Shown: positions 1 to 64,000 of the stretch, in pieces
Position numbering within the stretch: position 1 is the first letter of the stretch
How the letters are laid out: each line of letters opens with the position of its first letter
Assembly (NCBI RefSeq): GCF_016862995.1
Contig: NZ_BOOA01000034.1
Coordinates: forward strand, 1-64,000
Origin: Acrocarpospora phusangensis
GTDB taxonomy: Bacteria; Actinomycetota; Actinomycetes; Streptosporangiales; Streptosporangiaceae
Direction: 5' to 3'
DNA length: 64,000 nt
Translations under genes and position numbers: made by a program
Notes under the pieces: generated by a model
What the model saw: the letters and a program-made list of their open reading frames with translations, nothing else
Databases searched by the model: none
Told to the model about the DNA's origin: nothing

Positions 1-913
1 CGGAGCCCGTGCCGAACTGCGCCTGGGCGAGCCGTCGGTAACCGTTCGTCTTGTACGGCAGGTCGATGATCTCCGCGTACTGCGGGAACTCCTCGGCCAG
101 GCCGACGATGCGCTCGGTCAGCTCGGTCGGGTCCATGTAGTGGTCGACGAAGTCGGAGACGTAGTGCCGGCTGGGCGCCTTGCGCGGCGTGCCCAGCCAC
201 TTGCTCACGTCGGCCGTGATCGTGCCGCCCCGGCTGCTGGTGATCGTGACCTTGGTGGGGGCCTCGGTGATCTTCAGCGGCGCGTTGAACCGGTGGTACA
301 TGTACTGGCCCGCGTCGGTGAAGCGGGACATCGCCGCCGTGCCGCCGGAGCCGGGGGCGGTGCCGGGTCCGCTGTCCCAGGTGGCGGTGAGGACGGTCTG
401 CGCGTCGGTGGCGCTCGACTTCACCTCGACCGACAGGAAACGCTGGGCGTCCACGCTGGTGAACCACTCGGCGCGCAGCACGGTGAGGGTGTCGACCTCG
501 GCCTCCGCCGCGGCCGCCTCGGCGAGGGCCTGACGCCGCTCGGTCTGGTTGGCGGCGAAGTCGCTCTGGTCGGATATGACGCCGCGCAGGTCGTAGCCCT
601 GGTCCCGGAGACTCTGGGCTTCCTGCGGGCTCAGGACGGCGTGCACCTCGATGCCGTCGTCACCGGCCTTCTTGTACTCGGCCAGGTCGACGCCCATCTC
701 GTTCAACCGGTCCACGGCCGCCTGGTCGGGGACGACGATCCGGATCAGGGCGACGCCGTTCTGCGCGGTGGACGGCTGCCGATCGGGGGCTACCTCGCTG
801 ACCTGGGGGGAAGGGTCGGCCTGCACAGGAAGCGGGCTGAGCGTGATCGCCAGAGGTAAGGCGATCATCACCGCGAGACGACGGCCTCTTCTGCTGTCGG
901 AAGCGCTCCTCAT
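1..913 (-). CDS. M14-family zinc carboxypeptidase, secreted; N-terminal part only
   Basis: Partial gene; its 3' end lies beyond the left window edge. The visible 304 residues start with a short basic stretch and a hydrophobic segment (about residues 12-30) that looks like a Sec signal peptide ending near VQA. A long N-terminal prosegment follows, then the start of the peptidase domain (SDFVDHYMDPTELTERI, then IIDLPYKTNGYRR), which is typical of actinomycete M14 carboxypeptidases. The zinc ligands lie past the edge and cannot be checked. The ATG at 913 is supported by a GGAGG eight bases upstream. Role: exported metallopeptidase trimming C-terminal residues of peptides. Family assignment rests on the prosegment and domain entry only. 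Confidence 0.75.
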   Translation of the reverse strand, partial: MRSASDSRRGRRLAVMIALPLAITLSPLPVQADPSPQVSEVAPDRQPSTAQNGVALIRIVVPDQAAVDRLNEMGVDLAEYKKAGDDGIEVHAVLSPQEAQSLRDQGYDLRGVISDQSDFAANQTERRQALAEAAAAEAEVDTLTVLRAEWFTSVDAQRFLSVEVKSSATDAQTVLTATWDSGPGTAPGSGGTAAMSRFTDAGQYMYHRFNAPLKITEAPTKVTITSSRGGTITADVSKWLGTPRKAPSRHYVSDFVDHYMDPTELTERIVGLAEEFPQYAEIIDLPYKTNGYRRLAQAQFGTGS

Positions 914-1044
914 TCGAGATTCCTCCATCTGGCGTGCCGGGCCAGGTAGGGGGTTCAGCCTGACCGCGGAGCACACAAGTCGAAGGCAGTCTTCGCCTCC
1001 AGGACGATCTTCGTCAAGCCGTCATATGCGCCGATTCGGGATTT

Positions 1045-1057
1045 TTCCGTAACGGAA
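1045..1057. promoter_or_regulatory. 13-bp palindrome upstream of the carboxypeptidase gene
   Basis: TTCCGT-A-ACGGAA is a perfect inverted repeat in an AT-richer patch, about 130 bp upstream of the M14 peptidase start. It is a candidate repressor or activator site. No regulator can be assigned. The rest of 914-1127 shows nothing else clear. Confidence 0.35.
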
Positions 1058-1127
1058 TTATCTCTGCGCATCTTCCGGGATATAGCGCCCGGACCCTGGG
1101 GTGGGAGCCGGCCCGATCGCCCGAGCT

Positions 1128-1937
1128 TCACGGGGTCGTGTCGAGGCCGCTCAGCAGGATGAGCGATTGTTCCGAAGCGCTGCCGGGGTCGGCTTTCAGG
1201 AGGAGCAGCTGCTGCCCGGGGGCGCGGTTGACGTTGTAGACCGTGCCGGTCACGTCCAGGTCGCCCACCACGGCGTGGTGCAGGCGCCGGGGCGTGAAGC
1301 CCAGATCGCCGATGTCCGGACCGGCCCAGAGCCTGCGGAACTCCTCGCTCTTCAGCGACAGCTCGCCGACCAGCTCGGTGAGGTACGGGTGCTCCACGTC
1401 CAGGGAGGCCGCGGCGCGCAGCTGCGCCACCCGGGCCCGGGCCATGCGCTCCCAGTCGAGGTAGAAGGTCCTGGCCTCGGGGTCGAGGAAGGCCATGCGC
1501 AGCAGGTTGTCGCGGTAGACGAGGCCGTCGTAGAGGACGGATCCCGACTGGTTGATGGCGAGCACGTCCTGGAAGCGGCCGCAGACGAGGGCCGGGGTGG
1601 CCGGCCAGCTGCGGATCAGGGCGACGAGGCCGGGGCTGACCCGTTCGGTGGCCGCGCCGTGGCGGATCGGGCAGAGCTGGGCCAGGTCGTACAGATGGGT
1701 GGCGGCGTCGGGGCCGAGGGCGTAGAGCCGTACCAGCGCGTCGAGGATCCGGCCGGAGGGGTGCCGTTCGAGGCCCTCTTCCAGGCGGATGTAGTAGTCG
1801 GTGCTGATGCCGGCCAGGATGGCCACTTCGTCGCGGCGGAGCCCGGGCGTCTGGCGTCCCAGGAGCCCCACCTGACAGGGGAAGGCGGCCTCGCGTCGCT
1901 CACGAAGGAAGTCTCCTAGCAGTCGGTCACTGTCCAC
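1128..1937 (-). CDS. XRE-family regulator with MmyB-like ligand-binding domain (copy 1)
   Basis: 269 residues. The N-terminal helix-turn-helix (about residues 5-70: LLGDFLRERREA, PGLRRDEVAILAG, STDYYIRLEEG) is the actinomycete XRE type. The remainder (about 100-265) matches the PAS-like MmyB domain, with the usual DNLLRMAFLDPEAR, SEEFRRLWA and LLLKADPGS blocks. Family members are cytoplasmic DNA-binding regulators, often of an adjacent gene. The start is the GTG at 1937, next to a GGTGA Shine-Dalgarno-like stretch. It is the last gene of a leftward XRE-kinase-XRE set, 60 bp after the kinase stop, and is a paralogue of the three other XRE genes up to 7318. Confidence 0.93.
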   Translation of the reverse strand: MDSDRLLGDFLRERREAAFPCQVGLLGRQTPGLRRDEVAILAGISTDYYIRLEEGLERHPSGRILDALVRLYALGPDAATHLYDLAQLCPIRHGAATERVSPGLVALIRSWPATPALVCGRFQDVLAINQSGSVLYDGLVYRDNLLRMAFLDPEARTFYLDWERMARARVAQLRAAASLDVEHPYLTELVGELSLKSEEFRRLWAGPDIGDLGFTPRRLHHAVVGDLDVTGTVYNVNRAPGQQLLLLKADPGSASEQSLILLSGLDTTP

Positions 1938-1941
1938 TTGA

Positions 1942-1962
1942 TCACCATATGTCGGGAATATG
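1942..1962 (-). promoter_or_regulatory. Conserved leader and inverted repeat before XRE copy 1
   Basis: Read on the minus strand, GACATATGGTGA (1953-1942) precedes the GTG start. The same 12-mer at the same offset precedes XRE copy 4 (6394-6405), and TATGGTG precedes copy 3 (4345-4351). GGTGA can serve as the ribosome-binding site. An overlapping CATAT-N7-ATATG repeat (1946-1962) could be an operator. Confidence 0.45.
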
Positions 1963-1997
1963 AGGTTTGGGGGGCCGGGGAACAGCCACCCGGGGAG

Positions 1998-3371
1998 TCA
2001 GCGGGTCCGGGCTTCCGGACCGGCGTCGCGGGCGGGCAGGCGCAGGACGAAACGCGCGCCCCGCTCGCTGTCCTCGATGGTCAGGGCGCCCTGGTGGGCT
2101 TCGGCGATCTCCCTGGCGATCGCCAGGCCGAGCCCGGTCCCGCCCGCGTCCCGGTTGCGCGAGGCGTCCAGGCGGGTGAACCGGTCGAAGACCATCTCCC
2201 GGTGCTCGGCGGCGATGCCGGCGCCGTCGTCGGCGACCTCCATGACCGCCGACGAACCGTCGGCCCGGACGCTGACGGTGATCCGCGAGCTGGCGTGGCG
2301 TTCGGCGTTGTCGAGCAGGTTGGCCAGCAGCCGGGTGATCCGCAGCCGGTCGCAGTCGACGCAGACGCTCTCCCGGAGATCCTTGACGATCTCCTTCTGG
2401 TGCGTACGGCGGTCCAGTTCGGCGCTGACCAGCAGCCGCAGATCGGTCGGGTCGTGGTGCAGCGGCGCGCCCGCGTCCAGCTGGGCCAGGGTCAGCAGGT
2501 CGGCCGCGGTCGCCTGGAGCAGCTCCACGCCGGCGAGCACGGCCTCGGTCATCTTGAGCCAGTCGGTGTCCCACGGGTAGCGGAGAGCCTCCTCCAGCTG
2601 GGCGCGCATGCCGGTGATGGGAGTGCGCAGGTCGTGGGAGGCGTCCGCGGTGAAGCGGCGCAGCCGGGTGTAGGCGCTCTCCAGCCGGTCCAGGGTGTCG
2701 TTCACGGTCTCCGCCAGGCGCCTGATCTCCTCGTACCGCATCGGGACCGGGACCCGGCGTCCGAGGTCGGTGGCGGTGATCTCGCGCAGCTCGGCCCGGA
2801 TGGCGTTCACCGGGGCCATGGCCTTGGTGAGGTCGCGAAAGGACCACGCGGTCATCATCGTGGTGGCCAGCACGGACACGCCGATCGCCAGCAGGAGCGC
2901 CGAGGTGGAGCCGTACCAGGGAGGGATCGGGACCGCGATGTAGAGCAGCCAGACCCCCGGCGGCTGGAAGACCTTGTACGCCACGACGGTCATGCAGCCC
3001 TTCAGCCCCGCCGGCGGGCACAACGTCCGCATGGCGCGCACGTGGCCGCTGGGCGCCATGAAGGAGCCGATGGCCGGCCGGCCGGCGAGCTCCGGGGTCG
3101 ACGCGATCACCCGCCGCTGGGCGTTCACCACCTGGATGGCCTCGACCTTCCCCCGGGTCAGGATGGCCGGCAGCGGGCCCTCCCGGATCAGGGGGACCAC
3201 CCGGTCCCAGGCGTCCGTGACGCGGGCCTGCGCGCCCTCCGCCGCGTGGTTGCCGGTGTACAGCAGGAAGAGCACGCTGACGGCGAGGCACACCGCCGCC
3301 GCGACGACCGCGGTGGCCGTTGTCCTGCGCGCCCGGAACGAGGGCGGGCACCAGCTGAGCATGCCGGACAT
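1998..3371 (-). CDS. HAMP sensor histidine kinase (orphan)
   Basis: 457 residues. Membrane segments lie at about 18-39 and 155-175, enclosing a roughly 115-residue extracytoplasmic sensor region with no recognised fold. A HAMP linker (176-230) is followed by the dimerisation helix with the phosphoacceptor His246 (ADASHDLRTPITG) and a HATPase domain with N-box LLANLLDNAERHA, G1 DDGAGI, F-box FDRFTRLD and G2 GGTGLGLA. It should autophosphorylate at the inner membrane face. Its gene begins 7 bp after the XRE gene 3379-4233, so the two are co-transcribed. No response regulator is encoded here or anywhere else in the window, so the phosphoacceptor partner is unknown. Confidence 0.93.
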   Translation of the reverse strand: MSGMLSWCPPSFRARRTTATAVVAAAVCLAVSVLFLLYTGNHAAEGAQARVTDAWDRVVPLIREGPLPAILTRGKVEAIQVVNAQRRVIASTPELAGRPAIGSFMAPSGHVRAMRTLCPPAGLKGCMTVVAYKVFQPPGVWLLYIAVPIPPWYGSTSALLLAIGVSVLATTMMTAWSFRDLTKAMAPVNAIRAELREITATDLGRRVPVPMRYEEIRRLAETVNDTLDRLESAYTRLRRFTADASHDLRTPITGMRAQLEEALRYPWDTDWLKMTEAVLAGVELLQATAADLLTLAQLDAGAPLHHDPTDLRLLVSAELDRRTHQKEIVKDLRESVCVDCDRLRITRLLANLLDNAERHASSRITVSVRADGSSAVMEVADDGAGIAAEHREMVFDRFTRLDASRNRDAGGTGLGLAIAREIAEAHQGALTIEDSERGARFVLRLPARDAGPEARTR

Positions 3372-3378
3372 CCGAAGG

Positions 3379-4233
3379 TCAGGGACCGGGGCTCGGGTCG
3401 TCTTCGCGGACCTCCGTACGGAGCGCGGCGAGCGCGGACACGGACGGGCTGCCGGGCACCGGCTGGAGGGTGACCAGCTGCTGCCCGGGGGCCCCGGACA
3501 CGGAGAACATGTCGCAGTTGATCGTCAGCTCCCCGAGGTAGGCGTGGCGGAAGCGTTTGGTGTGGCTGCGCTCGGCCCCGACGTCGTGCCGGGCCCACAC
3601 CCGGCGGAAGTCGTCGCTCAGGTCGGACATCTCCTCCACCAGCGTGGCCAGGCCGGGATCGTCGAGGTCCCCGGCGAAGGTGGCGCGCAGGTGGGCGACC
3701 CGGCTGCGCGCCTGTACCTCCCAGTCGCGGTAGAACTCCCGTGCGGCCGGATGGAGGAAGAGCACGCGCAGCATGTTGTCGCCCGGTTCCAGCTCCGTGG
3801 GCAGCCCCCGTCCGTAGAAGGCGGCGGCCAGCGGGTTGATGGCGAGCACCTCCATGGTCCGGTTCATCACGAAGGCGGGCGTCCAGTCCCAGCTCCGCAT
3901 CAGCCGGAGCAGGGACGGGCTGACCTGCGGCCGGGCGGCGGGCGGGAGGGGCGGGAGGTCGGAGTGGGCCAGCGCGTACAGGTAGGCCGTGGCGTCGGGG
4001 CCGAGGCCGAACACCTCCGCCAGCGCGCCGATCACCTGGTCGGAGGGGTGGCGTTCCCGTCCCTGTTCCAGCCGGATGTAATAGTCGGTGCTGACTCCCG
4101 CCAGCATCGCGACCTCCTCCCGGCGCAGGCCGGGCGTGCGGCGCAGTCCGACGTCGAGCAGTTCGACCTGGGCGGGAGAGGTGACTTCGCGCCGGGCGCG
4201 AAGGAACTCGCCGAGCATTCTGTCACTGGCCAT
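3379..4233 (-). CDS. XRE-family regulator with MmyB-like domain (copy 2)
   Basis: 284 residues with the full XRE helix-turn-helix (LLDVGLRRTPGLRREEVAML, STDYYIRLEQGRERHPS) followed by the MmyB-like PAS domain (DNMLRVLFLHPAAR, FRRVWARHDV, LVTLQPVPGS). It is first in the leftward triplet and is probably co-transcribed with the kinase gene that follows 7 bp later. The ATG at 4233 lies inside a perfect 6-6-6 inverted repeat (4231-4248), suggesting autoregulation. The start fits the conserved MxSxRxLGEFLR beginning of the paralogues. Confidence 0.93.
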   Translation of the reverse strand: MASDRMLGEFLRARREVTSPAQVELLDVGLRRTPGLRREEVAMLAGVSTDYYIRLEQGRERHPSDQVIGALAEVFGLGPDATAYLYALAHSDLPPLPPAARPQVSPSLLRLMRSWDWTPAFVMNRTMEVLAINPLAAAFYGRGLPTELEPGDNMLRVLFLHPAAREFYRDWEVQARSRVAHLRATFAGDLDDPGLATLVEEMSDLSDDFRRVWARHDVGAERSHTKRFRHAYLGELTINCDMFSVSGAPGQQLVTLQPVPGSPSVSALAALRTEVREDDPSPGP

Positions 4234-4248
4234 ACTTGATACAGTATG
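4231..4248. promoter_or_regulatory. Inverted repeat over the start codon of XRE copy 2
   Basis: CATACT-TGATAC-AGTATG is a perfect 6-bp inverted repeat with a 6-bp spacer whose left arm contains the start codon. A protein bound here would block transcription or translation initiation. On the minus strand TACTGT, about 7 bases before the ATG, could be a -10, implying a nearly leaderless transcript. Confidence 0.5.
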
Positions 4249-4263
4249 CCCGTTTTATCCAAT

Positions 4264-4290
4264 TTGCCTGGGTGTGTCACTGTCAGGCAA
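4264..4290. promoter_or_regulatory. Inverted repeat in the divergent XRE/XRE promoter region
   Basis: TTGCCTG-N13-CAGGCAA lies centrally in the 123-bp region between the two divergent triplets. Position and symmetry suggest an operator shared by both units, possibly bound by one of the XRE proteins. Confidence 0.45.
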
Positions 4291-4356
4291 GTTCGGGGCA
4301 CTGCGTGGGAGTCCCGTGGTCACCCTCGCCGGGACGTACCGGCCTATGGTGCCGAC

Positions 4357-5142
4357 ATGGACAGCAGCAGGCTTCTCGGTGACTTCCTCCGTACTCGGCG
4401 CGAGGCTCTGACCAGCGTCGACACGGCGGAGATCGCGATGCTGGCCGGGATCAGCGCCGACTTCTACGCGCGGCTGGAGGAGGGGACACAGGTTCCCTCC
4501 CCGCGGGTTCTGGACACCCTGGCGCGGGTGCTGGAGCTGAACTCCCGTGCGGCGGAGCGCCTGTGGGAGGTCGCGCGCCCGCTGCTGCGTGTCCCGGCGG
4601 AGCCGGCCGGACCGGAACCGGCCGACCCCCGGCTGCGACGCCTGATCGACGGCTGGTACGGCGTGCCCGTCCTGCTCTGCGACCCCGTGATGAACGTGCG
4701 GGCGAGCAACGATCTGGGCGCCGCCCTCCTGGACGGGCTGCGGCACGCCGACAACCTGTTCAAGCTGGCCTTCCTGGATCCGGCGGCGGCGGACTTCTTC
4801 GTCGAGTGGGCCCACATCGCCTGCGCCGCGGCCGACCTCCTGCACGACATCCAGGCCCAATCCCAATCCCGATCCCATCACCCCGCCCTGACCACGCTGA
4901 TCGGCGAACTCTCCGAACAGAGCCGGGACTTCCGGCGCATGTGGGCCGGGCACGACCTGTCATCCGACGCTCGCCGGGTCAAGCGACTGCGCCACCCGGA
5001 GGTCGGGAAGCTCACCCTCTTCTGCGACGTGCTCGACGTGCAGCGCCTTCCCGGGCATCGCGTCCTCGTCCTGCAGGCCGAACCCGGCAGCCCGTCCGAG
5101 CGCGCCCTCGCGCTCCTGGGCAGCCTCACCGCCTCCATCTGA
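4357..5142 (+). CDS. XRE-family regulator with MmyB-like domain (copy 3), shortened HTH
   Basis: 261 residues from the ATG at 4357, chosen because MDSSRLLGDFLRTRREA aligns with the paralogues' starts; an upstream in-frame ATG at 4246 would add 37 unrelated residues. The helix-turn-helix lacks about 12 residues present in the other copies: the PGLRREEVA segment is replaced by SVDTAEIA, while the recognition part (AGISADFYARLEEG) remains. The MmyB-like half is intact (DNLFKLAFLDPAAADFF, SRDFRRMWAGHDL, VLVLQAEPGS). First gene of the rightward triplet; the kinase gene follows after 20 bp. Confidence 0.9.
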   Translation: MDSSRLLGDFLRTRREALTSVDTAEIAMLAGISADFYARLEEGTQVPSPRVLDTLARVLELNSRAAERLWEVARPLLRVPAEPAGPEPADPRLRRLIDGWYGVPVLLCDPVMNVRASNDLGAALLDGLRHADNLFKLAFLDPAAADFFVEWAHIACAAADLLHDIQAQSQSRSHHPALTTLIGELSEQSRDFRRMWAGHDLSSDARRVKRLRHPEVGKLTLFCDVLDVQRLPGHRVLVLQAEPGSPSERALALLGSLTASI

Positions 5143-5162
5143 ATGATCTTCCGGAGAGTACC

Positions 5163-6395
5163 GTGACCATCATCCACAGTCCCCGCTCCATCCGCGGGCG
5201 CTGCACCGCGGCCATCTCGCTGCTGGCCCTCATCGTCCTGTCCGTCCTGGGCACGACCGTCTGCCTCCCCGTCCGGTACGCCCTGGGCGCCGACCCCTAC
5301 ACCCAGTCCGACCATGTGGCCGGCCTCCTCCGCGGTCACAACCTGGAATACCTGATAGCCGCCCTGATCCTGGTCCTGACCGCCGGCACCGGCCTGTTCA
5401 CCTGGTGGGCCATCGGCGCCGCGCTCCGCCCCATCCAGTCCATCCGCGCCCACATGGACAAGATCAACGCCAACGACCTCGGCCGCCGGATGCCGGTGCC
5501 GCCCGGGGACGACGAGATCGCCGAGCTGGCCCGCACCGCCAACCACACCCTGGCCCGCCTCCACGAGACCGTCGCCCGGCAGCGCCGCTTCGCCGCCACG
5601 GCCTCGCACGAGCTGCGAAATCCGATCGCCGGGTTGCGCGCGGAACTGGAGGACGCCCTCGAACATCCCGAGGACACCGACCCGCAACGCGCCCTGCGTA
5701 CGGCCCTGAACACCACCGACCGTCTCGACACCATCGTCACCGACCTGCTCGCCCAGGCCCGCATGAATCCCGCGGGGCCGGACTCGCACGCGCTGATCGA
5801 CCTCACCGAGCTGCTCACCCAGGAGACGGCCCGGATGAACCGCACCCATACCCACAGCCCTCGGCCCACCAGCACGGGAGTCGAACCGCTCGCCCGCGCC
5901 AACGGGCCGAACGGCGACTTCCGGGGGGTGCCGGTCCGGCTGCACACCCAGGGCGACGTGTGGATCTGCGGGTCGCGCATCCAGCTCATCCGGGCGGTGA
6001 CCAACCTGGTCAGCAACGCCCGCCGGCACGCCGGGAGCGCGGTCGACCTCACCCTCGGCACCGAGCACGGCCAGGCCGTCATCGAGGTCACCGACGACGG
6101 GCCCGGCATCCCGATCGCCGACCGCCAGCGCGTCTTCGAGCGTTTCACCCGGCTGGACGACGCCCGCCGGCTGGACAGCGGCGGCAGCGGGCTCGGCCTG
6201 CCCATCACCCGCGACATCGCGCACCACCACCACGGCACCCTCACGCTGGAGGACTCGCTGGTGGGCGCCCGCTTCGTCCTGCGCATCCCACAGCTCGACC
6301 CACCGGCCGCCCCGCGGTACGAGCCGGCCCTCCCGATCGCCGATCCCCCGCAGTCGAAAGTGAAATATCCTGCCAAACTAGCCGAACAAATGTGA
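5163..6395 (+). CDS. HAMP sensor histidine kinase (orphan), minimal sensor loop
   Basis: 410 residues from the GTG at 5163, preceded by GGAGA. Two membrane segments (about 14-35 and 62-84) leave only about 26 residues outside, so there is no extracytoplasmic sensor domain. HAMP follows (85-140, LGRRMPVPPGDDEIAELA), then His149 in ATASHELRNPIAGLR and the ATPase domain (N-box VTNLVSNARRHA, DDGPGI, FERFTRLDD, GGSGLGLPI). It is a paralogue of the kinase at 1998-3371, with the same neighbours in mirror order and again no response regulator. The stop is 14 bp before XRE copy 4. Confidence 0.92.
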   Translation: MTIIHSPRSIRGRCTAAISLLALIVLSVLGTTVCLPVRYALGADPYTQSDHVAGLLRGHNLEYLIAALILVLTAGTGLFTWWAIGAALRPIQSIRAHMDKINANDLGRRMPVPPGDDEIAELARTANHTLARLHETVARQRRFAATASHELRNPIAGLRAELEDALEHPEDTDPQRALRTALNTTDRLDTIVTDLLAQARMNPAGPDSHALIDLTELLTQETARMNRTHTHSPRPTSTGVEPLARANGPNGDFRGVPVRLHTQGDVWICGSRIQLIRAVTNLVSNARRHAGSAVDLTLGTEHGQAVIEVTDDGPGIPIADRQRVFERFTRLDDARRLDSGGSGLGLPITRDIAHHHHGTLTLEDSLVGARFVLRIPQLDPPAAPRYEPALPIADPPQSKVKYPAKLAEQM

Positions 6396-6409
6396 CATAT
6401 GGTGACGAA

Positions 6410-7318
6410 ATGGACATCGACAACAGCAACTTGCTCGGTGAGTTCCTGCGAGCCAGGCGTGAGACGACCAGTCCAGCACAGGCGGGCTTCCTGCACGCCC
6501 CCTCCCGCCGCACACCGGGGCTGCGGCGTGAGGAGGTGGCCATGCTGGCCGGCGTCAGCACCTCCTACTACATCCGGCTGGAGCAGGGCCGCGAGCGCAA
6601 CCCGTCCGCCCAGGTGCTGAGCGCCCTGGCCCGCGTGCTGGGCCTGGACCCCGACGCCACCGGCTACCTCTACTCGCTGGCCCACCCCTGGGCCCGCCCG
6701 CCGGCGGAGTCGCCCGTGGAGCAGGTCAGCCCGAGCCTGCTGCGGCTGGTCAACCTCTGCCACGACGCGCCCGCGATGGTGCTCGGCCGCCGCCTGGACG
6801 TGCTCGCCATCAACCCCATGATCGAGGCCGTGTACGAGGGCATGACGAACCTCGACAACTGCCTGCGCATGATCTACCTCAGCCCGGCGGCGTTCGACTT
6901 CTATCCCGACTGGGAGAAGGCCGCCCGCTCCAAGACGGCCCAGCTGCGGACCGCGGTGGCGACCGACCCCGACGATCCGTACCTGCACGGGCTGCTGGAG
7001 GAGCTGACCGCGCACAGCGAGGAGTTCCGGCGGATCTGGGCCCTGCACGAGGTGCAGATCCGCGCCGACGAGGTCAAGGAGCTGCGCCACCCGAGGGTCG
7101 GCGACCTCAGGCTCTCCTGGGAGGTGCTCTCGGTGAGCGGCACCGGCCAGAAGTTCGTCGCGCTGGTGCCCGATCCGGGCAGCGACTCCGAGCGGGCGCT
7201 GCGGAGACTGGCGGAGACGATCTCCCAGGAGGCCGCCCCCGAACCCGCCCCCGAACCCGCTCAGGAGTCCGCTCAGGAGCCCGCTCGGCCGGCCCGGGAT
7301 CTGTCGATGCGCTCCTGA
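6410..7318 (+). CDS. XRE-family regulator with MmyB-like domain (copy 4)
   Basis: 302 residues from the ATG at 6410 (MDIDNSNLLGEFLRARRE). Full XRE helix-turn-helix (APSRRTPGLRREEVAML, STSYYIRLEQGRERNPS) and MmyB-like domain (DNCLRMIYLSPAAFDFYPDW, SEEFRRIWALHEV, FVALVPDPGSDS). The C-terminus carries a Pro/Glu/Gln repeat (PEPAPEPAQESAQEPA) that the paralogues lack. GGTGA before the start serves as ribosome-binding site. Last gene of the rightward triplet; a strong hairpin terminator follows at 7328. Confidence 0.92.
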   Translation: MDIDNSNLLGEFLRARRETTSPAQAGFLHAPSRRTPGLRREEVAMLAGVSTSYYIRLEQGRERNPSAQVLSALARVLGLDPDATGYLYSLAHPWARPPAESPVEQVSPSLLRLVNLCHDAPAMVLGRRLDVLAINPMIEAVYEGMTNLDNCLRMIYLSPAAFDFYPDWEKAARSKTAQLRTAVATDPDDPYLHGLLEELTAHSEEFRRIWALHEVQIRADEVKELRHPRVGDLRLSWEVLSVSGTGQKFVALVPDPGSDSERALRRLAETISQEAAPEPAPEPAQESAQEPARPARDLSMRS

Positions 7319-7327
7319 CCCACCGCC

Positions 7328-7357
7328 GCCTCGCGGGTGTTGTGACACACGCGAGGC
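7328..7357. terminator. Hairpin terminator after XRE copy 4
   Basis: GCCTCGCG pairs with CGCGAGGC; after one mismatch GTGT pairs with ACAC around a TGTG loop. It starts 10 bp after the XRE stop. There is no clear T-run, as is common in high-GC actinomycetes. Confidence 0.7.
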
Positions 7358-7402
7358 CCTCGCGGATCGGGGCATCTGCGAGGGCTCGCGCGGCCGGTCC
7401 CC

Positions 7403-7454
7403 AGGGGTTCCGGGGCCTTAGGGGTTCCGGGGTCTTCAGGGGTTCCTGGGCGGG
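7403..7454. repeat. Three tandem 17-bp repeats
   Basis: AGGGGTTCCGGGGCCTT occurs at 7403, with near copies at 7420 and 7438, between the convergent XRE and CE4 genes. The last copy abuts the CE4 stop codon. Function unknown; possibly slippage-generated. Confidence 0.6.
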
Positions 7455-7455
7455 G

Positions 7456-8478
7456 TCATCCGACCCGGCAGGAGACCGATGGCCAGGTCCAGTTGCCGTT
7501 GTGCTGGATGGTCACGCCCCAGTTGTTGCCGCTGCCGTTGGGCCTGGCGACCAGCTGCTGCTGGCTGGGGAAGGTGGCGCTGACGTTCCAGGTGGACAAG
7601 ACCCTGGCGGGGGACGGGATGTTCATGGTCACGGTCCAGTTGCCGGCGCCGGTGACGGAGATGTTGAGGTTGTAGCGGTCGCTCCACTGCTGGCCCGCGG
7701 AGCGCGTCGCGGTGCAGCTGCCGCCACCGCCGGGCGGCGGGGAGGACGGCGGGTTGCTCGGGTTGCCGCCGCCGCTGGGGGCCACGGCCCTGCCGGTGCT
7801 GGAGGAGATCATGCCGGCGCACAGGTTGCGGCCGGCCAGGTTCGCGGCGATCTGCGGGATCGCGTTGACCGTGGTGGCGTACCCGTCGTGCATCAGGATG
7901 ATCTGGCCGTTCTGCAGCCGGCCGGCGGCCTGGACGATCGCGGCCGTGCTCGCGCCGTTCCAGTCCTGGGAGTCCACGTCCCAGATGATCTCCCTCAGGC
8001 CGAGCTGCTGCTCGACCGACCGGAGGGTGGCGTTGCTCTCCCCGTACGGGGGCCGGAACAGCGTCGGGGCGGTGCCCGTGGCCTGCTGGATCGCCTGCTG
8101 GGTCCGCTGGAGCTCCGACTGGATCTGGGCGCTGCTCATGGTGATCAGGTGGGGGTGGGTGTAGCTGTGGTTGCCGATCCACATGCCGGCGTCCCGCTGG
8201 GCCCGGACCAGAGCCTGGTTGCTCGCGGCGTTCTGGCCGGTGTTGAACATGGTGGCCCGCAGGCCGTTCTGCCGTAACGCGTTGAGCAGGGTGCTGGTGG
8301 TGCCGCCGGGTCCGTCGTCGTAGGTGAGCCCGACGTAGCCGGCGCTGCAGTCGGCGGCCTGGGCCGCGGGCAGCGAGGTCACGGCGAACGTCGTGCCGAG
8401 CACGGTGGCGAGGCCCATCAGGAGTGAGGTCCGGATGCGGGAGCGGCGTACCCGGGCGGTGGGCGCGTTCTCGATCAT
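7456..8478 (-). CDS. Secreted polysaccharide deacetylase (CE4) with CBM2
   Basis: 340 residues. Signal peptide about 1-41 (cleavage after AQA). CE4 catalytic domain about 44-225 with the family motifs: TYDDGP (52-57), the metal-binding pair in NHSYTHP (His104, His108), RPPYGE (142-147), DVDSQDW (167-173) and LMH (His197). A Gly/Pro/Ser linker (about 232-253) leads to a family 2 carbohydrate-binding module (255-337, bounded by cysteines and with exposed tryptophans). Such enzymes remove N- or O-acetyl groups from chitin oligosaccharides or acetylxylan; CBM2 would anchor it to cellulose, chitin or xylan. GGAGG precedes the start. Which polymer is the substrate cannot be decided from motifs. Confidence 0.93.
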
Positions 8479-8726
8479 GCTTGTTCCTCCAGCGATGAGG
8501 CTGAACGGGGTGGTGGTGCGGCGTGACGATCACGGAATCGCCACGCCGCACGATTTCCCCGCCGGGCGCCGCGCAGGTCGCCCGGCAGGAGACTGGAGAC
8601 TGATCCCCCGCAGAAACAATTTCGGAGATCAGGGGTGTCATCAGAGCATGATTCACTGCGGTGTACGCCTCACCACGTGCGGAAACGCCGCCGTTGTGGG
8701 GCCGAGCGGGAAGGTGCTCAGCGCTC

Positions 8727-8756
8727 ATTCTGAGGACACGTTACGAAAGATGTCAA
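8727..8756 (-). promoter_or_regulatory. Putative promoter of the CE4 gene
   Basis: On the minus strand TTGACA (8756-8751) is separated by 18 bp from CAGAAT (8732-8727). This gives a leader of roughly 240 nt before the CE4 start. A GAAACGTTTC palindrome lies 10 bp upstream of the -35. Confidence 0.5.
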
Positions 8757-8765
8757 GAATACTTC

Positions 8766-8842
8766 GAAACGTTTCCTTCACATGAACCGTTTAATGCGAC
8801 ATCTACCTGCGGAAATAAACCCCGAATGGAACGAAACGTTTC
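8766..8842. promoter_or_regulatory. Pair of GAAACGTTTC palindromes (LacI-type operators)
   Basis: Perfect 10-bp palindromes lie at 8766-8775 and 8833-8842, 67 bp apart, just upstream of the CE4 promoter. A central CG within an AT-containing palindrome is typical of LacI/GalR-family sites. A LacI-type gene lies in this window at 59624-60637, but nothing links it to these sites. Confidence 0.5.
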
Positions 8843-8932
8843 CACGTTCATCAAGTACGGCTGTTACGGGGGCGTGACGCGCCGATGGCCCATCCGGCGC
8901 GTCGCGGGCCGTCCGAGCTGCGACCCCATAGT

Positions 8933-8945
8933 CTGAAACTTTCAG
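8933..8945. promoter_or_regulatory. CTGAAA-C-TTTCAG palindrome
   Basis: Perfect 13-bp inverted repeat between the CE4 and recombinase promoters. A sister element of the same TGAAA-N-TTTCA form lies at 25290-25302. Candidate operator; regulator unknown. Confidence 0.4.
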
Positions 8946-9003
8946 TCGCGCGCGCCGATCGGGGATCGCATCCAACTCACTACAAGATCATTATACGTCG
9001 CCT

Positions 9004-9033
9004 TTGACTAGCGTCACAGATTCGTCGTAGCGT
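9004..9033 (+). promoter_or_regulatory. Putative promoter of the recombinase gene
   Basis: TTGACT (9004-9009), an 18-bp spacer, then TAGCGT (9028-9033), about 100 bp upstream of the recombinase ATG. Good -35, weak but actinomycete-like -10. Confidence 0.4.
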
Positions 9034-9135
9034 CGGTCGTGCTCGCGGGAGGCCATGCCGGGCGGACCGTCCGGCATGTCAGGCGTAGTCGCTCACCGGA
9101 GAGCGGCGAACACAGACCTGGGAGGGCACGCGCCG

Positions 9136-10005
9136 ATGACCGTCACGGTGGTGCCGCTCCGCGGTCGTATGACCACGCCGGCCGAGGCCGCCGCCCGGCT
9201 GGACGCGTATCTGGACCGGTGCGCGCTGGCCGCCAACACCGTCACCGCGTACCGCCGGCAGGTGCGGGCCTATCTGGCCTGGCTGGGCGAGCACCTCGCG
9301 CGGCACTCCGACGCCTTCGTCGACCGGGTCGGCGCGGAGGCCGCCGCGGCCGCCTGGCAGCGCACCCTGCTCGCCGACGCCGCCCCGGCCACCGTCAACC
9401 AGGCGCTGGCCGCGGTCGCCCTGCTGTACGAGGTGGGGGCCAGCATGCGGATCAAGGTCAAGAACGCCCGCAACCCGCGGCCCGCGCCCGAGGCGCTCAC
9501 ATCCGGGCAGGAGGCCGCCCTGCGCCGGGCCGCCGATGAGCGAGGGCCCCGCGACTCCGCCATCATCGCCGTGCTGCTCGGCACCGGCGCGCGCGTCGAG
9601 GAGGCCGCGCTGCTGCGGGTGCCCGACGTCACGGCCGGCACCTGCCTTCTGCGCGGCAAGGACGGGCTGGTCCGCGCCATGCCGCTGCCCGTCGCGGCCC
9701 GCGACCGGATGTCGGCCTGGCTGGTGGCCCGCGCCGACCTGCTGGCCGCCCAGCCCCGACTGGCCGACGCCGCCGCGGCCGGCGACGACGGGCTCTGGAT
9801 CGGCACCCGCGGCGTGCTCACCGCCACCGGCCTCACCGACGTCGTCCGGTCGTGCGGGACCGCCGCCGGACTCGCCGGCCTGCGGCCGTACACGCTGAGG
9901 CACACGTTCGCCACCCGGCTCCGCGAGCAGGGCGCCGACCCCGCCGACATCAAGGAGCTGCTCGGCAACAAGTCCCTCGGCAGCGCGGTCCGCTACTTCC
10001 GGTGA
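9136..10005 (+). CDS. Tyrosine recombinase/integrase, divergent and C-terminally short
   Basis: 289 residues from the ATG at 9136 (GGAGGG nine bases upstream). SAM-like N-terminal core-binding domain (about 14-105), then the catalytic domain: Arg153 in TGARVEE, the beta-hairpin Lys in RGKDG, Arg255 in YTLRHTFATRLR, and Tyr287 in AVRYFR. Two usual histidines are changed: the HxxR position reads YTLR, and the LGH position reads LGN. The protein stops two residues after the tyrosine, without the C-terminal helix usual in XerC/D. It may be a decayed element integrase or a divergent subfamily. The tRNA-like gene downstream supports a mobile-element origin. Confidence 0.8.
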   Translation: MTVTVVPLRGRMTTPAEAAARLDAYLDRCALAANTVTAYRRQVRAYLAWLGEHLARHSDAFVDRVGAEAAAAAWQRTLLADAAPATVNQALAAVALLYEVGASMRIKVKNARNPRPAPEALTSGQEAALRRAADERGPRDSAIIAVLLGTGARVEEAALLRVPDVTAGTCLLRGKDGLVRAMPLPVAARDRMSAWLVARADLLAAQPRLADAAAAGDDGLWIGTRGVLTATGLTDVVRSCGTAAGLAGLRPYTLRHTFATRLREQGADPADIKELLGNKSLGSAVRYFR

Positions 10006-10185
10006 GAAATGCGTTGCCCGGCCCGGTCGCGTCCCGGCATCCTTGACGTGCGCCGACCGGCCTGAGGAGGGGAAATGCGTACACACCGTCGTGGGATGCG
10101 CATGCCCCGGAGGGCTCACGAGTAGGCCGGCGCGATGCCGGCACGTGAGCCGCCTGGTCGATCCGGGCGGCTTCGTCGTTTCCGG

Positions 10186-10258
10186 AGCGGGTGAGGGCGC
10201 TGGTGTGCTCGGCGGTTTCATACGCCGCATGGGGCGGGTTCGATTCCCGCACCCGCTA
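10186..10258 (+). tRNA. tRNA-Met(CAU)-like gene
   Basis: A full cloverleaf can be drawn: acceptor AGCGGGT/ACCCGCT, D-stem GGGC/GCTC with one G-T pair, anticodon stem GCGGT/GCCGC with loop TTCATAC (anticodon CAT at 10219-10221), five-base variable loop, T-stem GCGGG/CCCGC with loop TTCGATT, discriminator A, no encoded CCA. Odd: position 8 is G rather than the near-invariant T, and the anticodon stem lacks the three G-C pairs of an initiator. It may be an element-borne or degenerate elongator tRNA. A terminator follows 5 bp later. Confidence 0.65.
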
Positions 10259-10262
10259 CTGA

Positions 10263-10294
10263 CAAGCCCGGGGCCGGGGTGGGCCCCGGGCTTG
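10263..10294. terminator. Strong bidirectional hairpin
   Basis: CAAGCCCGGGGCC pairs perfectly with GGCCCCGGGCTTG around a 6-base loop, between the tRNA-like gene and the convergent NmrA-type gene. It can end transcripts from both sides. Confidence 0.8.
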
Positions 10295-10301
10295 CCGCCG
10301 G

Positions 10302-11171
10302 TCAGGCGCCCAGGGCCTCCCGGTTGGCGGTCAGCAACTCGCGCAGGGACTTGGGGTCACGGCCGGTGAGGTCGCGTACGGCGGTGGAGACGGCGGCGGC
10401 CCAGCCACCGCGGGCGGAGGCGCCGAACGAGGCGAACAGCTGGGCGCCCTCGGCGGGGATGCCCGCGCCGACCAGGCCCTGGATGAAGGAGTCGTCGTCG
10501 ACGAGGACGGCCTCGACCGGGCGGCCGGTGATCTCGGCCGTGAGCGCGGCCAGGGCCACGGCGTCGATCGCGTCGGGGCCGGTGACGTCGTACGCGGTGT
10601 TCTCGTGGCCCTCGGAGGTCAGGACCGCCGCGGCGGCGGCCGCGCAGTCCTCGCGGGAGACGTAGGCGGTGGCGCCCTCGCCGCTGTTGGCGTACAGGTG
10701 GCCGCTCGCCGCCGCCTGCGCCGCGGTGCCGATCTGGTATTCGGCGTAGATGTTGTTGCGGAGGAACGTCCAGGTCAGGCCGCTGTCGAGGATGGCGGCC
10801 TCGGTGGCGCGGTGGTCGGGGGCGACGGCGGCCGGGTTGCCCGGCTCGGGGCTCGGCAGCGAGGTGTAGAGCACGTGCTTGACCCCTGCGGCGCGGGCCG
10901 CCTGGACGGCCTTGGTGTGCAGTTCGACGCGCTGCGGGCCGGTGATGTCGATCGAGATCAGCAGCACGCGGTCGACGCCGGTCAGCGCGGCCTCCAGACC
11001 GGCCGGGTCGTTGAAGTCCCCGTGCCGGACGTCGGCTCCGCGCCGCGCGAAGTCCTCCAGCGCGGCCGGGTCGCGGGTGATCAGAACGGGCTTCTCCCCC
11101 TTGTCGAGCAGGAGTTCGGCGACCTGGCGGCCGAGGTGACCGGACGCTCCGGTGACGGCGACGGTGGGCAT
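10302..11171 (-). CDS. NmrA-like NAD(P)-binding oxidoreductase (quinone reductase type)
   Basis: 289 residues. N-terminal Rossmann motif TGASGHLGRQV (7-17) and the atypical SDR/NmrA layout (HVLYTSLPSPEPGN, LRNNIYAEY, AYDVTGPDAI) match the NAD(P)H:quinone oxidoreductase 2 (QorB-like) group, cytoplasmic enzymes that reduce quinones or act as redox sensors. It is transcribed divergently from the Rrf2 regulator at 11246 across 74 bp holding repeats, the usual regulator-target arrangement. The exact substrate is not predictable. Confidence 0.87.
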   Translation of the reverse strand: MPTVAVTGASGHLGRQVAELLLDKGEKPVLITRDPAALEDFARRGADVRHGDFNDPAGLEAALTGVDRVLLISIDITGPQRVELHTKAVQAARAAGVKHVLYTSLPSPEPGNPAAVAPDHRATEAAILDSGLTWTFLRNNIYAEYQIGTAAQAAASGHLYANSGEGATAYVSREDCAAAAAAVLTSEGHENTAYDVTGPDAIDAVALAALTAEITGRPVEAVLVDDDSFIQGLVGAGIPAEGAQLFASFGASARGGWAAAVSTAVRDLTGRDPKSLRELLTANREALGA

Positions 11172-11194
11172 GGGGGTCCTCCGGGGATAGTTCG

Positions 11195-11234
11195 TAATCA
11201 GAACGGTGACAGTTAATCATAACCAGATCGATTA
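11195..11234. promoter_or_regulatory. Repeat-rich operator region between oxidoreductase and Rrf2 genes
   Basis: TAATCAGAAC (11195-11204) and TAATCATAAC (11214-11223) are direct repeats 19 bp apart. TAATC (11214) and GATTA (11230-11234) form an inverted repeat. AT-rich against the GC-rich surroundings; probable binding site of the adjacent Rrf2 protein. Confidence 0.5.
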
Positions 11235-11245
11235 CAGTTAGACTT

Positions 11246-11764
11246 GTGGATGTGAGCAGCCCCACGAACACCCGCTTCGCCGTCGCGTACCACGCGCTGG
11301 GCCTGCTCGCGTCGATACCCGGCGAGCCCCTGAGCTCCGAGCAGATGGCCGCCAGCGTCGGCTCCAGCTCCGTCTACCTGCGGCGCGTCCTCGGCCTGCT
11401 CCGCCGCGCCGGTTTCGTCCAGTCCCGCCCCGGCCTGTACGGCGGCTGGCTCCTCGCCCGCCCTCCCGCCGAGATCAGACTCGGCGACGTCTGGCGCGCC
11501 GTCCAGGGCGACGAACCGGTGCTCGGCATCCACGGCCCCCCATCCGGCTGCCCCGTCGGCGACTCCGTCAGCACCCGCCTGGCGCAGGTCGAACAGCGCG
11601 TCGCCCGCGCCATCGAAGCCTCCCTCGACGAACTCACCGTCGCCGACACCACCCCCGACGGCGCCCCCTTCACCCCCGACATCCTCACCATCCCCGACCC
11701 ACCCCGCCCCGGCACCGCAAAGTGGTCCCCCACCGACGAACAGGTCGCCCCCAGCGGATCATGA
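11246..11764 (+). CDS. Rrf2-family transcriptional regulator
   Basis: 172 residues from the GTG at 11246. Winged helix-turn-helix of Rrf2 type (about 8-75: FAVAYHALGLLA, MAASVGSSSVYLRRVLGLL, RPGLYGGWLLARPP). Only one cysteine follows (GCPVGDS), so the three-cysteine Fe-S site of IscR/NsrR is absent and a Fe-S cluster is unlikely. The C-terminal part (about 125-172) is Pro/Thr/Asp-rich and poorly conserved. Divergent from the NmrA-type reductase, which it probably controls. Confidence 0.88.
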   Translation: MDVSSPTNTRFAVAYHALGLLASIPGEPLSSEQMAASVGSSSVYLRRVLGLLRRAGFVQSRPGLYGGWLLARPPAEIRLGDVWRAVQGDEPVLGIHGPPSGCPVGDSVSTRLAQVEQRVARAIEASLDELTVADTTPDGAPFTPDILTIPDPPRPGTAKWSPTDEQVAPSGS

Positions 11765-12930
11765 CGGGCAGAATGCCCGCTATGCATGCCGCCGACATCG
11801 ACTGGTCGCGCCTCTTCCACGCGTACGGCCCGGCCTCCGACACCCCCGCCCACCTCCGCGCGCTCACCGGCCCCGACGACGACGCGCGAACCGGGGCCCT
11901 CGACCACCTCTGGAGCGCGGTGATCCACCAGGGCACGCCCTGGACGGTCACCCCGCCGGCGGCCCTGGTCGTGGCGGAACTGCTGACCGACCCGGAGACG
12001 ATGCGGCCCGCCAACGATGTGCTCCGCGCCATCCTGCTCGACTTCCTGGGAGAGGTGGCCGAGGCCGCGCTACCGGACACCCCGGAAGACGAGATCAGGG
12101 CGGTCGCCTACCCGGCGAGCGGCGAGGACGAGATCGGCCCGGCCCTCGATGCGATCCTGGCCGAGAACGAGGTTGACTGGGACGGTGACGCGGTTCAGGC
12201 GATCATGGCCCGGGTCGTGCTCGACCTCCGCGCGATCGCCCCGACCCTGCTCGACCACGTGACCGCCTGCCTCGACGACCCCGACCTCCGCGTCCGGGTG
12301 GACGCCACCGGCGCGGCCGGAACTCTCGCCCTGATCCCCGGCGTGGGCGCCGACGGTCTCGCCGCCCGCCTCGAAGGCACCGCCGCCCGGTCCGGGGACC
12401 ACCACGAGCGTTGCGCCGCCATGCTGACCCTGGGCGCGCTCGGCGTCGCGCCCCGGGCCTTCCTCGCCGACCCCCACCCGGCCGTACGCGCCTGCGCGGC
12501 GCTCGCCCCGGCGCTGGCCGCGGACCCCGCCGCGACCCGGGAGATCCTGGCCGCGCTGCGCGACCCGGCCGAGGCGGACTCCTGGCTCACCATCCCGCTC
12601 CGCCTGGTCCCCGGCCGTCTTCGGTTCGCCCTGGTCGCCGCGGCCGTCGAGCGGGCGGAGTCGTTCGAGGAGCTGCTTCCCGCCGCGCTGGCGATCGCCG
12701 GGATGACCAGCCACTGGACCGTGGACGTCGACTGGGGTCCGCTGCTGACGGCGGCCTTCCCCGCTCCCGTCGGCGAACCGCCCGTCCTCACGCCCGCGCA
12801 GCGCGCGTACCTGGGGGCGCTGGTGGCCAACGACGAGATCTGGAACCCGAAGATGGTGAACCCGATCTCGTGGTTCCGGGCGGCCGGGCTGCCGTACGAG
12901 CGCGAGGCCTGCCGGAGGCTGATCTCCTGA
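11761..12930 (+). CDS. HEAT-repeat domain protein
   Basis: 389 residues if started at the ATG of 11761, which overlaps the Rrf2 stop as ATGA; ATG at 11782 (MHAADIDWSRLF) is a credible alternative and has a small CGGGCA-GAA-TGCCCG hairpin just before it. Alternating helical pairs rich in Ala/Leu/Asp with HEAT-like blocks (LDDPDLRVRVDATGAAG, LADPHPAVRACAALAPAL, ILAALRDPAEADSW) suggest an alpha-solenoid scaffold. Cytoplasmic, with no signal peptide. Function unknown; the overlap suggests coupling to the Rrf2 gene. Confidence 0.8.
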   Translation: MTGRMPAMHAADIDWSRLFHAYGPASDTPAHLRALTGPDDDARTGALDHLWSAVIHQGTPWTVTPPAALVVAELLTDPETMRPANDVLRAILLDFLGEVAEAALPDTPEDEIRAVAYPASGEDEIGPALDAILAENEVDWDGDAVQAIMARVVLDLRAIAPTLLDHVTACLDDPDLRVRVDATGAAGTLALIPGVGADGLAARLEGTAARSGDHHERCAAMLTLGALGVAPRAFLADPHPAVRACAALAPALAADPAATREILAALRDPAEADSWLTIPLRLVPGRLRFALVAAAVERAESFEELLPAALAIAGMTSHWTVDVDWGPLLTAAFPAPVGEPPVLTPAQRAYLGALVANDEIWNPKMVNPISWFRAAGLPYEREACRRLIS

Positions 12931-12936
12931 GGTCGG

Positions 12937-13290
12937 TCAGTGGTGGGCGGAGATCAGGGCGCTGTCCAGGGAGGGGTAGGTGGTCATGCCGCCCATGCGG
13001 CCGGTGACGCCCATGAGGTAGAAGGCGCGTTGGAGGCGGGGGGAGAGGCCGCAGACCACGACGCGTTCGCCCATGCCGAGCCGGCGGTACGCGTCGAGGA
13101 TCACGCGGACGCCGCTACTGTCCATGAATCGGAGTTCGCTGAGGTCGAACAGCAGGCGTTCCGGCTGCTGTTCCATGGCCTCTTCGACATGTGTTCTGAA
13201 TTCGGCTTCGACCGCGATGTCGAGCTCTCCCCAAACCCTCATCACGGTAAAAGGAGGGCGATATTCGGTGGACACGCGGAAGTATTCCAT
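12937..13290 (-). CDS. STAS-domain anti-sigma factor antagonist
   Basis: 117 residues forming a single STAS domain of the SpoIIAA/RsbV type. The phosphoacceptor serine sits in the canonical loop FMDSSGVRVIL (Ser58). In this family the unphosphorylated form binds an anti-sigma kinase and frees a sigma factor. No anti-sigma kinase or sigma gene is adjacent, so the partner lies elsewhere. The ATG at 13290 is preceded by GGAGGTGAG four bases away. It ends 6 bp from the convergent HEAT-repeat gene. Confidence 0.92.
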   Translation of the reverse strand: MEYFRVSTEYRPPFTVMRVWGELDIAVEAEFRTHVEEAMEQQPERLLFDLSELRFMDSSGVRVILDAYRRLGMGERVVVCGLSPRLQRAFYLMGVTGRMGGMTTYPSLDSALISAHH

Positions 13291-13456
13291 CGGGCTCACC
13301 TCCGGGCTCACCTGCCAGTTTACGTGCAGAGACGTCCCGGTAGCGAGCGGCGGGGTCAGGCGACCTGGTCGCCGGAGCATGATCGTCAGGGGTCGCGCGC
13401 GATGAACCGGGGTTGTCGCGGGTATTCGGAAAGGCGTGACGCGAGCGGAGGTGGCG

Positions 13457-14221
13457 ATGACGCCGGAGGAGGCGCGGGCCCGGTTCCGGGGTGGGGTGCG
13501 GGTGCCGACCGCCGGGTTGTGCGCGGGGTGGACGCAGGCGAATCTGCTGGCGGTGCCGCGCGTGTACGCGTACGACCTGCTGCTGTTCGCGCAGCGTAAT
13601 CCGCGGGCGTGCCCGGTGCTGGATGTGGGCGACGAGGGCGCGGTGGGGACGGCGATCTTCCGGGGGGATCTGCGGACGGATCTGCCGGCGTACGTGGTGT
13701 ACGAGGACGGGGTGCCGGTGGCCGAGCTGTCGGACGTGACCGCGTTCTGGCGGGGCGATCTGGTGCCGTTCCTGTTCGGGTGCAGTTTCACGTTCGAGGA
13801 CGCGCTGGTGCGGGCCGGGGTTCCGGTGCGCCATCTGGAGGCCGGGTCGAACGTGCCGATGTACCGGACCAGCGTCCCGTGCAGGCCGGCGGGCGCGCTG
13901 TCGGGGCCGCTCGTGGTGTCGATGCGGCCGATCCCGGCGTCGCTGGTGGCCATGGCCGTACGGGTGACGTCGCGGTACCCGGCCGTGCACGGCGCGCCCA
14001 TCCACGTGGGAGAGCCGGAGGAACTGGGCATCCGCGACCTGAAGGCACCCGACTTCGGTGACCCCGTGGAGATCCGCCCGGGCGAGGTGCCGGTCTTCTG
14101 GGCGTGTGGCGTGACCACCCAGGCGGCGGTCATGTCCAGCGGCGTACGGTTCGCCATCGGGCACGCGCCCGGGCACATGGCGATCACCGACAGCCTCGAC
14201 AGCGACTACCTGGTTCCCTGA
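13457..14221 (+). CDS. D-glutamate cyclase-like putative hydro-lyase (DUF1445)
   Basis: 254 residues from the ATG at 13457 (GGAGG five bases before; the GTG at 13436 would add seven residues). The whole length matches the DUF1445 family: [15 protein letters not shown]-like opening, [36 protein letters not shown], and the C-terminal [11 protein letters not shown] and [11 protein letters not shown]. Some family members convert D-glutamate to 5-oxo-D-proline; bacterial members are mostly untested. Cytoplasmic. No obvious pathway partners nearby. Confidence 0.85.
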
Positions 14222-14275
14222 TCTCCACGCCGGGAGAAGTGCGGCAACACACAGAATAAAAAGGAAACCTTCCTA

Positions 14276-14322
14276 TTGACAATGCTCGTGACCGCAGTGT
14301 TACATCTGCTTAATTTAAGCAG
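14276..14322 (+). promoter_or_regulatory. GH16 promoter with 17-bp palindromic operator
   Basis: TTGACA (14276-14281), 18-bp spacer, TTACAT (14300-14305). The perfect palindrome CTGCTTAA-T-TTAAGCAG (14306-14322) directly follows the -10, across the expected transcription start, as for a repressor site. AT-rich against its surroundings. Confidence 0.6.
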
Positions 14323-14349
14323 TGAAGCTAGCCGGTACCGGAGGCATTC

Positions 14350-15579
14350 ATGCGCAGATCCCGGCTCCTCCTCACAGCCGCCGCCATGCTCGTCACCCTG
14401 ACCAGCGGCCTGGTCGCCATCACCAGCGACGAGCCCGCCGCGGCCGCCATCGGCCCGGTCACCTGGTCGGACGAGTTCAACGGCGCCGCCGGAACCGCCG
14501 TCGACGGCTCCAAGTGGCGGTTCGACACCGGCGGTGGCGGCTGGGGCAACAACGAGCTGCAGTACTACACCAGCACCACCCGGAACGTGTCCCACGACGG
14601 GCAGGGCCACCTCGCCATCACGGCCCGCAGGGAGAACCCGTCCAACTTCCAGTGCCACTACGGGACGTGCCAGTACACCTCCGGCCGCATCCTGACCGCC
14701 GACCGGTTCACCCAGGCGTACGGCCGGTTCGAGGCCAGCATCAAGATCCCCCGAGGGCAGGGCATCTGGCCGGCGTTCTGGATGCTCGGCGGCGGCAACT
14801 GGCCCAACACCGGCGAGATCGACATCATGGAGAACGTCGGCAGCGTGCCGAACACCGTCCACGGCACCGTGCACGGCCCCGGCTACTCGGGCGGCAGCGG
14901 CATCGGCGGCAGCCGTACGATCGGCGCGCCGCTGGCGGACGCCTTCCACAGCTACCGGATCGACTGGTCGCCCAACCTCATCGTCTGGTATCTGGACGGC
15001 TCGGAGTACTTCCGGCTCACCCCGTCCGGCGTACGAGGCAATCAGTGGGTGTTCGACCACCCGTTCTTCATGATCCTTAACGTGGCGGTGGGCGGCAACT
15101 GGCCGGGTCCCCCGAACGCGAGCACCACGTTCCCGCAGACGATGCTGATCGACTATGTCCGCGTCTCGGCCTGGACCAACGACGGGCCGGGCGGCGGCGG
15201 GAACGCGCTCCGCTCGAACCTGAACGGCCGCTGCATCGACATCCCCGGCGCCAACCCCGTGGACGCCGCCCGGCTCCAGATGTGGGACTGCAACGGCACC
15301 GCCGCCCAGCAGTGGTCGATCAACAGCGACGGCACCGTCCGCGCGATGGGCAAGTGCATGGACGCCGCCGCGGCCGGCACGGCCAACGGCACGCCGATCC
15401 AGCTCTACACGTGCAACGGCACCGGCGCCCAGCGGTTCACCCTGTCCCCCGCCGGCGACCTGGTCAACACGGCCGCCAACCGGTGCGTGGACATCGTCGA
15501 GCGCAACACCGCGAACGGGGCACGGCTCCAGCTCTGGGACTGCTCCGGCGGCTCCAACCAGAAGTGGACCCGCGCCTGA
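14350..15579 (+). CDS. Secreted GH16 beta-glucanase with CBM13 (ricin-type) module
   Basis: 409 residues. Signal peptide about 1-33 (ends AAAA). GH16 domain about 34-275 with the catalytic EIDIMEN motif (nucleophile Glu156, Asp158, acid/base Glu161) and the substrate-cleft segment GIWPAFWMLGG. A short Gly-rich linker leads to a ricin-type beta-trefoil lectin (about 283-409) with three CxD and QxW repeats (GRCIDIPG, GKCMDAAA, NRCVDIVE; QQW, QRF, QKW). Typical actinomycete endo-beta-1,3-glucanase acting on fungal or algal glucans outside the cell. GGAGG precedes the start; a strong terminator follows. Confidence 0.95.
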   Translation: MRRSRLLLTAAAMLVTLTSGLVAITSDEPAAAAIGPVTWSDEFNGAAGTAVDGSKWRFDTGGGGWGNNELQYYTSTTRNVSHDGQGHLAITARRENPSNFQCHYGTCQYTSGRILTADRFTQAYGRFEASIKIPRGQGIWPAFWMLGGGNWPNTGEIDIMENVGSVPNTVHGTVHGPGYSGGSGIGGSRTIGAPLADAFHSYRIDWSPNLIVWYLDGSEYFRLTPSGVRGNQWVFDHPFFMILNVAVGGNWPGPPNASTTFPQTMLIDYVRVSAWTNDGPGGGGNALRSNLNGRCIDIPGANPVDAARLQMWDCNGTAAQQWSINSDGTVRAMGKCMDAAAAGTANGTPIQLYTCNGTGAQRFTLSPAGDLVNTAANRCVDIVERNTANGARLQLWDCSGGSNQKWTRA

Positions 15580-15589
15580 GCGTCTGAGG

Positions 15590-15621
15590 ACAGGCGCGTC
15601 CGGTCATCCGGACGCGCCTGT
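15590..15621. terminator. Strong hairpin terminator after GH16
   Basis: ACAGGCGCGTCCGG pairs perfectly over 14 bp with CCGGACGCGCCTGT around a TCAT loop, 10 bp past the GH16 stop. Confidence 0.85.
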
Positions 15622-15662
15622 TCGCATTGGTGTAGGTTGCGAGCGAAAGGCCTAATAGCAAA

Positions 15663-15692
15663 ATTCCATTTAATGAGCATTTTTTATGGAAT
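15663..15692. promoter_or_regulatory. AT-rich inverted repeat upstream of the radical SAM gene
   Basis: ATTCCAT (15663-15669) and ATGGAAT (15686-15692) flank a spacer containing a run of six T. The patch is the least GC-rich DNA in this region and ends 10 bp before the GTG start. Candidate operator or promoter element. Confidence 0.4.
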
Positions 15693-15702
15693 AGAGCGAT
15701 AA

Positions 15703-16314
15703 GTGATCAATGTGGCGGAGACGTGCGTCGGGACGCGGGCGCTGGGGCCCGGCCTGCGGTCCGTCGTCTGGGTCCAGGGATGCCCGTTCGACTGCCACGG
15801 CTGCGTGGCCCCGGAGTGGATCCCCGACCGCCCGGCCCTGCTGATGTCCCCCGCCGACCTCGCGGAGCGGCTGCTCGCCGACCCTGACGTGACCGGTCTC
15901 ACCTTCTCCGGCGGGGAGCCCATGAGCCAGGCGGGCCCGCTGGCGGAGGTCGCCAGGATCGCCCGGCGTACCAGGGAGCTGACCCTGATCACGTTCACCG
16001 GCCACCGGCTGGAGCGGCTCCGCGCCGACCCGCCGGACGGCGCCGCCGACCTGCTCGCCGAGACCGACGTGCTGATCGACGGCCGGTACGTGGCCGCGCG
16101 CAACGACGGCAAGGGCCTGCGGGGCAGCTCCAACCAGCGGATCCACCACCTGACCGAGCGGCTCCGGCCGTACGGGGAGGAACTGCTGGCCGGACCCCGG
16201 CACAACGAGCTGCGGATCAGGGACGGGTCCGTGCTGATGGTGGGCGTGCCCGCCGACGGCATGCTGGACGCCGTCCGTACGGCGCTCAGTGGGCGGACAG
16301 GACCGCCGAGTTGA
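15703..16314 (+). CDS. NrdG-like radical SAM activating protein, orphan
   Basis: 203 residues from GTG. The [4Fe-4S] motif CPFDCHGC (CxxxCxxC, about residues 27-34) sits after VVWVQG, followed by the SAM-binding TFSGGEPM segment, and resembles the activase of class III anaerobic ribonucleotide reductase (NrdG) and related glycyl-radical activators. No nrdD or other glycyl-radical enzyme is in the window, so its substrate is unknown. It may serve a different enzyme as many orphan NrdG-like proteins do. No clear ribosome-binding site. The last 29 bp overlap the convergent kinase gene. Confidence 0.85.
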   Translation: MINVAETCVGTRALGPGLRSVVWVQGCPFDCHGCVAPEWIPDRPALLMSPADLAERLLADPDVTGLTFSGGEPMSQAGPLAEVARIARRTRELTLITFTGHRLERLRADPPDGAADLLAETDVLIDGRYVAARNDGKGLRGSSNQRIHHLTERLRPYGEELLAGPRHNELRIRDGSVLMVGVPADGMLDAVRTALSGRTGPPS

Positions 16315-17800
16315 CGATCTTGGCCGCGCGGTCGGCCGTGATATAGCCGGCTCTCGGGCCCGAGTAGTACAGCGACACCGTCACGTTGACCGTTTTGAAC
16401 ATCACCGTCGTCTGGTTGTAGCCGTCCGCCCGGCGGGTCCAGCTGTAGGTGGCGTCGCCGACGGCCCGCGCCGCGCGCAGGCGGGTGCCGGGATAGCGCT
16501 TGGGCTCGTCCATCATGGTGGCCCGGGTCATGTCGTACGCGGTCTGGGTGATCTCCAGGGTCGCGAACTGGGTCTTCTGCACGTTGATGAAAGCCGCGCC
16601 GGGCCCGGTCCACATGCACGCGTCGTGCGTCTGGAACTGGCGTTTGACCGGGCCGCCCAGCAGCGCCCGGGCCTGGGCGGGCGTCAGCAGGTCACACGCC
16701 TCCGGGTTGCCGGCCAGCAGCAGGCGCGCCGTGGCGGTCGGGTTCCCCGGCGAGACGCGGGTGCCGGGCGCGCTCGCCGTGCTGCTCGCCTGCGGCGTGG
16801 CCGTCACCGAGGGGAACAGGTCTCCACGCCAGAGCGCCACCGCGACGACGGCGAGCAGCACGACGGCCAGCACGCCGCCGATGATCACCGGCACCGTGGA
16901 GCCGCGCCGGGGAGGGGCCGCCTGGGCGGGGATGGTCGGGCCGCTGACCCCGTTGGGGTTGGTCGGCACCCCGCCGTTCACGATGGCCTGGAGCTGGGCG
17001 GCGGCGTAGCCGGGCGGGCAGCGCCGGGCCGGGTCCTTCTCCAGCATGGCGGCCAGCACGGGCGCGAGCGGGCCCGCCAGGCGCATGGGGTGCGGCGGCT
17101 GCATCAGCACGGCGGCCATGATCGCCGCGTTGTTCTCGCGGTGGAACGCCGTGCCGCCCTCGACGGCCGTGTACAGGGTGGCCCCGAGCGACCACAGGTC
17201 GGCCAGCGGGCCGTCCGGCTCGCCGCGCAGCCGTTCCGGGGCCATGTATCCGGGCGAGCCGCTCAGCATGCCGGTCTGGGTGAGGGCCACGTCGTCGGCG
17301 ACCGTCGCGATGCCGAAGTCGGTGAGCAGCACCCGGCCCTGGTCGGTGATGAGCACGTTGCCGGGTTTGACGTCGCGGTGCAGGATGCCCGTGGCGTGCG
17401 CGGCGTTGAGCGCGTGCAGCACGGTCAGGCCGATCTCGGCCACCCGCTGCGGCGGCAGCGGCCCGCTGGTGCGCACGATCTTGTCCAGGGACTGGCCGCG
17501 GACCAGCTCCATGACGATCCACGGCCGACCGCCGTCCAGGACGACGTCGTGCACGGTCACGATGGACGGGTGCGAGCGCAATCGGGCGGCGGCCCTGGCC
17601 TCGCGCAGGGTCCGTTCGCGCATCTCGGCCAGCTGGGCCTCGCTGAGTCCCGGCGGGAGCAGGACCTCCTTGATCGCCACTTCCTGGCGCAGGAGTTCGT
17701 CGCTCGCGTGCCAGACGGTGCCCATGCCGCCCTGCCCGATCGGGGCGATGAGCCGGTACCGCTCGGCCAGCAGGGTCACCGGGCGTTCGGCCTGCGCCAC
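16286..17800 (-). CDS. PknB-like Ser/Thr protein kinase, membrane-anchored
   Basis: 504 residues from GTG with GGAGGAG upstream. Cytoplasmic Hanks-type kinase domain (about 14-270): GQGGMGTV glycine loop, VAIKEV lysine, HRDVKPGN catalytic loop, DFGIA, GYMAPE. A Pro/Gly-rich juxtamembrane stretch precedes one membrane segment (about 303-325), then an extracytoplasmic Thr/Ser-rich linker and a roughly 150-residue domain with cysteines (EACDLLTPAQARALLG, HDACMWTG) resembling DUF3558-like lipoprotein folds rather than PASTA repeats. Probably co-transcribed with the small protein 82 bp upstream, and divergent from the dynamin/Hsp70 operon. Confidence 0.93.
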   Translation of the reverse strand: MAQAERPVTLLAERYRLIAPIGQGGMGTVWHASDELLRQEVAIKEVLLPPGLSEAQLAEMRERTLREARAAARLRSHPSIVTVHDVVLDGGRPWIVMELVRGQSLDKIVRTSGPLPPQRVAEIGLTVLHALNAAHATGILHRDVKPGNVLITDQGRVLLTDFGIATVADDVALTQTGMLSGSPGYMAPERLRGEPDGPLADLWSLGATLYTAVEGGTAFHRENNAAIMAAVLMQPPHPMRLAGPLAPVLAAMLEKDPARRCPPGYAAAQLQAIVNGGVPTNPNGVSGPTIPAQAAPPRRGSTVPVIIGGVLAVVLLAVVAVALWRGDLFPSVTATPQASSTASAPGTRVSPGNPTATARLLLAGNPEACDLLTPAQARALLGGPVKRQFQTHDACMWTGPGAAFINVQKTQFATLEITQTAYDMTRATMMDEPKRYPGTRLRAARAVGDATYSWTRRADGYNQTTVMFKTVNVTVSLYYSGPRAGYITADRAAKIVNSAVLSAH

Positions 17801-17882
17801 GACTTTCTCCTCCAGATCCGGTTATGAGCGGGTAAACCGTACTTCAAAAGACGGTGTCCGCTCAGCCGGAAACGGCGAAGTA

Positions 17883-18371
17883 TTAGCGTCTGGCCTTTTT
17901 GCGGCGTTTTACCAGTACGCGGGCGACCGCCAGGCCCGCCGCCGCAGCGAAGACGTAGCGGGTGCGGTGCCGCTTCTGTTTCCGGGTCTCAGGCTCCGGG
18001 TTCGGGTTCGGGTTCGGGACGGTGTCCTCGGCCACGGGGTCAGGAGATGAGTGGGAGGAGTGTCCGGGGCGTACGACGTCGTTGACCGGGGGTGCGGCGT
18101 CGGCGCGCCGGGCGTTCTCCGCCGTGTCGTCGGCCAGGTGGGGCCGGGGTTCCGGCTCGATCGGCGGCCAGACCAGCATGGCGTCGGACGGATCGGCGGT
18201 GGACGGCCGCGCCGCCTCCGGGCGGGTGGTCGCGGCGGGGCGGACCTGGGGGACGTTGAGCGAGAGGGAGACGCTGTCGGGCAGTTCCTGCCCCATCTCC
18301 GCCCGCCGCGCGCCCACTTTGCCGGCGGTGAGCGGCTCGGCCGGCGCTTTCTCGGGGTCGATCTCGGTCAT
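17883..18371 (-). CDS. Pro-rich protein with C-terminal membrane anchor, unknown function
   Basis: 162 residues from the ATG at 18371 (GGGGAGGG seven bases upstream). About 125 residues are polar, disordered-looking and Pro/Glu-rich, with a NPNPNPEPE run, then a basic stretch, one hydrophobic helix (about residues 138-152, FAAAAGLAVARVLV) and a highly basic tail (KRRKKARR). The layout suggests a tail-anchored membrane protein. It resembles no family I recognise. It lies between the kinase and the dynamin operon, so it may be a kinase substrate or an adaptor; that is inference from position. Confidence 0.7.
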   Translation of the reverse strand: MTEIDPEKAPAEPLTAGKVGARRAEMGQELPDSVSLSLNVPQVRPAATTRPEAARPSTADPSDAMLVWPPIEPEPRPHLADDTAENARRADAAPPVNDVVRPGHSSHSSPDPVAEDTVPNPNPNPEPETRKQKRHRTRYVFAAAAGLAVARVLVKRRKKARR

Positions 18372-18569
18372 CGACTCGCCCTCCCCTCGGCGATCTCCGC
18401 CTTTGTGCGGATTTATCCATCTGTGCACGTACCCGCGGTCCCCGAACGAAACCTCCGGCGAAATGGCGGCCTTCGGGCGGAACCCCTCATTTGAGGAAGT
18501 TCCCGCAGGTCTCTCGCAGATACAACGAAACCACGTCGGTTCGCCATAACGCCAGGCAGGGGGTTTCGG

Positions 18570-20978
18570 ATGAGCGTTGACCACTTGAGACGCGACATCC
18601 AGGACGCGGAGCAGTTCTCGGCGAGCGTGCTGCGCCTGCTGGACGGCGCGCCCGTGCCGGAGGAGCTGGGCCGGAGCCTGAGCCGGGTCAGGGAGCAGGC
18701 CGACCAGGTGCTGACGGCGGCGCGGCAGCCGTACGTGCTGGGGGTGCTCGGGGAGTACAGCGCGGGCAAGACCATGCTGATCGCGTCGCTGCTGGGCCTG
18801 CTGGACGACCTGTCCATCGGGGACCGGCCGACCACCGGCAACGTCACCGCGTTCTGGCTGCGGCAGGGCCGGGACGGCAAGACCCGGATCTCCGAGTCCC
18901 GGGTCTCCTACATCTCCGCCAACACCCTGGCCGAGTACCAGCGGGCGCTCGGCGAGCAGCTCCGCGCGGCGGCCGGTGCGAGCGGCGGCGGCGCGTGGCT
19001 GACCGACGGGTTCCGCCGGGCGGTCGCCGAGGCGTCCGCGCCCGGCGGCAACGGCCGCATGCTCCGCGACTGGTACGACAACAGCAAGGGCTGCCCGCAC
19101 GACGTCGGCCGCCTGGCCACCCAGCTGGTGGCGATCACCGGGGCGGCGCACCGCTACCCCGCCCTGCTCGGCACCCGCGGCCGCGTCCCGCTCGACGAGA
19201 TCGGCCCGCTGCTGGTGATCACCGGCGAGCGCACCGAGTCCACCCGCGCCTCCATGGAGCCCGACCCGTTCTGGCTGGTACGGCACGTCGAACTGACCGT
19301 CGAGATCCCCGCCGAGGTGCTCGACCTGGACCGCCTGGTCGGCGCGTCGCCGTGGACCACCGGGAACACCACCGGGGACGCCACCGGGGACACCACCATG
19401 GCCGACCGGCTGGTCGTCTACGACTTTCCCGGCTTCCTCAACCACGTCTCCGGCGAGCGCGACCTGCTGCTCACCAGGACGATGCTGAAGGACATGGACA
19501 CGGTCGTCGCCCTGCTGAAGGCGGCGAACGCGGACGGCCCCGCCTCCGACCAGCTGGCCCGGCTGCTGCACGACGTGCCGGCCGGCGAGCGGCGCGGCCG
19601 GGTGCTGGTGGGCGTCGGCAACGTCAGCGACATCCCCGAGATCACCCGCCTCAGGTCGGCCGACGCGCAGCGGGCGGAGCACGAGGACGAGGTGCTGCGG
19701 CAGCTGCCCTCCCTCAAGGAGCTCCTCGACACGGCCGCCAAGCTCAGCCCGGACGAGCCGCCCTTCCTCTACTCGGGGCCGGTGGCGCTCGACCGGCTGG
19801 GCTTGGCGTACGGGCGGCTGGACGGCCGGCTGCGCGACGCGCTGGAGGTGGCCGCGGCGGCCGGCACGGTCGCGGCCCGGCTGCCCCTGGTGAGCAGGCT
19901 GCGGCCGATGCTGAGCGCGCTCGCCCTGGACGGCGGCCGCGAGTCGGTCCTGCGCCGCCTGGAGGAACGCCTCGCCGAGTACGGCCTGACCCGCCGCCAC
20001 CAGCGCGTCCAGGCCGAACGCCGGAGCCTCGACGCCGAGCTCGACCGGTTCGCCGCCGCCCTCGGCGAGAGCGCCCAGCAGGCGCGGGCCTCGGGCAACG
20101 CCGCCGTCAACCACCTGCTGAGCAGCTTCGAGGGCACCCTCACCTGGCTGAACGCGCAGTCCTCCCAGCTGCTCGCGGCGGCGCTCGCGGCCAGGACCGG
20201 CGCGGGCGGCCAGTCCGTCATCGCCGCGATCGAGCAGGACGTCACCAGCCGGGTCTTCGCCTGGCCGGAGTGGTGGCAGATCCTGTCCAGCACCGCGGGC
20301 GCCGAGGTGCAGAGCGGCCCGGAGACCACCGAGAGCTTCGCGCCCCGGTTCGAGGAGACCTGCGCGGCGGCGACCGCCACGGCCCGCGGCCGGACGCTGC
20401 TGCTGTGGGAGTCCGCGCTGATCCAGAGCGCGGAGCAGAGCATCACCCCGGAGGCCCGCGGGCTGGCCGGGAGCCTGGAGCTGGACGAGAAGGACCGGCG
20501 GCGGATCCGGCTGCTGACCGAGCCGTCGGAGTGGCGCGGCATGCTCACCAGCAAGGCCGCCGAGCTGGAGCCGCCGGAGGACCTGGGCACGGTGGCGGAC
20601 GCGTTCCCGATGCGCCGCCCGCACCGGTTCGCGTGGGCCATCCCGGAGAGCCGGCGGACCCATCTCGACGACGTGGAGCTGCGGCATCAGCTGCATCCCG
20701 CCCGGATCATCCGGATGCGGGAGGAGGTCGTCAAGGCGGCGATCATGGTCGTCCAGCGGCAGCTGGACGCGCTGCGGCCGCAGGCGGTGGCGTACGCGCA
20801 GCAGTACCTGGCCCGGCTGGCGGGGCTGCTCGGCCCGTTACGGGCGAGCGTCAACGCCGCGCCGGCGCCGGAGCAGGGCGCCCCGCTGCTGGACGAGCTG
20901 ACGCGGCTGCGCGCCCGGCCGGAGGAGGACCGGGCCGAGAAGAACCCGTGGGAAGACCTTGAGGAGCTGGGGGCATGA
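18570..20978 (+). CDS. Dynamin-like GTPase, first gene of an Hsp70-associated trio
   Basis: 802 residues. After a 50-residue helical lead comes a GTPase domain: P-loop GEYSAGKT (61-68), switch I with TTGN (about 91-94), and the G3 motif DFPG (285-288). A standard TKxD was not found; VGNVSDI (about 350) occupies that region. The long remainder is Leu/Arg/Ala-rich helix, as in the stalk of bacterial dynamins, with no obvious membrane segment. Bacterial dynamins remodel membranes or act in envelope stress and phage defence. The stop overlaps the start of the Hsp70-like gene (ATGA), so translation is coupled. Size and company recall SrfC-type proteins, but homology is not established. Confidence 0.85.
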   Translation: MSVDHLRRDIQDAEQFSASVLRLLDGAPVPEELGRSLSRVREQADQVLTAARQPYVLGVLGEYSAGKTMLIASLLGLLDDLSIGDRPTTGNVTAFWLRQGRDGKTRISESRVSYISANTLAEYQRALGEQLRAAAGASGGGAWLTDGFRRAVAEASAPGGNGRMLRDWYDNSKGCPHDVGRLATQLVAITGAAHRYPALLGTRGRVPLDEIGPLLVITGERTESTRASMEPDPFWLVRHVELTVEIPAEVLDLDRLVGASPWTTGNTTGDATGDTTMADRLVVYDFPGFLNHVSGERDLLLTRTMLKDMDTVVALLKAANADGPASDQLARLLHDVPAGERRGRVLVGVGNVSDIPEITRLRSADAQRAEHEDEVLRQLPSLKELLDTAAKLSPDEPPFLYSGPVALDRLGLAYGRLDGRLRDALEVAAAAGTVAARLPLVSRLRPMLSALALDGGRESVLRRLEERLAEYGLTRRHQRVQAERRSLDAELDRFAAALGESAQQARASGNAAVNHLLSSFEGTLTWLNAQSSQLLAAALAARTGAGGQSVIAAIEQDVTSRVFAWPEWWQILSSTAGAEVQSGPETTESFAPRFEETCAAATATARGRTLLLWESALIQSAEQSITPEARGLAGSLELDEKDRRRIRLLTEPSEWRGMLTSKAAELEPPEDLGTVADAFPMRRPHRFAWAIPESRRTHLDDVELRHQLHPARIIRMREEVVKAAIMVVQRQLDALRPQAVAYAQQYLARLAGLLGPLRASVNAAPAPEQGAPLLDELTRLRARPEEDRAEKNPWEDLEELGA

Positions 20979-23900
20979 CCGTGGAGATCGCGTTCCTGAA
21001 CGCGGAGGGTGTGCCGATCACCGAGTGGCGGGTACGCGCCGACGCGGAGTCGCAGACGATGCCGGTGCCGGTCGTGCGGTTCCAGGGCCGGGGCGACGTC
21101 GTCCTGCGGCGGGTGCGGATCACGGCCGGGGCCGGGGCGCCCGCGCGGGCGGCGGCGTTCGCGGAGCGTTGGACGCCGTCCCTGCCCGCCGAGGGCATGC
21201 TGCTGGCCGAGGGGAGCTGGTGGCGGCTGGCGTCGGCCGCGCCGGTCAGCCGCTCGGAGGTGCCGCCGGGGAGGACGGTGTTCGAGTGGACGGTGTCGTA
21301 CCAGGCCGCGGAGGGCGGCGGCGAGCGGGAGGCGAGCAGCCGGATCACCGTGGACGGCGGGGAGGAGCCCCGGGACCGGCACGACGGCTGGATCGCCCTG
21401 GACTTCGGCACCTCGACCACGTCCATCACCATGTTCGACCCCAAGAACCGGTACAACCTGCACGGCCTGCTCCCCAGCCAGACCGCCGTCATCCGCGAGG
21501 GCCTCGGCGAGGTGCTGGACAACCAGGACCCGGACGCGGTGCTGTTCGGCATGCGCGGCGCGGAGTGGCGGCGGGCCATGGAGAGCGTCGGCATCGCCCT
21601 GTCCCCCACCTACTCCCCCGGCTCCGACCCGCTGGCCACCGTGCGCGCCACCCTCGACACCGACCTCTACCGGCTGCTCATCGCCCTCGAACGGCACGCG
21701 GTGGACGCCTGGCAGCCGGGCCTCGCCACCGGCCTGCGCGCCCTGTACGGCGCCGCCTTCGCGATCCCCCCGATCGAGGAACACCGCATGGTGCGCATCC
21801 CGCTGCACGCCGAGGACGAGTTCACCATCTCCAGCGAGATCGAGATGGTCACCCTGGACCGGCCGCCCTCGGTACGCATGGCGAAGGAGGGGTACCGGCT
21901 GGACCGGGACGCGCCGGAGCTGCCCGCCCAGGTCCGCTACCAGCCGGGCCTGAAGCAGTTCATCGGCGCCGGCCGCCCGCTGCCGGGGCTGCCGGATGAC
22001 GCGCGGGCGCGGGTGACCACGGACGACGCGGTGGCGGCGGCCTGGCAGCGGCTGCTCCAGGACCGGGTGGCCGGCCACTGCCAGGCCCATCCCGACCTCT
22101 ACTCGACCAAGCCGATCACGCACGCGGTGATCACCTATCCGACGGCCGCGCCGCCGAAGACCCGCCTGGACTGCGAGGCCATCGCCCGCAAGATCGGGCT
22201 CCAGCAGGTCGTCACCGCCTACGACGAGGCCACCGCGGCGGCCATGTTCTACCTGATGCGCGACTTCGCGGGCGATCTGCCGGTCGGCATCGAGGCGTTC
22301 CGGGCGCGCTGCCGCCGGGACGGGGGCAGCCCCGTCTGGCACCGCAACATCCTGGTCGTGGACATCGGCGGCGGCACCACGGACATCGCGCTGATCGGCC
22401 TCACCCTGCGCGACGAGACCGAGTTCCGGCCCGGCAAGGGGCACGACGTGCAGGGCCGGTTCTACACGCTCAGGCCGACCGTCCGGGCCAAGGCGGGGCG
22501 GGCCCAGCTGGGCGGGGACGCCATCACCCGGGAGATCTTCCTGCGGCTCAAGGCGCAGCTGGCCGACGCGCTGCTGACCCGCAGCCCCGACCTGATCCAG
22601 GGCGAGTACCTGCCGTACCTGTCGGAGGGGGTGTACACGGCGGGCTCGCTGCTCGCGCCGCATCCGGACCCGGAGCGGGAGAGCGTGCGGATGGACCTGA
22701 TCGACGAGGTCATCCCCACCCGCTGGAAGCGGCGTCCCGGCGACGACCGGGTGCTGCTGCGGTTCCGGCTGCTCTGGGACGTGGCGGACCGGGCCAAGCT
22801 GGCGCAGTCGGCCGAGGAGGGCGACTACCCGGTCCGGCGGGTCGAGGAGCTGCTGCAGCTGGACGGCAAGGCCGCCGACGCCGTCTCGGAGATCGGCGAG
22901 GTGGTGCTCCGGCGGGCCGACCTGGCCGAGGCGATCAAGAGGGTGGCCACCAGCGCCTTCGACATCGGCGTCAACGTGGTCAAGAAAGCGCTGAGCAGGA
23001 ACGACGACGGCACCAGGGAACCCCTCGACTCGGTCATCATCTCGGGCGGCACCTCGGCGCTCCCGCAGATCAGGCGGGCGCTGCTGCGCTCGTTCACGGA
23101 GGCCGGCGACGACCTGCGGTGGAACCCGCTGAACGTGGTCTACGACGCGAAGTTCGCCAAGACCGCGACGTCCATCGGCGCCTGCTGGGCCGAGCACGTG
23201 CGCGCCAAGGGGTACCCGTCGGCGGGCAGCGCCATGCTGAGCGTCGGCGGCGGGCTGACCGAGCTGCACATCGACGTGAACAACCTGTTCCACTCGCTGG
23301 CCAACACCTTCGTGCTGGACGCGCTGAGCGAGCAGGACCGGCCGCTGTTCCTGATGGGCGCCGAGTTCGACCGCATCCAGACGGGCGCGGAGATCGACGG
23401 CCGGCTGCGCTCGGAGTGGCTGGACCCGCAGGAAGCGATCATGATCTACCGGCAGCCGTTCTCGCCGGAGGAGACGCAGAAGCCGATGTGGGCCAGCCTC
23501 AACCTGGACCACCTGCAGAAGCGGCAGGGCGACACCGGCCTCAGCCTCACCCGCTGGCGGCAGCAGGTGAAGGTCTGCTTCGAGATCGACGAGCGCACCT
23601 TCTTCACCGCCCACTTCTGCGCCGGCCGCGGCCCGATCCACCTGGTCGACTTCGCCGGCGCCGGAGCCACGCCCGACCTGGTCGAGCCGGGCGAGGACGG
23701 GGTGCCGGTGGTGCGCCACGACATCGTGGTCAACCCGCAGACGTCGGGCGGCATGGCCGCGGCCGGACAGGTGATCTTCGAGAAGGGCGCCCGCCTGACC
23801 GACCTCGTCCGCGGCGACGGCGGTCAGCCCCGCCCGGCGCTGATCAGCCGCCCCCTGCCGAAGGACGTCCCGGCCGACGGGGTGTGGTCGTTCTACTACC

Positions 23901-24160
23901 GGCGTCCGGGCGGGCCCGCCGACATCACGCAGATCGGGAAGGACCTGCCCGCGCCCGACGCCGGCCGGCTGGGGCCCGACCACGTGGCGGTCCTGGACGA
24001 GCGCGGGCGGCTGACCGTGCTGCGCGCGTACGTGCCGTACGAGCGGGCGGCGACGATGGCCGAGGTGGTGGAGCGGCCGGGCGCGGTGCTGAGCGTGCCG
24101 ATGGTGCCCGGGGACTCCGACGTGGACGACCGCCTCAACCCGTTCAACGGAATGCACTGA
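20975..24160 (+). CDS. Large Hsp70-like ATPase of the dynamin trio
   Basis: 1061 residues. An N-terminal domain of about 135 residues (beta-rich, no known match) precedes an actin/Hsp70-fold ATPase: phosphate-1 DFGTSTTS (143-150), phosphate-2 VVDIGGGTTDIAL (about 461-473) and adenosine motif ISGGTSALPQ (about 689). Large insertions separate them, and about 300 residues follow that do not look like a DnaK substrate-binding domain. This layout is unlike DnaK and closer to oversized Hsp70 relatives such as SrfB-type proteins. Start and stop both overlap neighbours by a few bases (ATGA), implying stoichiometric production with the GTPase. Cytoplasmic. Biochemical role unknown. Confidence 0.85.
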   Translation: MTVEIAFLNAEGVPITEWRVRADAESQTMPVPVVRFQGRGDVVLRRVRITAGAGAPARAAAFAERWTPSLPAEGMLLAEGSWWRLASAAPVSRSEVPPGRTVFEWTVSYQAAEGGGEREASSRITVDGGEEPRDRHDGWIALDFGTSTTSITMFDPKNRYNLHGLLPSQTAVIREGLGEVLDNQDPDAVLFGMRGAEWRRAMESVGIALSPTYSPGSDPLATVRATLDTDLYRLLIALERHAVDAWQPGLATGLRALYGAAFAIPPIEEHRMVRIPLHAEDEFTISSEIEMVTLDRPPSVRMAKEGYRLDRDAPELPAQVRYQPGLKQFIGAGRPLPGLPDDARARVTTDDAVAAAWQRLLQDRVAGHCQAHPDLYSTKPITHAVITYPTAAPPKTRLDCEAIARKIGLQQVVTAYDEATAAAMFYLMRDFAGDLPVGIEAFRARCRRDGGSPVWHRNILVVDIGGGTTDIALIGLTLRDETEFRPGKGHDVQGRFYTLRPTVRAKAGRAQLGGDAITREIFLRLKAQLADALLTRSPDLIQGEYLPYLSEGVYTAGSLLAPHPDPERESVRMDLIDEVIPTRWKRRPGDDRVLLRFRLLWDVADRAKLAQSAEEGDYPVRRVEELLQLDGKAADAVSEIGEVVLRRADLAEAIKRVATSAFDIGVNVVKKALSRNDDGTREPLDSVIISGGTSALPQIRRALLRSFTEAGDDLRWNPLNVVYDAKFAKTATSIGACWAEHVRAKGYPSAGSAMLSVGGGLTELHIDVNNLFHSLANTFVLDALSEQDRPLFLMGAEFDRIQTGAEIDGRLRSEWLDPQEAIMIYRQPFSPEETQKPMWASLNLDHLQKRQGDTGLSLTRWRQQVKVCFEIDERTFFTAHFCAGRGPIHLVDFAGAGATPDLVEPGEDGVPVVRHDIVVNPQTSGGMAAAGQVIFEKGARLTDLVRGDGGQPRPALISRPLPKDVPADGVWSFYYRRPGGPADITQIGKDLPAPDAGRLGPDHVAVLDERGRLTVLRAYVPYERAATMAEVVERPGAVLSVPMVPGDSDVDDRLNPFNGMH

Positions 24161-25275
24161 TGGCCGCCTTCGACGACCGGCTCAGGCTCCTCCTGGCCGG
24201 TCCCGGCCAGAGCTCCGCCCTGCTCGTGCGCTCCTTCCTGTACGGCCTCCGCGCCGGCCTGGCCGAACTCCCCCCGGACGACCAGGGCGTCGAGGAGGCC
24301 GCCGCCCTGGTCACGGCGATCGGCGACCTCCTCGACGGGCACCCGCCGATCACCCCGGCGCTTGCCGCGCCCGCCCCGGCGCCGGTCGTCCCAGTCGCGG
24401 ACGTCCAGCCGCCCGACGCCCTGCTCAACGCCTTGGCGGAGTTGCGCGACGCCGTGCTGCGGGACACCGGCGAACCGGCGGCGGCCGGTCCCCACGACGA
24501 CGCGGCCCAGGTGTGGACCACGCTGCACCTGGCCACCCTGCGCCTGCCCCGAGCGGACGCCGAGACGGTCCGCGACCAGGCCGCCGAGATCGCCGGGCGG
24601 AACGGCGCGGTCCTCACCACGCCCGCCCCCGAGGACACCGTCGCGGGGCTCACGAGCGAACGCCTGGTCCCCGGGCTGCGGATCGCCGACCAGGTGGTCG
24701 CGCCCGGCCTGTCCGTCTCCCCTGCCGGCCGTCCGCATCCCCTGCTCAGGCCGGCCGGGTCAGACGTGGCCACCGCGCCGCTGCACGCGCTGGCCGGGCA
24801 GGTGCTCACGCTGGCCGAGCGGGATCCCTGGCTGCGGCACTGCCTCCAGGTGCTGGAGTTCCTCGGCCTGTGCGAGCTGGCCAAGCCGGCCGAGCGCCGC
24901 AAGTTCGGCGATCACCTGGTCCGGCGGCAGCACGCGGCGGCGGGGGCGGAGCCGTACACGGCGGAGTGGCTGGACGCGCTCGTACGGCTGCACGAGGCGG
25001 TCTGCTCGGCGGTGCACCTGCCGCCCGCGCCCGACGACTCCTGGTGGGGCGAACGGCGTACGGCCTGCCACCAGGCCCTGGCGGCGGCGGCCCGCGCCAC
25101 CCCGGACGGGTCGGTCAAGTTCCCCCCGGCCCGCTACAAGGGCGTCGGCGACCTGACCAGGCAGGACATCGCCATCCAGCTGCCGCAGCGCTCGGGCCAG
25201 GTACTCGCCTGCGTGAAGGCGTGGTCCCGGATCGGCGGCGCGGAGAGCCAGGGACGGGTGATCTACGCGGGCTGA
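24160..25275 (+). CDS. Third protein of the dynamin/Hsp70-like trio, unknown family
   Basis: 371 residues; the ATG shares its first base with the preceding stop codon. Mostly helical, Ala/Leu-rich, with a Pro-rich linker near 68-82 (APAPAPVVPVADVQPP). Recognisable blocks include a helical central part (LRHCLQVLEFLGLCELAKPAERRKF) and a C-terminal segment ending SGQVLACVKAWSRIGG. No membrane segment, signal peptide or catalytic motif is visible. By position it is the partner or adaptor of the GTPase and Hsp70-like proteins, comparable in place to SrfA of srfABC loci, but I cannot show sequence kinship. Confidence 0.7.
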   Translation: MAAFDDRLRLLLAGPGQSSALLVRSFLYGLRAGLAELPPDDQGVEEAAALVTAIGDLLDGHPPITPALAAPAPAPVVPVADVQPPDALLNALAELRDAVLRDTGEPAAAGPHDDAAQVWTTLHLATLRLPRADAETVRDQAAEIAGRNGAVLTTPAPEDTVAGLTSERLVPGLRIADQVVAPGLSVSPAGRPHPLLRPAGSDVATAPLHALAGQVLTLAERDPWLRHCLQVLEFLGLCELAKPAERRKFGDHLVRRQHAAAGAEPYTAEWLDALVRLHEAVCSAVHLPPAPDDSWWGERRTACHQALAAAARATPDGSVKFPPARYKGVGDLTRQDIAIQLPQRSGQVLACVKAWSRIGGAESQGRVIYAG

Positions 25276-25468
25276 CCAGGATCCGCGAAATGAAAGTTTC
25301 ATGCGCTCCGGCTTTCCGGGCATTCTCCGGTGCGCGGCCCAGACGATCGCCCCAGATCCGGAGATCCCCGCAGGGAACGGCGTAATTTCCCGCCCCCAAC
25401 AACTGGCCCTAATGCCATGTGATGGATAACGTTGCGGAGGACTCGCGCCGAGTTCCACCTGTTCAAGG

Positions 25469-25482
25469 TGGGAGCGTTCCCA
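25469..25482. promoter_or_regulatory. CebR/CelR-type box 1
   Basis: TGGGAGCGTTCCCA differs at one base from TGGGAGCGCTCCCA, the operator of the cellobiose-responsive LacI-family repressors CebR (Streptomyces) and CelR (Thermobifida). It lies 178 bp upstream of the NRPS start and 126 bp upstream of box 2. Confidence 0.7.
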
Positions 25483-25594
25483 CGACCGATTCCGGCCGCA
25501 GGCGAGTTCGGCTGAGGCGGTGCCACTACGGCGGCCCGAATTCCGGGCTGCCGATATTAGCGGTGCCGTGAAGAGTTGACTGGACCATGCAGGA

Positions 25595-25608
25595 TGGGAG
25601 CGCTCCCA
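25595..25608. promoter_or_regulatory. CebR/CelR-type box 2, perfect match
   Basis: TGGGAGCGCTCCCA is identical to the CebR/CelR consensus operator. It lies 39-52 bp upstream of the NRPS GTG start and 13 bp past a TTGACT -35-like element, where a bound repressor would cover the -10 region. Confidence 0.8.
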
Positions 25609-25646
25609 GTGTTCTGTGCCCGTGGAGTCGATCCGGGGGTCATGCC

Positions 25647-28600
25647 GTGACGCGGGCCGAACTCTCGCCCGCCCAGCGTTCCCGGCTCGCCCAGCGGTTC
25701 CGCCAAGGAGCCGCCGGCCTGTCCATCCAGCCCCGCCCGCCGGGCACCGCGCCCCCGCTCTCGTACGCGCAGGAGCGGCTCTGGTTCCTGGAGCAGTACG
25801 CGCCGGACACCCCGGCCCACACCGTCTCCTTCGCGGTCCGGGTGGACGAGGCCGTCGACGAGCCGGCCATGGCCGCCGCGCTCCGCGACCTGACCGCCCG
25901 GCACGAGGCCCTGCGCACGCGCTTCGCCGTCACCGAGGACGGCGAACCCCAGGTCCTGCTGGACGCGCCCGACGCCGAGTTCACGGTGGACGACGACCCG
26001 TCGCGGCTCCAGCGGGAGCTGGACCGGCCGTTCGACCTGGAACGCGGGCCCCTGGTCCGGGTGCTCGTGCTCAGGCTCGGCCCCGCCGAGTCGGCGCTGC
26101 TGCTGACCATGCACCACAGCGTCACCGACGGCTGGTCCTGCGACATCGCGATGGAGGAGCTGTTCGCGCTCTACGCCGCCAGGAGGACCGGGACGCCCGC
26201 CCGGCTCGCGCCCCTCGCCGCGCAGTACGGCGACTACGCGCGCTGGCAGCGGGAGCGCTCGCACGACGGCGACATCGCGTACTGGAAGAGCCGGCTGGCC
26301 GGGCTGCCGCCGCTGGACCTGCCGACCGACTTCCCCCGGCCGCCCGAGCAGCGGTGGGAGGGCGCGGCCCATGACGTCTGGATCGACGCCGAGCTGACCG
26401 AGGCGCTCACGGTACTCGGGCGCGGGCACGGGGCGACGCCGTACATGACCGTGCTGGCCGCGTTCCAGGTGCTGCTGTCCCGGTTCTCCGGGCAGGAGGA
26501 CTTCGCGGTCGGCTCGCCGGTGTCGGGACGGGACCTGGTCGAGCTGGAGCGCATGGTCGGGGTGTTCGTCAACTCGCTGGCGATGCGCGCGGACCTGTCC
26601 GGCGACCCGACGTTCACCGAGCTGCTCCAGCGGACCAGGGAGACGTGCCTGGACGCGTACACGCACCAGGAGCTGCCGTTCGACCGGCTGGTGAGCGAGC
26701 TGGCCGTCGAGCGGGACGTGTCCAGGCCGCCGGTGTTCCAGGTGCTGTTCGCGCTGCACAACTACCGGTCCGGCTGGCTGAGGACGCCGGGGCCGGCGCT
26801 GGAGGCGTTCCCGGTGCCGACCGTCTCCAGCCGGTTCGACCTGGCGTTGTACCTGTTCCAGACGCCGGGCGGGCTGACGGGGACGTTCGTCTACTCCACG
26901 GCGCTGTTCCGCGCCGAGACGATGGACCGGCTGAACGCCTGCTTCGTCCGGCTGCTGCGCTCCATCGCGGCCGATCCGGACGTGCCGATCTCGGCGCTGG
27001 AGCTGGCGCCGGAGGAGGAGACGGCCGAGGTGCTGGCCTTCGGGGCGAGCGAGCCGCCGGTTCCGTTCACCGGCGCGGGAACGTTGCACGAGGCGATCGC
27101 GGCGCAGGCCGCCCGTACGCCCTGGGCCACGGCCGTCGTGTGCGGGGACCGGTCACTCACGTACGCCGATCTGGACGGGCTGGCCGGCGAGCTGGCCGGC
27201 CGGCTGCGGCGGCTGGGGGCGGGCCCGGGGCACCGGGTGGGGGTCTGCCTGGAGCAGTCGGCCGAGTCGGCGGTGGCGGTGCTCGGGGTGCTCAAGTCGG
27301 GCGCCGCGTACCTGCCGCTGGATCCCGAGCATCCGAAGGACCGGCTCGCGTACGTCCTGGCGGACGCGGGGGCCGAACTGGTGGTCACCGAGGGCCCGCT
27401 GCTCGATCGCCTGCCGGACGGGGTGAGCCCCGTCCTGGTCGGGGACCCGGCGAGCCAGGGCTCGAGCCTCGGCGAGGACACCGGCGGCGCGCACGCCGGG
27501 CCCGGGGACCTCGCGTACGTGATCTACACGTCCGGCACGACCGGGCGGCCGAAGGGCGTCGCCGTCCAGCACCGGGAGGTCATGACCTACCTGGCGGGCG
27601 CGCACGAGCGCCTGGGCATCGAGCCGGGCGCGTCGTTCGCGCTGCTCCAGTCGCTGGCGTTCGACTTCGCGGTGACGGTCTTCTACCTGTGCCTGATGAC
27701 CGGCGGCACAATGGACCTGATCGCCTCCCGGACGGCGGGCCCCGATCTGGCCGCGCGGTTCCGGAGCAGGCCGCCGGACTACCTCAAGATCACGCCCTCC
27801 CACCTGGCGGCACTGACCGCGGACACGCCCGCCGCCGAGCTGCTGCCCCGGCGGCTGCTGATCCTGGGCGGGGAGGCCGCCGACGGCGGATGGGCGGGCG
27901 AGCTGGCCCGGATCTGCCCGGTGGTCAACCACTACGGCCCGACCGAGGCCACGGTGGGCGTCACGACGTACCGGATCGAGGGCGAGCCGGGCGGGACGCT
28001 GCCGATCGGCAGGCCGCTTCCCGGGGCGCGGGTGCACGTGCTGGACCGGAGCCTGCGGCCGGTCCCGGTGGGCGTGCCCGGCGAGGTGTACCTGGGCGGC
28101 GAACGGCTGGCGCGGGGGTACCTCAACCGGCCGGGGCCGACCGCCGGGAGCTTCCTTCCCGACCCGTACGGCGCGCCGGGCGCGCGCATGTACCGCACCG
28201 GCGACCTGGCCCGCTGGCTGCCCTCCGGGGACCTGGAGTTCCTCGGCCGCCGCGACCATCAGCTCAAGATCCGCGGATACCGGGTCGAACCCGCCGAGAT
28301 CGAGGCCGTCATCGGCGGCTCCTGCGTGGTCGTGCCCCGCGACGGCCGCCTGGTGGCCTACCTGGCGGGCGACCCCGTCCCGGACGCGGAGCTGCGCGAC
28401 CGGCTCGGCCGTACCCTGCCCGACTACATGATCCCTGCCCAGTTCGTCTGGCTGGAGGAGCTCCCGCTCAAGTCCCACGGCAAGATCGACCGCGACCGGC
28501 TGCCCGAGCCGGCCGCCCTCCCGGCCGGCGAGTACGTCCCGCCGGCCACCGACTCGGAACGCGCCGTCGCCGAGATCTGGTCCGAACTGCTCGGCGCGGA

Positions 28601-30950
28601 GCGGGTCGGCGCGCTGGACGACTTCTTCCACCTCGGCGGTCACTCCCTGCTGGCGATGCGGGTGATCGCGCGCCTGCGCAAGGCCGCGCCGCACCGGACC
28701 GTGACCGTGCTCGACCTGTTCAAGCACCGCACCGTACGCGACCTGGCCCGGCTCCTCGACACCGGCGACAGCGGCCCGAAACGGTTCCTGCACCGGTTCA
28801 CGCCACCCGGCAAGACGACGAAGGGCACGCTGGTCTGCGCGCCGTACGGCGGCGGCAGCGCGGTCATCTACAAACCGCTCGCCGACGTCATGCCGGACGG
28901 CTGGCAGCTGCTCTCCATCGCCGTCCCCGGCCACGAACTCGGCGAGGAGGGCCGCCCGATCACGGAGGTCGCCGACGGCTGCGTGGCCGAGATCCTGGCC
29001 GGCGTCACCGGCCCCCTCGTCCTGTACGGCCACTGCGGCCTGGGCGTCATGCTCACCGTGGAGATCGCCCGCAAACTGGAGGCGGCCGGCCGCGAGGTGG
29101 AGGCCGTCTACCTGGGCGGCATCTTCCCGTTCGGCCGCCCGAAGGGCCGCCTGGCCGGGCTCTCCCGGGTGATGGAACGCCTGCGCAGCGACCAGATCTG
29201 GGCCAACGCCCTGCAGTCGGCCGGGCTGGACATCGACGAGCTCGACCCGGCCCAGCTGAAGCTGATCATCGACAACCGCCGGAAGGGCACCCGGGAGGCC
29301 GAGCAGTACTTCACGAACCTGTTCGAGGAGAACACCGAACGGCTGCGCGCGCCCGTCATCTCGGTGGCCGGGGAACGCGACCCGGCCTGCGAGTTCTACC
29401 AGGAGCGCTACCGCGAGTGGCACCTGCTGAGCGACTGCGTGGCCGGGGTGGTGCTGGACGAGGCCGGGCACTTCTACCTGAAGTACCGCGCCGAGGAGCT
29501 GGCCACGATCGTGACCGGCGTGCACACGGCCATCGCCGGGGACGCCACCGAACCTTTGCGGCGGACCGAACGCTCCACGTGGTGGCTGGAGGGGCTGTCC
29601 CGCAAGGACGTGATGGCCGACGAGGACGGGCTGGCGCTCGGGCCCCAGCCGAGCATGCGCCGGTTCTTCGCGGTGGCAGCCGGGCAGCTCATCTCCTGGA
29701 CGGGGTCGGCGCTGACCGACTTCGCCATCCCCGTGTGGATCTACGTCACCACGGGGTCCTTGGCCAACTTCACGCTGTTCGCCGTGCTCGGCCTGGTGCC
29801 CGGCATGCTGATCTCCCCCGTGGCGGGCGCGATCGTGGACCGGTACGACCGGCGTACGATCATGATCCTCGGGGATGTGGCCGCGGGCGGGGTGCAGCTC
29901 ATCCTGGGCGTGCTGGCGTGGACCGGGAACCTCCAGGTCTGGCACATCTATCCGCTGATCGTGGCGTTGTCGCTGTCGCTCACGTTCCAGCGCTTCGCGT
30001 ACATGTCGGCGGTTCCGCAACTGGTGCCCAAGCAGTACCTGGGCCACGCCAACGGCGTGGTGGCGACCGTGACCGGATCGGCCATGCTGCTGGTGCCGCT
30101 CATGGCGGTCGGGCTGATGTCGGTGATCGGGCTGGGCGGCATCCTCGTGCTGGACGTGGTCAGCTACGTGGCCGCGACCCTCGTCGCGCTCTGCGTCCGG
30201 TTCCCCAGGACGATGGCGTGGCGGCGCAGGGAGAGCCTGATCGAGGAGATCAAGGGCGGCATCCGGCACTCCTGGGGCAACTTCAACTTCCGGGCCATGC
30301 TGCTCTGGTTCGCCGTGCTCAACGTGTTCCTCGCCCCGCTGTGGCTGATGTTCACGCCGCTGGTGCTGTCCTTCGCGACGCTGCCCGACATCGCGCGCGT
30401 CTCGCTGGCCGGCGGGGTCGGCGGCCTGCTCGGCGGCCTGGTGATGAGCGTCTGGGGCGGGCCGCGCAAGTACCGGCTGCGCGGGGTGTTCCTGGCCACG
30501 CTCGGGTTCGCGGTCTTCTGCGGCGTCGTCGGGGCCCGCTCCGACCTGACCCTGATCGCGGCGGGCGCGTTCGGCATGGCCTTCTTCATGACCCTGATCA
30601 ACGGCCAGTACGCCACCATCATCCAGGTCAAAGTGCCCCAGCGCTTCCACGGCCGGGTGATCGCGCTCAACACGCTGGTGGCCTGGTCGACCCTGCCGTT
30701 CGGCTACATCGTGGTCGTGCCGTACGGGTCGGAGCTGTTCAAGCGGATCGGCGAGGCGACCGGCCTGGGCTCGGACCGCGGCATCGGCCTGCTCTACGTG
30801 GTGTGCGGCCTGGCCATCGCGGTCATCGCGCTGGTCGCGCTGCGGATCAGGACACTGGCCCGTTTCGACGAGGAGGTACCGGACGCGATGGCCGATGACC
30901 TGGTGGGCACCGAGGCGCTCAGGCGCCGGCTTGAGAAGGTCGCGCCATGA
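25647..30950 (+). CDS. NRPS C-A-PCP-TE fused to an MFS transporter
   Basis: 1767 residues from the GTG at 25647; an in-frame ATG at 25587 would place box 2 inside the gene, so GTG is preferred although its ribosome-binding site is weak. Order: condensation (about 35-450, HHSVTDG at 156-162), adenylation (about 475-910, YTSGTTGRPKG, YGPTEATVG, KSHGKIDRD), carrier (Ser1000 in LGGHS), thioesterase (about 1018-1300) with the nucleophile elbow GHCGLG, i.e. Cys1130 instead of Ser, plus GERDPA and AGHFY for the Asp and His, then a 12-helix-like MFS permease (about 1336-1767). Binding-pocket residues read by eye as DFTSIGHVG, nearest to Asp-type codes. Makes, releases and probably exports a small peptide. 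Confidence 0.92.
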   Translation: MTRAELSPAQRSRLAQRFRQGAAGLSIQPRPPGTAPPLSYAQERLWFLEQYAPDTPAHTVSFAVRVDEAVDEPAMAAALRDLTARHEALRTRFAVTEDGEPQVLLDAPDAEFTVDDDPSRLQRELDRPFDLERGPLVRVLVLRLGPAESALLLTMHHSVTDGWSCDIAMEELFALYAARRTGTPARLAPLAAQYGDYARWQRERSHDGDIAYWKSRLAGLPPLDLPTDFPRPPEQRWEGAAHDVWIDAELTEALTVLGRGHGATPYMTVLAAFQVLLSRFSGQEDFAVGSPVSGRDLVELERMVGVFVNSLAMRADLSGDPTFTELLQRTRETCLDAYTHQELPFDRLVSELAVERDVSRPPVFQVLFALHNYRSGWLRTPGPALEAFPVPTVSSRFDLALYLFQTPGGLTGTFVYSTALFRAETMDRLNACFVRLLRSIAADPDVPISALELAPEEETAEVLAFGASEPPVPFTGAGTLHEAIAAQAARTPWATAVVCGDRSLTYADLDGLAGELAGRLRRLGAGPGHRVGVCLEQSAESAVAVLGVLKSGAAYLPLDPEHPKDRLAYVLADAGAELVVTEGPLLDRLPDGVSPVLVGDPASQGSSLGEDTGGAHAGPGDLAYVIYTSGTTGRPKGVAVQHREVMTYLAGAHERLGIEPGASFALLQSLAFDFAVTVFYLCLMTGGTMDLIASRTAGPDLAARFRSRPPDYLKITPSHLAALTADTPAAELLPRRLLILGGEAADGGWAGELARICPVVNHYGPTEATVGVTTYRIEGEPGGTLPIGRPLPGARVHVLDRSLRPVPVGVPGEVYLGGERLARGYLNRPGPTAGSFLPDPYGAPGARMYRTGDLARWLPSGDLEFLGRRDHQLKIRGYRVEPAEIEAVIGGSCVVVPRDGRLVAYLAGDPVPDAELRDRLGRTLPDYMIPAQFVWLEELPLKSHGKIDRDRLPEPAALPAGEYVPPATDSERAVAEIWSELLGAERVGALDDFFHLGGHSLLAMRVIARLRKAAPHRTVTVLDLFKHRTVRDLARLLDTGDSGPKRFLHRFTPPGKTTKGTLVCAPYGGGSAVIYKPLADVMPDGWQLLSIAVPGHELGEEGRPITEVADGCVAEILAGVTGPLVLYGHCGLGVMLTVEIARKLEAAGREVEAVYLGGIFPFGRPKGRLAGLSRVMERLRSDQIWANALQSAGLDIDELDPAQLKLIIDNRRKGTREAEQYFTNLFEENTERLRAPVISVAGERDPACEFYQERYREWHLLSDCVAGVVLDEAGHFYLKYRAEELATIVTGVHTAIAGDATEPLRRTERSTWWLEGLSRKDVMADEDGLALGPQPSMRRFFAVAAGQLISWTGSALTDFAIPVWIYVTTGSLANFTLFAVLGLVPGMLISPVAGAIVDRYDRRTIMILGDVAAGGVQLILGVLAWTGNLQVWHIYPLIVALSLSLTFQRFAYMSAVPQLVPKQYLGHANGVVATVTGSAMLLVPLMAVGLMSVIGLGGILVLDVVSYVAATLVALCVRFPRTMAWRRRESLIEEIKGGIRHSWGNFNFRAMLLWFAVLNVFLAPLWLMFTPLVLSFATLPDIARVSLAGGVGGLLGGLVMSVWGGPRKYRLRGVFLATLGFAVFCGVVGARSDLTLIAAGAFGMAFFMTLINGQYATIIQVKVPQRFHGRVIALNTLVAWSTLPFGYIVVVPYGSELFKRIGEATGLGSDRGIGLLYVVCGLAIAVIALVALRIRTLARFDEEVPDAMADDLVGTEALRRRLEKVAP

Positions 30951-32332
30951 CCCCCGAGGACCGCGCGGAGCTGGTCAAACGGCTGGCGGAGCTGCCGCCC
31001 GAGCGGCGGGAGGCGCTGCGCAGGTCGCTGGCCGAGCAGGCGGACGGGATGGCCTGGCCGCTCTCCTCCGGCCAGGAGCGGCTGTGGTTCCTGAGCAGGT
31101 TCGACCCGGACGACACCGGCTACCACATGATGTGGCACGTACGGCTGCACGGCGCGGTGGACCACGCCGGGCTGGTGTGGGCCTTCTCCCGGATCGTGGC
31201 CAGGCACGAGGTGCTGCGCACCCGGTTCCTGCTCCGGAGCGACCGGCCCGCGCAGGTCGTCAGGGACCCCGAGACGGTGCCGGTGGAGCGGATCGCCGGC
31301 GGCGGCCAGGACGCCGTGGTCGCGTTCGTCAACCGGCCCTTCGACCTGAGCAGGGACCTGCCGATCCGGGTGGCGCTGATCGGCGACGGCGACGCGCACC
31401 TGCTGTGCATGGTGATCCACCACATCGCCGGCGACGCCTGGTCCCTGGACGTGCTCATGCGCGAGCTGGCCGAGTGCTACGCCGCCTACCAGGAGGGCCG
31501 CGAACCCGCCCTGCCGCCCCTGACCCTGCAGTACCGGCATTTCGCCGTGTGGGAGCGGAAGCGGCAGGACCCGCGCGCCCTGGAGTGGTGGGCCGAGTGG
31601 CTCGCCGGGGTGCCGCCGCTGGACCTGCCCGTCGACCGGCCGCGGCCGAAGCGGTGGAGCGGGCAGGCCGTCCGCGCGTACGTGTCCGTGCCCGACGACG
31701 CCGCGACCCGGCTGGAGGACCTGGCCAAACAGGAGCGCTGCACCCCGTTCATGGCGCTGGTGGTGGCGTTCCAGGCCGGCATGGGCCTGCTGGCCGGGCA
31801 GGAGGACTTCGCCGTGGGCGTGCCCGTGCACGGCCGGGACCGGCCCGAGTTCGCGACGCTGATCGGCTGCTTCTCCAACACGATCGCGGTCCGCGCCGAC
31901 CTGTCCGGCGACCCCACCTTCCGCGAGCTGCTGCGCCGGGCCCGCGGGCCGTTCCTGCGTGCGCTGCAGAACTCCGGCACGCCGTTCGAACGGGTGCTGA
32001 ACGCGGTCCAGCCGCCCCGGGACCTGAGCCGCCCGCCGCTCTGCCAGGTCGTGTTCAACCTGACCCACGACCTGCCCAAGGCCGACCTGTTCCGGACCAC
32101 CCTGGGCGACCTGCGGGTGGAGACGTGCGAGCCGCTGCGCGTCACCCAGGCCAGGGCGGAGGTGCTCGGGGAGATCTACCGGGACTCCTCCGGCGTCGGC
32201 GGCTGGCTCGAGTACAACAGCGACCTGTTCTCCGCCGAGACGGGACACCTCATCGGCGAGACCTTCACCGGCCTGGTCCATCGCGCGGGCAAGCACCCGG
32301 ACCTGCGCCTCTCCCACCTGAAAGGCATGTGA
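30947..32332 (+). CDS. Stand-alone NRPS condensation domain (C1)
   Basis: 461 residues, ATG overlapping the previous stop (ATGA). A helical lead of about 35 residues (LPPERREALRRSLAEQ) precedes one condensation domain (LSSGQERLWFL, RHEVLRTRF, YRHFAVWERKR, NTIAVRADLSGDPTF, RPPLCQVVFNL). The active-site motif is HHIAGDA (158-164): His159 and Asp163 are kept but the final Gly is Ala. It should form a peptide bond between two carrier-bound substrates in trans, most simply serving the A-PCP protein encoded one base downstream. The lead resembles a docking helix and recurs in the last gene of the operon. Confidence 0.9.
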   Translation: MTPEDRAELVKRLAELPPERREALRRSLAEQADGMAWPLSSGQERLWFLSRFDPDDTGYHMMWHVRLHGAVDHAGLVWAFSRIVARHEVLRTRFLLRSDRPAQVVRDPETVPVERIAGGGQDAVVAFVNRPFDLSRDLPIRVALIGDGDAHLLCMVIHHIAGDAWSLDVLMRELAECYAAYQEGREPALPPLTLQYRHFAVWERKRQDPRALEWWAEWLAGVPPLDLPVDRPRPKRWSGQAVRAYVSVPDDAATRLEDLAKQERCTPFMALVVAFQAGMGLLAGQEDFAVGVPVHGRDRPEFATLIGCFSNTIAVRADLSGDPTFRELLRRARGPFLRALQNSGTPFERVLNAVQPPRDLSRPPLCQVVFNLTHDLPKADLFRTTLGDLRVETCEPLRVTQARAEVLGEIYRDSSGVGGWLEYNSDLFSAETGHLIGETFTGLVHRAGKHPDLRLSHLKGM

Positions 32333-32333
32333 G

Positions 32334-34144
<1,811 letters not shown>

Positions 34145-34148
<4 letters not shown>

Positions 34149-37096
34149 AAGCGCCCCTCTCCCCCGCCCAGGAACGCCTCTGGGCGCTCCAGCGGCTGGA
34201 GCCCGGCAACTCCGCCTACAACTGCCATCTGGTCCGGCGGCTGGAGGGCCCCCTCGACCGCGCCGCCTTCGACCGCGCGGTCGCCCTGGTCGCGGCCCGG
34301 CACGAGAGCCTGCGCACCCGCTTCGTCGAGGAGGACGGTGTGCCGTGGGCCGTCGCGGGCACGCCCGCCACGGTGGACTGGCGGCGGGCGGCGGACGAGG
34401 CCGAGGCGGTGGAGCTGGTCGCCGACCTGGTGGGCCGCCCGTTCGACCTGATGGCGGGCACGCCGGTACGGATCTCGGTGATCGAGATCGCCGACGCCGA
34501 CCCGGCCGAGCACGTGCTGTGCGTGGTGCCGCACCACATGGTCGCGGACGGCTGGTCTCTCCAGATCCTCCTGGCCGACCTGGCCGAATGCTACGACGCC
34601 TCGGTGGCGGGGCGGGCGCCCGAGCTGGCGCCGCTGCCGATCCAGCCCAGCGACTTCGCGCGCTGGCAGCGCAGGCGGGACGAGCGGGCCGCGCCGTTCT
34701 GGCTGGAGCGCCTGGCCGACCCGCCGCCGCCCGACCTGCCGTTCCGCGCGGCCGGCACGGCGAGCGGGCGGGGCGGCTTCCACCGGATCGAGATCCCGCC
34801 CGAGGTGGCGCGCGGGCTCGAACGGGTGGGCCGGGAGCGGCGGGCGACGCTGTTCATGGTGCTCACGGCCGCCTACCAGGCGCTGATCTCCCGGCACACC
34901 GGCCGGCGCGACGTGCTGGTGGGCACGGCGGTGGCGGCCAGGGAACGGGCCGGGCTGGAGCCCATCGTCGGGTTCCTGTCGCAGGTCGTGGTGCTGCGCG
35001 GGGACCTGAGCGACGACCCCGCCTTCGCCGAACTGGTGGACAGGACCCGGGCGGACGCGGTGACGGCGCTCGGGCGGCCGGCCGTACCGTTCGAGCGGTT
35101 CGCGCAGCCCTCCGAGATCCTGGTGCCGAGCCTGTTCATCCTGCACAACCAGACGCCCGGCAGGGACGGGTCGTTCGGCGGGCTCACCATGAGCCGGTTC
35201 GAGGACGGGTACCGGCAGGCCAAGGTGGACATCTGCATCGACGCCTGGCATGACGGCAGCCGGATCCTCATGTCCATCAACTACGACGTCGGCCTGTTCG
35301 AGGAGGCGGACATCGCCCTGCTGGGCGAACGATTCCTGCGGCTGCTCGAATCGGCGGCGGCCGACCCGCGGGAGCGGGTGTCGCGGCTGGCGATGGCGGA
35401 CCCGGCGACGGAGCCCGTCCCCGTCCCAATCGAGGTCCCGGTCGAGCCCGTCCCGTTCACGCTGGGCGGGCCGCCGGACGCGGTGGCGCTGATCTGCGGC
35501 GACGACTGGATCACGTACGGGAACCTGGACGAGCGCGCCGGGGAGGTCGCGGAACGGCTGCGCGCGGCGGGAGTCACGACCGGGGATCTGGTGGGCGTCC
35601 GCCTGCCGCGCTCGGTGGAGTTGATCGCGACGCTGCTGGCGGTGTGGCGGCTGGGCGCGGCGTACCTGCCGCTGGACCCGGACGATCCGGACGAGCGCGT
35701 CGCGTTGCTGGCCGAGCCCGCGCATCACGTCGTCACGTCCGAGGGCGTCGTCCCGGGCGGGGGCGTGGGGAGGTATCCGGGGGCCGCGTACGTCATCCCG
35801 ACGTCGGGGACGACGGGCGTGCCCCGGGGAGTGGTCGCCGAGCGGGCCGGGGTCGAGGCCCGGGTGCGGTGGATGCGGGAGGCGTACCGGCTGGGGGCGC
35901 GGGACCGGGTGGTGCAGTTCTCTGCGCTGAGCTTCGACGCGCACGTCGAGGAGGTGTTCCCGGCGCTGGCGGCGGGCGCGGCGCTGGTGCTGCTGCCGGA
36001 CGGCGCGGCCACCCTGCCGGACCTGCTCAGGTCGGCGGCGGGGCGCGAGGTGACCGTGCTGGACCTGCCGACCGCGTACTGGCACCGGCTGGTGGACGTG
36101 ATCGACGAGATCGCCTGGCCCGCCGGCCTGCGGCTGGTGATCCTCGGCGGCGAGCAGGTCATGGCCCCCTCGGTGGAGCGCTGGCGGGACCGGTTCGGGG
36201 ACACGGTGCGCCTGCTCAACACGTACGGCCCGACGGAGGCGACGGTGATCGCGACCGTCGCCGAGCTGGGCGCGGCGGACGCGCGGCGGCGGCCGTCCAT
36301 CGGGACCGCGATCGGCGGCGCGTCCGCGGCGGTGCTCGACGAGCGGGGCGAGGCGGCCCCGGCGGGGGTGGTGGGCGAGCTGGCGCTGGGCGGGATCGGC
36401 GTCGCCCGCGGCTACCTCGGGCGGCCCGGCCTGACCGCGGGCCGGTTCGTGCCGGACCCGTACAACCCGGGCGGGCGCCGCTACCTGACCGGGGACCGGG
36501 CGCGGTGGCGGGCCGACGGCGGCCTGGAGTTCCTCGGCCGGGCCGACGACCAGCTCAAGGTGCGCGGCTTCCGGATCGAGCCGGGCGAGGTGGAGAGCCA
36601 CCTGCTCAGGCACCCCGAGGTGGCGCAGGCGTACGTGACGGCGCGCCAGGACGACCTGGTCGCCTACTACGCGGGCACCGCCGACCCGGTGGACCTGCGG
36701 GCCGACCTGGTCGCCCGGCTGCCGCGGCAGCTGGTGCCGACCGTGTGGGCGCGGCTGGACGCGCTGCCGCTCACCAAGGGCGGCAAGGTGGACAGGTCCG
36801 CGCTGCCGAAGCCGGAGCGCGCCGGCGCGGCCGAGCGGGTGGCGCCGCGCACCGACGCGGAGGAGTTCGTGGCCTCGATCTGGTGCGCGCTGCTCGGCCT
36901 GCCCGAGGTGGGGGTGTACGAGGACTTCTTCGAGCTGGGCGGGCACTCGCTGCTGGCCACCCGGATGGCGGCCAGGATCCGGGCCGGGATCGGCGTGGAG
37001 GTGCCCATCCGCGTCCTGTTCGAGCAGAGCACGGTGGCGGGGCTGGCCGAGGTGCTGGAGGACCTGCTGCTGGCGGAGATGGCGGCCGAGGAGTGA
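34145..37096 (+). CDS. NRPS C-A-PCP module protein
   Basis: 983 residues from the ATG at 34145, overlapping the previous stop (ATGA). Condensation domain about 1-425 with HHMVADG (130-136); adenylation about 440-880; carrier Ser935 in LGGHS. Two features are unusual in the A domain: core A3 reads TSGTTGVPRG with Arg561 where Lys is usual, and the preceding residue is Pro instead of Tyr. Pocket residues read by eye as DAETIGTVI, nearest to Lys-type codes. No epimerase or methyltransferase insert. Ends in an acidic tail near the start of the next gene. Confidence 0.92.
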
Positions 37097-38448
37097 TCTC
37101 GCCGGATCTGCGCGCCGCCCTGCTCGACCGGCTCGCCAAGGTCCCGCCCGAGCGGCGGGAGGCGCTGCGGCGCACGCTCGGCGAGAAGGGCGGCCTGCCG
37201 CTGTCCCCCGGGCAGGAGCGGGTCTGGTTCCTCAGCAGGTTCGATCCGGAGGACACCAGCTACCACGTGCCGTGGTGCGTCTGGCTGCGCGGCCCCGTAC
37301 GGCCGGAGGCGCTGGCCGGGGCGTTCGCCAGGATCGCGGCCCGGCACGAGGTGCTGCGCGCCCGCTTCAGGATGACCGGCGAGGGGCCCCGGCAGTTCAT
37401 CCTGCCGCCGGGCCCGGTCACCCTGGAGCGGGGCGAGCTGCTCGGCGACCCGGCGCCGCCGGTGGACGCGTTCGTCAACCGGCCGTTCGACCTGGAGGTG
37501 GAGCCGCCCTGGCGGGTCGCCCTGCTGCGGGTGACCGGCGAGCGCATGCTGCTCTGCATCGTGCTGCACCACATCGCCGCCGACGGCTGGGCGCTGGACG
37601 TGCTCATGCGCGAGCTGGCCGAGTGCTACGCCGCCGCCGTCGAGGGCCGCGAGCCCGACCTGCCCGACCTGCCGATGCGCTTCACCGAGTACGCGGCGAG
37701 CGAACGGAACCGGGACAGCGGCCCCCAGCTGGCGTTCCTGGCCGAGCGGCTGGCCGGGACGCCCAACCTGGACCTGCCGGCCGACCGCCCCCGGCCGCCC
37801 CGCTGGACCGGGCACGGAGCCGCCGTACGGTTCGAGGTGCCGGGCGAGGTCGTCCGGGGCCTGGAGCGCTTCTCGCGGCGGGAGCGGTGCACCCCGTTCA
37901 TGGTGCTGATGGCGGCCTTCCAGGCCACCCTGGGCGCCACCGCCGGGCAGCGCGACTTCTGCGTCGGCGTCCCCGTCGCCGGCCGTTCCAGGGCCGAGTA
38001 CGCGCCGATGATCGGCTCCTTCGCCAACACGCTGGCGGTGCGGGCGGACCTGTCCGGGGACCCGGCTCCCGGCGAGCTCGCCAGGCGGGTCAGGAAGGCC
38101 GTGATCGAGGTGATGACGCGGGCGGACGCGCCGTACGAGAAGGTGATCGCGGCGTTGCGGCTGCCGCGCGACCTGAGCAGGCTGCCGCTCTGCCAGGCCA
38201 TGTTCGCGCTGCAGAACACCCCGCAGGACGACATGCTGCGCCCGGCCATCGGCGACCTGGAGGCCGAGTTCTACCCCGGCCCCGGCTCCCGCTACACCAA
38301 GGCCGAGGTGGCGGTGCAGCTGTGGCCGCTGGGCGACGGGCTGGCCGGCATCCTCGACTACAGCGCCGACCTGTTCGCCGAGCGGTCCATGCGCGCGCTC
38401 GCCGACCGCTTCACCGGCACGGTCGCGCGGTTCACCCTTCCCGCTTGA
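37093..38448 (+). CDS. Stand-alone NRPS condensation domain (C2)
   Basis: 451 residues from a GTG overlapping the previous stop (GTGA). Same layout as the C protein at 30947: helical lead (VPPERREALRRTLGEK), then one condensation domain with intact HHIAADG (159-165), WFLSRFDPEDTSYH, RHEVLRARF, NTLAVRADLSGDPAP. No carrier or adenylation domain. It could mediate the final transfer onto the C-A-PCP-TE protein, or release by amide or ester formation. Its 3' end overlaps the convergent rlmG gene by 17 bp, marking the end of the operon. Confidence 0.9.
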   Translation: MISPDLRAALLDRLAKVPPERREALRRTLGEKGGLPLSPGQERVWFLSRFDPEDTSYHVPWCVWLRGPVRPEALAGAFARIAARHEVLRARFRMTGEGPRQFILPPGPVTLERGELLGDPAPPVDAFVNRPFDLEVEPPWRVALLRVTGERMLLCIVLHHIAADGWALDVLMRELAECYAAAVEGREPDLPDLPMRFTEYAASERNRDSGPQLAFLAERLAGTPNLDLPADRPRPPRWTGHGAAVRFEVPGEVVRGLERFSRRERCTPFMVLMAAFQATLGATAGQRDFCVGVPVAGRSRAEYAPMIGSFANTLAVRADLSGDPAPGELARRVRKAVIEVMTRADAPYEKVIAALRLPRDLSRLPLCQAMFALQNTPQDDMLRPAIGDLEAEFYPGPGSRYTKAEVAVQLWPLGDGLAGILDYSADLFAERSMRALADRFTGTVARFTLPA

Positions 38449-39727
38449 CGGCGCGCAGGACCACGAACTTCGGGTCGCTCGCCACCAGCTCGCAGTTTCC
38501 GAACAGGCGGCGCAGCTTGACGTGGTAGCCGAGGTGGCGGTTGCCGACGACGTAGAGCTCGCCGCCGGGGCGCAGGGCGCGGCGGGAGCCGGTGAACATC
38601 TCCCAGGCGGTGGCGTCCCCGATGGCGCGGTGGCTGTGGAAGGGCGGGTTGTTCAGGACCAGGTCCACGCTGCGGGCCGGGATCTCCGACATGCCGTCGC
38701 TCACGAGGAAGCGGGCGGGGGCGTCCGTGGCGGCGCGGAAGGTGGCCTCCGCCGAGGCGACCGCGTGGTAGGACTCGTCGACGAAGGTCAGCTCGGCCTC
38801 CGGGTGCGCGAGGGCGGCGGCCAGGCCGACCACACCGTTGCCGCAGCCGAGGTCCACGACCTGGCCGCCGCGGGCCGGCAGGTGGCGCAGGAGGAACCGG
38901 GTGCCGATGTCGAGGCGGTCCGCGCAGAACACCCCGGCGTGATTGGTTACGGGTCTGCCGGAAACCGGTCCGGCGTCCTCGGGCAGCCGGTAGGTGCGCG
39001 GCCACGGGCTCGGGGCGCGGGGGATCGCCGGGTCCGGGGTGCAGAAGATCAGGCGTGCCTTGCGGACGGCCAGGGAGGTCCTGGTCGGGCCGAGGACGCG
39101 CTCGAACAGCTGCAGCGTGGAGGTGTGGATCTCGGTGACCATGCCGGCGCCCACGATCACCGTGCCCGCGTGCACCGAGGGCGCGAGGCGGCGGAGCTGG
39201 TCCTCCAGCAGGGCCAGGCTCTTCGGCACGCGGACCAGCAGCACGTCGATCCGCCCGGGCGGGTCGTCCAGCGTCGACAGCAGTCGGGGGCCCGACACCC
39301 CGTTGCGTTCCAGGTTCAGCCGGGTCGCGCGCTGGGCCAGGAAGGAGTCGCTGATCTGGACCGGCGCGTACGCGGCCAGCGCGGTCGCGATCGCCCCCCA
39401 GCGATCGCCGAAGACGGCCACGGAACCAGTCACGGAACCAGTCACGGAACCGGCACTGGAACCGGCCACGGAACCAGCCGGGGAACCGGCGCTGGAACCG
39501 GCGTTGGCACCAGTCACGGAATCAGCCGGGGAATCGGGTACGGATTCCGTGGCGGAATCGGCGCCGGAACCAGCCGCCGAACCGGCCAAGGGACCGAGCA
39601 GCCCGGTCTCCGCCAGGTGCCGTAGCAGGTACTCGTCGGCCGCGTCCCAGGCCCGGAGCCCGTCGCGGGCGTTCCCGGTGGCTCGGTCGAGTTCGAACTC
39701 CCCCACCGGGGTCACGAGGCTGTTCAT
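38432..39727 (-). CDS. rlmG: RlmG-type 23S rRNA guanine-N2 methyltransferase with repeat insertion
   Basis: 431 residues, about 50 longer than E. coli RlmG. N- and C-terminal halves track RlmG closely: LRAWDAADEYLLRHL, RVPKSLALLEDQLRRL, IHTSTLQLFERVLGPT, DLGCGNGVVGL, FVDESYHAVASA, NNPPFHSH with NPPF at 360-363, and GNRHLGYHVKLRRLFGNC. The enzyme uses SAM to methylate a guanine of 23S rRNA. Residues about 48-103 are a Gly/Ser/Ala/Val/Thr/Asp repeat inserted where RlmG has a compact strand of its inactive N-terminal domain; it is encoded by a 12-bp tandem repeat. The enzyme may tolerate this as a surface loop. Confidence 0.9.
   Translation of the reverse strand: MNSLVTPVGEFELDRATGNARDGLRAWDAADEYLLRHLAETGLLGPLAGSAAGSGADSATESVPDSPADSVTGANAGSSAGSPAGSVAGSSAGSVTGSVTGSVAVFGDRWGAIATALAAYAPVQISDSFLAQRATRLNLERNGVSGPRLLSTLDDPPGRIDVLLVRVPKSLALLEDQLRRLAPSVHAGTVIVGAGMVTEIHTSTLQLFERVLGPTRTSLAVRKARLIFCTPDPAIPRAPSPWPRTYRLPEDAGPVSGRPVTNHAGVFCADRLDIGTRFLLRHLPARGGQVVDLGCGNGVVGLAAALAHPEAELTFVDESYHAVASAEATFRAATDAPARFLVSDGMSEIPARSVDLVLNNPPFHSHRAIGDATAWEMFTGSRRALRPGGELYVVGNRHLGYHVKLRRLFGNCELVASDPKFVVLRAVKREG
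39419..39586. repeat. 12-bp minisatellite inside rlmG, about 13 copies
   Basis: On the plus strand units such as GGAACCAGTCAC, GGAACCGGCACT, GGAACCAGCCGG and GGAATCGGGTAC follow one another in a 12-bp period; the first two copies are identical, later ones drift. Each unit encodes four residues (GSVT, GSSA, GSPA and so on), so copy changes keep the frame. Confidence 0.9.
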
Positions 39728-39788
39728 CGCCTGACCAGGCTAGCGCGGGCCGAGGTGCCCGCTGCCCGTGCGGTACGGGAAGGTGGTT

Positions 39789-41039
39789 ATGGTCAAGGCC
39801 ATGACGGTTCAGGTGAATTGGGCAGGAAATCTCACTTATCGGGCCACGGCGGTCCACCGGCCGGGCTCGGTCGAGGAACTCCGGGAACTGGTGGCGCGCA
39901 GCCCGCGCATCCGGGCGCTCGGGACCCGGCACTCCTTCAACGAGCTGGGCGACTCCCCCGCTGAACTGGTGGAGTTGGGCGGCCTGCCGCCGGTCATCGA
40001 GGTGGACTCCGCCGCGGCGACGGCGCGGATCGGCGGCGGCCTGCGGTACGCGGACGTGGGCCGGCACCTGGACGAGCGCGGGTTCGCGCTGCGCAACCTG
40101 GGGTCGCTGCCGCACATCTCGGTGGCCGGCGCGTGCGCGACCGGGACCCACGGGTCGGGCGTGGGGAACGCGAACCTGTCCGCGTCGGTCGCGGCCGTGG
40201 AGCTGATCACGGCCGAGGGGGACCTCGTCACGCTGAAGCGCGGCGACGACGGGTTCGACGGGGCCGTGGTGGGACTGGGGGCGCTCGGCGTCGTGGTCTC
40301 CCAGACCCTGGACCTGGTGCCCTCGTTCCAGGTGCGCCAGCGGGTGTACGAAGGCCTCCCCCTCGAATCCCTTTTCCCGAAATTTCAGGAAATCGTGTCT
40401 GGTGCGTACAGCGTGAGCCTGTTCACGGACTGGCGGGGGCCGGCGATCAACCAGGTGTGGGTGAAGCGGCGCGACGGCGAGCCCGCGGTGGAGATCCCGG
40501 CGGAGCCCGCGGACGGGCCGCGCCATCCCGTGCCCGGAATGGCGCCGGACAGCTGCACAGAGCAGGGCGACGTGCCCGGCCCCTGGTACGAACGGCTGCC
40601 GCATTTCCGGCCGGACCGGATTCCGAGCGCCGGTGACGAACTGCAGTCGGAGTACATGATCGACGCCTCGGACGCGGTGGCGGCGCTGGCCGCGCTGGCC
40701 GCGATCCGGGAGCACATCGCCCCGGTTCTGCTGATCTGCGAGATCCGCACCATCGCCGCGGACCGGCTCTGGCTCAGCCCCTGCCACGAGCGGGACTCGG
40801 TGGCCCTGCACTTCACCTGGATCTCCGACACCCCGGCCGTGCTGCCGGCGGTGGCCAAGATCGAGGAGGCGCTGGCCCCGTTCGCGCCCCGCCCGCACTG
40901 GGCCAAGATCTTCCTCACCCCGCCGGACGACCTGCGCCCCCGCTACACCCGCCTCCCCGATTTCCTGGCGCTGGCGCGCGACCTGGACCCCTCCGGAAAA
41001 TTCCGCAACCCGTTCACGGAGAAATACCTGTTCGCCTAG
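39789..41039 (+). CDS. xyoA: Alditol oxidase (FAD, covalent)
   Basis: 416 residues from the ATG at 39789 (AAGGTGG just upstream; ATG at 39801 is possible). Strong full-length resemblance to Streptomyces AldO: WAGNLTYRA opening, GTRHSFNE with the FAD-linking His48, SLPHISVAGACATGTHGSGVGN, SVSLFTDWRGP, HPVPGM and GPWYERLPHFR, CEIRTIAADRLWLSP, RPHWAKIF. The VAO-type flavoenzyme oxidises the terminal hydroxyl of xylitol, sorbitol or glycerol to the aldehyde and makes hydrogen peroxide. No signal peptide. It stands alone, divergent from rlmG. Confidence 0.92.
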   Translation: MVKAMTVQVNWAGNLTYRATAVHRPGSVEELRELVARSPRIRALGTRHSFNELGDSPAELVELGGLPPVIEVDSAAATARIGGGLRYADVGRHLDERGFALRNLGSLPHISVAGACATGTHGSGVGNANLSASVAAVELITAEGDLVTLKRGDDGFDGAVVGLGALGVVVSQTLDLVPSFQVRQRVYEGLPLESLFPKFQEIVSGAYSVSLFTDWRGPAINQVWVKRRDGEPAVEIPAEPADGPRHPVPGMAPDSCTEQGDVPGPWYERLPHFRPDRIPSAGDELQSEYMIDASDAVAALAALAAIREHIAPVLLICEIRTIAADRLWLSPCHERDSVALHFTWISDTPAVLPAVAKIEEALAPFAPRPHWAKIFLTPPDDLRPRYTRLPDFLALARDLDPSGKFRNPFTEKYLFA

Positions 41040-41056
41040 TCCGCGACGTCGTTTTA

Positions 41057-41071
41057 CGCGGAATTTCCGCG
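41057..41071. promoter_or_regulatory. 15-bp palindrome after the alditol oxidase gene
   Basis: CGCGGAA-T-TTCCGCG is a perfect palindrome 18 bp after the alditol oxidase stop and 78 bp before the FG-GAP gene. It could be a short terminator for the former or an operator for the latter. Confidence 0.35.
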
Positions 41072-41110
41072 CACATTTCCGCAGATCAGGCGGAATACGG
41101 CCTGTTTCCC

Positions 41111-41135
41111 TTGTCGGGCTTTCACCCCCCGACAA
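41111..41135 (+). promoter_or_regulatory. Leader hairpin before the FG-GAP gene
   Basis: TTGTCGGG pairs with CCCGACAA around a 9-base loop; the AAGGAGGAA ribosome-binding site begins at the foot of the stem. Possible translational control or an operator. Confidence 0.4.
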
Positions 41136-41148
41136 GGAGGAACGATCC

Positions 41149-42813
41149 ATGTCCCACATGTCCCACCGTCGTCATCTCGTCCGGGCGGCGGTCGCCGTCG
41201 CCCTGGCCCTCGGCGGCGCCGCCGCGCTCGCCCCGCCCGCCCTGGCGGACGCCCACAGCGTCACGCTCCACGCCGACTTCGACAGCGACGGGTTCGCGGA
41301 CGCCGCCATCGGCGTCCCCGCCGAGAACATTGGAGCGATCCAAGACGCCGGCCTCGTCCACGTCCTGTACGGCGGCCCCGGCGGGCTCGGCAGCGGCGGC
41401 AGCCAGACCTTCCAGCAGAACAGCCCCGGCATCGACCCCGGCATCATGGACGACCCCGGACCGGAGACGGGAGACCGGTTCGGGGCGGCCCTCGCGGTCG
41501 GCGACGTGGACGGCAACAGCATCGAGGACCTGATCATCGGTGTCCCCGGGGAGGACCGCGGCCTGACCCAGGACTCCGGCGCGATCCACGTGCTGTTCGG
41601 GCACGTCTCCACCGGCCTGTCCGGCGTCGGCAGCATCACCCTCGACCAGGAACTGGCCAGCGCCGTCTCCAGCGGCGACAACGAGCCGGGCGACCAGTGG
41701 GGAGCCGCCCTGGCCGTGGGCCGGGTGGACAACGACTTCGAGGCCGAACTGTTTGTGGGCGCTCCCGGGGAGGACACCACCGTGGCCGACGGCGGCCAGG
41801 TCTGGGCGCTCCAGTTCGACTTCGGCGACTTCACCTTCGACACCTTCCAGACCGCCCAGCTCGACCAGGACGCCACCGGCGTGGAGGGCGTCCAGTCGCC
41901 CGGCGACCGCTTCGGCGCGGCCCTGGCCGTCGGCGACTTCGGCACCGACGCCTTCGACGACCTCGCGGTGGGCGTGCCCGGCGACGAGGTCGACGCGGTC
42001 GACAACGCCGGCTCGGTCAACGTCCTGTACGGCTCCGCCACCGGCCTGTCCACCGCCAACGACCAGCTCTGGAACCAGGCGGCCCCGCTGCCCGGCGGTC
42101 CCGAGGCCGGCGACGCGTTCGGCACCGCGCTGGCCGTCGGCGACTTCAACGAGAACGCCGCCAACGTGAGCGGCCAGTTCCCCGACGACCTGGCCGTGGG
42201 CAGCCCCGGCGAGGACGCCGGCGAAGGCGTCGTCTTCGTGATCTACCGCTCGGGCAACTCCCTGGTCACCACCGGCGCCCAGCTCTGGTCCCAGGACACC
42301 GCGGGCATCTCCGAGGCCGGCAACCCGGGCGACGCCTTCGGCCGCGCCCTGACCGCCGGCGACTTCAACGGCGACGACCAGGACGACCTGGCCGTCGGCG
42401 TCCCGGGCGAGGACTCCGAGACCCTCGGCCGCGCCAACGTCGGCGGCGTCAACGTCATCTACGGCGACCGGGGCGCCGCCCTCGGCGCCGACCACCAGCA
42501 GTTCCTGTTCGGCGAGAACCTCACCTTCGGCGACCCCGCCGAGACCGACGACGCCCTCGGCACCGCTCTCACCAACGGCGACTACAACGACAACGGCGAA
42601 TCCGACCTGCTCATCACCATCCCCGGCGAGGAGGTCCCGGGCAGCGGCGCGACCAGCCCCGGCGCCCTCAACCTGGTCTTCGGCAAGGACGCCTTCGGCA
42701 TCCTCGGCTTCGGCGGCCTCGACCCCGACGACGGGCAGTTCCTCCACCAGGACTCCCCCGGCATAGGCGACAGCACCGAGGCCCTGGACGGCTTCGGCGA
42801 ATCGGCCCGCTGA
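41149..42813 (+). CDS. Secreted FG-GAP (integrin-alpha-like beta-propeller) protein
   Basis: 554 residues with an excellent AAGGAGGAA site. Signal peptide about 1-34 (cleavage near ALA-DAH). The mature part is seven FG-GAP repeats, each with a calcium-loop-like DxDxDGxxD segment followed by an IGVPGED-type strand (DFDSDGFADAAIGVPAE, DVDGNSIEDLIIGVPGED, and so on), interspersed with GDRFGAALAVGD. Seven repeats are the right number for a closed seven-bladed propeller as in integrin alpha heads. Likely extracellular, calcium-binding, and perhaps an adhesion protein. No catalytic domain or cell-wall anchor is visible. Confidence 0.9.
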   Translation: MSHMSHRRHLVRAAVAVALALGGAAALAPPALADAHSVTLHADFDSDGFADAAIGVPAENIGAIQDAGLVHVLYGGPGGLGSGGSQTFQQNSPGIDPGIMDDPGPETGDRFGAALAVGDVDGNSIEDLIIGVPGEDRGLTQDSGAIHVLFGHVSTGLSGVGSITLDQELASAVSSGDNEPGDQWGAALAVGRVDNDFEAELFVGAPGEDTTVADGGQVWALQFDFGDFTFDTFQTAQLDQDATGVEGVQSPGDRFGAALAVGDFGTDAFDDLAVGVPGDEVDAVDNAGSVNVLYGSATGLSTANDQLWNQAAPLPGGPEAGDAFGTALAVGDFNENAANVSGQFPDDLAVGSPGEDAGEGVVFVIYRSGNSLVTTGAQLWSQDTAGISEAGNPGDAFGRALTAGDFNGDDQDDLAVGVPGEDSETLGRANVGGVNVIYGDRGAALGADHQQFLFGENLTFGDPAETDDALGTALTNGDYNDNGESDLLITIPGEEVPGSGATSPGALNLVFGKDAFGILGFGGLDPDDGQFLHQDSPGIGDSTEALDGFGESAR

Positions 42814-42997
42814 CCCGCCAGGACCCGCTAGGAATCGCTCAGACCGGCCAGCACACGGTGGAGCCCCCACCGGAACTGGCCGGTCGAGTCGTACGCGGCG
42901 ATGGCGGCGACCTCCCGGTGCTCCGCCGGCCGTTCGCGGTGTCGCGCCGGCCACGCCACCGACCACGCCACCGCCGAGACGGTCCGCACAACGCGAG

Positions 42998-43030
42998 AAC
43001 GGCTCCCACCCGAGCGGGTGAGAGCCGTTT
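42998..43030. terminator. Bidirectional terminator between FG-GAP and glnII genes
   Basis: AACGGCTC-C-CACCCG pairs with CGGGTG-A-GAGCCGTT with one mismatch and an AG loop; TTTCTTC follows on the plus strand. It lies 13 bp from the glnII stop. Between the FG-GAP stop and this hairpin (about 180 bp) no gene is evident. Confidence 0.75.
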
Positions 43031-43043
43031 CTTCGTCCGTGGA

Positions 43044-44063
43044 TCAGACCTGGCCGGCCTTCTCCAGGGCCTCGCAGCAGGTGTTGGTGATCAGGCGGGT
43101 CACCACGTACGGGTCGACGTTGGCGTTCGGGCGGCGGTCCTCGATGTAGCCCTTCTTGTCGAGTTCGACCTGCCACGGGATGCGCACCGACGCGCCGCGG
43201 TTGGAGACGCCGTAGCTGTAGACGTTGTAGGGGGCGGTCTCGTGCAGGCCGGTGAGGCGCTGCTCGATGCCGAAGCCGTACCCGGCGATGTGCTCCTCGA
43301 CCTTGCCCTCGGCGCCGAGCGCCTCGCAGGCGGTGATGATCGCGTCGTAGCCCTCGCGCATGGCGCGGGTGGAGAAGTTGGTGTGCGCGCCCGCGCCGTT
43401 CCAGTCACCCTTGGCCGGCTTGGCGTCGAGGGTGGCGGAGACGCCGAAGTCCTCGGCGATGCGGTAGAGCAGGTAGCGCGCCATCCACATGTGGTCGGAG
43501 ACCTCCAGCGGGCCGCCGGGGCCGATCTGGAACTCCCACTGGCCGGGCATGACCTCGGCGTTGATGCCGGAGATCTTCAGGCCGGCCTCGATGCAGGCGT
43601 CGAGGTGCGCCTCGACGATGTCCCGGCCGACCACCTCGTCGGCGCCGATGCCGCAGTAGTACGGACCCTGCGGCCCGGGGAACCCGCCGACCGGGAACCC
43701 GTACGGGCGGCCGTCCTTGAAGAAGGTGTACTCCTGCTCGATGCCGAACCAGGACTCCTGGGCGGCGAACTTCTCGTCGACCGGCGTGAGCAGGGCGCGG
43801 GTGTTGGTGCGGTGCGGGGTGCCGTCGGCGTTGTAGACCTCGCAGAGCACGAGCACGTTGTCGCCGCCGCGGATCGGGTCCGCGCAGGAGAAGACGGGCT
43901 TGAGCACGCAGTCGGAGGCGTGGCCCTCGGCCTGGTTGGTGCTGGATCCGTCGAAGCCCCAGATAGGCAGGTCGGCGCCGTCGGCCAGCACCTTCGTCTT
44001 GGACCTGAGCTTCGGCGTCGGCTCGGTGCCGTCGATCCAGATGTACTCAGCCTTGTAAGCCAC
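43044..44063 (-). CDS. glnII: Glutamine synthetase type II
   Basis: 339 residues from the GTG at 44063 (GGAAGGGAA upstream); longer in-frame starts run into the GlnR-like box. Closely resembles Streptomyces GlnII (about 343 residues): KAEYIWIDGTEPTPKLRSKT, GFDGSSTNQAEGHASDCVLK, FGIEQEYTFF, GINAEVMPGQWEFQ, KGDWNGAGAHTNFS, NRGASVRIPWQVE, IEDRRPNANVDPY. The ATP-dependent enzyme joins ammonium to glutamate; the eukaryotic-like octameric form is heat-labile and not adenylylated. Nitrogen control by GlnR is suggested by the box at 44129-44166. Confidence 0.97.
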   Translation of the reverse strand: MAYKAEYIWIDGTEPTPKLRSKTKVLADGADLPIWGFDGSSTNQAEGHASDCVLKPVFSCADPIRGGDNVLVLCEVYNADGTPHRTNTRALLTPVDEKFAAQESWFGIEQEYTFFKDGRPYGFPVGGFPGPQGPYYCGIGADEVVGRDIVEAHLDACIEAGLKISGINAEVMPGQWEFQIGPGGPLEVSDHMWMARYLLYRIAEDFGVSATLDAKPAKGDWNGAGAHTNFSTRAMREGYDAIITACEALGAEGKVEEHIAGYGFGIEQRLTGLHETAPYNVYSYGVSNRGASVRIPWQVELDKKGYIEDRRPNANVDPYVVTRLITNTCCEALEKAGQV

Positions 44064-44128
44064 GTCGTTCCCTTCCTCAGTCGCGAGCCAGGGCATAAGC
44101 TCGCCACGCCCGACTCTGCCAACCCCCC

Positions 44129-44166
44129 GTTTCGCAACCATTGCCCGTTTGTGAACACGGTGTGAC
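44129..44166 (-). promoter_or_regulatory. GlnR-type box upstream of glnII
   Basis: On the minus strand GTCAC-N6-TTCAC-N6-GCAAT-N6-GAAAC reproduces the a1-b1-a2-b2 spacing of the actinomycete GlnR site (GTnAC and GaAAC alternating every 11 bp). The first and last half-sites match well, the inner two partially. It lies 66 bp upstream of the start codon. Confidence 0.6.
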
Positions 44167-44188
44167 AAAGCTCGAAGTGAGTGGCCGG

Positions 44189-44204
44189 TGTGACGTGCGT
44201 CACC
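44189..44204. promoter_or_regulatory. CRP-like palindrome
   Basis: TGTGA-CGTGCG-TCACC differs from the TGTGA-N6-TCACA consensus of Crp-type regulators at one base; the inner GTGACG-TG-CGTCAC is perfectly symmetric. It sits between glnII and the MetE-like gene and could serve either. The rest of 44064-44358 shows no other element. Confidence 0.45.
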
Positions 44205-44358
44205 ACAAACCCATGAATCGACCGGAATGTCGCGATCATTGTCAGTTTTGATCGCCAGAGGGCCGGGATAGGCGCTAGCGTCGGCCTATCGGGGCCCGAA
44301 AAGCGAACGTCCATTCGTACTGCGAACGTACGATGCGTCTGTAGGAGCTGATCCAGCG

Positions 44359-45477
44359 ATGCGCAGTGAACCTCCCTTCCGTGCGGACCACGTCGGCAGC
44401 CTGCTGCGGCCGGCCGAACTGCTCCGCGCGCGCGACGACTTCCGCCAGGGCACGATCCCGGCCGAGCGGCTGCGGGAGATCGAGGACGCGGCCATCCGGG
44501 AGGTGGTGCGGGCCCAGCAGGAGGCGGGACTGCGGTCGGCGACCGACGGGGAGTTCCGGCGGGCGTCCTGGCACATGGACTTCATCTACAAGCTCGGCGG
44601 CGTGACCCAGGCCACCGACGAGCACATCACGGTCCGGTTCCGCAACGACGAGGAGGAACTGGAGTTCGCGCCGCCGGCGATGCGCGTGGCGGAGCCGATC
44701 CGGCTGACCGAGACCATCTTCGAGGACGACTTCACCTTCCTGCGGGACACGGTCGCGCCCGGGATCACGGCCAAGCTGACCATCCCGTCGCCGAACATGG
44801 TGCACTACCGCGGCGGGCCGGCCTCCATCGGCCACGGCGTCTACCCGGATCTGGAGGACTTCTGGACCGACCTGGCCGCCGCGTACAACGAGGAAGTGCT
44901 CCGCCTGGCCGAGCTGGGCTGCCGCTACCTCCAGTTCGACGACACCAGCCTGGCCTACCTGAACGACCCGGCCCAGCGGGCCGAGGTCGCGGCGCGCGGC
45001 GACGACGCCGACCACCTGCACCTGCGCTACATCAAGCAGATCAACGCGGCGCTGGCCAACCGGCCGGAGGGCCTGCGGGTCACCACCCACATGTGCCGGG
45101 GCAACTTCCGCTCCTCCTGGGCGGCCGAGGGCGGCTACGACTTCGTCGCGGAGGCCCTGTTCGGCGAGCTGGCCGTGGACGGCTTCTTCCTGGAGTTCGA
45201 CGACGAGCGCTCCGGCGGGTTCGAGCCGCTCCGCTTCGTGCCCAAGGACAAGCACGTGGTGCTCGGCCTGGTCACCACCAAGCGCGGCGAGCTGGAGTCC
45301 AAGGACGACCTGAAGCGCCGCATCGAGGAGGCGTCCAAGTTCATCGACCTGGACCAGCTGTGCCTGTCGCCGCAGTGCGGCTTCTCCTCCACGGTGGAGG
45401 GCAACACGCTGACCCACGAGGAGCAGTTCGCCAAGATCCGCCTGATCGTGGAGACCGCCCAGGAGGTCTGGGGTTAA
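44359..45477 (+). CDS. Cobalamin-independent methionine synthase C-terminal-like protein
   Basis: 372 residues forming a single UROD/MetE-like barrel, about half the size of MetE. Starts FRADHVGSLLRPAEL; conserved parts include ATDGEFRRASWHMDF, PSPNMVHYRGG, CRYLQFDDTSLAYL, HMCRGNFRSSW, FLEFDDERSGGFEPL and LCLSPQCGFSSTVEGN with His, Cys and Glu residues suitable for the zinc site. Such short paralogues (YxjG/YxjH-like) transfer methyl groups to homocysteine or related thiols from donors other than folate in some cases. Substrate uncertain. A 15-bp hairpin overlaps its 3' end. Confidence 0.88.
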   Translation: MRSEPPFRADHVGSLLRPAELLRARDDFRQGTIPAERLREIEDAAIREVVRAQQEAGLRSATDGEFRRASWHMDFIYKLGGVTQATDEHITVRFRNDEEELEFAPPAMRVAEPIRLTETIFEDDFTFLRDTVAPGITAKLTIPSPNMVHYRGGPASIGHGVYPDLEDFWTDLAAAYNEEVLRLAELGCRYLQFDDTSLAYLNDPAQRAEVAARGDDADHLHLRYIKQINAALANRPEGLRVTTHMCRGNFRSSWAAEGGYDFVAEALFGELAVDGFFLEFDDERSGGFEPLRFVPKDKHVVLGLVTTKRGELESKDDLKRRIEEASKFIDLDQLCLSPQCGFSSTVEGNTLTHEEQFAKIRLIVETAQEVWG

Positions 45478-45496
45478 CCGGCCAGACCTCCTGGGC
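45457..45496. terminator. 15-bp perfect hairpin overlapping the MetE-like stop
   Basis: GCCCAGGAGGTCTGG (45457-45471) pairs with CCAGACCTCCTGGGC (45482-45496); the 10-base loop contains the stop codon in GGTTAACC, itself a palindrome. Serves both convergent genes. Confidence 0.85.
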
Positions 45497-45510
45497 TTCC
45501 GCCCTGTCGC

Positions 45511-46287
45511 CTACTGCGGCGCCTCCGCGCTGGTGATGACCGCGAACCTGGCCCCGTGCGGGTCGGTGCAGACGGCGAAACGGCCGACGCCCTCCACCGC
45601 CATGGCGGGCAGCACGACGGCGCCGCCGGAGGCGTCGACCCGCACCAGGGTCGCGTCGCAGTCGGAGACCTCGAAGTAGGGCAGCCAGTGGGCCGTGTCG
45701 CCCTGCTCCAGCGGCATGATCCCGGCGATGTCGGGCTGCTTCCCTTCGGCGGTGGAGACCAGCACGTAGGTCAGGCCGCCGCCGAAGGGCACCTCCTTGA
45801 TGCTCCAGTCGAAGAGCGCGGTGTAGAAGTCGCGGACGGCGCTGGGGTCGGGCACGTAGAGCTCGGTCCAGCCGAGCGAGCCCGGCTCGGTGACGAGGTC
45901 GAGGCCGCGGGTCCCGCCGGGCTGCCAGACGGCGAACTCGGCGCCGCCCGGGTCGGTGAAGGCGGCCATGCGCCCGGCGTCGAAGACGTCGCCGGGCTCG
46001 ACCCGGACCGTTCCACCGTGCTCGCGGACCCGCCGGGCCGCCTCGTCGGCGTCGGGGGCGTGGAAGTACAGCGTCCAGGCGGGCCTGGCTCCGGGGTCCA
46101 TCAGCGGGCCGAGCGCGGCGACGGTCTTGCCCGCCTGCTGGAGGAAGCCGTAGCCGCCCGCGTCGGGGCCCGCGGAGTGGAAGACCCAGCCGAAGACCGC
46201 GCCGTAGAAGCCGGCGCTGGCCTCGGGGTCGGGGGAACCCAGGTCGATCCAGTTCGGCGCGCCCGGGTGGAAATCGGTGGTCAGCAT
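45511..46287 (-). CDS. VOC-family protein with two glyoxalase-like domains
   Basis: 258 residues from the ATG at 46287, preceded by AAGGAG. Two vicinal-oxygen-chelate domains: about 8-125 (PNWIDLGSPDPEASAGFYGAVFGW) and about 135-255 (GWTELYVPDPSAVRDFYTALFDW), each ending with a TDPxGAxFAV strand. Resembles the actinobacterial Cfp30B-like group, mostly of unknown activity; possible roles include detoxification or antibiotic binding. The 219-bp region upstream to the LAL regulator gene shows no clear operator. Confidence 0.88.
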   Translation of the reverse strand: MLTTDFHPGAPNWIDLGSPDPEASAGFYGAVFGWVFHSAGPDAGGYGFLQQAGKTVAALGPLMDPGARPAWTLYFHAPDADEAARRVREHGGTVRVEPGDVFDAGRMAAFTDPGGAEFAVWQPGGTRGLDLVTEPGSLGWTELYVPDPSAVRDFYTALFDWSIKEVPFGGGLTYVLVSTAEGKQPDIAGIMPLEQGDTAHWLPYFEVSDCDATLVRVDASGGAVVLPAMAVEGVGRFAVCTDPHGARFAVITSAEAPQ

Positions 46288-46506
46288 GGAATGCTCCTTC
46301 GCATCCGTGTCGGGGCGGCCAACGATGCCATGCGGGACCGACATTTTCCGGCGTCCTCTGATGGCCGTGCGCCGAGTGACGAATGTGACCAGACTGCAAA
46401 GCCTATTTCTGGGTTCGTGTCCGGGTTAATAGCGCTACGCCCCTCCAGGCTAGTCGCCGCTGGGTAAAGTGCCCGTGTGACAGCGGCCAAATGATCAGGT
46501 GACGGC

Positions 46507-49236
46507 ATGGATGGTCATACCGCCCCTCTGATCGGCCGGGGCGACCTCCTCCGGGAGCTGCGGGGAACGCTGGACGCGAGCCTGGACGGCGCGTTCCGGT
46601 TCCTGGCCCTGGAGGGCGAGCCGGGGGCGGGCAAGACCCGGCTGCTGGCCGAGTTACGCATGGCCGCCCGGGCCCGCGGCGGTCTGGCGCTGTGGGGCAG
46701 GGCGGCCGAGTTCGAGCAGGTCATCCCGTTCAGCGCGCTGGTGGACGCCCTGGACGGCCATCTGGAGGACGCGCGGATCCCGCCCGATCCCCTGCTGGCG
46801 ACGGTCTTCCCCGCGCTGGGCGCGGCCGCGGAGCCGGGGGACGACCGCAGCGGCCTGGCCAGGTACCGGCTCTACCGGGCGGTCATCGGCTTGCTGGAGC
46901 GGCTGGCCGAGCCGTCCGGGCTGGTCCTGATCCTGGACGACGTGCACTGGGCGGACGGCAGCACGATCGACTTCCTGGACCACGTGGTCCGGCATCCCCC
47001 GGCGGCGCGGGTGCTGATCGCCGTCGCGTACCGGCCGAAGCAGGCGTCGCCGCGGCTGGCCGGGGGCGGCAGCCGGATCACGGTGGGGCCGCTCAGCGAG
47101 GCCGAGGCCCACGAGCTGCTCGGTCCGGAGATCAGCAGGGGCCGCCGCCGCGCCCTGTACGAGGCGAGCGGCGGCAACCCCTTCTACCTCCAGGCCCTGG
47201 CCAGGATCGAGGCCGGAGACCTGCCGGCCACCCTGCACGCGGTACTCCAGCGCGAGCTGGCCGGCCTGTCCGGCGACGCCCTGCTGGTGGCCCAGTCCGC
47301 CGCCGTGGCCGCCGACGAGTTCGAACCCCGCCTGGCCGCCGTGGCCGCCGAGCTGGCCGACCCGGTCACCCTCAAGTCCCTGGACGAGCTGGTCGCCCGC
47401 GACCTGGTCCGCCCGGACGGCAGCCGCTTCCGCTTCCGCCACCCCCTGGTACGGCAGGCCGCCTACGAGTCCGCCGCCCCCGGCTGGCGGTTGGCCGCGC
47501 ACGCCAGGATCGCCGGGCACCTGGCGGCCGTCGGCGCCCCCGCCACGGTACGGGCACACCACGTCGAACGGTCGGCCACCTTCGGCGACCGGGAGGCGGT
47601 GGCCGTCCTGGTGGAGGCGGCCCGCGCGGTCGCCACCACCGCGCCCGCCACCACCGCGCACTGGCTGCGGGCCGCCATCCGGCTGCTCCCCGACGACACC
47701 GACGGCCGGGGCCACCGCCTGGACCTGCTGCTGGAGCTGGCGCGCGGCCAGGTGGTGTCCGGCTGGCTGGCCGAGGGCCGGGAGACCGCCTACGAGGTGC
47801 TGCGCCTGCTGCCGCGCGAGGACTACGCCAGGCGGGCCAGGGCGGCCCGGTTCTGCGCCCTGGTGGAACGCCTGCTGGACCGGCCCGCGCAGGGGCGGGC
47901 GGTGCTGCTGGCGGAGCTGCGGGAGATCCCCGACCCGAAGCTGCCCGAGGCGTACCCGATGCGGCTGCGGCTGGTGGCGGAGAGCCTGATGCGCGGCGAC
48001 CACCGGGCCGCCCAGGCGGTGCTCGACTTCATGCCGTCGGAACCGGCCGACCACGGCCTGGCGGTCGCGGTGGCCGCCCTGCGGCCGATGCCGGCCTACG
48101 CGGCGGCCCGCATCCCGGCCGCGATCGATCATCTGGACCGGGCGGACGCGCTGGTCGCGGTCACCCCGGACATCCAGCTGCTGGAGTGGATGGACACGAT
48201 CGCCTGGCTGTGCTGGGCGGAGCTGTGGCTGGGCCGCCACCGGTCGGCGGTGGACAGGTTCGAGCGGGCCATCGCGATCGCGAAGGCGACCGGGCAGACG
48301 TTCATCGTGACGAACATGCTGGCCGGCCAGGCCCGCGCGTACGGGGTGGTGGGCCGCCTGCCGGAGGGCGCGGTGGCGGCCGAGGAGTCGGCGGAGGTGG
48401 GCCGGCTGCTGCACTCGGGGTACGCGGTGGTGGTGGCCCAGGCCCAGCAGAGCCTGCTGGCCTGCCTGACCGGCCACGAGGAGCTGGCGGTACGGCTCGG
48501 CGAGGAGGCGGTCACCTCGGGGGTGAGCGCCCTGGAGTGGCCGGGCGCCCAGGCCCTCTACGCCTACGGCAACGCCCTCGCGCACACCGGGAGGGCCGCC
48601 CTCGCGCCGGTCACCGCCATCGAGGAGGCGTTCGCGGCCGGCCGATTGGACCAGTTCAGCATGTTGTCGTTCTGCGAGACGATGGCCGCGCACAGCGACG
48701 ACCGAGCCGCGTGGGCGGCGCGCGCGGCCGAGGTGGCCCATCCGGAGCTGGAGTTCAACGCCGGTTTCGTGCACCTGGCGGCGGCGCACGCGGGGTCGGG
48801 CACGGCGGCGGCCGATCTGGCGCTCCAGGCGGCCGGGATCCTGGCCGCCGCGGGTCAGCGGCCCGCCGCGGGGCGCGCCCTGCTCCGGGCCGGCTGCGCG
48901 CTGATCTCCGCGGGGCGCAAGCGGGACGCGCTCCCCCATCTGGGCGAGGCCGGGGAGCTGTTCGAGGCGTGCGGGGCGCCGGGGCTGCTGGCCCAGGCCG
49001 TACGGGAGCAGCGGCGGGCCGGGAAGCGGGTGCCGTCCAGGGGGAAGGGCGCGGGCGGGCACGGGCTGTCGCCCCGGGAACTGGAGATCGCCCGGCTGGT
49101 CGTCGAGGGGTGCACCAACCAGCAGATCGCGGAGCGGCTGTTCCTCAGCGTGCGGACGGTGGAGACGCACCTCTCCCACGCGTTCGAGAAGCTCGGGGTG
49201 ACGTCCAGGACCGGGCTGGCCATCGCCCTCAAGTAA
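46507..49236 (+). CDS. LAL-type LuxR regulator with AAA ATPase domain
   Basis: 909 residues. P-loop GEPGAGKT (37-44), Walker B LVLILDDVHWAD (about 139-150), a long TPR-like helical middle, and a C-terminal LuxR helix-turn-helix (LSPRELEIARLVVEGCTNQQ, LFLSVRTVETHLSHAFEKLG). Members of the large ATP-binding LuxR family (MalT relatives) are ATP-dependent activators, often for antibiotic clusters or sugar use. No target is evident: the neighbours are a VOC protein and a GMC oxidoreductase. Control of the NRPS operon 8 kb away is possible but unsupported. Confidence 0.93.
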   Translation: MDGHTAPLIGRGDLLRELRGTLDASLDGAFRFLALEGEPGAGKTRLLAELRMAARARGGLALWGRAAEFEQVIPFSALVDALDGHLEDARIPPDPLLATVFPALGAAAEPGDDRSGLARYRLYRAVIGLLERLAEPSGLVLILDDVHWADGSTIDFLDHVVRHPPAARVLIAVAYRPKQASPRLAGGGSRITVGPLSEAEAHELLGPEISRGRRRALYEASGGNPFYLQALARIEAGDLPATLHAVLQRELAGLSGDALLVAQSAAVAADEFEPRLAAVAAELADPVTLKSLDELVARDLVRPDGSRFRFRHPLVRQAAYESAAPGWRLAAHARIAGHLAAVGAPATVRAHHVERSATFGDREAVAVLVEAARAVATTAPATTAHWLRAAIRLLPDDTDGRGHRLDLLLELARGQVVSGWLAEGRETAYEVLRLLPREDYARRARAARFCALVERLLDRPAQGRAVLLAELREIPDPKLPEAYPMRLRLVAESLMRGDHRAAQAVLDFMPSEPADHGLAVAVAALRPMPAYAAARIPAAIDHLDRADALVAVTPDIQLLEWMDTIAWLCWAELWLGRHRSAVDRFERAIAIAKATGQTFIVTNMLAGQARAYGVVGRLPEGAVAAEESAEVGRLLHSGYAVVVAQAQQSLLACLTGHEELAVRLGEEAVTSGVSALEWPGAQALYAYGNALAHTGRAALAPVTAIEEAFAAGRLDQFSMLSFCETMAAHSDDRAAWAARAAEVAHPELEFNAGFVHLAAAHAGSGTAAADLALQAAGILAAAGQRPAAGRALLRAGCALISAGRKRDALPHLGEAGELFEACGAPGLLAQAVREQRRAGKRVPSRGKGAGGHGLSPRELEIARLVVEGCTNQQIAERLFLSVRTVETHLSHAFEKLGVTSRTGLAIALK

Positions 49237-49320
49237 CCACCGGAAGTACGTGTTTTCCACGATGCCCAAGATCCGCCCGTCCTGACATGGTGTGACTCCA
49301 GAGGCACGGGAGGCCCGTAC

Positions 49321-51459
49321 ATGCGGATCGCGCGTTCCACCACGGAGGGCGTCTCCGACGCCCGGCGCGCGGGCGTGGCGGCGGGGCGGACGGAGCACGT
49401 CGAGGTTCTGGTCGCCGGGTCCGGGTTCGGCGGCGCGGTCGCCGCCTACCGGCTGGCCGAGGCCGGGTTCGAGGTCGTGGTGATGGAGCGCGGCCGGGCC
49501 TGGCCGCCCGGTTCGTTCCCGCGCAGCCCGGCCGAGATGGGCCGCGCCTTCTGGGATCCGGCCGAGGGCCTGCACGGCCTGTTCGACGTGTGGCGCTTCG
49601 GCGACCGCGACTCGGTGGTGGCCAGCGGGCTCGGCGGCGGGTCGCTGATCTACGCGAACGTGCTGCTCCGCAAGGAGGAGCGCTGGTTCGTCCGGGAGTC
49701 GCCGCTGCCGGGCGGCGGCCACGAGCACTGGCCGGTCAGCCGGGAGGCGCTGGATCCGCACTACGACGCGGTCGAGCGCATGCTGGGCGCCACGCCGTAC
49801 CCGCTGGACCAGGACGCCTACCGGGACACGGCCAAGACGCGCGCGACGCAGGACGCGGCGGCCGAGCTGGGCCTGGACTGGCGGCTGCCGCCGCTGGCGG
49901 TCAGCTTCGCACCCGAGCCGGAGGCCCGCCCGGGTCTCGGCCTGCCGATCGCGGACCCCGGGTACGGCAACCTGCACGGCCTGCCCCGGCGGACCTGCAA
50001 ACTCTGCGGCGAGTGCGTCATCGGCTGCAACGAGGGCGCGAAGAACAGCCTGGACCACACGTACCTGTCGGCGGCCCGCCACCACGGCGCCGACCTGCGC
50101 ACGCTGCACGAAATCAAGACGATCGCCCCCAGGCCGGGCGGCGGCTACGAGGTCGGTTATGTCACGCACGCGCCAGGCGGCAGGGCGCGGACGATCGCCT
50201 GCGACCGGCTGGTGCTGGCGGCGGGCACCTACGGCACCACGTACCTGCTGCTCAGGAATCAGGACCGGCTGCCCGGCCTCAGCGGCGCGCTCGGCACCCG
50301 GTTCTCCGGCAACGGCGACCTGATCTCCTTCCTGCTGCGCGCCCGGGACCGGCCGATCGCGGCCAGCCGGGGCCCGGTCGTCACCAGCTCGATCCGGCTG
50401 CCCGGCGGCGCGTACATCCAGGAGGGCGGTTTCCCCGCCTTCGTGGACTGGATCGCCGAGTTGATGGGCGCGGGCGAGCTGTCCAGCCGTTCGCTGCCCG
50501 TCATGGGCATGGGCAGGGAGGCGCCCGACGGGGTGCTCCGCCTGCGCGGCGAGCGGCTGGTGCTGGACCGGGACGCGGAGACCAGGCGCGACTACTACGA
50601 GCGGCTGAGCGGCGCCATGCGGCGGATCGGGGACGTGCTCGGCGCCGAGTACTCCGACGCGCCGCTGCGCCGGCTGCTCACCGCGCACCCGCTCGGCGGC
50701 GCCCCGATGGGCCGCCACATCGGCGAGGGCGTCTGCGACTCCCGCGGCGAGGTCTTCGGCTTCCCCGGCCTGTACGTCGCCGACGGCGCGGCCATGCCGG
50801 GCCCGGTCGGCCCGAACCCGTCGCTGACCATCGCCGCCATGGCGGACCGGATGGCCGACGGGATCGCCGCCAAGAGAAGGCGCGGCGCTCCCGGGTCCAC
50901 CGCCCTTTCGTTCACCGAGGAGATGCGCGGCGCGCTCGACGGCGGCGACCGCCTCGCTTTCCGGCTCACCATCACCGCCCATGACGTGAACCGCTTTCTC
51001 ACCGAGCCCGCGCACCTCGCCCGGGCCGAGGGATGGATCGACGCCGCCATTTGCGGGGGCCGGCGCCCGATCGAGCGGGGCTGGTTCAACCTCTTCGCGC
51101 CTGGAGAGGCGCCCGACCGGAGAGAGATGCGGTACCAGCTGCATTTCCGGGACGGCGAGAACCAGCCCCGCACCCTCCTGGGCGTCAAGCACGTACGGCA
51201 CAGCCCCGCCGTCTGGCCGGACCCCACGACCCTGCGCGTCACCCTGCTGGCGGGCCACCTGAACGAGGACGAGGACGACGACGAGGAGGATGCTGTGCTC
51301 GCGACCGGCGCCCTGCGCGTCCTCCCGTCGGACCTGGCCAGAACGCTCACCACGTTCCGCGTCAGCGGCCCCGGCGGCCCATCCGCCCTGGCCCGCTTCG
51401 GCACCTTCTACCTCGGCGAGGTCTGGAACGCGTACGGCCCCTACCCTTCGGAGGGCTGA
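49321..51459 (+). CDS. GMC oxidoreductase, cholesterol-oxidase-like, with cysteine cluster
   Basis: 712 residues. FAD-binding GAGxxG-type motif VAGSGFGGAVAAYRL (about 31-45), GGGSLIYANV, then a cysteine cluster CKLCGECVIGC (CxxCxxCxxxC) resembling an Fe-S ligand set, LVLAAGTYGTTYLL, and the C-terminal GMC part HPLGGAPMG with GPVGPNPSLTIAAMADRM. About 170 further residues form an extra beta-rich domain with an acidic run (NEDEDDDEEDA). Close to cholesterol oxidase-like flavoproteins of mycobacteria and Streptomyces; sterol activity is not proven. The start is the ATG at 49321; the first 25 residues may be dispensable. Overlaps the convergent polymerase gene by 19 bp. Confidence 0.88.
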   Translation: MRIARSTTEGVSDARRAGVAAGRTEHVEVLVAGSGFGGAVAAYRLAEAGFEVVVMERGRAWPPGSFPRSPAEMGRAFWDPAEGLHGLFDVWRFGDRDSVVASGLGGGSLIYANVLLRKEERWFVRESPLPGGGHEHWPVSREALDPHYDAVERMLGATPYPLDQDAYRDTAKTRATQDAAAELGLDWRLPPLAVSFAPEPEARPGLGLPIADPGYGNLHGLPRRTCKLCGECVIGCNEGAKNSLDHTYLSAARHHGADLRTLHEIKTIAPRPGGGYEVGYVTHAPGGRARTIACDRLVLAAGTYGTTYLLLRNQDRLPGLSGALGTRFSGNGDLISFLLRARDRPIAASRGPVVTSSIRLPGGAYIQEGGFPAFVDWIAELMGAGELSSRSLPVMGMGREAPDGVLRLRGERLVLDRDAETRRDYYERLSGAMRRIGDVLGAEYSDAPLRRLLTAHPLGGAPMGRHIGEGVCDSRGEVFGFPGLYVADGAAMPGPVGPNPSLTIAAMADRMADGIAAKRRRGAPGSTALSFTEEMRGALDGGDRLAFRLTITAHDVNRFLTEPAHLARAEGWIDAAICGGRRPIERGWFNLFAPGEAPDRREMRYQLHFRDGENQPRTLLGVKHVRHSPAVWPDPTTLRVTLLAGHLNEDEDDDEEDAVLATGALRVLPSDLARTLTTFRVSGPGGPSALARFGTFYLGEVWNAYGPYPSEG

Positions 51460-52658
51460 TGGCGCTCCCTCGCCCACGGGTCGTAGTCGACCTCCAGCGC
51501 CTCCTGCGCGGGCCGCTCCCCTTCGGGCACGTGCTGGAGGTTGACCCGGATCCGGGTCCAAGCGGAGCTGCGGCCACGCATGGAGTCGACCAGCACGTCC
51601 GCGGGTTCCAGCAGGGCGGCGACGTCCGGGTGGCGGGCCTTCCAGCGGTCGAACCCGGCCATCGCCTCGGCCTTGGTCTCCGCTCTGGCGATCTCGATCA
51701 GCGGCATGGTGGACTGCCGCCGGCCGGTGCCCTTCGGCGCGCGGGGGCGCGGGCCCTGCTCCTTGGCCAGCGCGAGCAGCGACTCCAGCGAACCCTCGAC
51801 GGCCTGGGAGTCCATCGCCGCCCAGGGGTCGCCGGCGGCGGCGAAGCGGGCCGGGACCGTGTCGATCGAGAACGCCTCCGGGCGGCAGCCGCGCACCTCC
51901 TCCCAGGCGAGCGGCGTGGACACCAGGCCGGTCGGGCGCACGCTGTAGGCGGAGGCGACGGTCCGGTCGCGGGCATTCTGGTTGAAGTCCACGAACACGC
52001 CCTGCCGTTCCTCCTTCCACCAGTGGCTGGTCGCCAGGCCGGGCGCGCGGCTCTCGATCTCCCTGGCCACCGCCTCGGCCGCCCGGCGCAGCTCCTGGAA
52101 GGTCCAGCCCGGGGTGATCCTGGCGTACACGTGGAAGCCGCGGGAACCGGACGTCTTCGGCCACGCCGTCAGGCCGTGCTCGCCCAGCACGTCCCTGGCC
52201 AGGAACGCCACGTCCACGATCTCGTCCCAGGACACGCCGGGCACCGGGTCCAGGTCGATGCGCAGCTCGTCCGGACGGTCCAGGTCCGGCACGCGCACCG
52301 GATGCGGGTTCAGATCCACGCACCCCAGGTTGACCGTCCACAGCAGAGCGGCCAGATCACGGCCCACGACCTCCTCCGCCGAGCGCCCCGACGGGTAGCG
52401 GAACTCGGCGACCTCGATCCAGGCGGGCCGCTTCGCGGGCGCGCGCTTCTGGAAGAACGGCTCCGCGTCCACCCCGTGCACGAAACGTTTGAGCACCAGC
52501 GGGCGGTCCGCGACGCCGCGCAGCGCGCCCTCGCCCACGGCGAGATAGAAGCGCACCAGATCCAGCTTGGTGTGGCCGGTCCGGGGGAAGACCACCCGCC
52601 CGGGGCTGGTGATCCGCACCTCCCGGCCGGCGACCTCGATGATCTCCGCGTCGGACAC
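51441..52658 (-). CDS. LigD-type primase-polymerase, stand-alone
   Basis: 405 residues. The first about 290 form an archaeo-eukaryotic primase fold as in the polymerase domain of LigD: GHTKLDLVRFYLAV, the metal-binding DLDP in LRIDLDPVPG, KTSGSRGFHVYARI, and RPTGLVSTPLAWEEV. A C-terminal extension (about 300-405) has no nuclease or ligase motif. In non-homologous end joining this domain adds nucleotides, preferably ribonucleotides, at breaks. No ku or ligase gene is in the window, so it acts with partners encoded elsewhere. The ribokinase gene follows on the same strand, upstream by 55 bp. Confidence 0.9.
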   Translation of the reverse strand: MSDAEIIEVAGREVRITSPGRVVFPRTGHTKLDLVRFYLAVGEGALRGVADRPLVLKRFVHGVDAEPFFQKRAPAKRPAWIEVAEFRYPSGRSAEEVVGRDLAALLWTVNLGCVDLNPHPVRVPDLDRPDELRIDLDPVPGVSWDEIVDVAFLARDVLGEHGLTAWPKTSGSRGFHVYARITPGWTFQELRRAAEAVAREIESRAPGLATSHWWKEERQGVFVDFNQNARDRTVASAYSVRPTGLVSTPLAWEEVRGCRPEAFSIDTVPARFAAAGDPWAAMDSQAVEGSLESLLALAKEQGPRPRAPKGTGRRQSTMPLIEIARAETKAEAMAGFDRWKARHPDVAALLEPADVLVDSMRGRSSAWTRIRVNLQHVPEGERPAQEALEVDYDPWARERHQPSEG

Positions 52659-52713
52659 AAGCCCACGATACGTCGTGGCACCGACAACGGGCCGGACGGC
52701 GGCGCGCGACCGG

Positions 52714-53610
52714 CTAGGGGTTGGCCAGCGGCTGGTCCTCCAGCGCCCGGTCGATGTCCCGCCGGTACGGCATCGACGTGGACGCCCCCGGCCGCTGGAC
52801 CGAGAGCGCCGCCGCCGTGGAGGCGAACCGCAGGAAGTACTCCGCGCCGTGCCCCTCCGCCCGCGCCACCGCGAGCGCGCCGACGAAGGTGTCGCCCGCC
52901 GCCGTGGTGTCGACCGCCTTGGCCGGCACGGCGGGGGCCCAGAGGCGTGAGCCGTCGCGTGAGCCGTACAGGGCGCCTTTGGATCCCAGAGTGACCACCA
53001 GCTCCGGAACGCGCTCCAGAAGGGCTTCCAGGGCTCTGTCGGGCGCTCCCAGGCCGGTGATCGCGGCTGCCTCGTGCTCGTTGCAGACGAGCAGGGTCAT
53101 GGCGGCGAGGAGTTCGTCCGGCAGTTCGGCCACCGGGGCGGGGGTGAGGATCACGGGGGCCGGGGAGGCGACGGCCGCCGCCACGACCGCGTCCATGGGC
53201 AGTTCCAGCTGGAGGAGGAGGGCGTCCGACCCGGCGATCAGTTCCAGGTCCCGCTCCGAGGGACCGGTCACGGTTCCGTTCGCGCCCGGGACGACGATGA
53301 TCGAGTTCCCGCCGCCCTCCTCGACCACGATGTGCGCGATGCCGGAGGGCCCGTCCACCGTCCGCAGCCCTTCGGTGTTCACTCCGGCGTCGTCCAGAGC
53401 CGCGCGCAACGCCGGGCCGAAGGCGTCGGACCCCACCGCCCCGAGGAAGGAGACCTCCGCGCCGGCCCGCGCCGCCGCGATCGCTTGGTTTGCTCCCTTT
53501 CCCCCGGGAACCGTGCGAAACTCGGTCCCTGATACCGTTTCCCCCAGGTGAGGGGCTCGCGGGACGTACGCGACGAGGTCCATGTTGGCGCTGCCGAATA
53601 CCGTGATCAC
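52714..53610 (-). CDS. rbsK: Ribokinase (PfkB family)
   Basis: 298 residues from GTG. PfkB signature 1 (VPGGKGANQAIAAARAG, about 34-50), GSANMDLV substrate strand, NEHEAAAITG, and signature 2 DTTAAGDTFVGAL with the catalytic Asp. Phosphorylates ribose at O5 using ATP in the cytoplasm. No ribose transporter or LacI regulator is adjacent. Start supported by GAAGG and a more distant GGAGG. Confidence 0.92.
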   Translation of the reverse strand: MITVFGSANMDLVAYVPRAPHLGETVSGTEFRTVPGGKGANQAIAAARAGAEVSFLGAVGSDAFGPALRAALDDAGVNTEGLRTVDGPSGIAHIVVEEGGGNSIIVVPGANGTVTGPSERDLELIAGSDALLLQLELPMDAVVAAAVASPAPVILTPAPVAELPDELLAAMTLLVCNEHEAAAITGLGAPDRALEALLERVPELVVTLGSKGALYGSRDGSRLWAPAVPAKAVDTTAAGDTFVGALAVARAEGHGAEYFLRFASTAAALSVQRPGASTSMPYRRDIDRALEDQPLANP

Positions 53611-53654
53611 GCCTTCTATGTTCCTCCTGCGGAACGCATCGGCCCGTCGACTCC

Positions 53655-53681
53655 ACTAATTCGGCTGATTAGTCCTAGAAT
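53655..53681 (+). promoter_or_regulatory. Putative operator and -10 of the CbiX-like gene
   Basis: ACTAAT-N7-ATTAGT (53655-53673) is an inverted repeat, followed by TAGAAT (53676-53681), a good -10 just eight bases before the GTG start. That spacing implies a leaderless transcript. No convincing -35. Confidence 0.45.
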
Positions 53682-53689
53682 CCGCCGAT

Positions 53690-54601
53690 GTGAACGAAGG
53701 TCATGACGTTCCGGCGAAGCTCCCCATCCGGGAGCGCTCGTCGCGCCCCGGCGGAGGCGGCCGCCATCGCAGGCCGCTGCCCGTCACGCTGCCCGCTGAC
53801 GCGCCCACGCTGGTGCTCGCGGTCCCAGGGGCGGTGGACGATGTCGTGACCGAGTTGACGTCGATCATCCGCGTGGACAACCCGCAACTCGACCTCCGGC
53901 CCGTCTCCCTCAGCGACGGCGGCGCCGACCTGGCCAAGGAGTTCTCCTCGATCGCGGCCGAGCGCGCCGCCCGCGGCTTCGCCGCCGAGAGCGACGGGGA
54001 GACGCGTCCCCGCGCCGCCGTCGTGGTCCCGCTGATCACCGGCGCGCACCCGCGCGTGATGCGCTCGGTCCGGGACGCCGTCGCCGAGAGCGAGGCCCCG
54101 GTGACCGTCACCGACCCGCTCGGCCCGCACCCGTTCCTCGCCGAGGCCCTGCACGTACGCCTGTCGGAGCGCGGCCTGGCCCGCGCCGACCGCATCCGCC
54201 TGTTCAACGTGACCTCGCCGGTGGACGGCATCATCGTGGCCACCGTCGGCGGCGACGAGTCCGCCCGCGCCGCGGACGCCACCGCCGTCCTGCTGGCCGC
54301 CCGCCTGGCCCTGCCGGTGGTGCCCGCCGCCTTCGACGGCCGCCCCACGGTGGCCGACGCCGCCGACCGGCTGCGCAACATCGGCGCGTCCCGGATCGCG
54401 CTCGCGCCGTTCGTGATCGGGCCCGAGGTGGATCCGGACCGGATCGCCGCCGCGGCGGCGGACTGCACGGGCTGCGCGTCGCCGCTGGGCGCGCACGAGG
54501 CGGTCGCCCGCATGGTGGCCGTCCGGTACGGCGCGATCCTGGGCAACCTGACCGAGGACTTCGAGGAGTTCCCGGAGGAGTTCTCCGAGGGAGAGGGCTA
54601 G
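53690..54601 (+). CDS. Sirohydrochlorin chelatase (CbiX)-like protein
   Basis: 303 residues from GTG without a Shine-Dalgarno site, consistent with a leaderless message. Two CbiX-like halves: TLVLAVPGAVDDVV ... AAVVVPLITGAHPRV and LPVVPAAFDGRPTVADAADRLRNIG ... IALAPFVIGPEVDPDRI. The histidine in the first half (GAHPRV) fits a chelatase metal ligand; the second half is less conserved. The protein ends in a highly acidic tail (EDFEEFPEEFSEGEG). CbiX enzymes insert cobalt or iron into sirohydrochlorin; without other corrin genes nearby the metal and role are uncertain. Confidence 0.8.
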   Translation: MNEGHDVPAKLPIRERSSRPGGGGRHRRPLPVTLPADAPTLVLAVPGAVDDVVTELTSIIRVDNPQLDLRPVSLSDGGADLAKEFSSIAAERAARGFAAESDGETRPRAAVVVPLITGAHPRVMRSVRDAVAESEAPVTVTDPLGPHPFLAEALHVRLSERGLARADRIRLFNVTSPVDGIIVATVGGDESARAADATAVLLAARLALPVVPAAFDGRPTVADAADRLRNIGASRIALAPFVIGPEVDPDRIAAAAADCTGCASPLGAHEAVARMVAVRYGAILGNLTEDFEEFPEEFSEGEG

Positions 54602-54619
54602 AGAGGCCCTAGAGGGGCC

Positions 54620-54979
54620 CTATAGAGGCCTTCGCCCGGCGAAGCCGAGTTCGCTGCGGTGGTACCAGGCGAGTTCGCTTTCGCCCTCGATCCAGCAGAG
54701 CCGCACCGACACGCCGTCCCTGACGGCGGGGAAGTCGATCAGGACGGGCGCGATGCCCTTCAGCTCGATGCCCTGGTCGGCGAACCAACCGATGATCTCC
54801 GCCAGCCGGGCCTCCAGGCCCTTGGCCTCGGCGAGGCCGCCGCGCGCCGAGGTGCCGGACTGTTTCAGGTCGTAGCCCAGCTCGGCCAGGTCGGCCCGCA
54901 GCTCGATCAGCTCGGCGACCAACTCGCGCGCCTCGGGCATGAGCGAGCGGGCACCCTCGACACTGAAGATCCTCTCCAT
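54620..54979 (-). CDS. DUF2203 family protein
   Basis: 119 residues, full length for DUF2203: opens MERIFSVEGARSLMPEARE, central helical coil (ELIELRADLAELGYDLKQ), then GIELKGIAPVLIDFPA and a C-terminal CWIEGESELAWYHR. Cytoplasmic, widely conserved in actinobacteria, function unknown. Convergent with the CbiX-like gene (18 bp). Confidence 0.88.
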   Translation of the reverse strand: MERIFSVEGARSLMPEARELVAELIELRADLAELGYDLKQSGTSARGGLAEAKGLEARLAEIIGWFADQGIELKGIAPVLIDFPAVRDGVSVRLCWIEGESELAWYHRSELGFAGRRPL

Positions 54980-55055
54980 CCGCCGAGGTTATCGCGACTT
55001 CCGGGCCGCCCGGCGCCCGCTCGGGCGCGCTGGCCCAGATCACCCCGGAGCCGCT

Positions 55056-55253
55056 ATGACTGGGGGCATGAAACCCTTCTTGATCGGTCTCGGCGCCCTC
55101 CTGGCGCTCACGGGGGCCGTGTGGACCCTGCAGGGCCTCGGTTACATCGGCGGCAGCTTCATGAGCGGCAACACGACATGGGCGATCATCGGGCCGATCG
55201 TGCTCGTCGCCGGGCTCGCGCTGGCGGTGTGGACGCTCCGGCGCCGCTCATAA
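55056..55253 (+). CDS. Small membrane protein, two transmembrane helices
   Basis: 65 residues from the ATG at 55056 (GGAG five bases upstream) or 61 from the ATG at 55068. Two hydrophobic helices (about 6-24 and 42-60) flank a short loop with LQGLGYIGGSFMSGNTTWA, which recurs in small integral membrane proteins of many actinobacteria. Ends RRRS, so the C-terminus is probably cytoplasmic. Function unknown. Confidence 0.8.
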   Translation: MTGGMKPFLIGLGALLALTGAVWTLQGLGYIGGSFMSGNTTWAIIGPIVLVAGLALAVWTLRRRS

Positions 55254-55344
55254 CCGCGGACCAGGCCGCCACATCCGAATTGTCACGTTTGATCCTGAAC
55301 AAGCAGGCTATGACTGGCATATCCCCTCATGAGCGAGGGGACGT

Positions 55345-55902
55345 ATGGAGCGAAAGGGATGGCCGGGCACCCTGGCGGTCGCCGCGCTGCTCATCGGGCT
55401 GAGCGTGGGGCTGCCGGCGGCGGACCGGAGCGTCCCCGCGTTCGACGTGCCGCTGCCGGCCGGGACGCGGGTCCAGGTCGGGCCGGCCGACGGCGCGCGG
55501 CGGCCGGTCTCCGTGCAGGTGCCCGACGGCTGGGCCGTGGACGTCGACGACACCTCGCTGTCGCAGTCGGTGGCCCTCTTCAACGGCTCAACGTCGTTCC
55601 AGCTCAGCGTCATCCTGGCGGAGGGCGCCACGCCCACGCAGCTCTGGCACGGCCTGGGCCGGCTCGAACTGGCCGGGGGCGTCACGGCGCAGCAGGGCCA
55701 GACCGTCCCGATCACGACCGAGCAGGGCGTGCCCGGCCTCGCCGGTCCCGTCACCTTCCCGGACCGTACGGCCACGGTCGCCGTCTTCGCCGCGCCCGCC
55801 CTGGGCGCCGACGTCGTGGTGACGGGCCCGCCGGACGAGGTGACGGGCCCCGAGATCCGGACCATGCTGGTCTCGATCAGGTTCGACGGAGCCGGGCGGT
55901 GA
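55345..55902 (+). CDS. Exported or membrane-anchored protein of unknown function, paired with PrsW
   Basis: 185 residues with GAGGGGA before the ATG. A hydrophobic N-terminus (about 8-26) is a signal peptide or anchor; the rest is beta-rich (VSVQVPDGWAVDVDD, SFQLSVILAEG, ATVAVFAAPALG) and resembles surface lipoprotein-like domains of unknown role. The stop overlaps the PrsW start (GTGA), so both are translated together; it may be a substrate or accessory subunit of the protease, which is inference. Confidence 0.75.
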   Translation: MERKGWPGTLAVAALLIGLSVGLPAADRSVPAFDVPLPAGTRVQVGPADGARRPVSVQVPDGWAVDVDDTSLSQSVALFNGSTSFQLSVILAEGATPTQLWHGLGRLELAGGVTAQQGQTVPITTEQGVPGLAGPVTFPDRTATVAVFAAPALGADVVVTGPPDEVTGPEIRTMLVSIRFDGAGR

Positions 55903-56759
55903 CCGGGCGGCCGGCGTTCTGGCTGTGGGCGGTGGCGTGCGCGCTCGGGGCGTACACGACGGTGGTCACGCTGGCGCCGCAGGCCGGCGTCTTCAGCGTG
56001 GCCGCGGTCCTCGCCATGATCGTGCTCTCCCCGCTGCTGCTGCTCGGCTTCTGGCTGTTCCACCGTGTCCGCCCGGTCCGGGCGAATCCGGTGGGGTACG
56101 CGCTGATGGCCCTGGCCTGGGGCGGCTTCGGCGCCTTCGGCGTGGCATTGGTGGCCAACCCCGCCTTCCTCAGCCTGATCGGCAAGACCATGGGCCTGAC
56201 CTTCGCCGACCGGTGGGGCGACGCCATCGCCGCCCCCGTCAACGAGGAACTGGCCAAGTCGGCCGGGGTGGCCCTGCTCGCCCTGGCGAAACCCCGGCCG
56301 CCCCGGCTGATCACCGGCCCGCTCGCCGGTTTCGGGTACGGCGCCCTGATCGGCCTCGGCTTCCAGATCGTCGAGGACTTCCTGTACGTGTTCAACACGA
56401 TCACCGCGGCGGGCGGCGTGCAGGAGGTCACCGACACGCTGAGCTCGCTGTTCGTCCGGGTCGTGCTGTCGGCCTGGTGGAGCCACTGGGCGATGACGGC
56501 GGTGGCCGGGGCCGGGCTGGGCTACGCGCTCGGCCGTACCGACCTGCGGGCGGGCCGCCGCGCCCTGGTCGGCGCGGCGGGCGTGCTGCTGGCCATGGCC
56601 ATGCACGCCTGGTGGGACTCCCCCGCGCTGCCGGGCGCCTTCCTCACCAAGGGCGTGCCGCTGCTGCTGGTGGCCGCGGCCGTGTACCTGCTGGCCCGCC
56701 ACGACGAGCGCACCCGCCTGCGCGTGCCCGCCGGGGCCGGGATCCGGCAGGCGACCTGA
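55899..56759 (+). CDS. prsW: PrsW-like intramembrane glutamic protease
   Basis: 286 residues from a GTG overlapping the upstream stop. About eight membrane helices. The family motifs are present: EELAK (Glu116, Glu117, Lys120), FQIVEDFLY (Glu159 in the FxxxE position), SHWAMT and HAWWD. PrsW cleaves single-span anti-sigma factors inside the membrane in Bacillus; actinobacterial targets are unknown. Coupled to the exported protein upstream. Confidence 0.88.
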   Translation: MTGRPAFWLWAVACALGAYTTVVTLAPQAGVFSVAAVLAMIVLSPLLLLGFWLFHRVRPVRANPVGYALMALAWGGFGAFGVALVANPAFLSLIGKTMGLTFADRWGDAIAAPVNEELAKSAGVALLALAKPRPPRLITGPLAGFGYGALIGLGFQIVEDFLYVFNTITAAGGVQEVTDTLSSLFVRVVLSAWWSHWAMTAVAGAGLGYALGRTDLRAGRRALVGAAGVLLAMAMHAWWDSPALPGAFLTKGVPLLLVAAAVYLLARHDERTRLRVPAGAGIRQAT

Positions 56760-56763
56760 CCTC

Positions 56764-57657
56764 TCAGAGGGACCTCTGCCAGATGTCGATGGACAGCACC
56801 TGCCGCATGCCGACCGACAGGTACAGGCCCAGCGCCGGCGTGGTGTTGTTGGAGTCCACGTGCAGGATCGTGCCGGTACGGCCGCGCCGCCAGTCGGCCT
56901 CGAAGGCGCGCCGCAGCAGCAGCTTGCCCAGGCCCCTCCCCCGGAAGGCGGGCCGGACGGCGAGCGTCAGCACGTAGCCGCAGTTCTCGTCCGGGACGAA
57001 GTGGTTGGTGCCGACCAGCATCGCCGCCGGGGCGCCGTGCGCCTTCGCGACCAGCACCTGCCCCCAGTCGTGCGCGCTGGACGCCTCCCTGGCGTCGGCC
57101 CACTCCTCGAAGGTCTGCGGGACGTTCCCGAAATGCTCGGTGAACGCCTCCTCCTTGACGGCGTGCGCGGCGCGCAGCAGCTCCTCGTCGTCGCCCGACC
57201 CGGCCGTGACGGTCACGCCCGGCAGGAACGCGGGCGCGGCCATGCCGTCGTGGTCGACGCGCATCCGGTGGAAGCTGGTCGCGGGCGCGAACCCGCGGGC
57301 GCGGGCGGCCTCCCGCTGGGCGGTGTCCCGGGCGTGGATGCCGATGTCCGCGGTCACCCCGGTGAACCGGCCCAGCACCTTCGCCCAGAGGGCCTCCTCG
57401 GCCTCGGCCGTACGGATCCGGACGTCGATGTCCACCCGGTCGCTCCCGCCCTTGCGGCACGCCCACGCCCAGCCGACCAGCCGGTCCCCGTCGAAGGCGA
57501 GCCAGCCGTCGGTGGCCGGGTCGAAGTCGGGTTCGGTGAGCTGGTCACGCACGTCCGCCGGGGTCATGTCCGGCCGCCCGAGCACCCGCGTGTCGAGCTC
57601 GGCCACCAGTTCGTAGATCGCGTCCGCGTCCGCGGGCTTGGGATGCCTGATTTCCAT
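56764..57657 (-). CDS. Tandem GNAT acetyltransferase
   Basis: 297 residues from the ATG at 57657. Two GNAT folds: about 1-135 (degenerate, MEIRHPKPADADAIYELV) and about 150-297 with the acetyl-CoA loop in VRPAFRGRGLGKLLLRRAF and the downstream HVDSNNTTPALGLYLSVGM. The arrangement recalls mycothiol synthase MshD, but the sequence is not close enough to assign that role. Cytoplasmic. Convergent with prsW across 4 bp. Confidence 0.85.
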   Translation of the reverse strand: MEIRHPKPADADAIYELVAELDTRVLGRPDMTPADVRDQLTEPDFDPATDGWLAFDGDRLVGWAWACRKGGSDRVDIDVRIRTAEAEEALWAKVLGRFTGVTADIGIHARDTAQREAARARGFAPATSFHRMRVDHDGMAAPAFLPGVTVTAGSGDDEELLRAAHAVKEEAFTEHFGNVPQTFEEWADAREASSAHDWGQVLVAKAHGAPAAMLVGTNHFVPDENCGYVLTLAVRPAFRGRGLGKLLLRRAFEADWRRGRTGTILHVDSNNTTPALGLYLSVGMRQVLSIDIWQRSL

Positions 57658-57809
57658 GCCTCGTTTGTACGCCCGCCCACTTGGCACCCACTTGCCAGCG
57701 AATTGGGGCGCGCTGCTCCGGTTAACGCCTTGCCCCCGGGGCGTGGCATGCCAACAATTGAGGCGCGGAGGACCGGGGGGCTCGTTCGAATACTTTACTT
57801 GGGGGCGTC

Positions 57810-58772
57810 GTGGTCGCCTGGGTGTCCCAGCCGGTGCCGGGAGCGGTGACGGCGATCGTGCTCATCATCCTGTCGGCGCTGGCCTCGTCCCGGCTGCTGA
57901 AGGTGCTGCTCTTCGGGGCGGCGGTCGGCGTGCTGGTGCTCGTGGCGACGAACCTGCCCGCCGGGGAGACGCCGGGGGCGGGGCTCGTCGACGGGCTGAC
58001 CGCCGACGGGGTGACCGGGTGGCTGCGCGATCCGCTGGTGGCGCTGGTGCTGGCGGTGGTGCTGGCCTTCATCGGCACGCAGTCGGGGTGGCGGCTGGTC
58101 AAGACGGTGATGTTCTGCGCGGCCGTGGCGGCGGTCTGCTGGACGGCGGTCACCTACAGCTCGGGGTTCAGCGCGGTGGCGGGCGCGATCGCCACGATCG
58201 TGGTCTGGCTGATCATCGCGCTCACGGTCATCACGGTGGTGCTCGTGATCGGCGTCCTGGTCCTGGCGGCACGCTCGGACGGGCGGTCCGACCGCGACCT
58301 GGCCACGTTCACCCACCGGGCGGCGGCGCCCATCTTCGCGGACGACCCCGACGACCCGGAGGTCGCCCGCCTGCTCCGCGTCAACGACTGCTTCACGCGC
58401 CTGAGCACCCTGCTGGAGGAGGCCGCCGACTTCGACGACTCCGACCTCTCGATCCGCGAGACGATCGGGGCCGTCACGTCCTTCTACTTCTCGGGCCTGC
58501 GGCCGCTCATGCCCGAGATCAGAACCATCCACAAGGAACTCAACGCCGAGCTCGCCGAACTGGGACCCAGGTACGCGCGCATGTCGCGGGCCCGCTTCTA
58601 CCTGCCCACCCGAGGCGAATGGCGCCAGCTGACCGCCGAGGAGGGGCTGATCTTCCCGTACCCGGTGCTGCGGCTGCTCCTGCTCAACCGCCGCTGGCGC
58701 GAGGTGGCGACCATCACGTACAAGTGGCTCCGCACCCAGCACCTGATCGAGGACCACCTTGACCTCCTCTGA
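57810..58772 (+). CDS. Multi-pass membrane protein with cytoplasmic C-domain, unknown
   Basis: 320 residues from the GTG at 57810. About five hydrophobic helices in the first 152 residues (including VALVLAVVLAFIGTQ and IALTVITVVLVIGVLVLAA), then a soluble domain of about 165 residues with acidic and aromatic blocks (FADDPDDPEVARLLRVND, AVTSFYFSGLRPLMPEI, FYLPTRGEWRQLTAEEG). I do not recognise the family. The 3' end overlaps the following hydrolase start by 14 bp. Confidence 0.75.
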   Translation: MVAWVSQPVPGAVTAIVLIILSALASSRLLKVLLFGAAVGVLVLVATNLPAGETPGAGLVDGLTADGVTGWLRDPLVALVLAVVLAFIGTQSGWRLVKTVMFCAAVAAVCWTAVTYSSGFSAVAGAIATIVVWLIIALTVITVVLVIGVLVLAARSDGRSDRDLATFTHRAAAPIFADDPDDPEVARLLRVNDCFTRLSTLLEEAADFDDSDLSIRETIGAVTSFYFSGLRPLMPEIRTIHKELNAELAELGPRYARMSRARFYLPTRGEWRQLTAEEGLIFPYPVLRLLLLNRRWREVATITYKWLRTQHLIEDHLDLL

Positions 58773-59610
58773 TCCGCTGCCGGTGGAGACCGACGACGGC
58801 GTACGCCTGTGGGCGGCCACGTCCGGCAGCGGGGTTCCCGTGGTGCTCTGCCACGGCGGTCCCGGGCTGTGGGACATGTTCGGCGACCTGGCCGATCTGC
58901 TGGCGGACACGGCGACCCTGTACCGGTGGGACCAGCGGGGATGCGGGCGGTCGGAGCGGCGGGGGCCGTACGCATGGGAGCGGACGCTGGCGGACCTGGA
59001 GGCCGTACGGCGGTGGGCCGGGCTGGAGCGCATGGTGCTGGCCGGGCACTCGTGGGGCGCTCAGCTGGCGCTGCGGTACACGCTGGACCATCCCGGGCGG
59101 GTCGGCGGGCTGGTCTACATCGCGGGGACCGGAATCGATCCGCCGAGGACTTGGCGGGAGGCGTACGAGGAGAATTTCCAGGAGCGAATGGGGGTGCGGC
59201 TGGGCCGGTGGGCGGAATTGAAGGAGCGGGAGCGGTCGGCCGGCGAAGAGCGGGAATTCTGTGTGCTGCGGTGGTCGGCGGATTTCGCGGATGACGGGCT
59301 CGCGCACGCGCGGCGAATGGCCGAACCCTGGTTCGACGTCAATTTCGACTGCAACGCCGCCATCAACGCGGAGGACCGGCTGACCTGGGGAAGCGCGGAA
59401 CTCCGGGAGCGCTGCCGGGCCTGCCCGGTGCCGGTGCTGATCGTGGACGGCGAAAAGGACATCCGCCCGCGCTGGTCGGTGAATTCACTGGCGGAGACGC
59501 TGCCGCGGGTTTCCCGGGTCGTTCTGGAAAACGCGGGACACCTGCCCTGGATGGAGAAACCCGGCGAGTTCCGGCACGCGGTGCGCGATTTCTTGGCGGG
59601 GTGCCGGTGA
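58759..59610 (+). CDS. Alpha/beta hydrolase, proline iminopeptidase-like
   Basis: 283 residues if started at the TTG of 58759, inside the upstream gene; GTG at 58783 is an alternative. Core: LCHGGPGLWD oxyanion loop, WDQRGCGRSERR, nucleophile elbow GHSWGAQ (Ser about 97), Asp in VDGEKD and His in NAGHLPW near the C-terminus. The HGGPG and DQRG motifs are typical of proline iminopeptidases and related hydrolases. Cytoplasmic; substrate unknown. The LacI-type regulator gene follows 13 bp later and may be co-transcribed. Confidence 0.88.
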   Translation: MTSSDPLPVETDDGVRLWAATSGSGVPVVLCHGGPGLWDMFGDLADLLADTATLYRWDQRGCGRSERRGPYAWERTLADLEAVRRWAGLERMVLAGHSWGAQLALRYTLDHPGRVGGLVYIAGTGIDPPRTWREAYEENFQERMGVRLGRWAELKERERSAGEEREFCVLRWSADFADDGLAHARRMAEPWFDVNFDCNAAINAEDRLTWGSAELRERCRACPVPVLIVDGEKDIRPRWSVNSLAETLPRVSRVVLENAGHLPWMEKPGEFRHAVRDFLAGCR

Positions 59611-59623
59611 CTATGCTGGGGCG

Positions 59624-60637
59624 GTGGTCAGACCGGCGGGGAATCGGGCGACGGTCCGGGATGTCGCGGCCGAGACGGGTCTGTCGATCGCGACCGTCTC
59701 GCGGGTGCTCAACGGCCAGGCGAACGTCGCCCCGCACACCCGGGACCTGGTGCTCCGCGCGGTGGGCCGGCTCGGCGACCAGGCGCCCCGGCGGCGCGGC
59801 GCGGCCCAGGGCGGCGTCTACGTGCGCTGCCCCTACCTGCTCACCGACTACTTCGGGCTGATCGTCTCCTCGGTCGCGGAGACCGTGGAACTGCACGGCC
59901 GCCGGCTGATCCTCGGCGCGGGCGAGGCGGCCCAGGACGCCCCGGTGCTGCCGGCGCTCGGCGAGAGTCCGGACATCGCGGGCGCGATCCTGATCCTGCC
60001 GCCGGAGCCCGCGGAGGAGCTCGTCCGGCTCCGGGACCGGCGTTTCCCGTTCGTGGTGATCGACCCGCGTACGCCCCCGCCCAAGGACATCGTGGCCGTC
60101 TCCGCCGCGCACTTCGCGGGGGCACGCAAGCTCATGTCGCACCTGGTGGAGCTCGGCCACCGCCGGATCGGCATCATCGGCGGACCGGAGGACTGGCTGG
60201 CCAGCGACGCCCGCCTGGCCGGCTACACCTCCTCGCTGGCGGACGCGGGCGTGCTCCCGGCGGCCCGGCTGCTCCGCACGGTCGTGGAGCCGAACACCGA
60301 GAACGGCTACCGCGCCGCCTGCGAGCTGCTGGACCTGCCGGAGCGGCCGACGGCACTGGTCGGCTTCAACGACAAGATGGCGGTCGGCGCGCTCTGGGCG
60401 GCGGCCGAGCGCGGCCTCAGCGTGCCCGGCGACCTGTCGGTGGCGGGCTTCGACGACATCGACGTGAGCCGCGCGAGCAGCCCGATGCTCACCACCGTCC
60501 GGCAGCCGCTGCAGGAGATGGGCAGGATGGGCGTCACGCTGCTGATGCGCCTGCTGGACCGCCACACCCTGGAGGCGCTGCACGTCTCCCTGGGCACCGA
60601 ACTGATCATCAGAGGGTCCACCGGCCGCGCACCCTAG
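59624..60637 (+). CDS. LacI-family transcriptional regulator
   Basis: 337 residues from GTG. N-terminal LacI helix-turn-helix with hinge (VRDVAAETGLSIATVSRVLNG, about 10-30) and a periplasmic-binding-protein-like effector domain (about 65-335: GIIGGPEDWLASDAR, ALVGFNDKMAVGALWAA, VAGFDDIDVSRASSPMLTT). Effector is probably a sugar. No sugar transporter or catabolic operon is adjacent. It is not next to the CebR-type boxes and lacks evidence of being CebR. Confidence 0.92.
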   Translation: MVRPAGNRATVRDVAAETGLSIATVSRVLNGQANVAPHTRDLVLRAVGRLGDQAPRRRGAAQGGVYVRCPYLLTDYFGLIVSSVAETVELHGRRLILGAGEAAQDAPVLPALGESPDIAGAILILPPEPAEELVRLRDRRFPFVVIDPRTPPPKDIVAVSAAHFAGARKLMSHLVELGHRRIGIIGGPEDWLASDARLAGYTSSLADAGVLPAARLLRTVVEPNTENGYRAACELLDLPERPTALVGFNDKMAVGALWAAAERGLSVPGDLSVAGFDDIDVSRASSPMLTTVRQPLQEMGRMGVTLLMRLLDRHTLEALHVSLGTELIIRGSTGRAP

Positions 60638-60736
60638 CCATGCCCGGCACCCACCAGGCCCGCGCGTTGACGAAGCAACAGACCTTTCCCGCCCCGATCG
60701 GGCGACGGTCTTGGGGTAGCGCCCGGTGCAGCTGAT

Positions 60737-60761
60737 GGGTGGCGAGGCCGGCTCACCACCC
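60737..60761. terminator. Hairpin between LacI gene and ABC operon
   Basis: GGGTGG-C-GAG pairs with CTC-A-CCACCC with one mismatch and a five-base loop, in the gap between the convergent units. Confidence 0.6.
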
Positions 60762-60768
60762 GGGCGCG

Positions 60769-60882
60769 TCAGGTCAGCAGTGTGATCACGCCGGCCAGGA
60801 GTATCGCGGCGATGATCACAATTACCACGACCAGGGCTGTCGTGCCGAACCGGCGGCGGATGAATTTCGGGTTGTGGGCCAT
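60769..60882 (-). CDS. 37-residue single-span membrane peptide
   Basis: Very small gene: ATG at 60882 with GAGAGGA six bases upstream, TGA at 60769. The peptide has a polar, basic N-terminus (MAHNPKFIRRRFG) and a single hydrophobic helix (about 15-37, LVVVIVIIAAILLAGVITLL). It is the last gene of the ABC transporter operon, 19 bp after the permease stop. It may be a transporter accessory subunit. Support is the ribosome-binding site, the clean helix and the operon position. Confidence 0.6.
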   Translation of the reverse strand: MAHNPKFIRRRFGTTALVVVIVIIAAILLAGVITLLT

Positions 60883-60901
60883 GATGATCCTCTCTCTGTG
60901 G

Positions 60902-61540
60902 TCAGGCTCGGTGTCGTATCCCCAGATAGGCGATCCCGGTCAGAACGAGGGCGAGCAGCAGGTAGATGGCTGATTCGGTCCATTGCAGGGGCCAGAAGGG
61001 CAGGTCGGATCGCCCGCGCAGGGCCCGGCCGACGAGCTGGCCGACACCGAGCAGGAGCAGCGACAGCGGCATGGCGATGCGGGTGTGCCGGGTGACCGCG
61101 CCGAGTGCGACGCCGAGGGCCAGCGCCAGCAGCGCCCTGGCGTACGGAACCAGGCCATGGCTTTCGTAGTACGGCCAGTACGTGGGATCCCCACCGGCAT
61201 CCGGCAGCACCCAGGTCAGCACCGCGGCGAGGACGGCGGTCGCGGTCAGGGCGCCGGCGGCCGCGACGGCGAGGACGGCGGCCAGCCAGCGGCCCCGCGA
61301 CAGGCTCTGGGTCCAGGCGAGCTTGTGGGTGCCGGCCTCGAACTCCCGGGCGATCAGCGGAGCGCCCCAGATCAGGCAGATCGCGCCGGCCTGCAATCCC
61401 GCCAGCTGGAAGGTGAGCCCGCCCAGGTCCGGCTCCAGCCGCTCGACCGCGGCGGCGGCGCCGTACAACAGGAGCAGCGCGGCGAGGGCGGCGGCCTGGG
61501 CACGCTGTCCGCGCCAGGCCACCCAGAGCAGGTCGCTCAT
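60902..61540 (-). CDS. ABC transporter permease
   Basis: 212 residues from the ATG at 61540, overlapping the ATPase stop (ATGA). Six or so hydrophobic helices (LAALLLLYGAAAA, AVLAVAAAGALTATAVLAAVL, ALLALALGVALGAV and others) and the loop IAREFEAGTHKLAWTQSLSR, seen in small ABC-2-like permeases of GntR-linked (YtrBC-like) exporters. Partner of the ATPase encoded just upstream. Substrate unknown; antibiotic or lipid export is typical for the group. Confidence 0.85.
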   Translation of the reverse strand: MSDLLWVAWRGQRAQAAALAALLLLYGAAAAVERLEPDLGGLTFQLAGLQAGAICLIWGAPLIAREFEAGTHKLAWTQSLSRGRWLAAVLAVAAAGALTATAVLAAVLTWVLPDAGGDPTYWPYYESHGLVPYARALLALALGVALGAVTRHTRIAMPLSLLLLGVGQLVGRALRGRSDLPFWPLQWTESAIYLLLALVLTGIAYLGIRHRA

Positions 61541-62232
61541 CGAACCGCCTCGGGGTTGCGCAGGTAGTGCAGCACGAGGTCCTCCAGGTCGGCGGCGGGG
61601 TGGCCGCTCAGCAGGTCGGCGAAGCTGCCGCACAGCCGGACCCGGCCGGCGCCGAGCAGGATCAGGTGATCGCACACATCGGCCAGGTCGGCCAGGATGT
61701 GGGAGGACAGCAGCACGGTGGCCTCCAGTTCGCGCACCACGGTCATCACCTCGGTGCGGGCCAGCGGATCGAGTTCGGCCAGGGGCTCGTCCAGCACCAC
61801 CAGATCAGCGCGCTTGCCGACGGCGAGCGCGAGCGCGACCAGCGTGCGCTGGCCGCCGGACAACCGGTCCACCCGCTCGCGCGGGCCGATGTCGTGCCCG
61901 GACAGCAGGGACTCCGCGGCCGCGCGATCCCATCCGGGGTTGGTGGCGGCGCCGAAGCGCAGCAGGTCGGCGACGCTCCACCGGCGATAGAGCGGCTTGT
62001 CCTGGGCGACGAACGCGACCGCGGCCATCTCCAGCGGCCGGCCGAAAATCTCCACCCGGCCGGTGGTGGGCGTCAGCAGGCCCGACACCAGGTTCAGCAA
62101 CGTGGATTTGCCGGACCCGTTCGGCCCGACCAGCGCGGCCTTGGCCCCGGCGGGCACCACGATGCCGGCCTCACTCAGCGCCCACCGCTGCCGGTATCGC
62201 TTACCCAGCTCCCTGGTCTCCAGCGCGTTCAC
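61537..62232 (-). CDS. ABC transporter ATP-binding protein
   Basis: 231 residues from the GTG at 62232, overlapping the upstream stop (GTGA). Walker A GPNGSGKST, Q-loop FVAQDKP, signature LSGGQ, Walker B LVVLDEPLAELD, and switch histidine in LLSSHIL. Short form without extra domains. Energises the permease at 60902-61540. Confidence 0.93.
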   Translation of the reverse strand: MNALETRELGKRYRQRWALSEAGIVVPAGAKAALVGPNGSGKSTLLNLVSGLLTPTTGRVEIFGRPLEMAAVAFVAQDKPLYRRWSVADLLRFGAATNPGWDRAAAESLLSGHDIGPRERVDRLSGGQRTLVALALAVGKRADLVVLDEPLAELDPLARTEVMTVVRELEATVLLSSHILADLADVCDHLILLGAGRVRLCGSFADLLSGHPAADLEDLVLHYLRNPEAVR

Positions 62233-62711
62233 CGCTCCTCCCGGCCGGTCAGCTCGTCCATGCGCCGCAGCAGCGCCGCGCGCCTGGCGCTGGCGCGCAC
62301 CGCGAGCGCGAGGACCACCGCCACGAACAGGCCGCCGACCGCCAGGGCAGGCCCCACGCCGGTACCCCGGCGCACGGTCACGATCGTCACGACCGCGGTG
62401 GTGGCCACCGAGGCGACCACGCCGATCCCGGCGGCGATCATCCTGCCGGTGGCGAACAGGGGAACCCGGCGCGTCAGCAGCCAGCCGCCGTATCCGGTCC
62501 AGGCCAGGCAGAACAGGGTGAACAACGCGAACGCCAGGTGCGTGCGACCGGGCAGCGGGCCGGGCTCCGACCACCACAGCGTGCCCACGAACACCGTCCC
62601 GGCGACGCCCGCCAGCAGTGCCGCCACCGCCCGGATCCGGGTTCTCGGCGACAGCGCCGGCGCCAGCCCTTCGATCATGTCCTGCGCCGACAGGCGCGGC
62701 TCTTCGGTCAT
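62229..62711 (-). CDS. Membrane protein of the ABC operon, unknown
   Basis: 160 residues from the ATG at 62711, which has GGAGGAGGG at good spacing; the ATG at 62720 abuts that site and is less likely. Four hydrophobic helices (AVAALLAGVAGTVFVG, LAFALFTLFCLAWTGYG, MIAAGIGVVASVATTAVVTI, ALAVGGLFVAVVLALAV) and a basic Arg-rich C-terminus. First gene of the leftward ABC operon. A GntR regulator, usual in such operons, is missing. Confidence 0.78.
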   Translation of the reverse strand: MTEEPRLSAQDMIEGLAPALSPRTRIRAVAALLAGVAGTVFVGTLWWSEPGPLPGRTHLAFALFTLFCLAWTGYGGWLLTRRVPLFATGRMIAAGIGVVASVATTAVVTIVTVRRGTGVGPALAVGGLFVAVVLALAVRASARRAALLRRMDELTGREER

Positions 62712-62720
62712 GTCCTGCAT

Positions 62721-63146
62721 CCCTCCTCCAGGTGCTCACGCAGCCGACGACGGGTGCCGCGGAACCGCATGCGCGCTCCGCCAGCGGCTCATGAGTCATC
62801 TCGTGCGCTCGTCATCTGGCACAGTCGGGCGAGGGACCGAGAAGGTTCGCGATTCCCGGATCGACCTCGGGAGACCGGTTCCCGGATGGCCGCGGCTTCG
62901 TCGCGCCGCTCAAGCCCGCGCTGACTTCACGTCGCCGTCGGCATTCCGGTGCCGCACGGCATCCGCCGCGTTGTTTCATCATGTTTCATGAGGTTCTTCG
63001 CGTGCCGAATGCGACATAGGCGGGCCTTGACACCACGTTCCACACGTGTTGTTGTTCTCCAACAAGACATGTTTCAAGCCTTGTTTCATTTGTTACGCCG
63101 ACGGTTCCCGGCCCGTCGGACGCCTGTCGCGAAAGGTGGAATCCCC
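62721..63146. other. Region between ABC operon and GH30 gene
   Basis: About 425 bp with divergent promoters. Right half is AT-richer and holds four TGTTTCA repeats, a TTGACA (63027-63032), ACACGTGT, and the hairpin TTGTTGTTCTCCAACAA (63049-63065). The left half has a short minus-strand frame ending RRRLREHLEEGCRT that vaguely recalls a sigma-factor end; too little to call. Confidence 0.5.
62972..63088 (+). promoter_or_regulatory. Four TGTTTCA direct repeats upstream of GH30
   Basis: TGTTTCA at 62972, 62982, 63070 and 63082: two pairs with centres 10 and 12 bp apart, about one helical turn, flanking the putative -35 at 63027. Paired spacing suggests cooperative binding of a regulator of the GH30 gene. 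Confidence 0.45.
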
Positions 63147-64000
63147 GTGTCCCGTCCGTCTCGCAGGGCCGTGACCCTCGGCGTCGCCCTCGCCTCCGCC
63201 GTCTGGGTCGCCGGGCCCGTGGTCGCGCCACCCGCGTACGCCGCCGGAGAGCAGGTCAACATCTGGCTGACCACCACCTCGGACTCCGGCGGGCGCAACG
63301 TCACCCGCGGCCTCCAGCAGCAGACCCCCATCGCCTTCAGCACGGCCGGCGGCAGCGCCACCCACACCATCACCGTCAACGAGGGCACCACCTACCAGCA
63401 GTTCGAGGGCGCCGGCGCGTCGATCACCGACACCACCGCCTACCTGCTGCGCGGCGGCCCGGTGAGCGCCGCCACCCGCGACGCCGCGATGCGCAAGCTG
63501 TTCCACCCGGTGGACGGCATCGGGCTCGGCTTCGTCCGCAACCCGATCGGCGCCTCCGACCTGTCCCGCCCCGGGCACGTCTCGCTGGACGACACCTGCT
63601 GCAACCTCAACGACTTCGGCGCCAACGGCTACGACACCAACGTCCGGCTGCTGACGCAGCAGGCCAAGTCCCTCAACCCGGCGCTGCGCGTGAAGGGCGT
63701 GCCGTGGAGCGCGCCCGGCTGGATGAAGGACAACGGCCGGATGGACCAGATGGGCTGGCTCAGGTCCGAGTACTACCCGATGTACGCGCAGTACTTCGTC
63801 AAGTACATCCAGAGCTACCAGGCCATCGGAGTCCCGGTGGACTACATCTCCGTGCAGAACGAGCCCAACTGCTGCCAGGCGGCCAACCCGCCCGCGATGA
63901 ACTATCCCGGCATGAGCTGGAACTCCTCCGGGCTGGCCGAACTCACCAAGAACCACATCTACCCGGCGTTCCGGGCGGCCGGCATCACCACCAAGGTGCT
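63147..64000 (+). CDS. Secreted GH30 glycosidase, N-terminal part
   Basis: Partial; runs off the right edge after 284 residues. GTG start with AAAGGTGG upstream. Signal peptide about 1-32 (ending AYA-AGE). The GH30 barrel begins with QQFEGAGASITDTTAYLL, then FVRNPIGASDLS, VPWSAPGWMKDNG and SVQNEPN, whose Glu is the family acid/base. The nucleophile lies beyond the edge. GH30 enzymes include glucosylceramidases, endo-beta-1,6-glucanases and xylanases; the DTCCN and NCCQ cysteine pairs are noteworthy. Regulated presumably through the repeats upstream. Confidence 0.92.
   Translation, partial: MSRPSRRAVTLGVALASAVWVAGPVVAPPAYAAGEQVNIWLTTTSDSGGRNVTRGLQQQTPIAFSTAGGSATHTITVNEGTTYQQFEGAGASITDTTAYLLRGGPVSAATRDAAMRKLFHPVDGIGLGFVRNPIGASDLSRPGHVSLDDTCCNLNDFGANGYDTNVRLLTQQAKSLNPALRVKGVPWSAPGWMKDNGRMDQMGWLRSEYYPMYAQYFVKYIQSYQAIGVPVDYISVQNEPNCCQAANPPAMNYPGMSWNSSGLAELTKNHIYPAFRAAGITTKV

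Follow-up and report, generated by a model that had tools for sequence, protein, structure and literature searches.

The window, the first 64,000 nucleotides of contig C34 in the 9.11-Mb genome of Acrocarpospora phusangensis, contains a run of five nonribosomal peptide synthetase (NRPS) genes on the forward strand, N1 to N5, whose frames overlap or adjoin and hold no internal stops. N1 (25647..30950) encodes a C-A-T-TE protein fused to an MFS exporter and is followed by a free-standing condensation domain (N2, 30947..32332; motif HHIAGD), an adenylation-carrier protein (N3, A-T, 32334..34148), a condensation-adenylation-carrier protein (N4, C-A-T, 34145..37096; A3 motif TSGTTGVPRG) and, as the last gene of the run, a second free-standing condensation domain (N5, 37093..38448; motif HHIAADG). 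These assignments were made from Pfam matches and core motifs, which place C, A, T and TE domains in open frames from 25647 onwards. The thioesterase of N1 is a Pfam Thioesterase match (E = 8.4e-15), and a search of it for the pattern GxSxG gave no match. Adenylation codes were read by hand at PheA-type positions from printed A-domain segments, giving DFTKIGHVGK for N1, DILQLGVVWK for N3 and DAELIGTVIK for N4. With the PheA anchor positions and the code table that we take to apply, N1 would be Asp-like, N3 Gly-like and N4 perhaps specific for a basic residue, the last assignment being uncertain. The expected product would be a short peptide, built from Asp-like, Gly-like and perhaps basic residues and exported through the MFS domain of N1; we claim no particular compound. 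Among the matches listed, NCBIfam gave no equivalog above cut-off for ten proteins (the best 25 matches in two of these tables), and the papers listed on NRPS-MFS fusions offered nothing fitting.

Between a protein kinase gene (16286-17800) and the NRPS genes lies a three-gene block (18570-25275), with one gene weakly SrfB-like (below cut-off) and the others without a Pfam family. The block had no match between kinase and NRPS in three orthologous Acrocarpospora loci and is likely an insertion; defence-system models run against it returned a weak LeoA match and nothing else.

Two unstranded CebR boxes precede N1. Box 2 (25595-25608) is the exact 14-bp palindrome TGGGAGCGCTCCCA, and box 1 (25469-25482), TGGGAGCGTTCCCA, differs from it by one mismatch, with 126 bp from start to start. 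The sequence-only reading had described exactly this, an exact CebR/CelR operator and a one-change box 126 bp away in front of an NRPS operon, and both the boxes and the operon hold up. The longest open reading frame of N1 begins at ATG 25587, a start that puts the exact box inside the gene. GTG 25647 is the more likely start codon, as it is conserved in four Acrocarpospora species and has GGGGG 8-12 bases upstream; relative to it, the exact box occupies positions -52 to -39. When the promoters of the four Acrocarpospora species were aligned, both boxes proved invariant, with the same sequences in A. corrugata, A. macrocephala and A. pleiomorpha, and much of the intervening DNA was variable; no clear -10/-35 elements were recognised in the window's N1 promoter in this alignment. 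Taken within the window, the box statistics are weak evidence (3 matches with at most 2 mismatches compared to 0.71 expected, 3 being reached in 2 of 100 shuffles), and the strong evidence comes from the genome-wide excess rather than from the window count.

Across the genome we found 27 distinct boxes with at most one mismatch (15 exact and 12 with one mismatch), as opposed to a single match for the same pattern read backwards, which served as control. The sequence-only reading had asked whether the genome holds other boxes, and those found include several at cellulase genes. Exact boxes stand beside genes for GH6-CBM2 (C22), GH12-fn3-CBM2 (C41), GH9-CBM2 (C100) and a CBM2 protein (C1), at cebE (C69) and, at C34:85988, about 1 kb from a second GH9 gene; one-mismatch boxes were found at GH5-CBM2 (C151), at another GH9 gene (C1:216898) and between a GH48 gene and an NRPS gene (C166). 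One exact box each lies at the NRPS genes of the window, of C69 and of C165. The remaining exact boxes comprise two on C31 (L011, 5420 and 8046) that flank a LacI-protein kinase gene pair, one on C47 with a family-5 solute-binding protein gene on one side and a LacI gene on the other, one that follows a GH1 gene where a contig ends (C69:40579), and one each on C51 and C87 next to genes without a Pfam match. A GH15/trehalase-like gene has a box in front of it at C1:116986, and some of the one-mismatch boxes fall within predicted genes. Judged by these gene neighbours, a cellulose regulon fits most of the boxes but not all, several being located at genes without a clear link to cellulose.

The genome also encodes a cebR/celR orthologue, another point raised by the sequence-only reading, and on this check the reading was not refuted. 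It is located outside the window, on C69, where it forms a cebEFG-bglC-cebR operon that has a box pair to itself (of the two permease genes, one was assigned by gene call only). LacI-family helix-turn-helix matches number 41 in the genome, and 40 of these proteins were recovered for comparison; the helix GVGRGTVSRVING occurs in one of the 40, namely the ceb-operon protein. In the PDB it matches 5ysz best, at 412 bits compared to 156 for the next entry, and GVGRGTVSRVINGS is common to both. 5ysz is described as 'Transcriptional regulator, LacI family', and we take it to be T. fusca CelR; no paper on this structure turned up among the literature matches listed. The LacI gene of the window (59624-60637) lies 34 kb from the boxes and has the helix SIATVSRVLNG, unlike that of CebR.

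We searched 200 genomes of Streptosporangiaceae for box pairs, with the reversed pattern as control. Pairs with a gap of 105-133 bp occurred in 76 of the 200 genomes (reversed control, 1 of 200), and the 30 loci examined consisted of 28 cebE promoters and 2 Acrocarpospora NRPS promoters. These numbers bear on whether the boxes might be bound mainly by another LacI protein, be it that of C31, that of C47, a CebR-like paralogue or the protein encoded at 59624, in which case a different sugar would be the inducer. Exact boxes do adjoin the LacI genes of C31 and C47, CebR-like paralogues with the helix SRATVSRVVNG are present in the genome, and Anderson 2012 (PMC3377646) describes palindromes that resemble the CelR site, but with altered ends, at another transporter operon of S. 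roseum. Against this, the recognition helices differ, GVGRGTVSRVING being confined to the ceb-operon protein among the 40 compared and recurring in 5ysz; it is the ceb operon that carries the pair in 28 of the 30 loci; and the paralogues may use GAGAGCGCTCTC-type sites instead. We regard binding by another LacI protein as unlikely and the CebR of C69 as the better candidate.

To assess conservation at orthologous NRPS genes, 27 actinobacterial relatives fetched by their exporter domain (L037-L063; L064-L072 were left out) were scored for boxes. An exact box together with a one-mismatch box precedes the NRPS in 9 of the 27, namely in all three Acrocarpospora orthologues and in 6 of the 24 others. 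In A. corrugata, A. macrocephala and A. pleiomorpha, whose orthologues are 85-91% identical in the exporter domain, the boxes are 117-125 bp apart. A wider pair (198-200 bp) was found in four Microbispora, Microtetraspora malaysiensis and Streptosporangium pseudovulgare. No such pair was detected in 18 of the 27, including three other Streptosporangium; the contig of one of the 18, L047, ends upstream. Eight sequences of the wider type were aligned, and in these each box directly follows, on the 3' side, an invariant -35/-10-like pair. Each of the two divergent promoters has its own set of elements, either TTGAC- and TAGCCT-like or TTGACA- and TACGCT-like, and the boxes thereby occupy the usual position of a repressor site. 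When the box label was mapped on a quickly built NRPS tree with 44 rows, it required 5 changes compared to a mean of 14.5 after shuffling (0 of 500 shuffles as low), a figure helped by near-identical rows. L042 and L187 are the same sequence, and L047 carries the label 'no box' despite its contig end. Rows aligned over fewer than 500 aa were left out of the tree; three of them (L040, L045 and L048) have no box, and the fourth, L135, has none at up to one mismatch.

That the boxes are relics or chance matches without effect on the NRPS genes is, in our judgement, highly improbable. The modest statistics of the window, equalled in 2 of 100 shuffles, would agree with such a reading; it does not account for boxes that are identical in four Acrocarpospora species amid largely divergent DNA, for a pairing that recurs in other genera, or for the genome-wide excess of 27 over 1. 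The operator is conserved at orthologous targets and shared with cellulase genes of the same genome, as in a CebR/CelR regulon. DNA looping between phased boxes was also considered. The spacings (117, 124, 125, 126, 129, 130, 134, 166, 184, 198 and 200 bp) correspond to 11.14 to 19.05 turns and have no common helical phase, so looping is not supported.

Besides the window, three more NRPS promoters of this genome bear boxes: near cebR (C69), beside GH48 (C166) and on C165. The C69 NRPS lies 2.7 kb beyond cebR, has the order C-A-T-TE-MFS by similarity, and is followed by genes for a carrier, a glycosyltransferase, E1-alpha, E1-beta, E2 and GH1; its promoter carries an exact box and, 134 bp further up, a box with two mismatches, and a glycosyltransferase gene diverges from it. 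The exact box of this type was present in four of the four Acrocarpospora genomes in which the gene was found. On C166, the order is GH48, box, NRPS, likewise in four of four other Acrocarpospora, and on C165 a box pair separates divergent condensation and adenylation genes. C165 (6.1 kb) and C166 (5.7 kb) are short contigs and could be parts of one cluster. Four of the six NRPS-MFS paralogues in the genome (C58, C125, C12 and C43) have no box with up to one mismatch, although on C12 a box with two mismatches stands about 150 bp ahead of the C domain.

In the family survey, pairs with a gap of 170-200 bp were found in 34 of the 200 genomes (reversed control, 0 of 200). Of 30 such loci examined (flanks up to 1.5 kb), 18 contain a window-type NRPS at an identity of at least 58%, one has a match at 35%, and 11 have no match. 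In 13 of the 18 genomes with the wider pair at a window-type NRPS, this pair is located 23.7-30.3 kb from the cebE pair; as for the remaining five, the two pairs are 1.3 Mb apart on a single contig in G102 and fall on separate contigs in the other four. G068, G041 and G119 share the order GH1, box pair, NRPS genes, convergent cebR-bglC-cebG-cebE and sulfatase, with 0.2, 4.3 and 6.7 kb, respectively, between the last NRPS gene and cebR. In G041 this interval holds genes for a POR-domain oxidoreductase and for an AsnC-type regulator. The operon divergent from the G041 NRPS, beside GH1, encodes the components E1-alpha, E1-beta and E2 of a 2-oxoacid dehydrogenase complex, a possible source of branched acyl starters. 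Judging from several NRPS promoters here and the ceb-locus neighbourhood in relatives, the predicted CebR link is wider than the sequence-only reading saw.

A second palindrome, ATGAAAGTTTCAT (25290..25302, unstranded), lies upstream of the boxes and is a possible operator of a second regulator, as suggested by its genome copy counts. The sequence ATGAAASTTTCAT has five genome copies (control 0), three of them beside box-bearing NRPS genes (C34 25290-25302, C69:28602 and C166:3005), and the core TGAAASTTTCA has 16 (control 0), six of which fall within 600 bp of a CebR box compared to 0.05 expected for uniform placement. The palindrome is kept at other Acrocarpospora NRPS loci: the cebR-near NRPS has it in four of four, and its core recurs at the GH48-NRPS in five of five and upstream of the A. 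corrugata orthologue of the window NRPS. It resembles the TGAAANTTTCA site reported at cellulase genes of Actinospica robiniae (PMC3377646). Given this palindrome near the boxes, cellobiose alone may not suffice for expression. The operon could be under joint control, with CebR and a second regulator acting at ATGAAAGTTTCAT and little product on cellobiose alone; we consider this possible, though on the improbable side, and it is compatible with the CebR mechanism. It is supported by the clustering of copies at boxes and at box-bearing NRPS genes. It is weakened by two negative results: around the boxes of the window-type NRPS in A. macrocephala and A. pleiomorpha, TGAAASTTTCA was not found out to 600 bp, nor was it found at the NRPS boxes of Microbispora-type loci.

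We hold it very probable that CebR represses the N1-N5 operon and that cellobiose relieves this repression. CebR binding, repression and relief at the N1 promoter would carry over from known CebR/CelR biology to a locus whose boxes, box conservation, CebR orthologue, cellulase-shared operator and open operon frames are visible in the DNA. In the proposed mechanism, the boxes at 25469-25482 and 25595-25608 would be operators of the LacI-family CebR encoded on C69. Without cellobiose, CebR would sit on both boxes and block transcription of the operon (25647-38448). Cellobiose freed by cellulases would be imported by CebEFG and would release CebR from the boxes, and the exporter-fused NRPS operon would then be expressed along with the cellulases, the transporter and the beta-glucosidase. 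Since the NRPS genes of this soil actinomycete and its relatives share the switch of cellulose digestion, growth on plant cell walls is probably the condition under which the small peptide is made.

The closest precedent is thaxtomin of S. scabiei, for which the primary CebR paper is reportedly Francis 2015. The sequence-only reading had invoked CebR control of the thaxtomin NRPS cluster, in agreement with PMC5332605 and PMC8914351, which describe CebR sites in that cluster and repression relieved by cellobiose. According to PMC12527672, the thaxtomin sites are imperfect; one lies within txtB, the other far upstream of both txtR and txtA. There, repression acts via the activator TxtR, whereas here a perfect and a near-perfect box stand directly before the NRPS start, in an operon laid out C-A-T-TE-MFS, unlike the thaxtomin cluster. 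No Pfam match indicated a TxtR-like AraC-type gene among the scanned genes (16286-45477 and the LacI gene at 59624). A point of caution from PMC8914351 is that most S. scabiei clusters that respond to cello-oligosaccharides lack direct CebR control, thaxtomin being the exception; according to the same paper, the other responding clusters have no CebR sites, unlike the cluster of the window. For the rotihibin NRPS cluster of S. scabiei, PMC8552735 reports proteins that rise with cellobiose, also with glucose, independently of cebR.

The CelR/CebR cellulase regulons of Thermobifida fusca, Streptomyces and Streptosporangium roseum have the same operator, ceb operon and cellulase targets as here (PMC3377646 and PMC4898821). 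In contrast to our locus, the main text of PMC3377646 names no NRPS target, and the words 'nonribosomal' and 'non-ribosomal' are absent from it. The same paper reports a site in the coding region of an A. mirum polyketide synthase, sites near pyruvate dehydrogenase-like and protein kinase genes of S. roseum, and protein kinases near CelR sites in both S. roseum and T. bispora, which may be compared with the LacI-kinase pair of C31. The pyruvate dehydrogenase-like genes of S. roseum may be the E1/E2 operon divergent from the window-type NRPS. The sequence GGGAGCGCTCCC appears in at least six papers, of which four are on Streptomyces, one is on site prediction using thaxtomin sites and one is a review (PMC5332605, PMC4898821 and PMC12527672 are among the six). 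Among the literature matches listed, judged by title or start of abstract and with subscription papers and supplements outside the scope, none reported CebR or cellobiose control of an NRPS in Streptosporangiaceae. In the literature covered, direct CebR control of a peptide cluster appears limited to thaxtomin, and the conservation and the fusion with cellulose loci found here appear to be new.

A broader reading, which we put forward tentatively and at a little below even confidence, is that an exporter-fused NRPS family of Streptosporangiaceae is built firmly into the cellulose regulon, with members close to cebR, next to the GH48 cellulase gene and under paired CebR operators, its peptides being a standing part of cellulose feeding by non-pathogens rather than host toxins. 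The named relatives are not known as plant pathogens. If this reading is true, the peptides might defend the cellulose patch, protect cellulases or supply metal to oxidative cellulases. With the predicted CebR switch, cellobiose would be a named and cheap inducer for otherwise cryptic peptide clusters in rare actinomycetes. The finding also suggests that CebR control of specialised metabolites, reported as direct in the literature covered for a single plant-pathogen toxin, is old and repeated in cellulose-degrading actinomycetes.

Two further box arrangements were observed. In six genomes of one other genus (L116-L121), two exact boxes lie 192-206 bp from each other and enclose a TGAAASTTTCA palindrome, and L126 has three exact CebR boxes (1501, 1596 and 1691) at 95-bp intervals.
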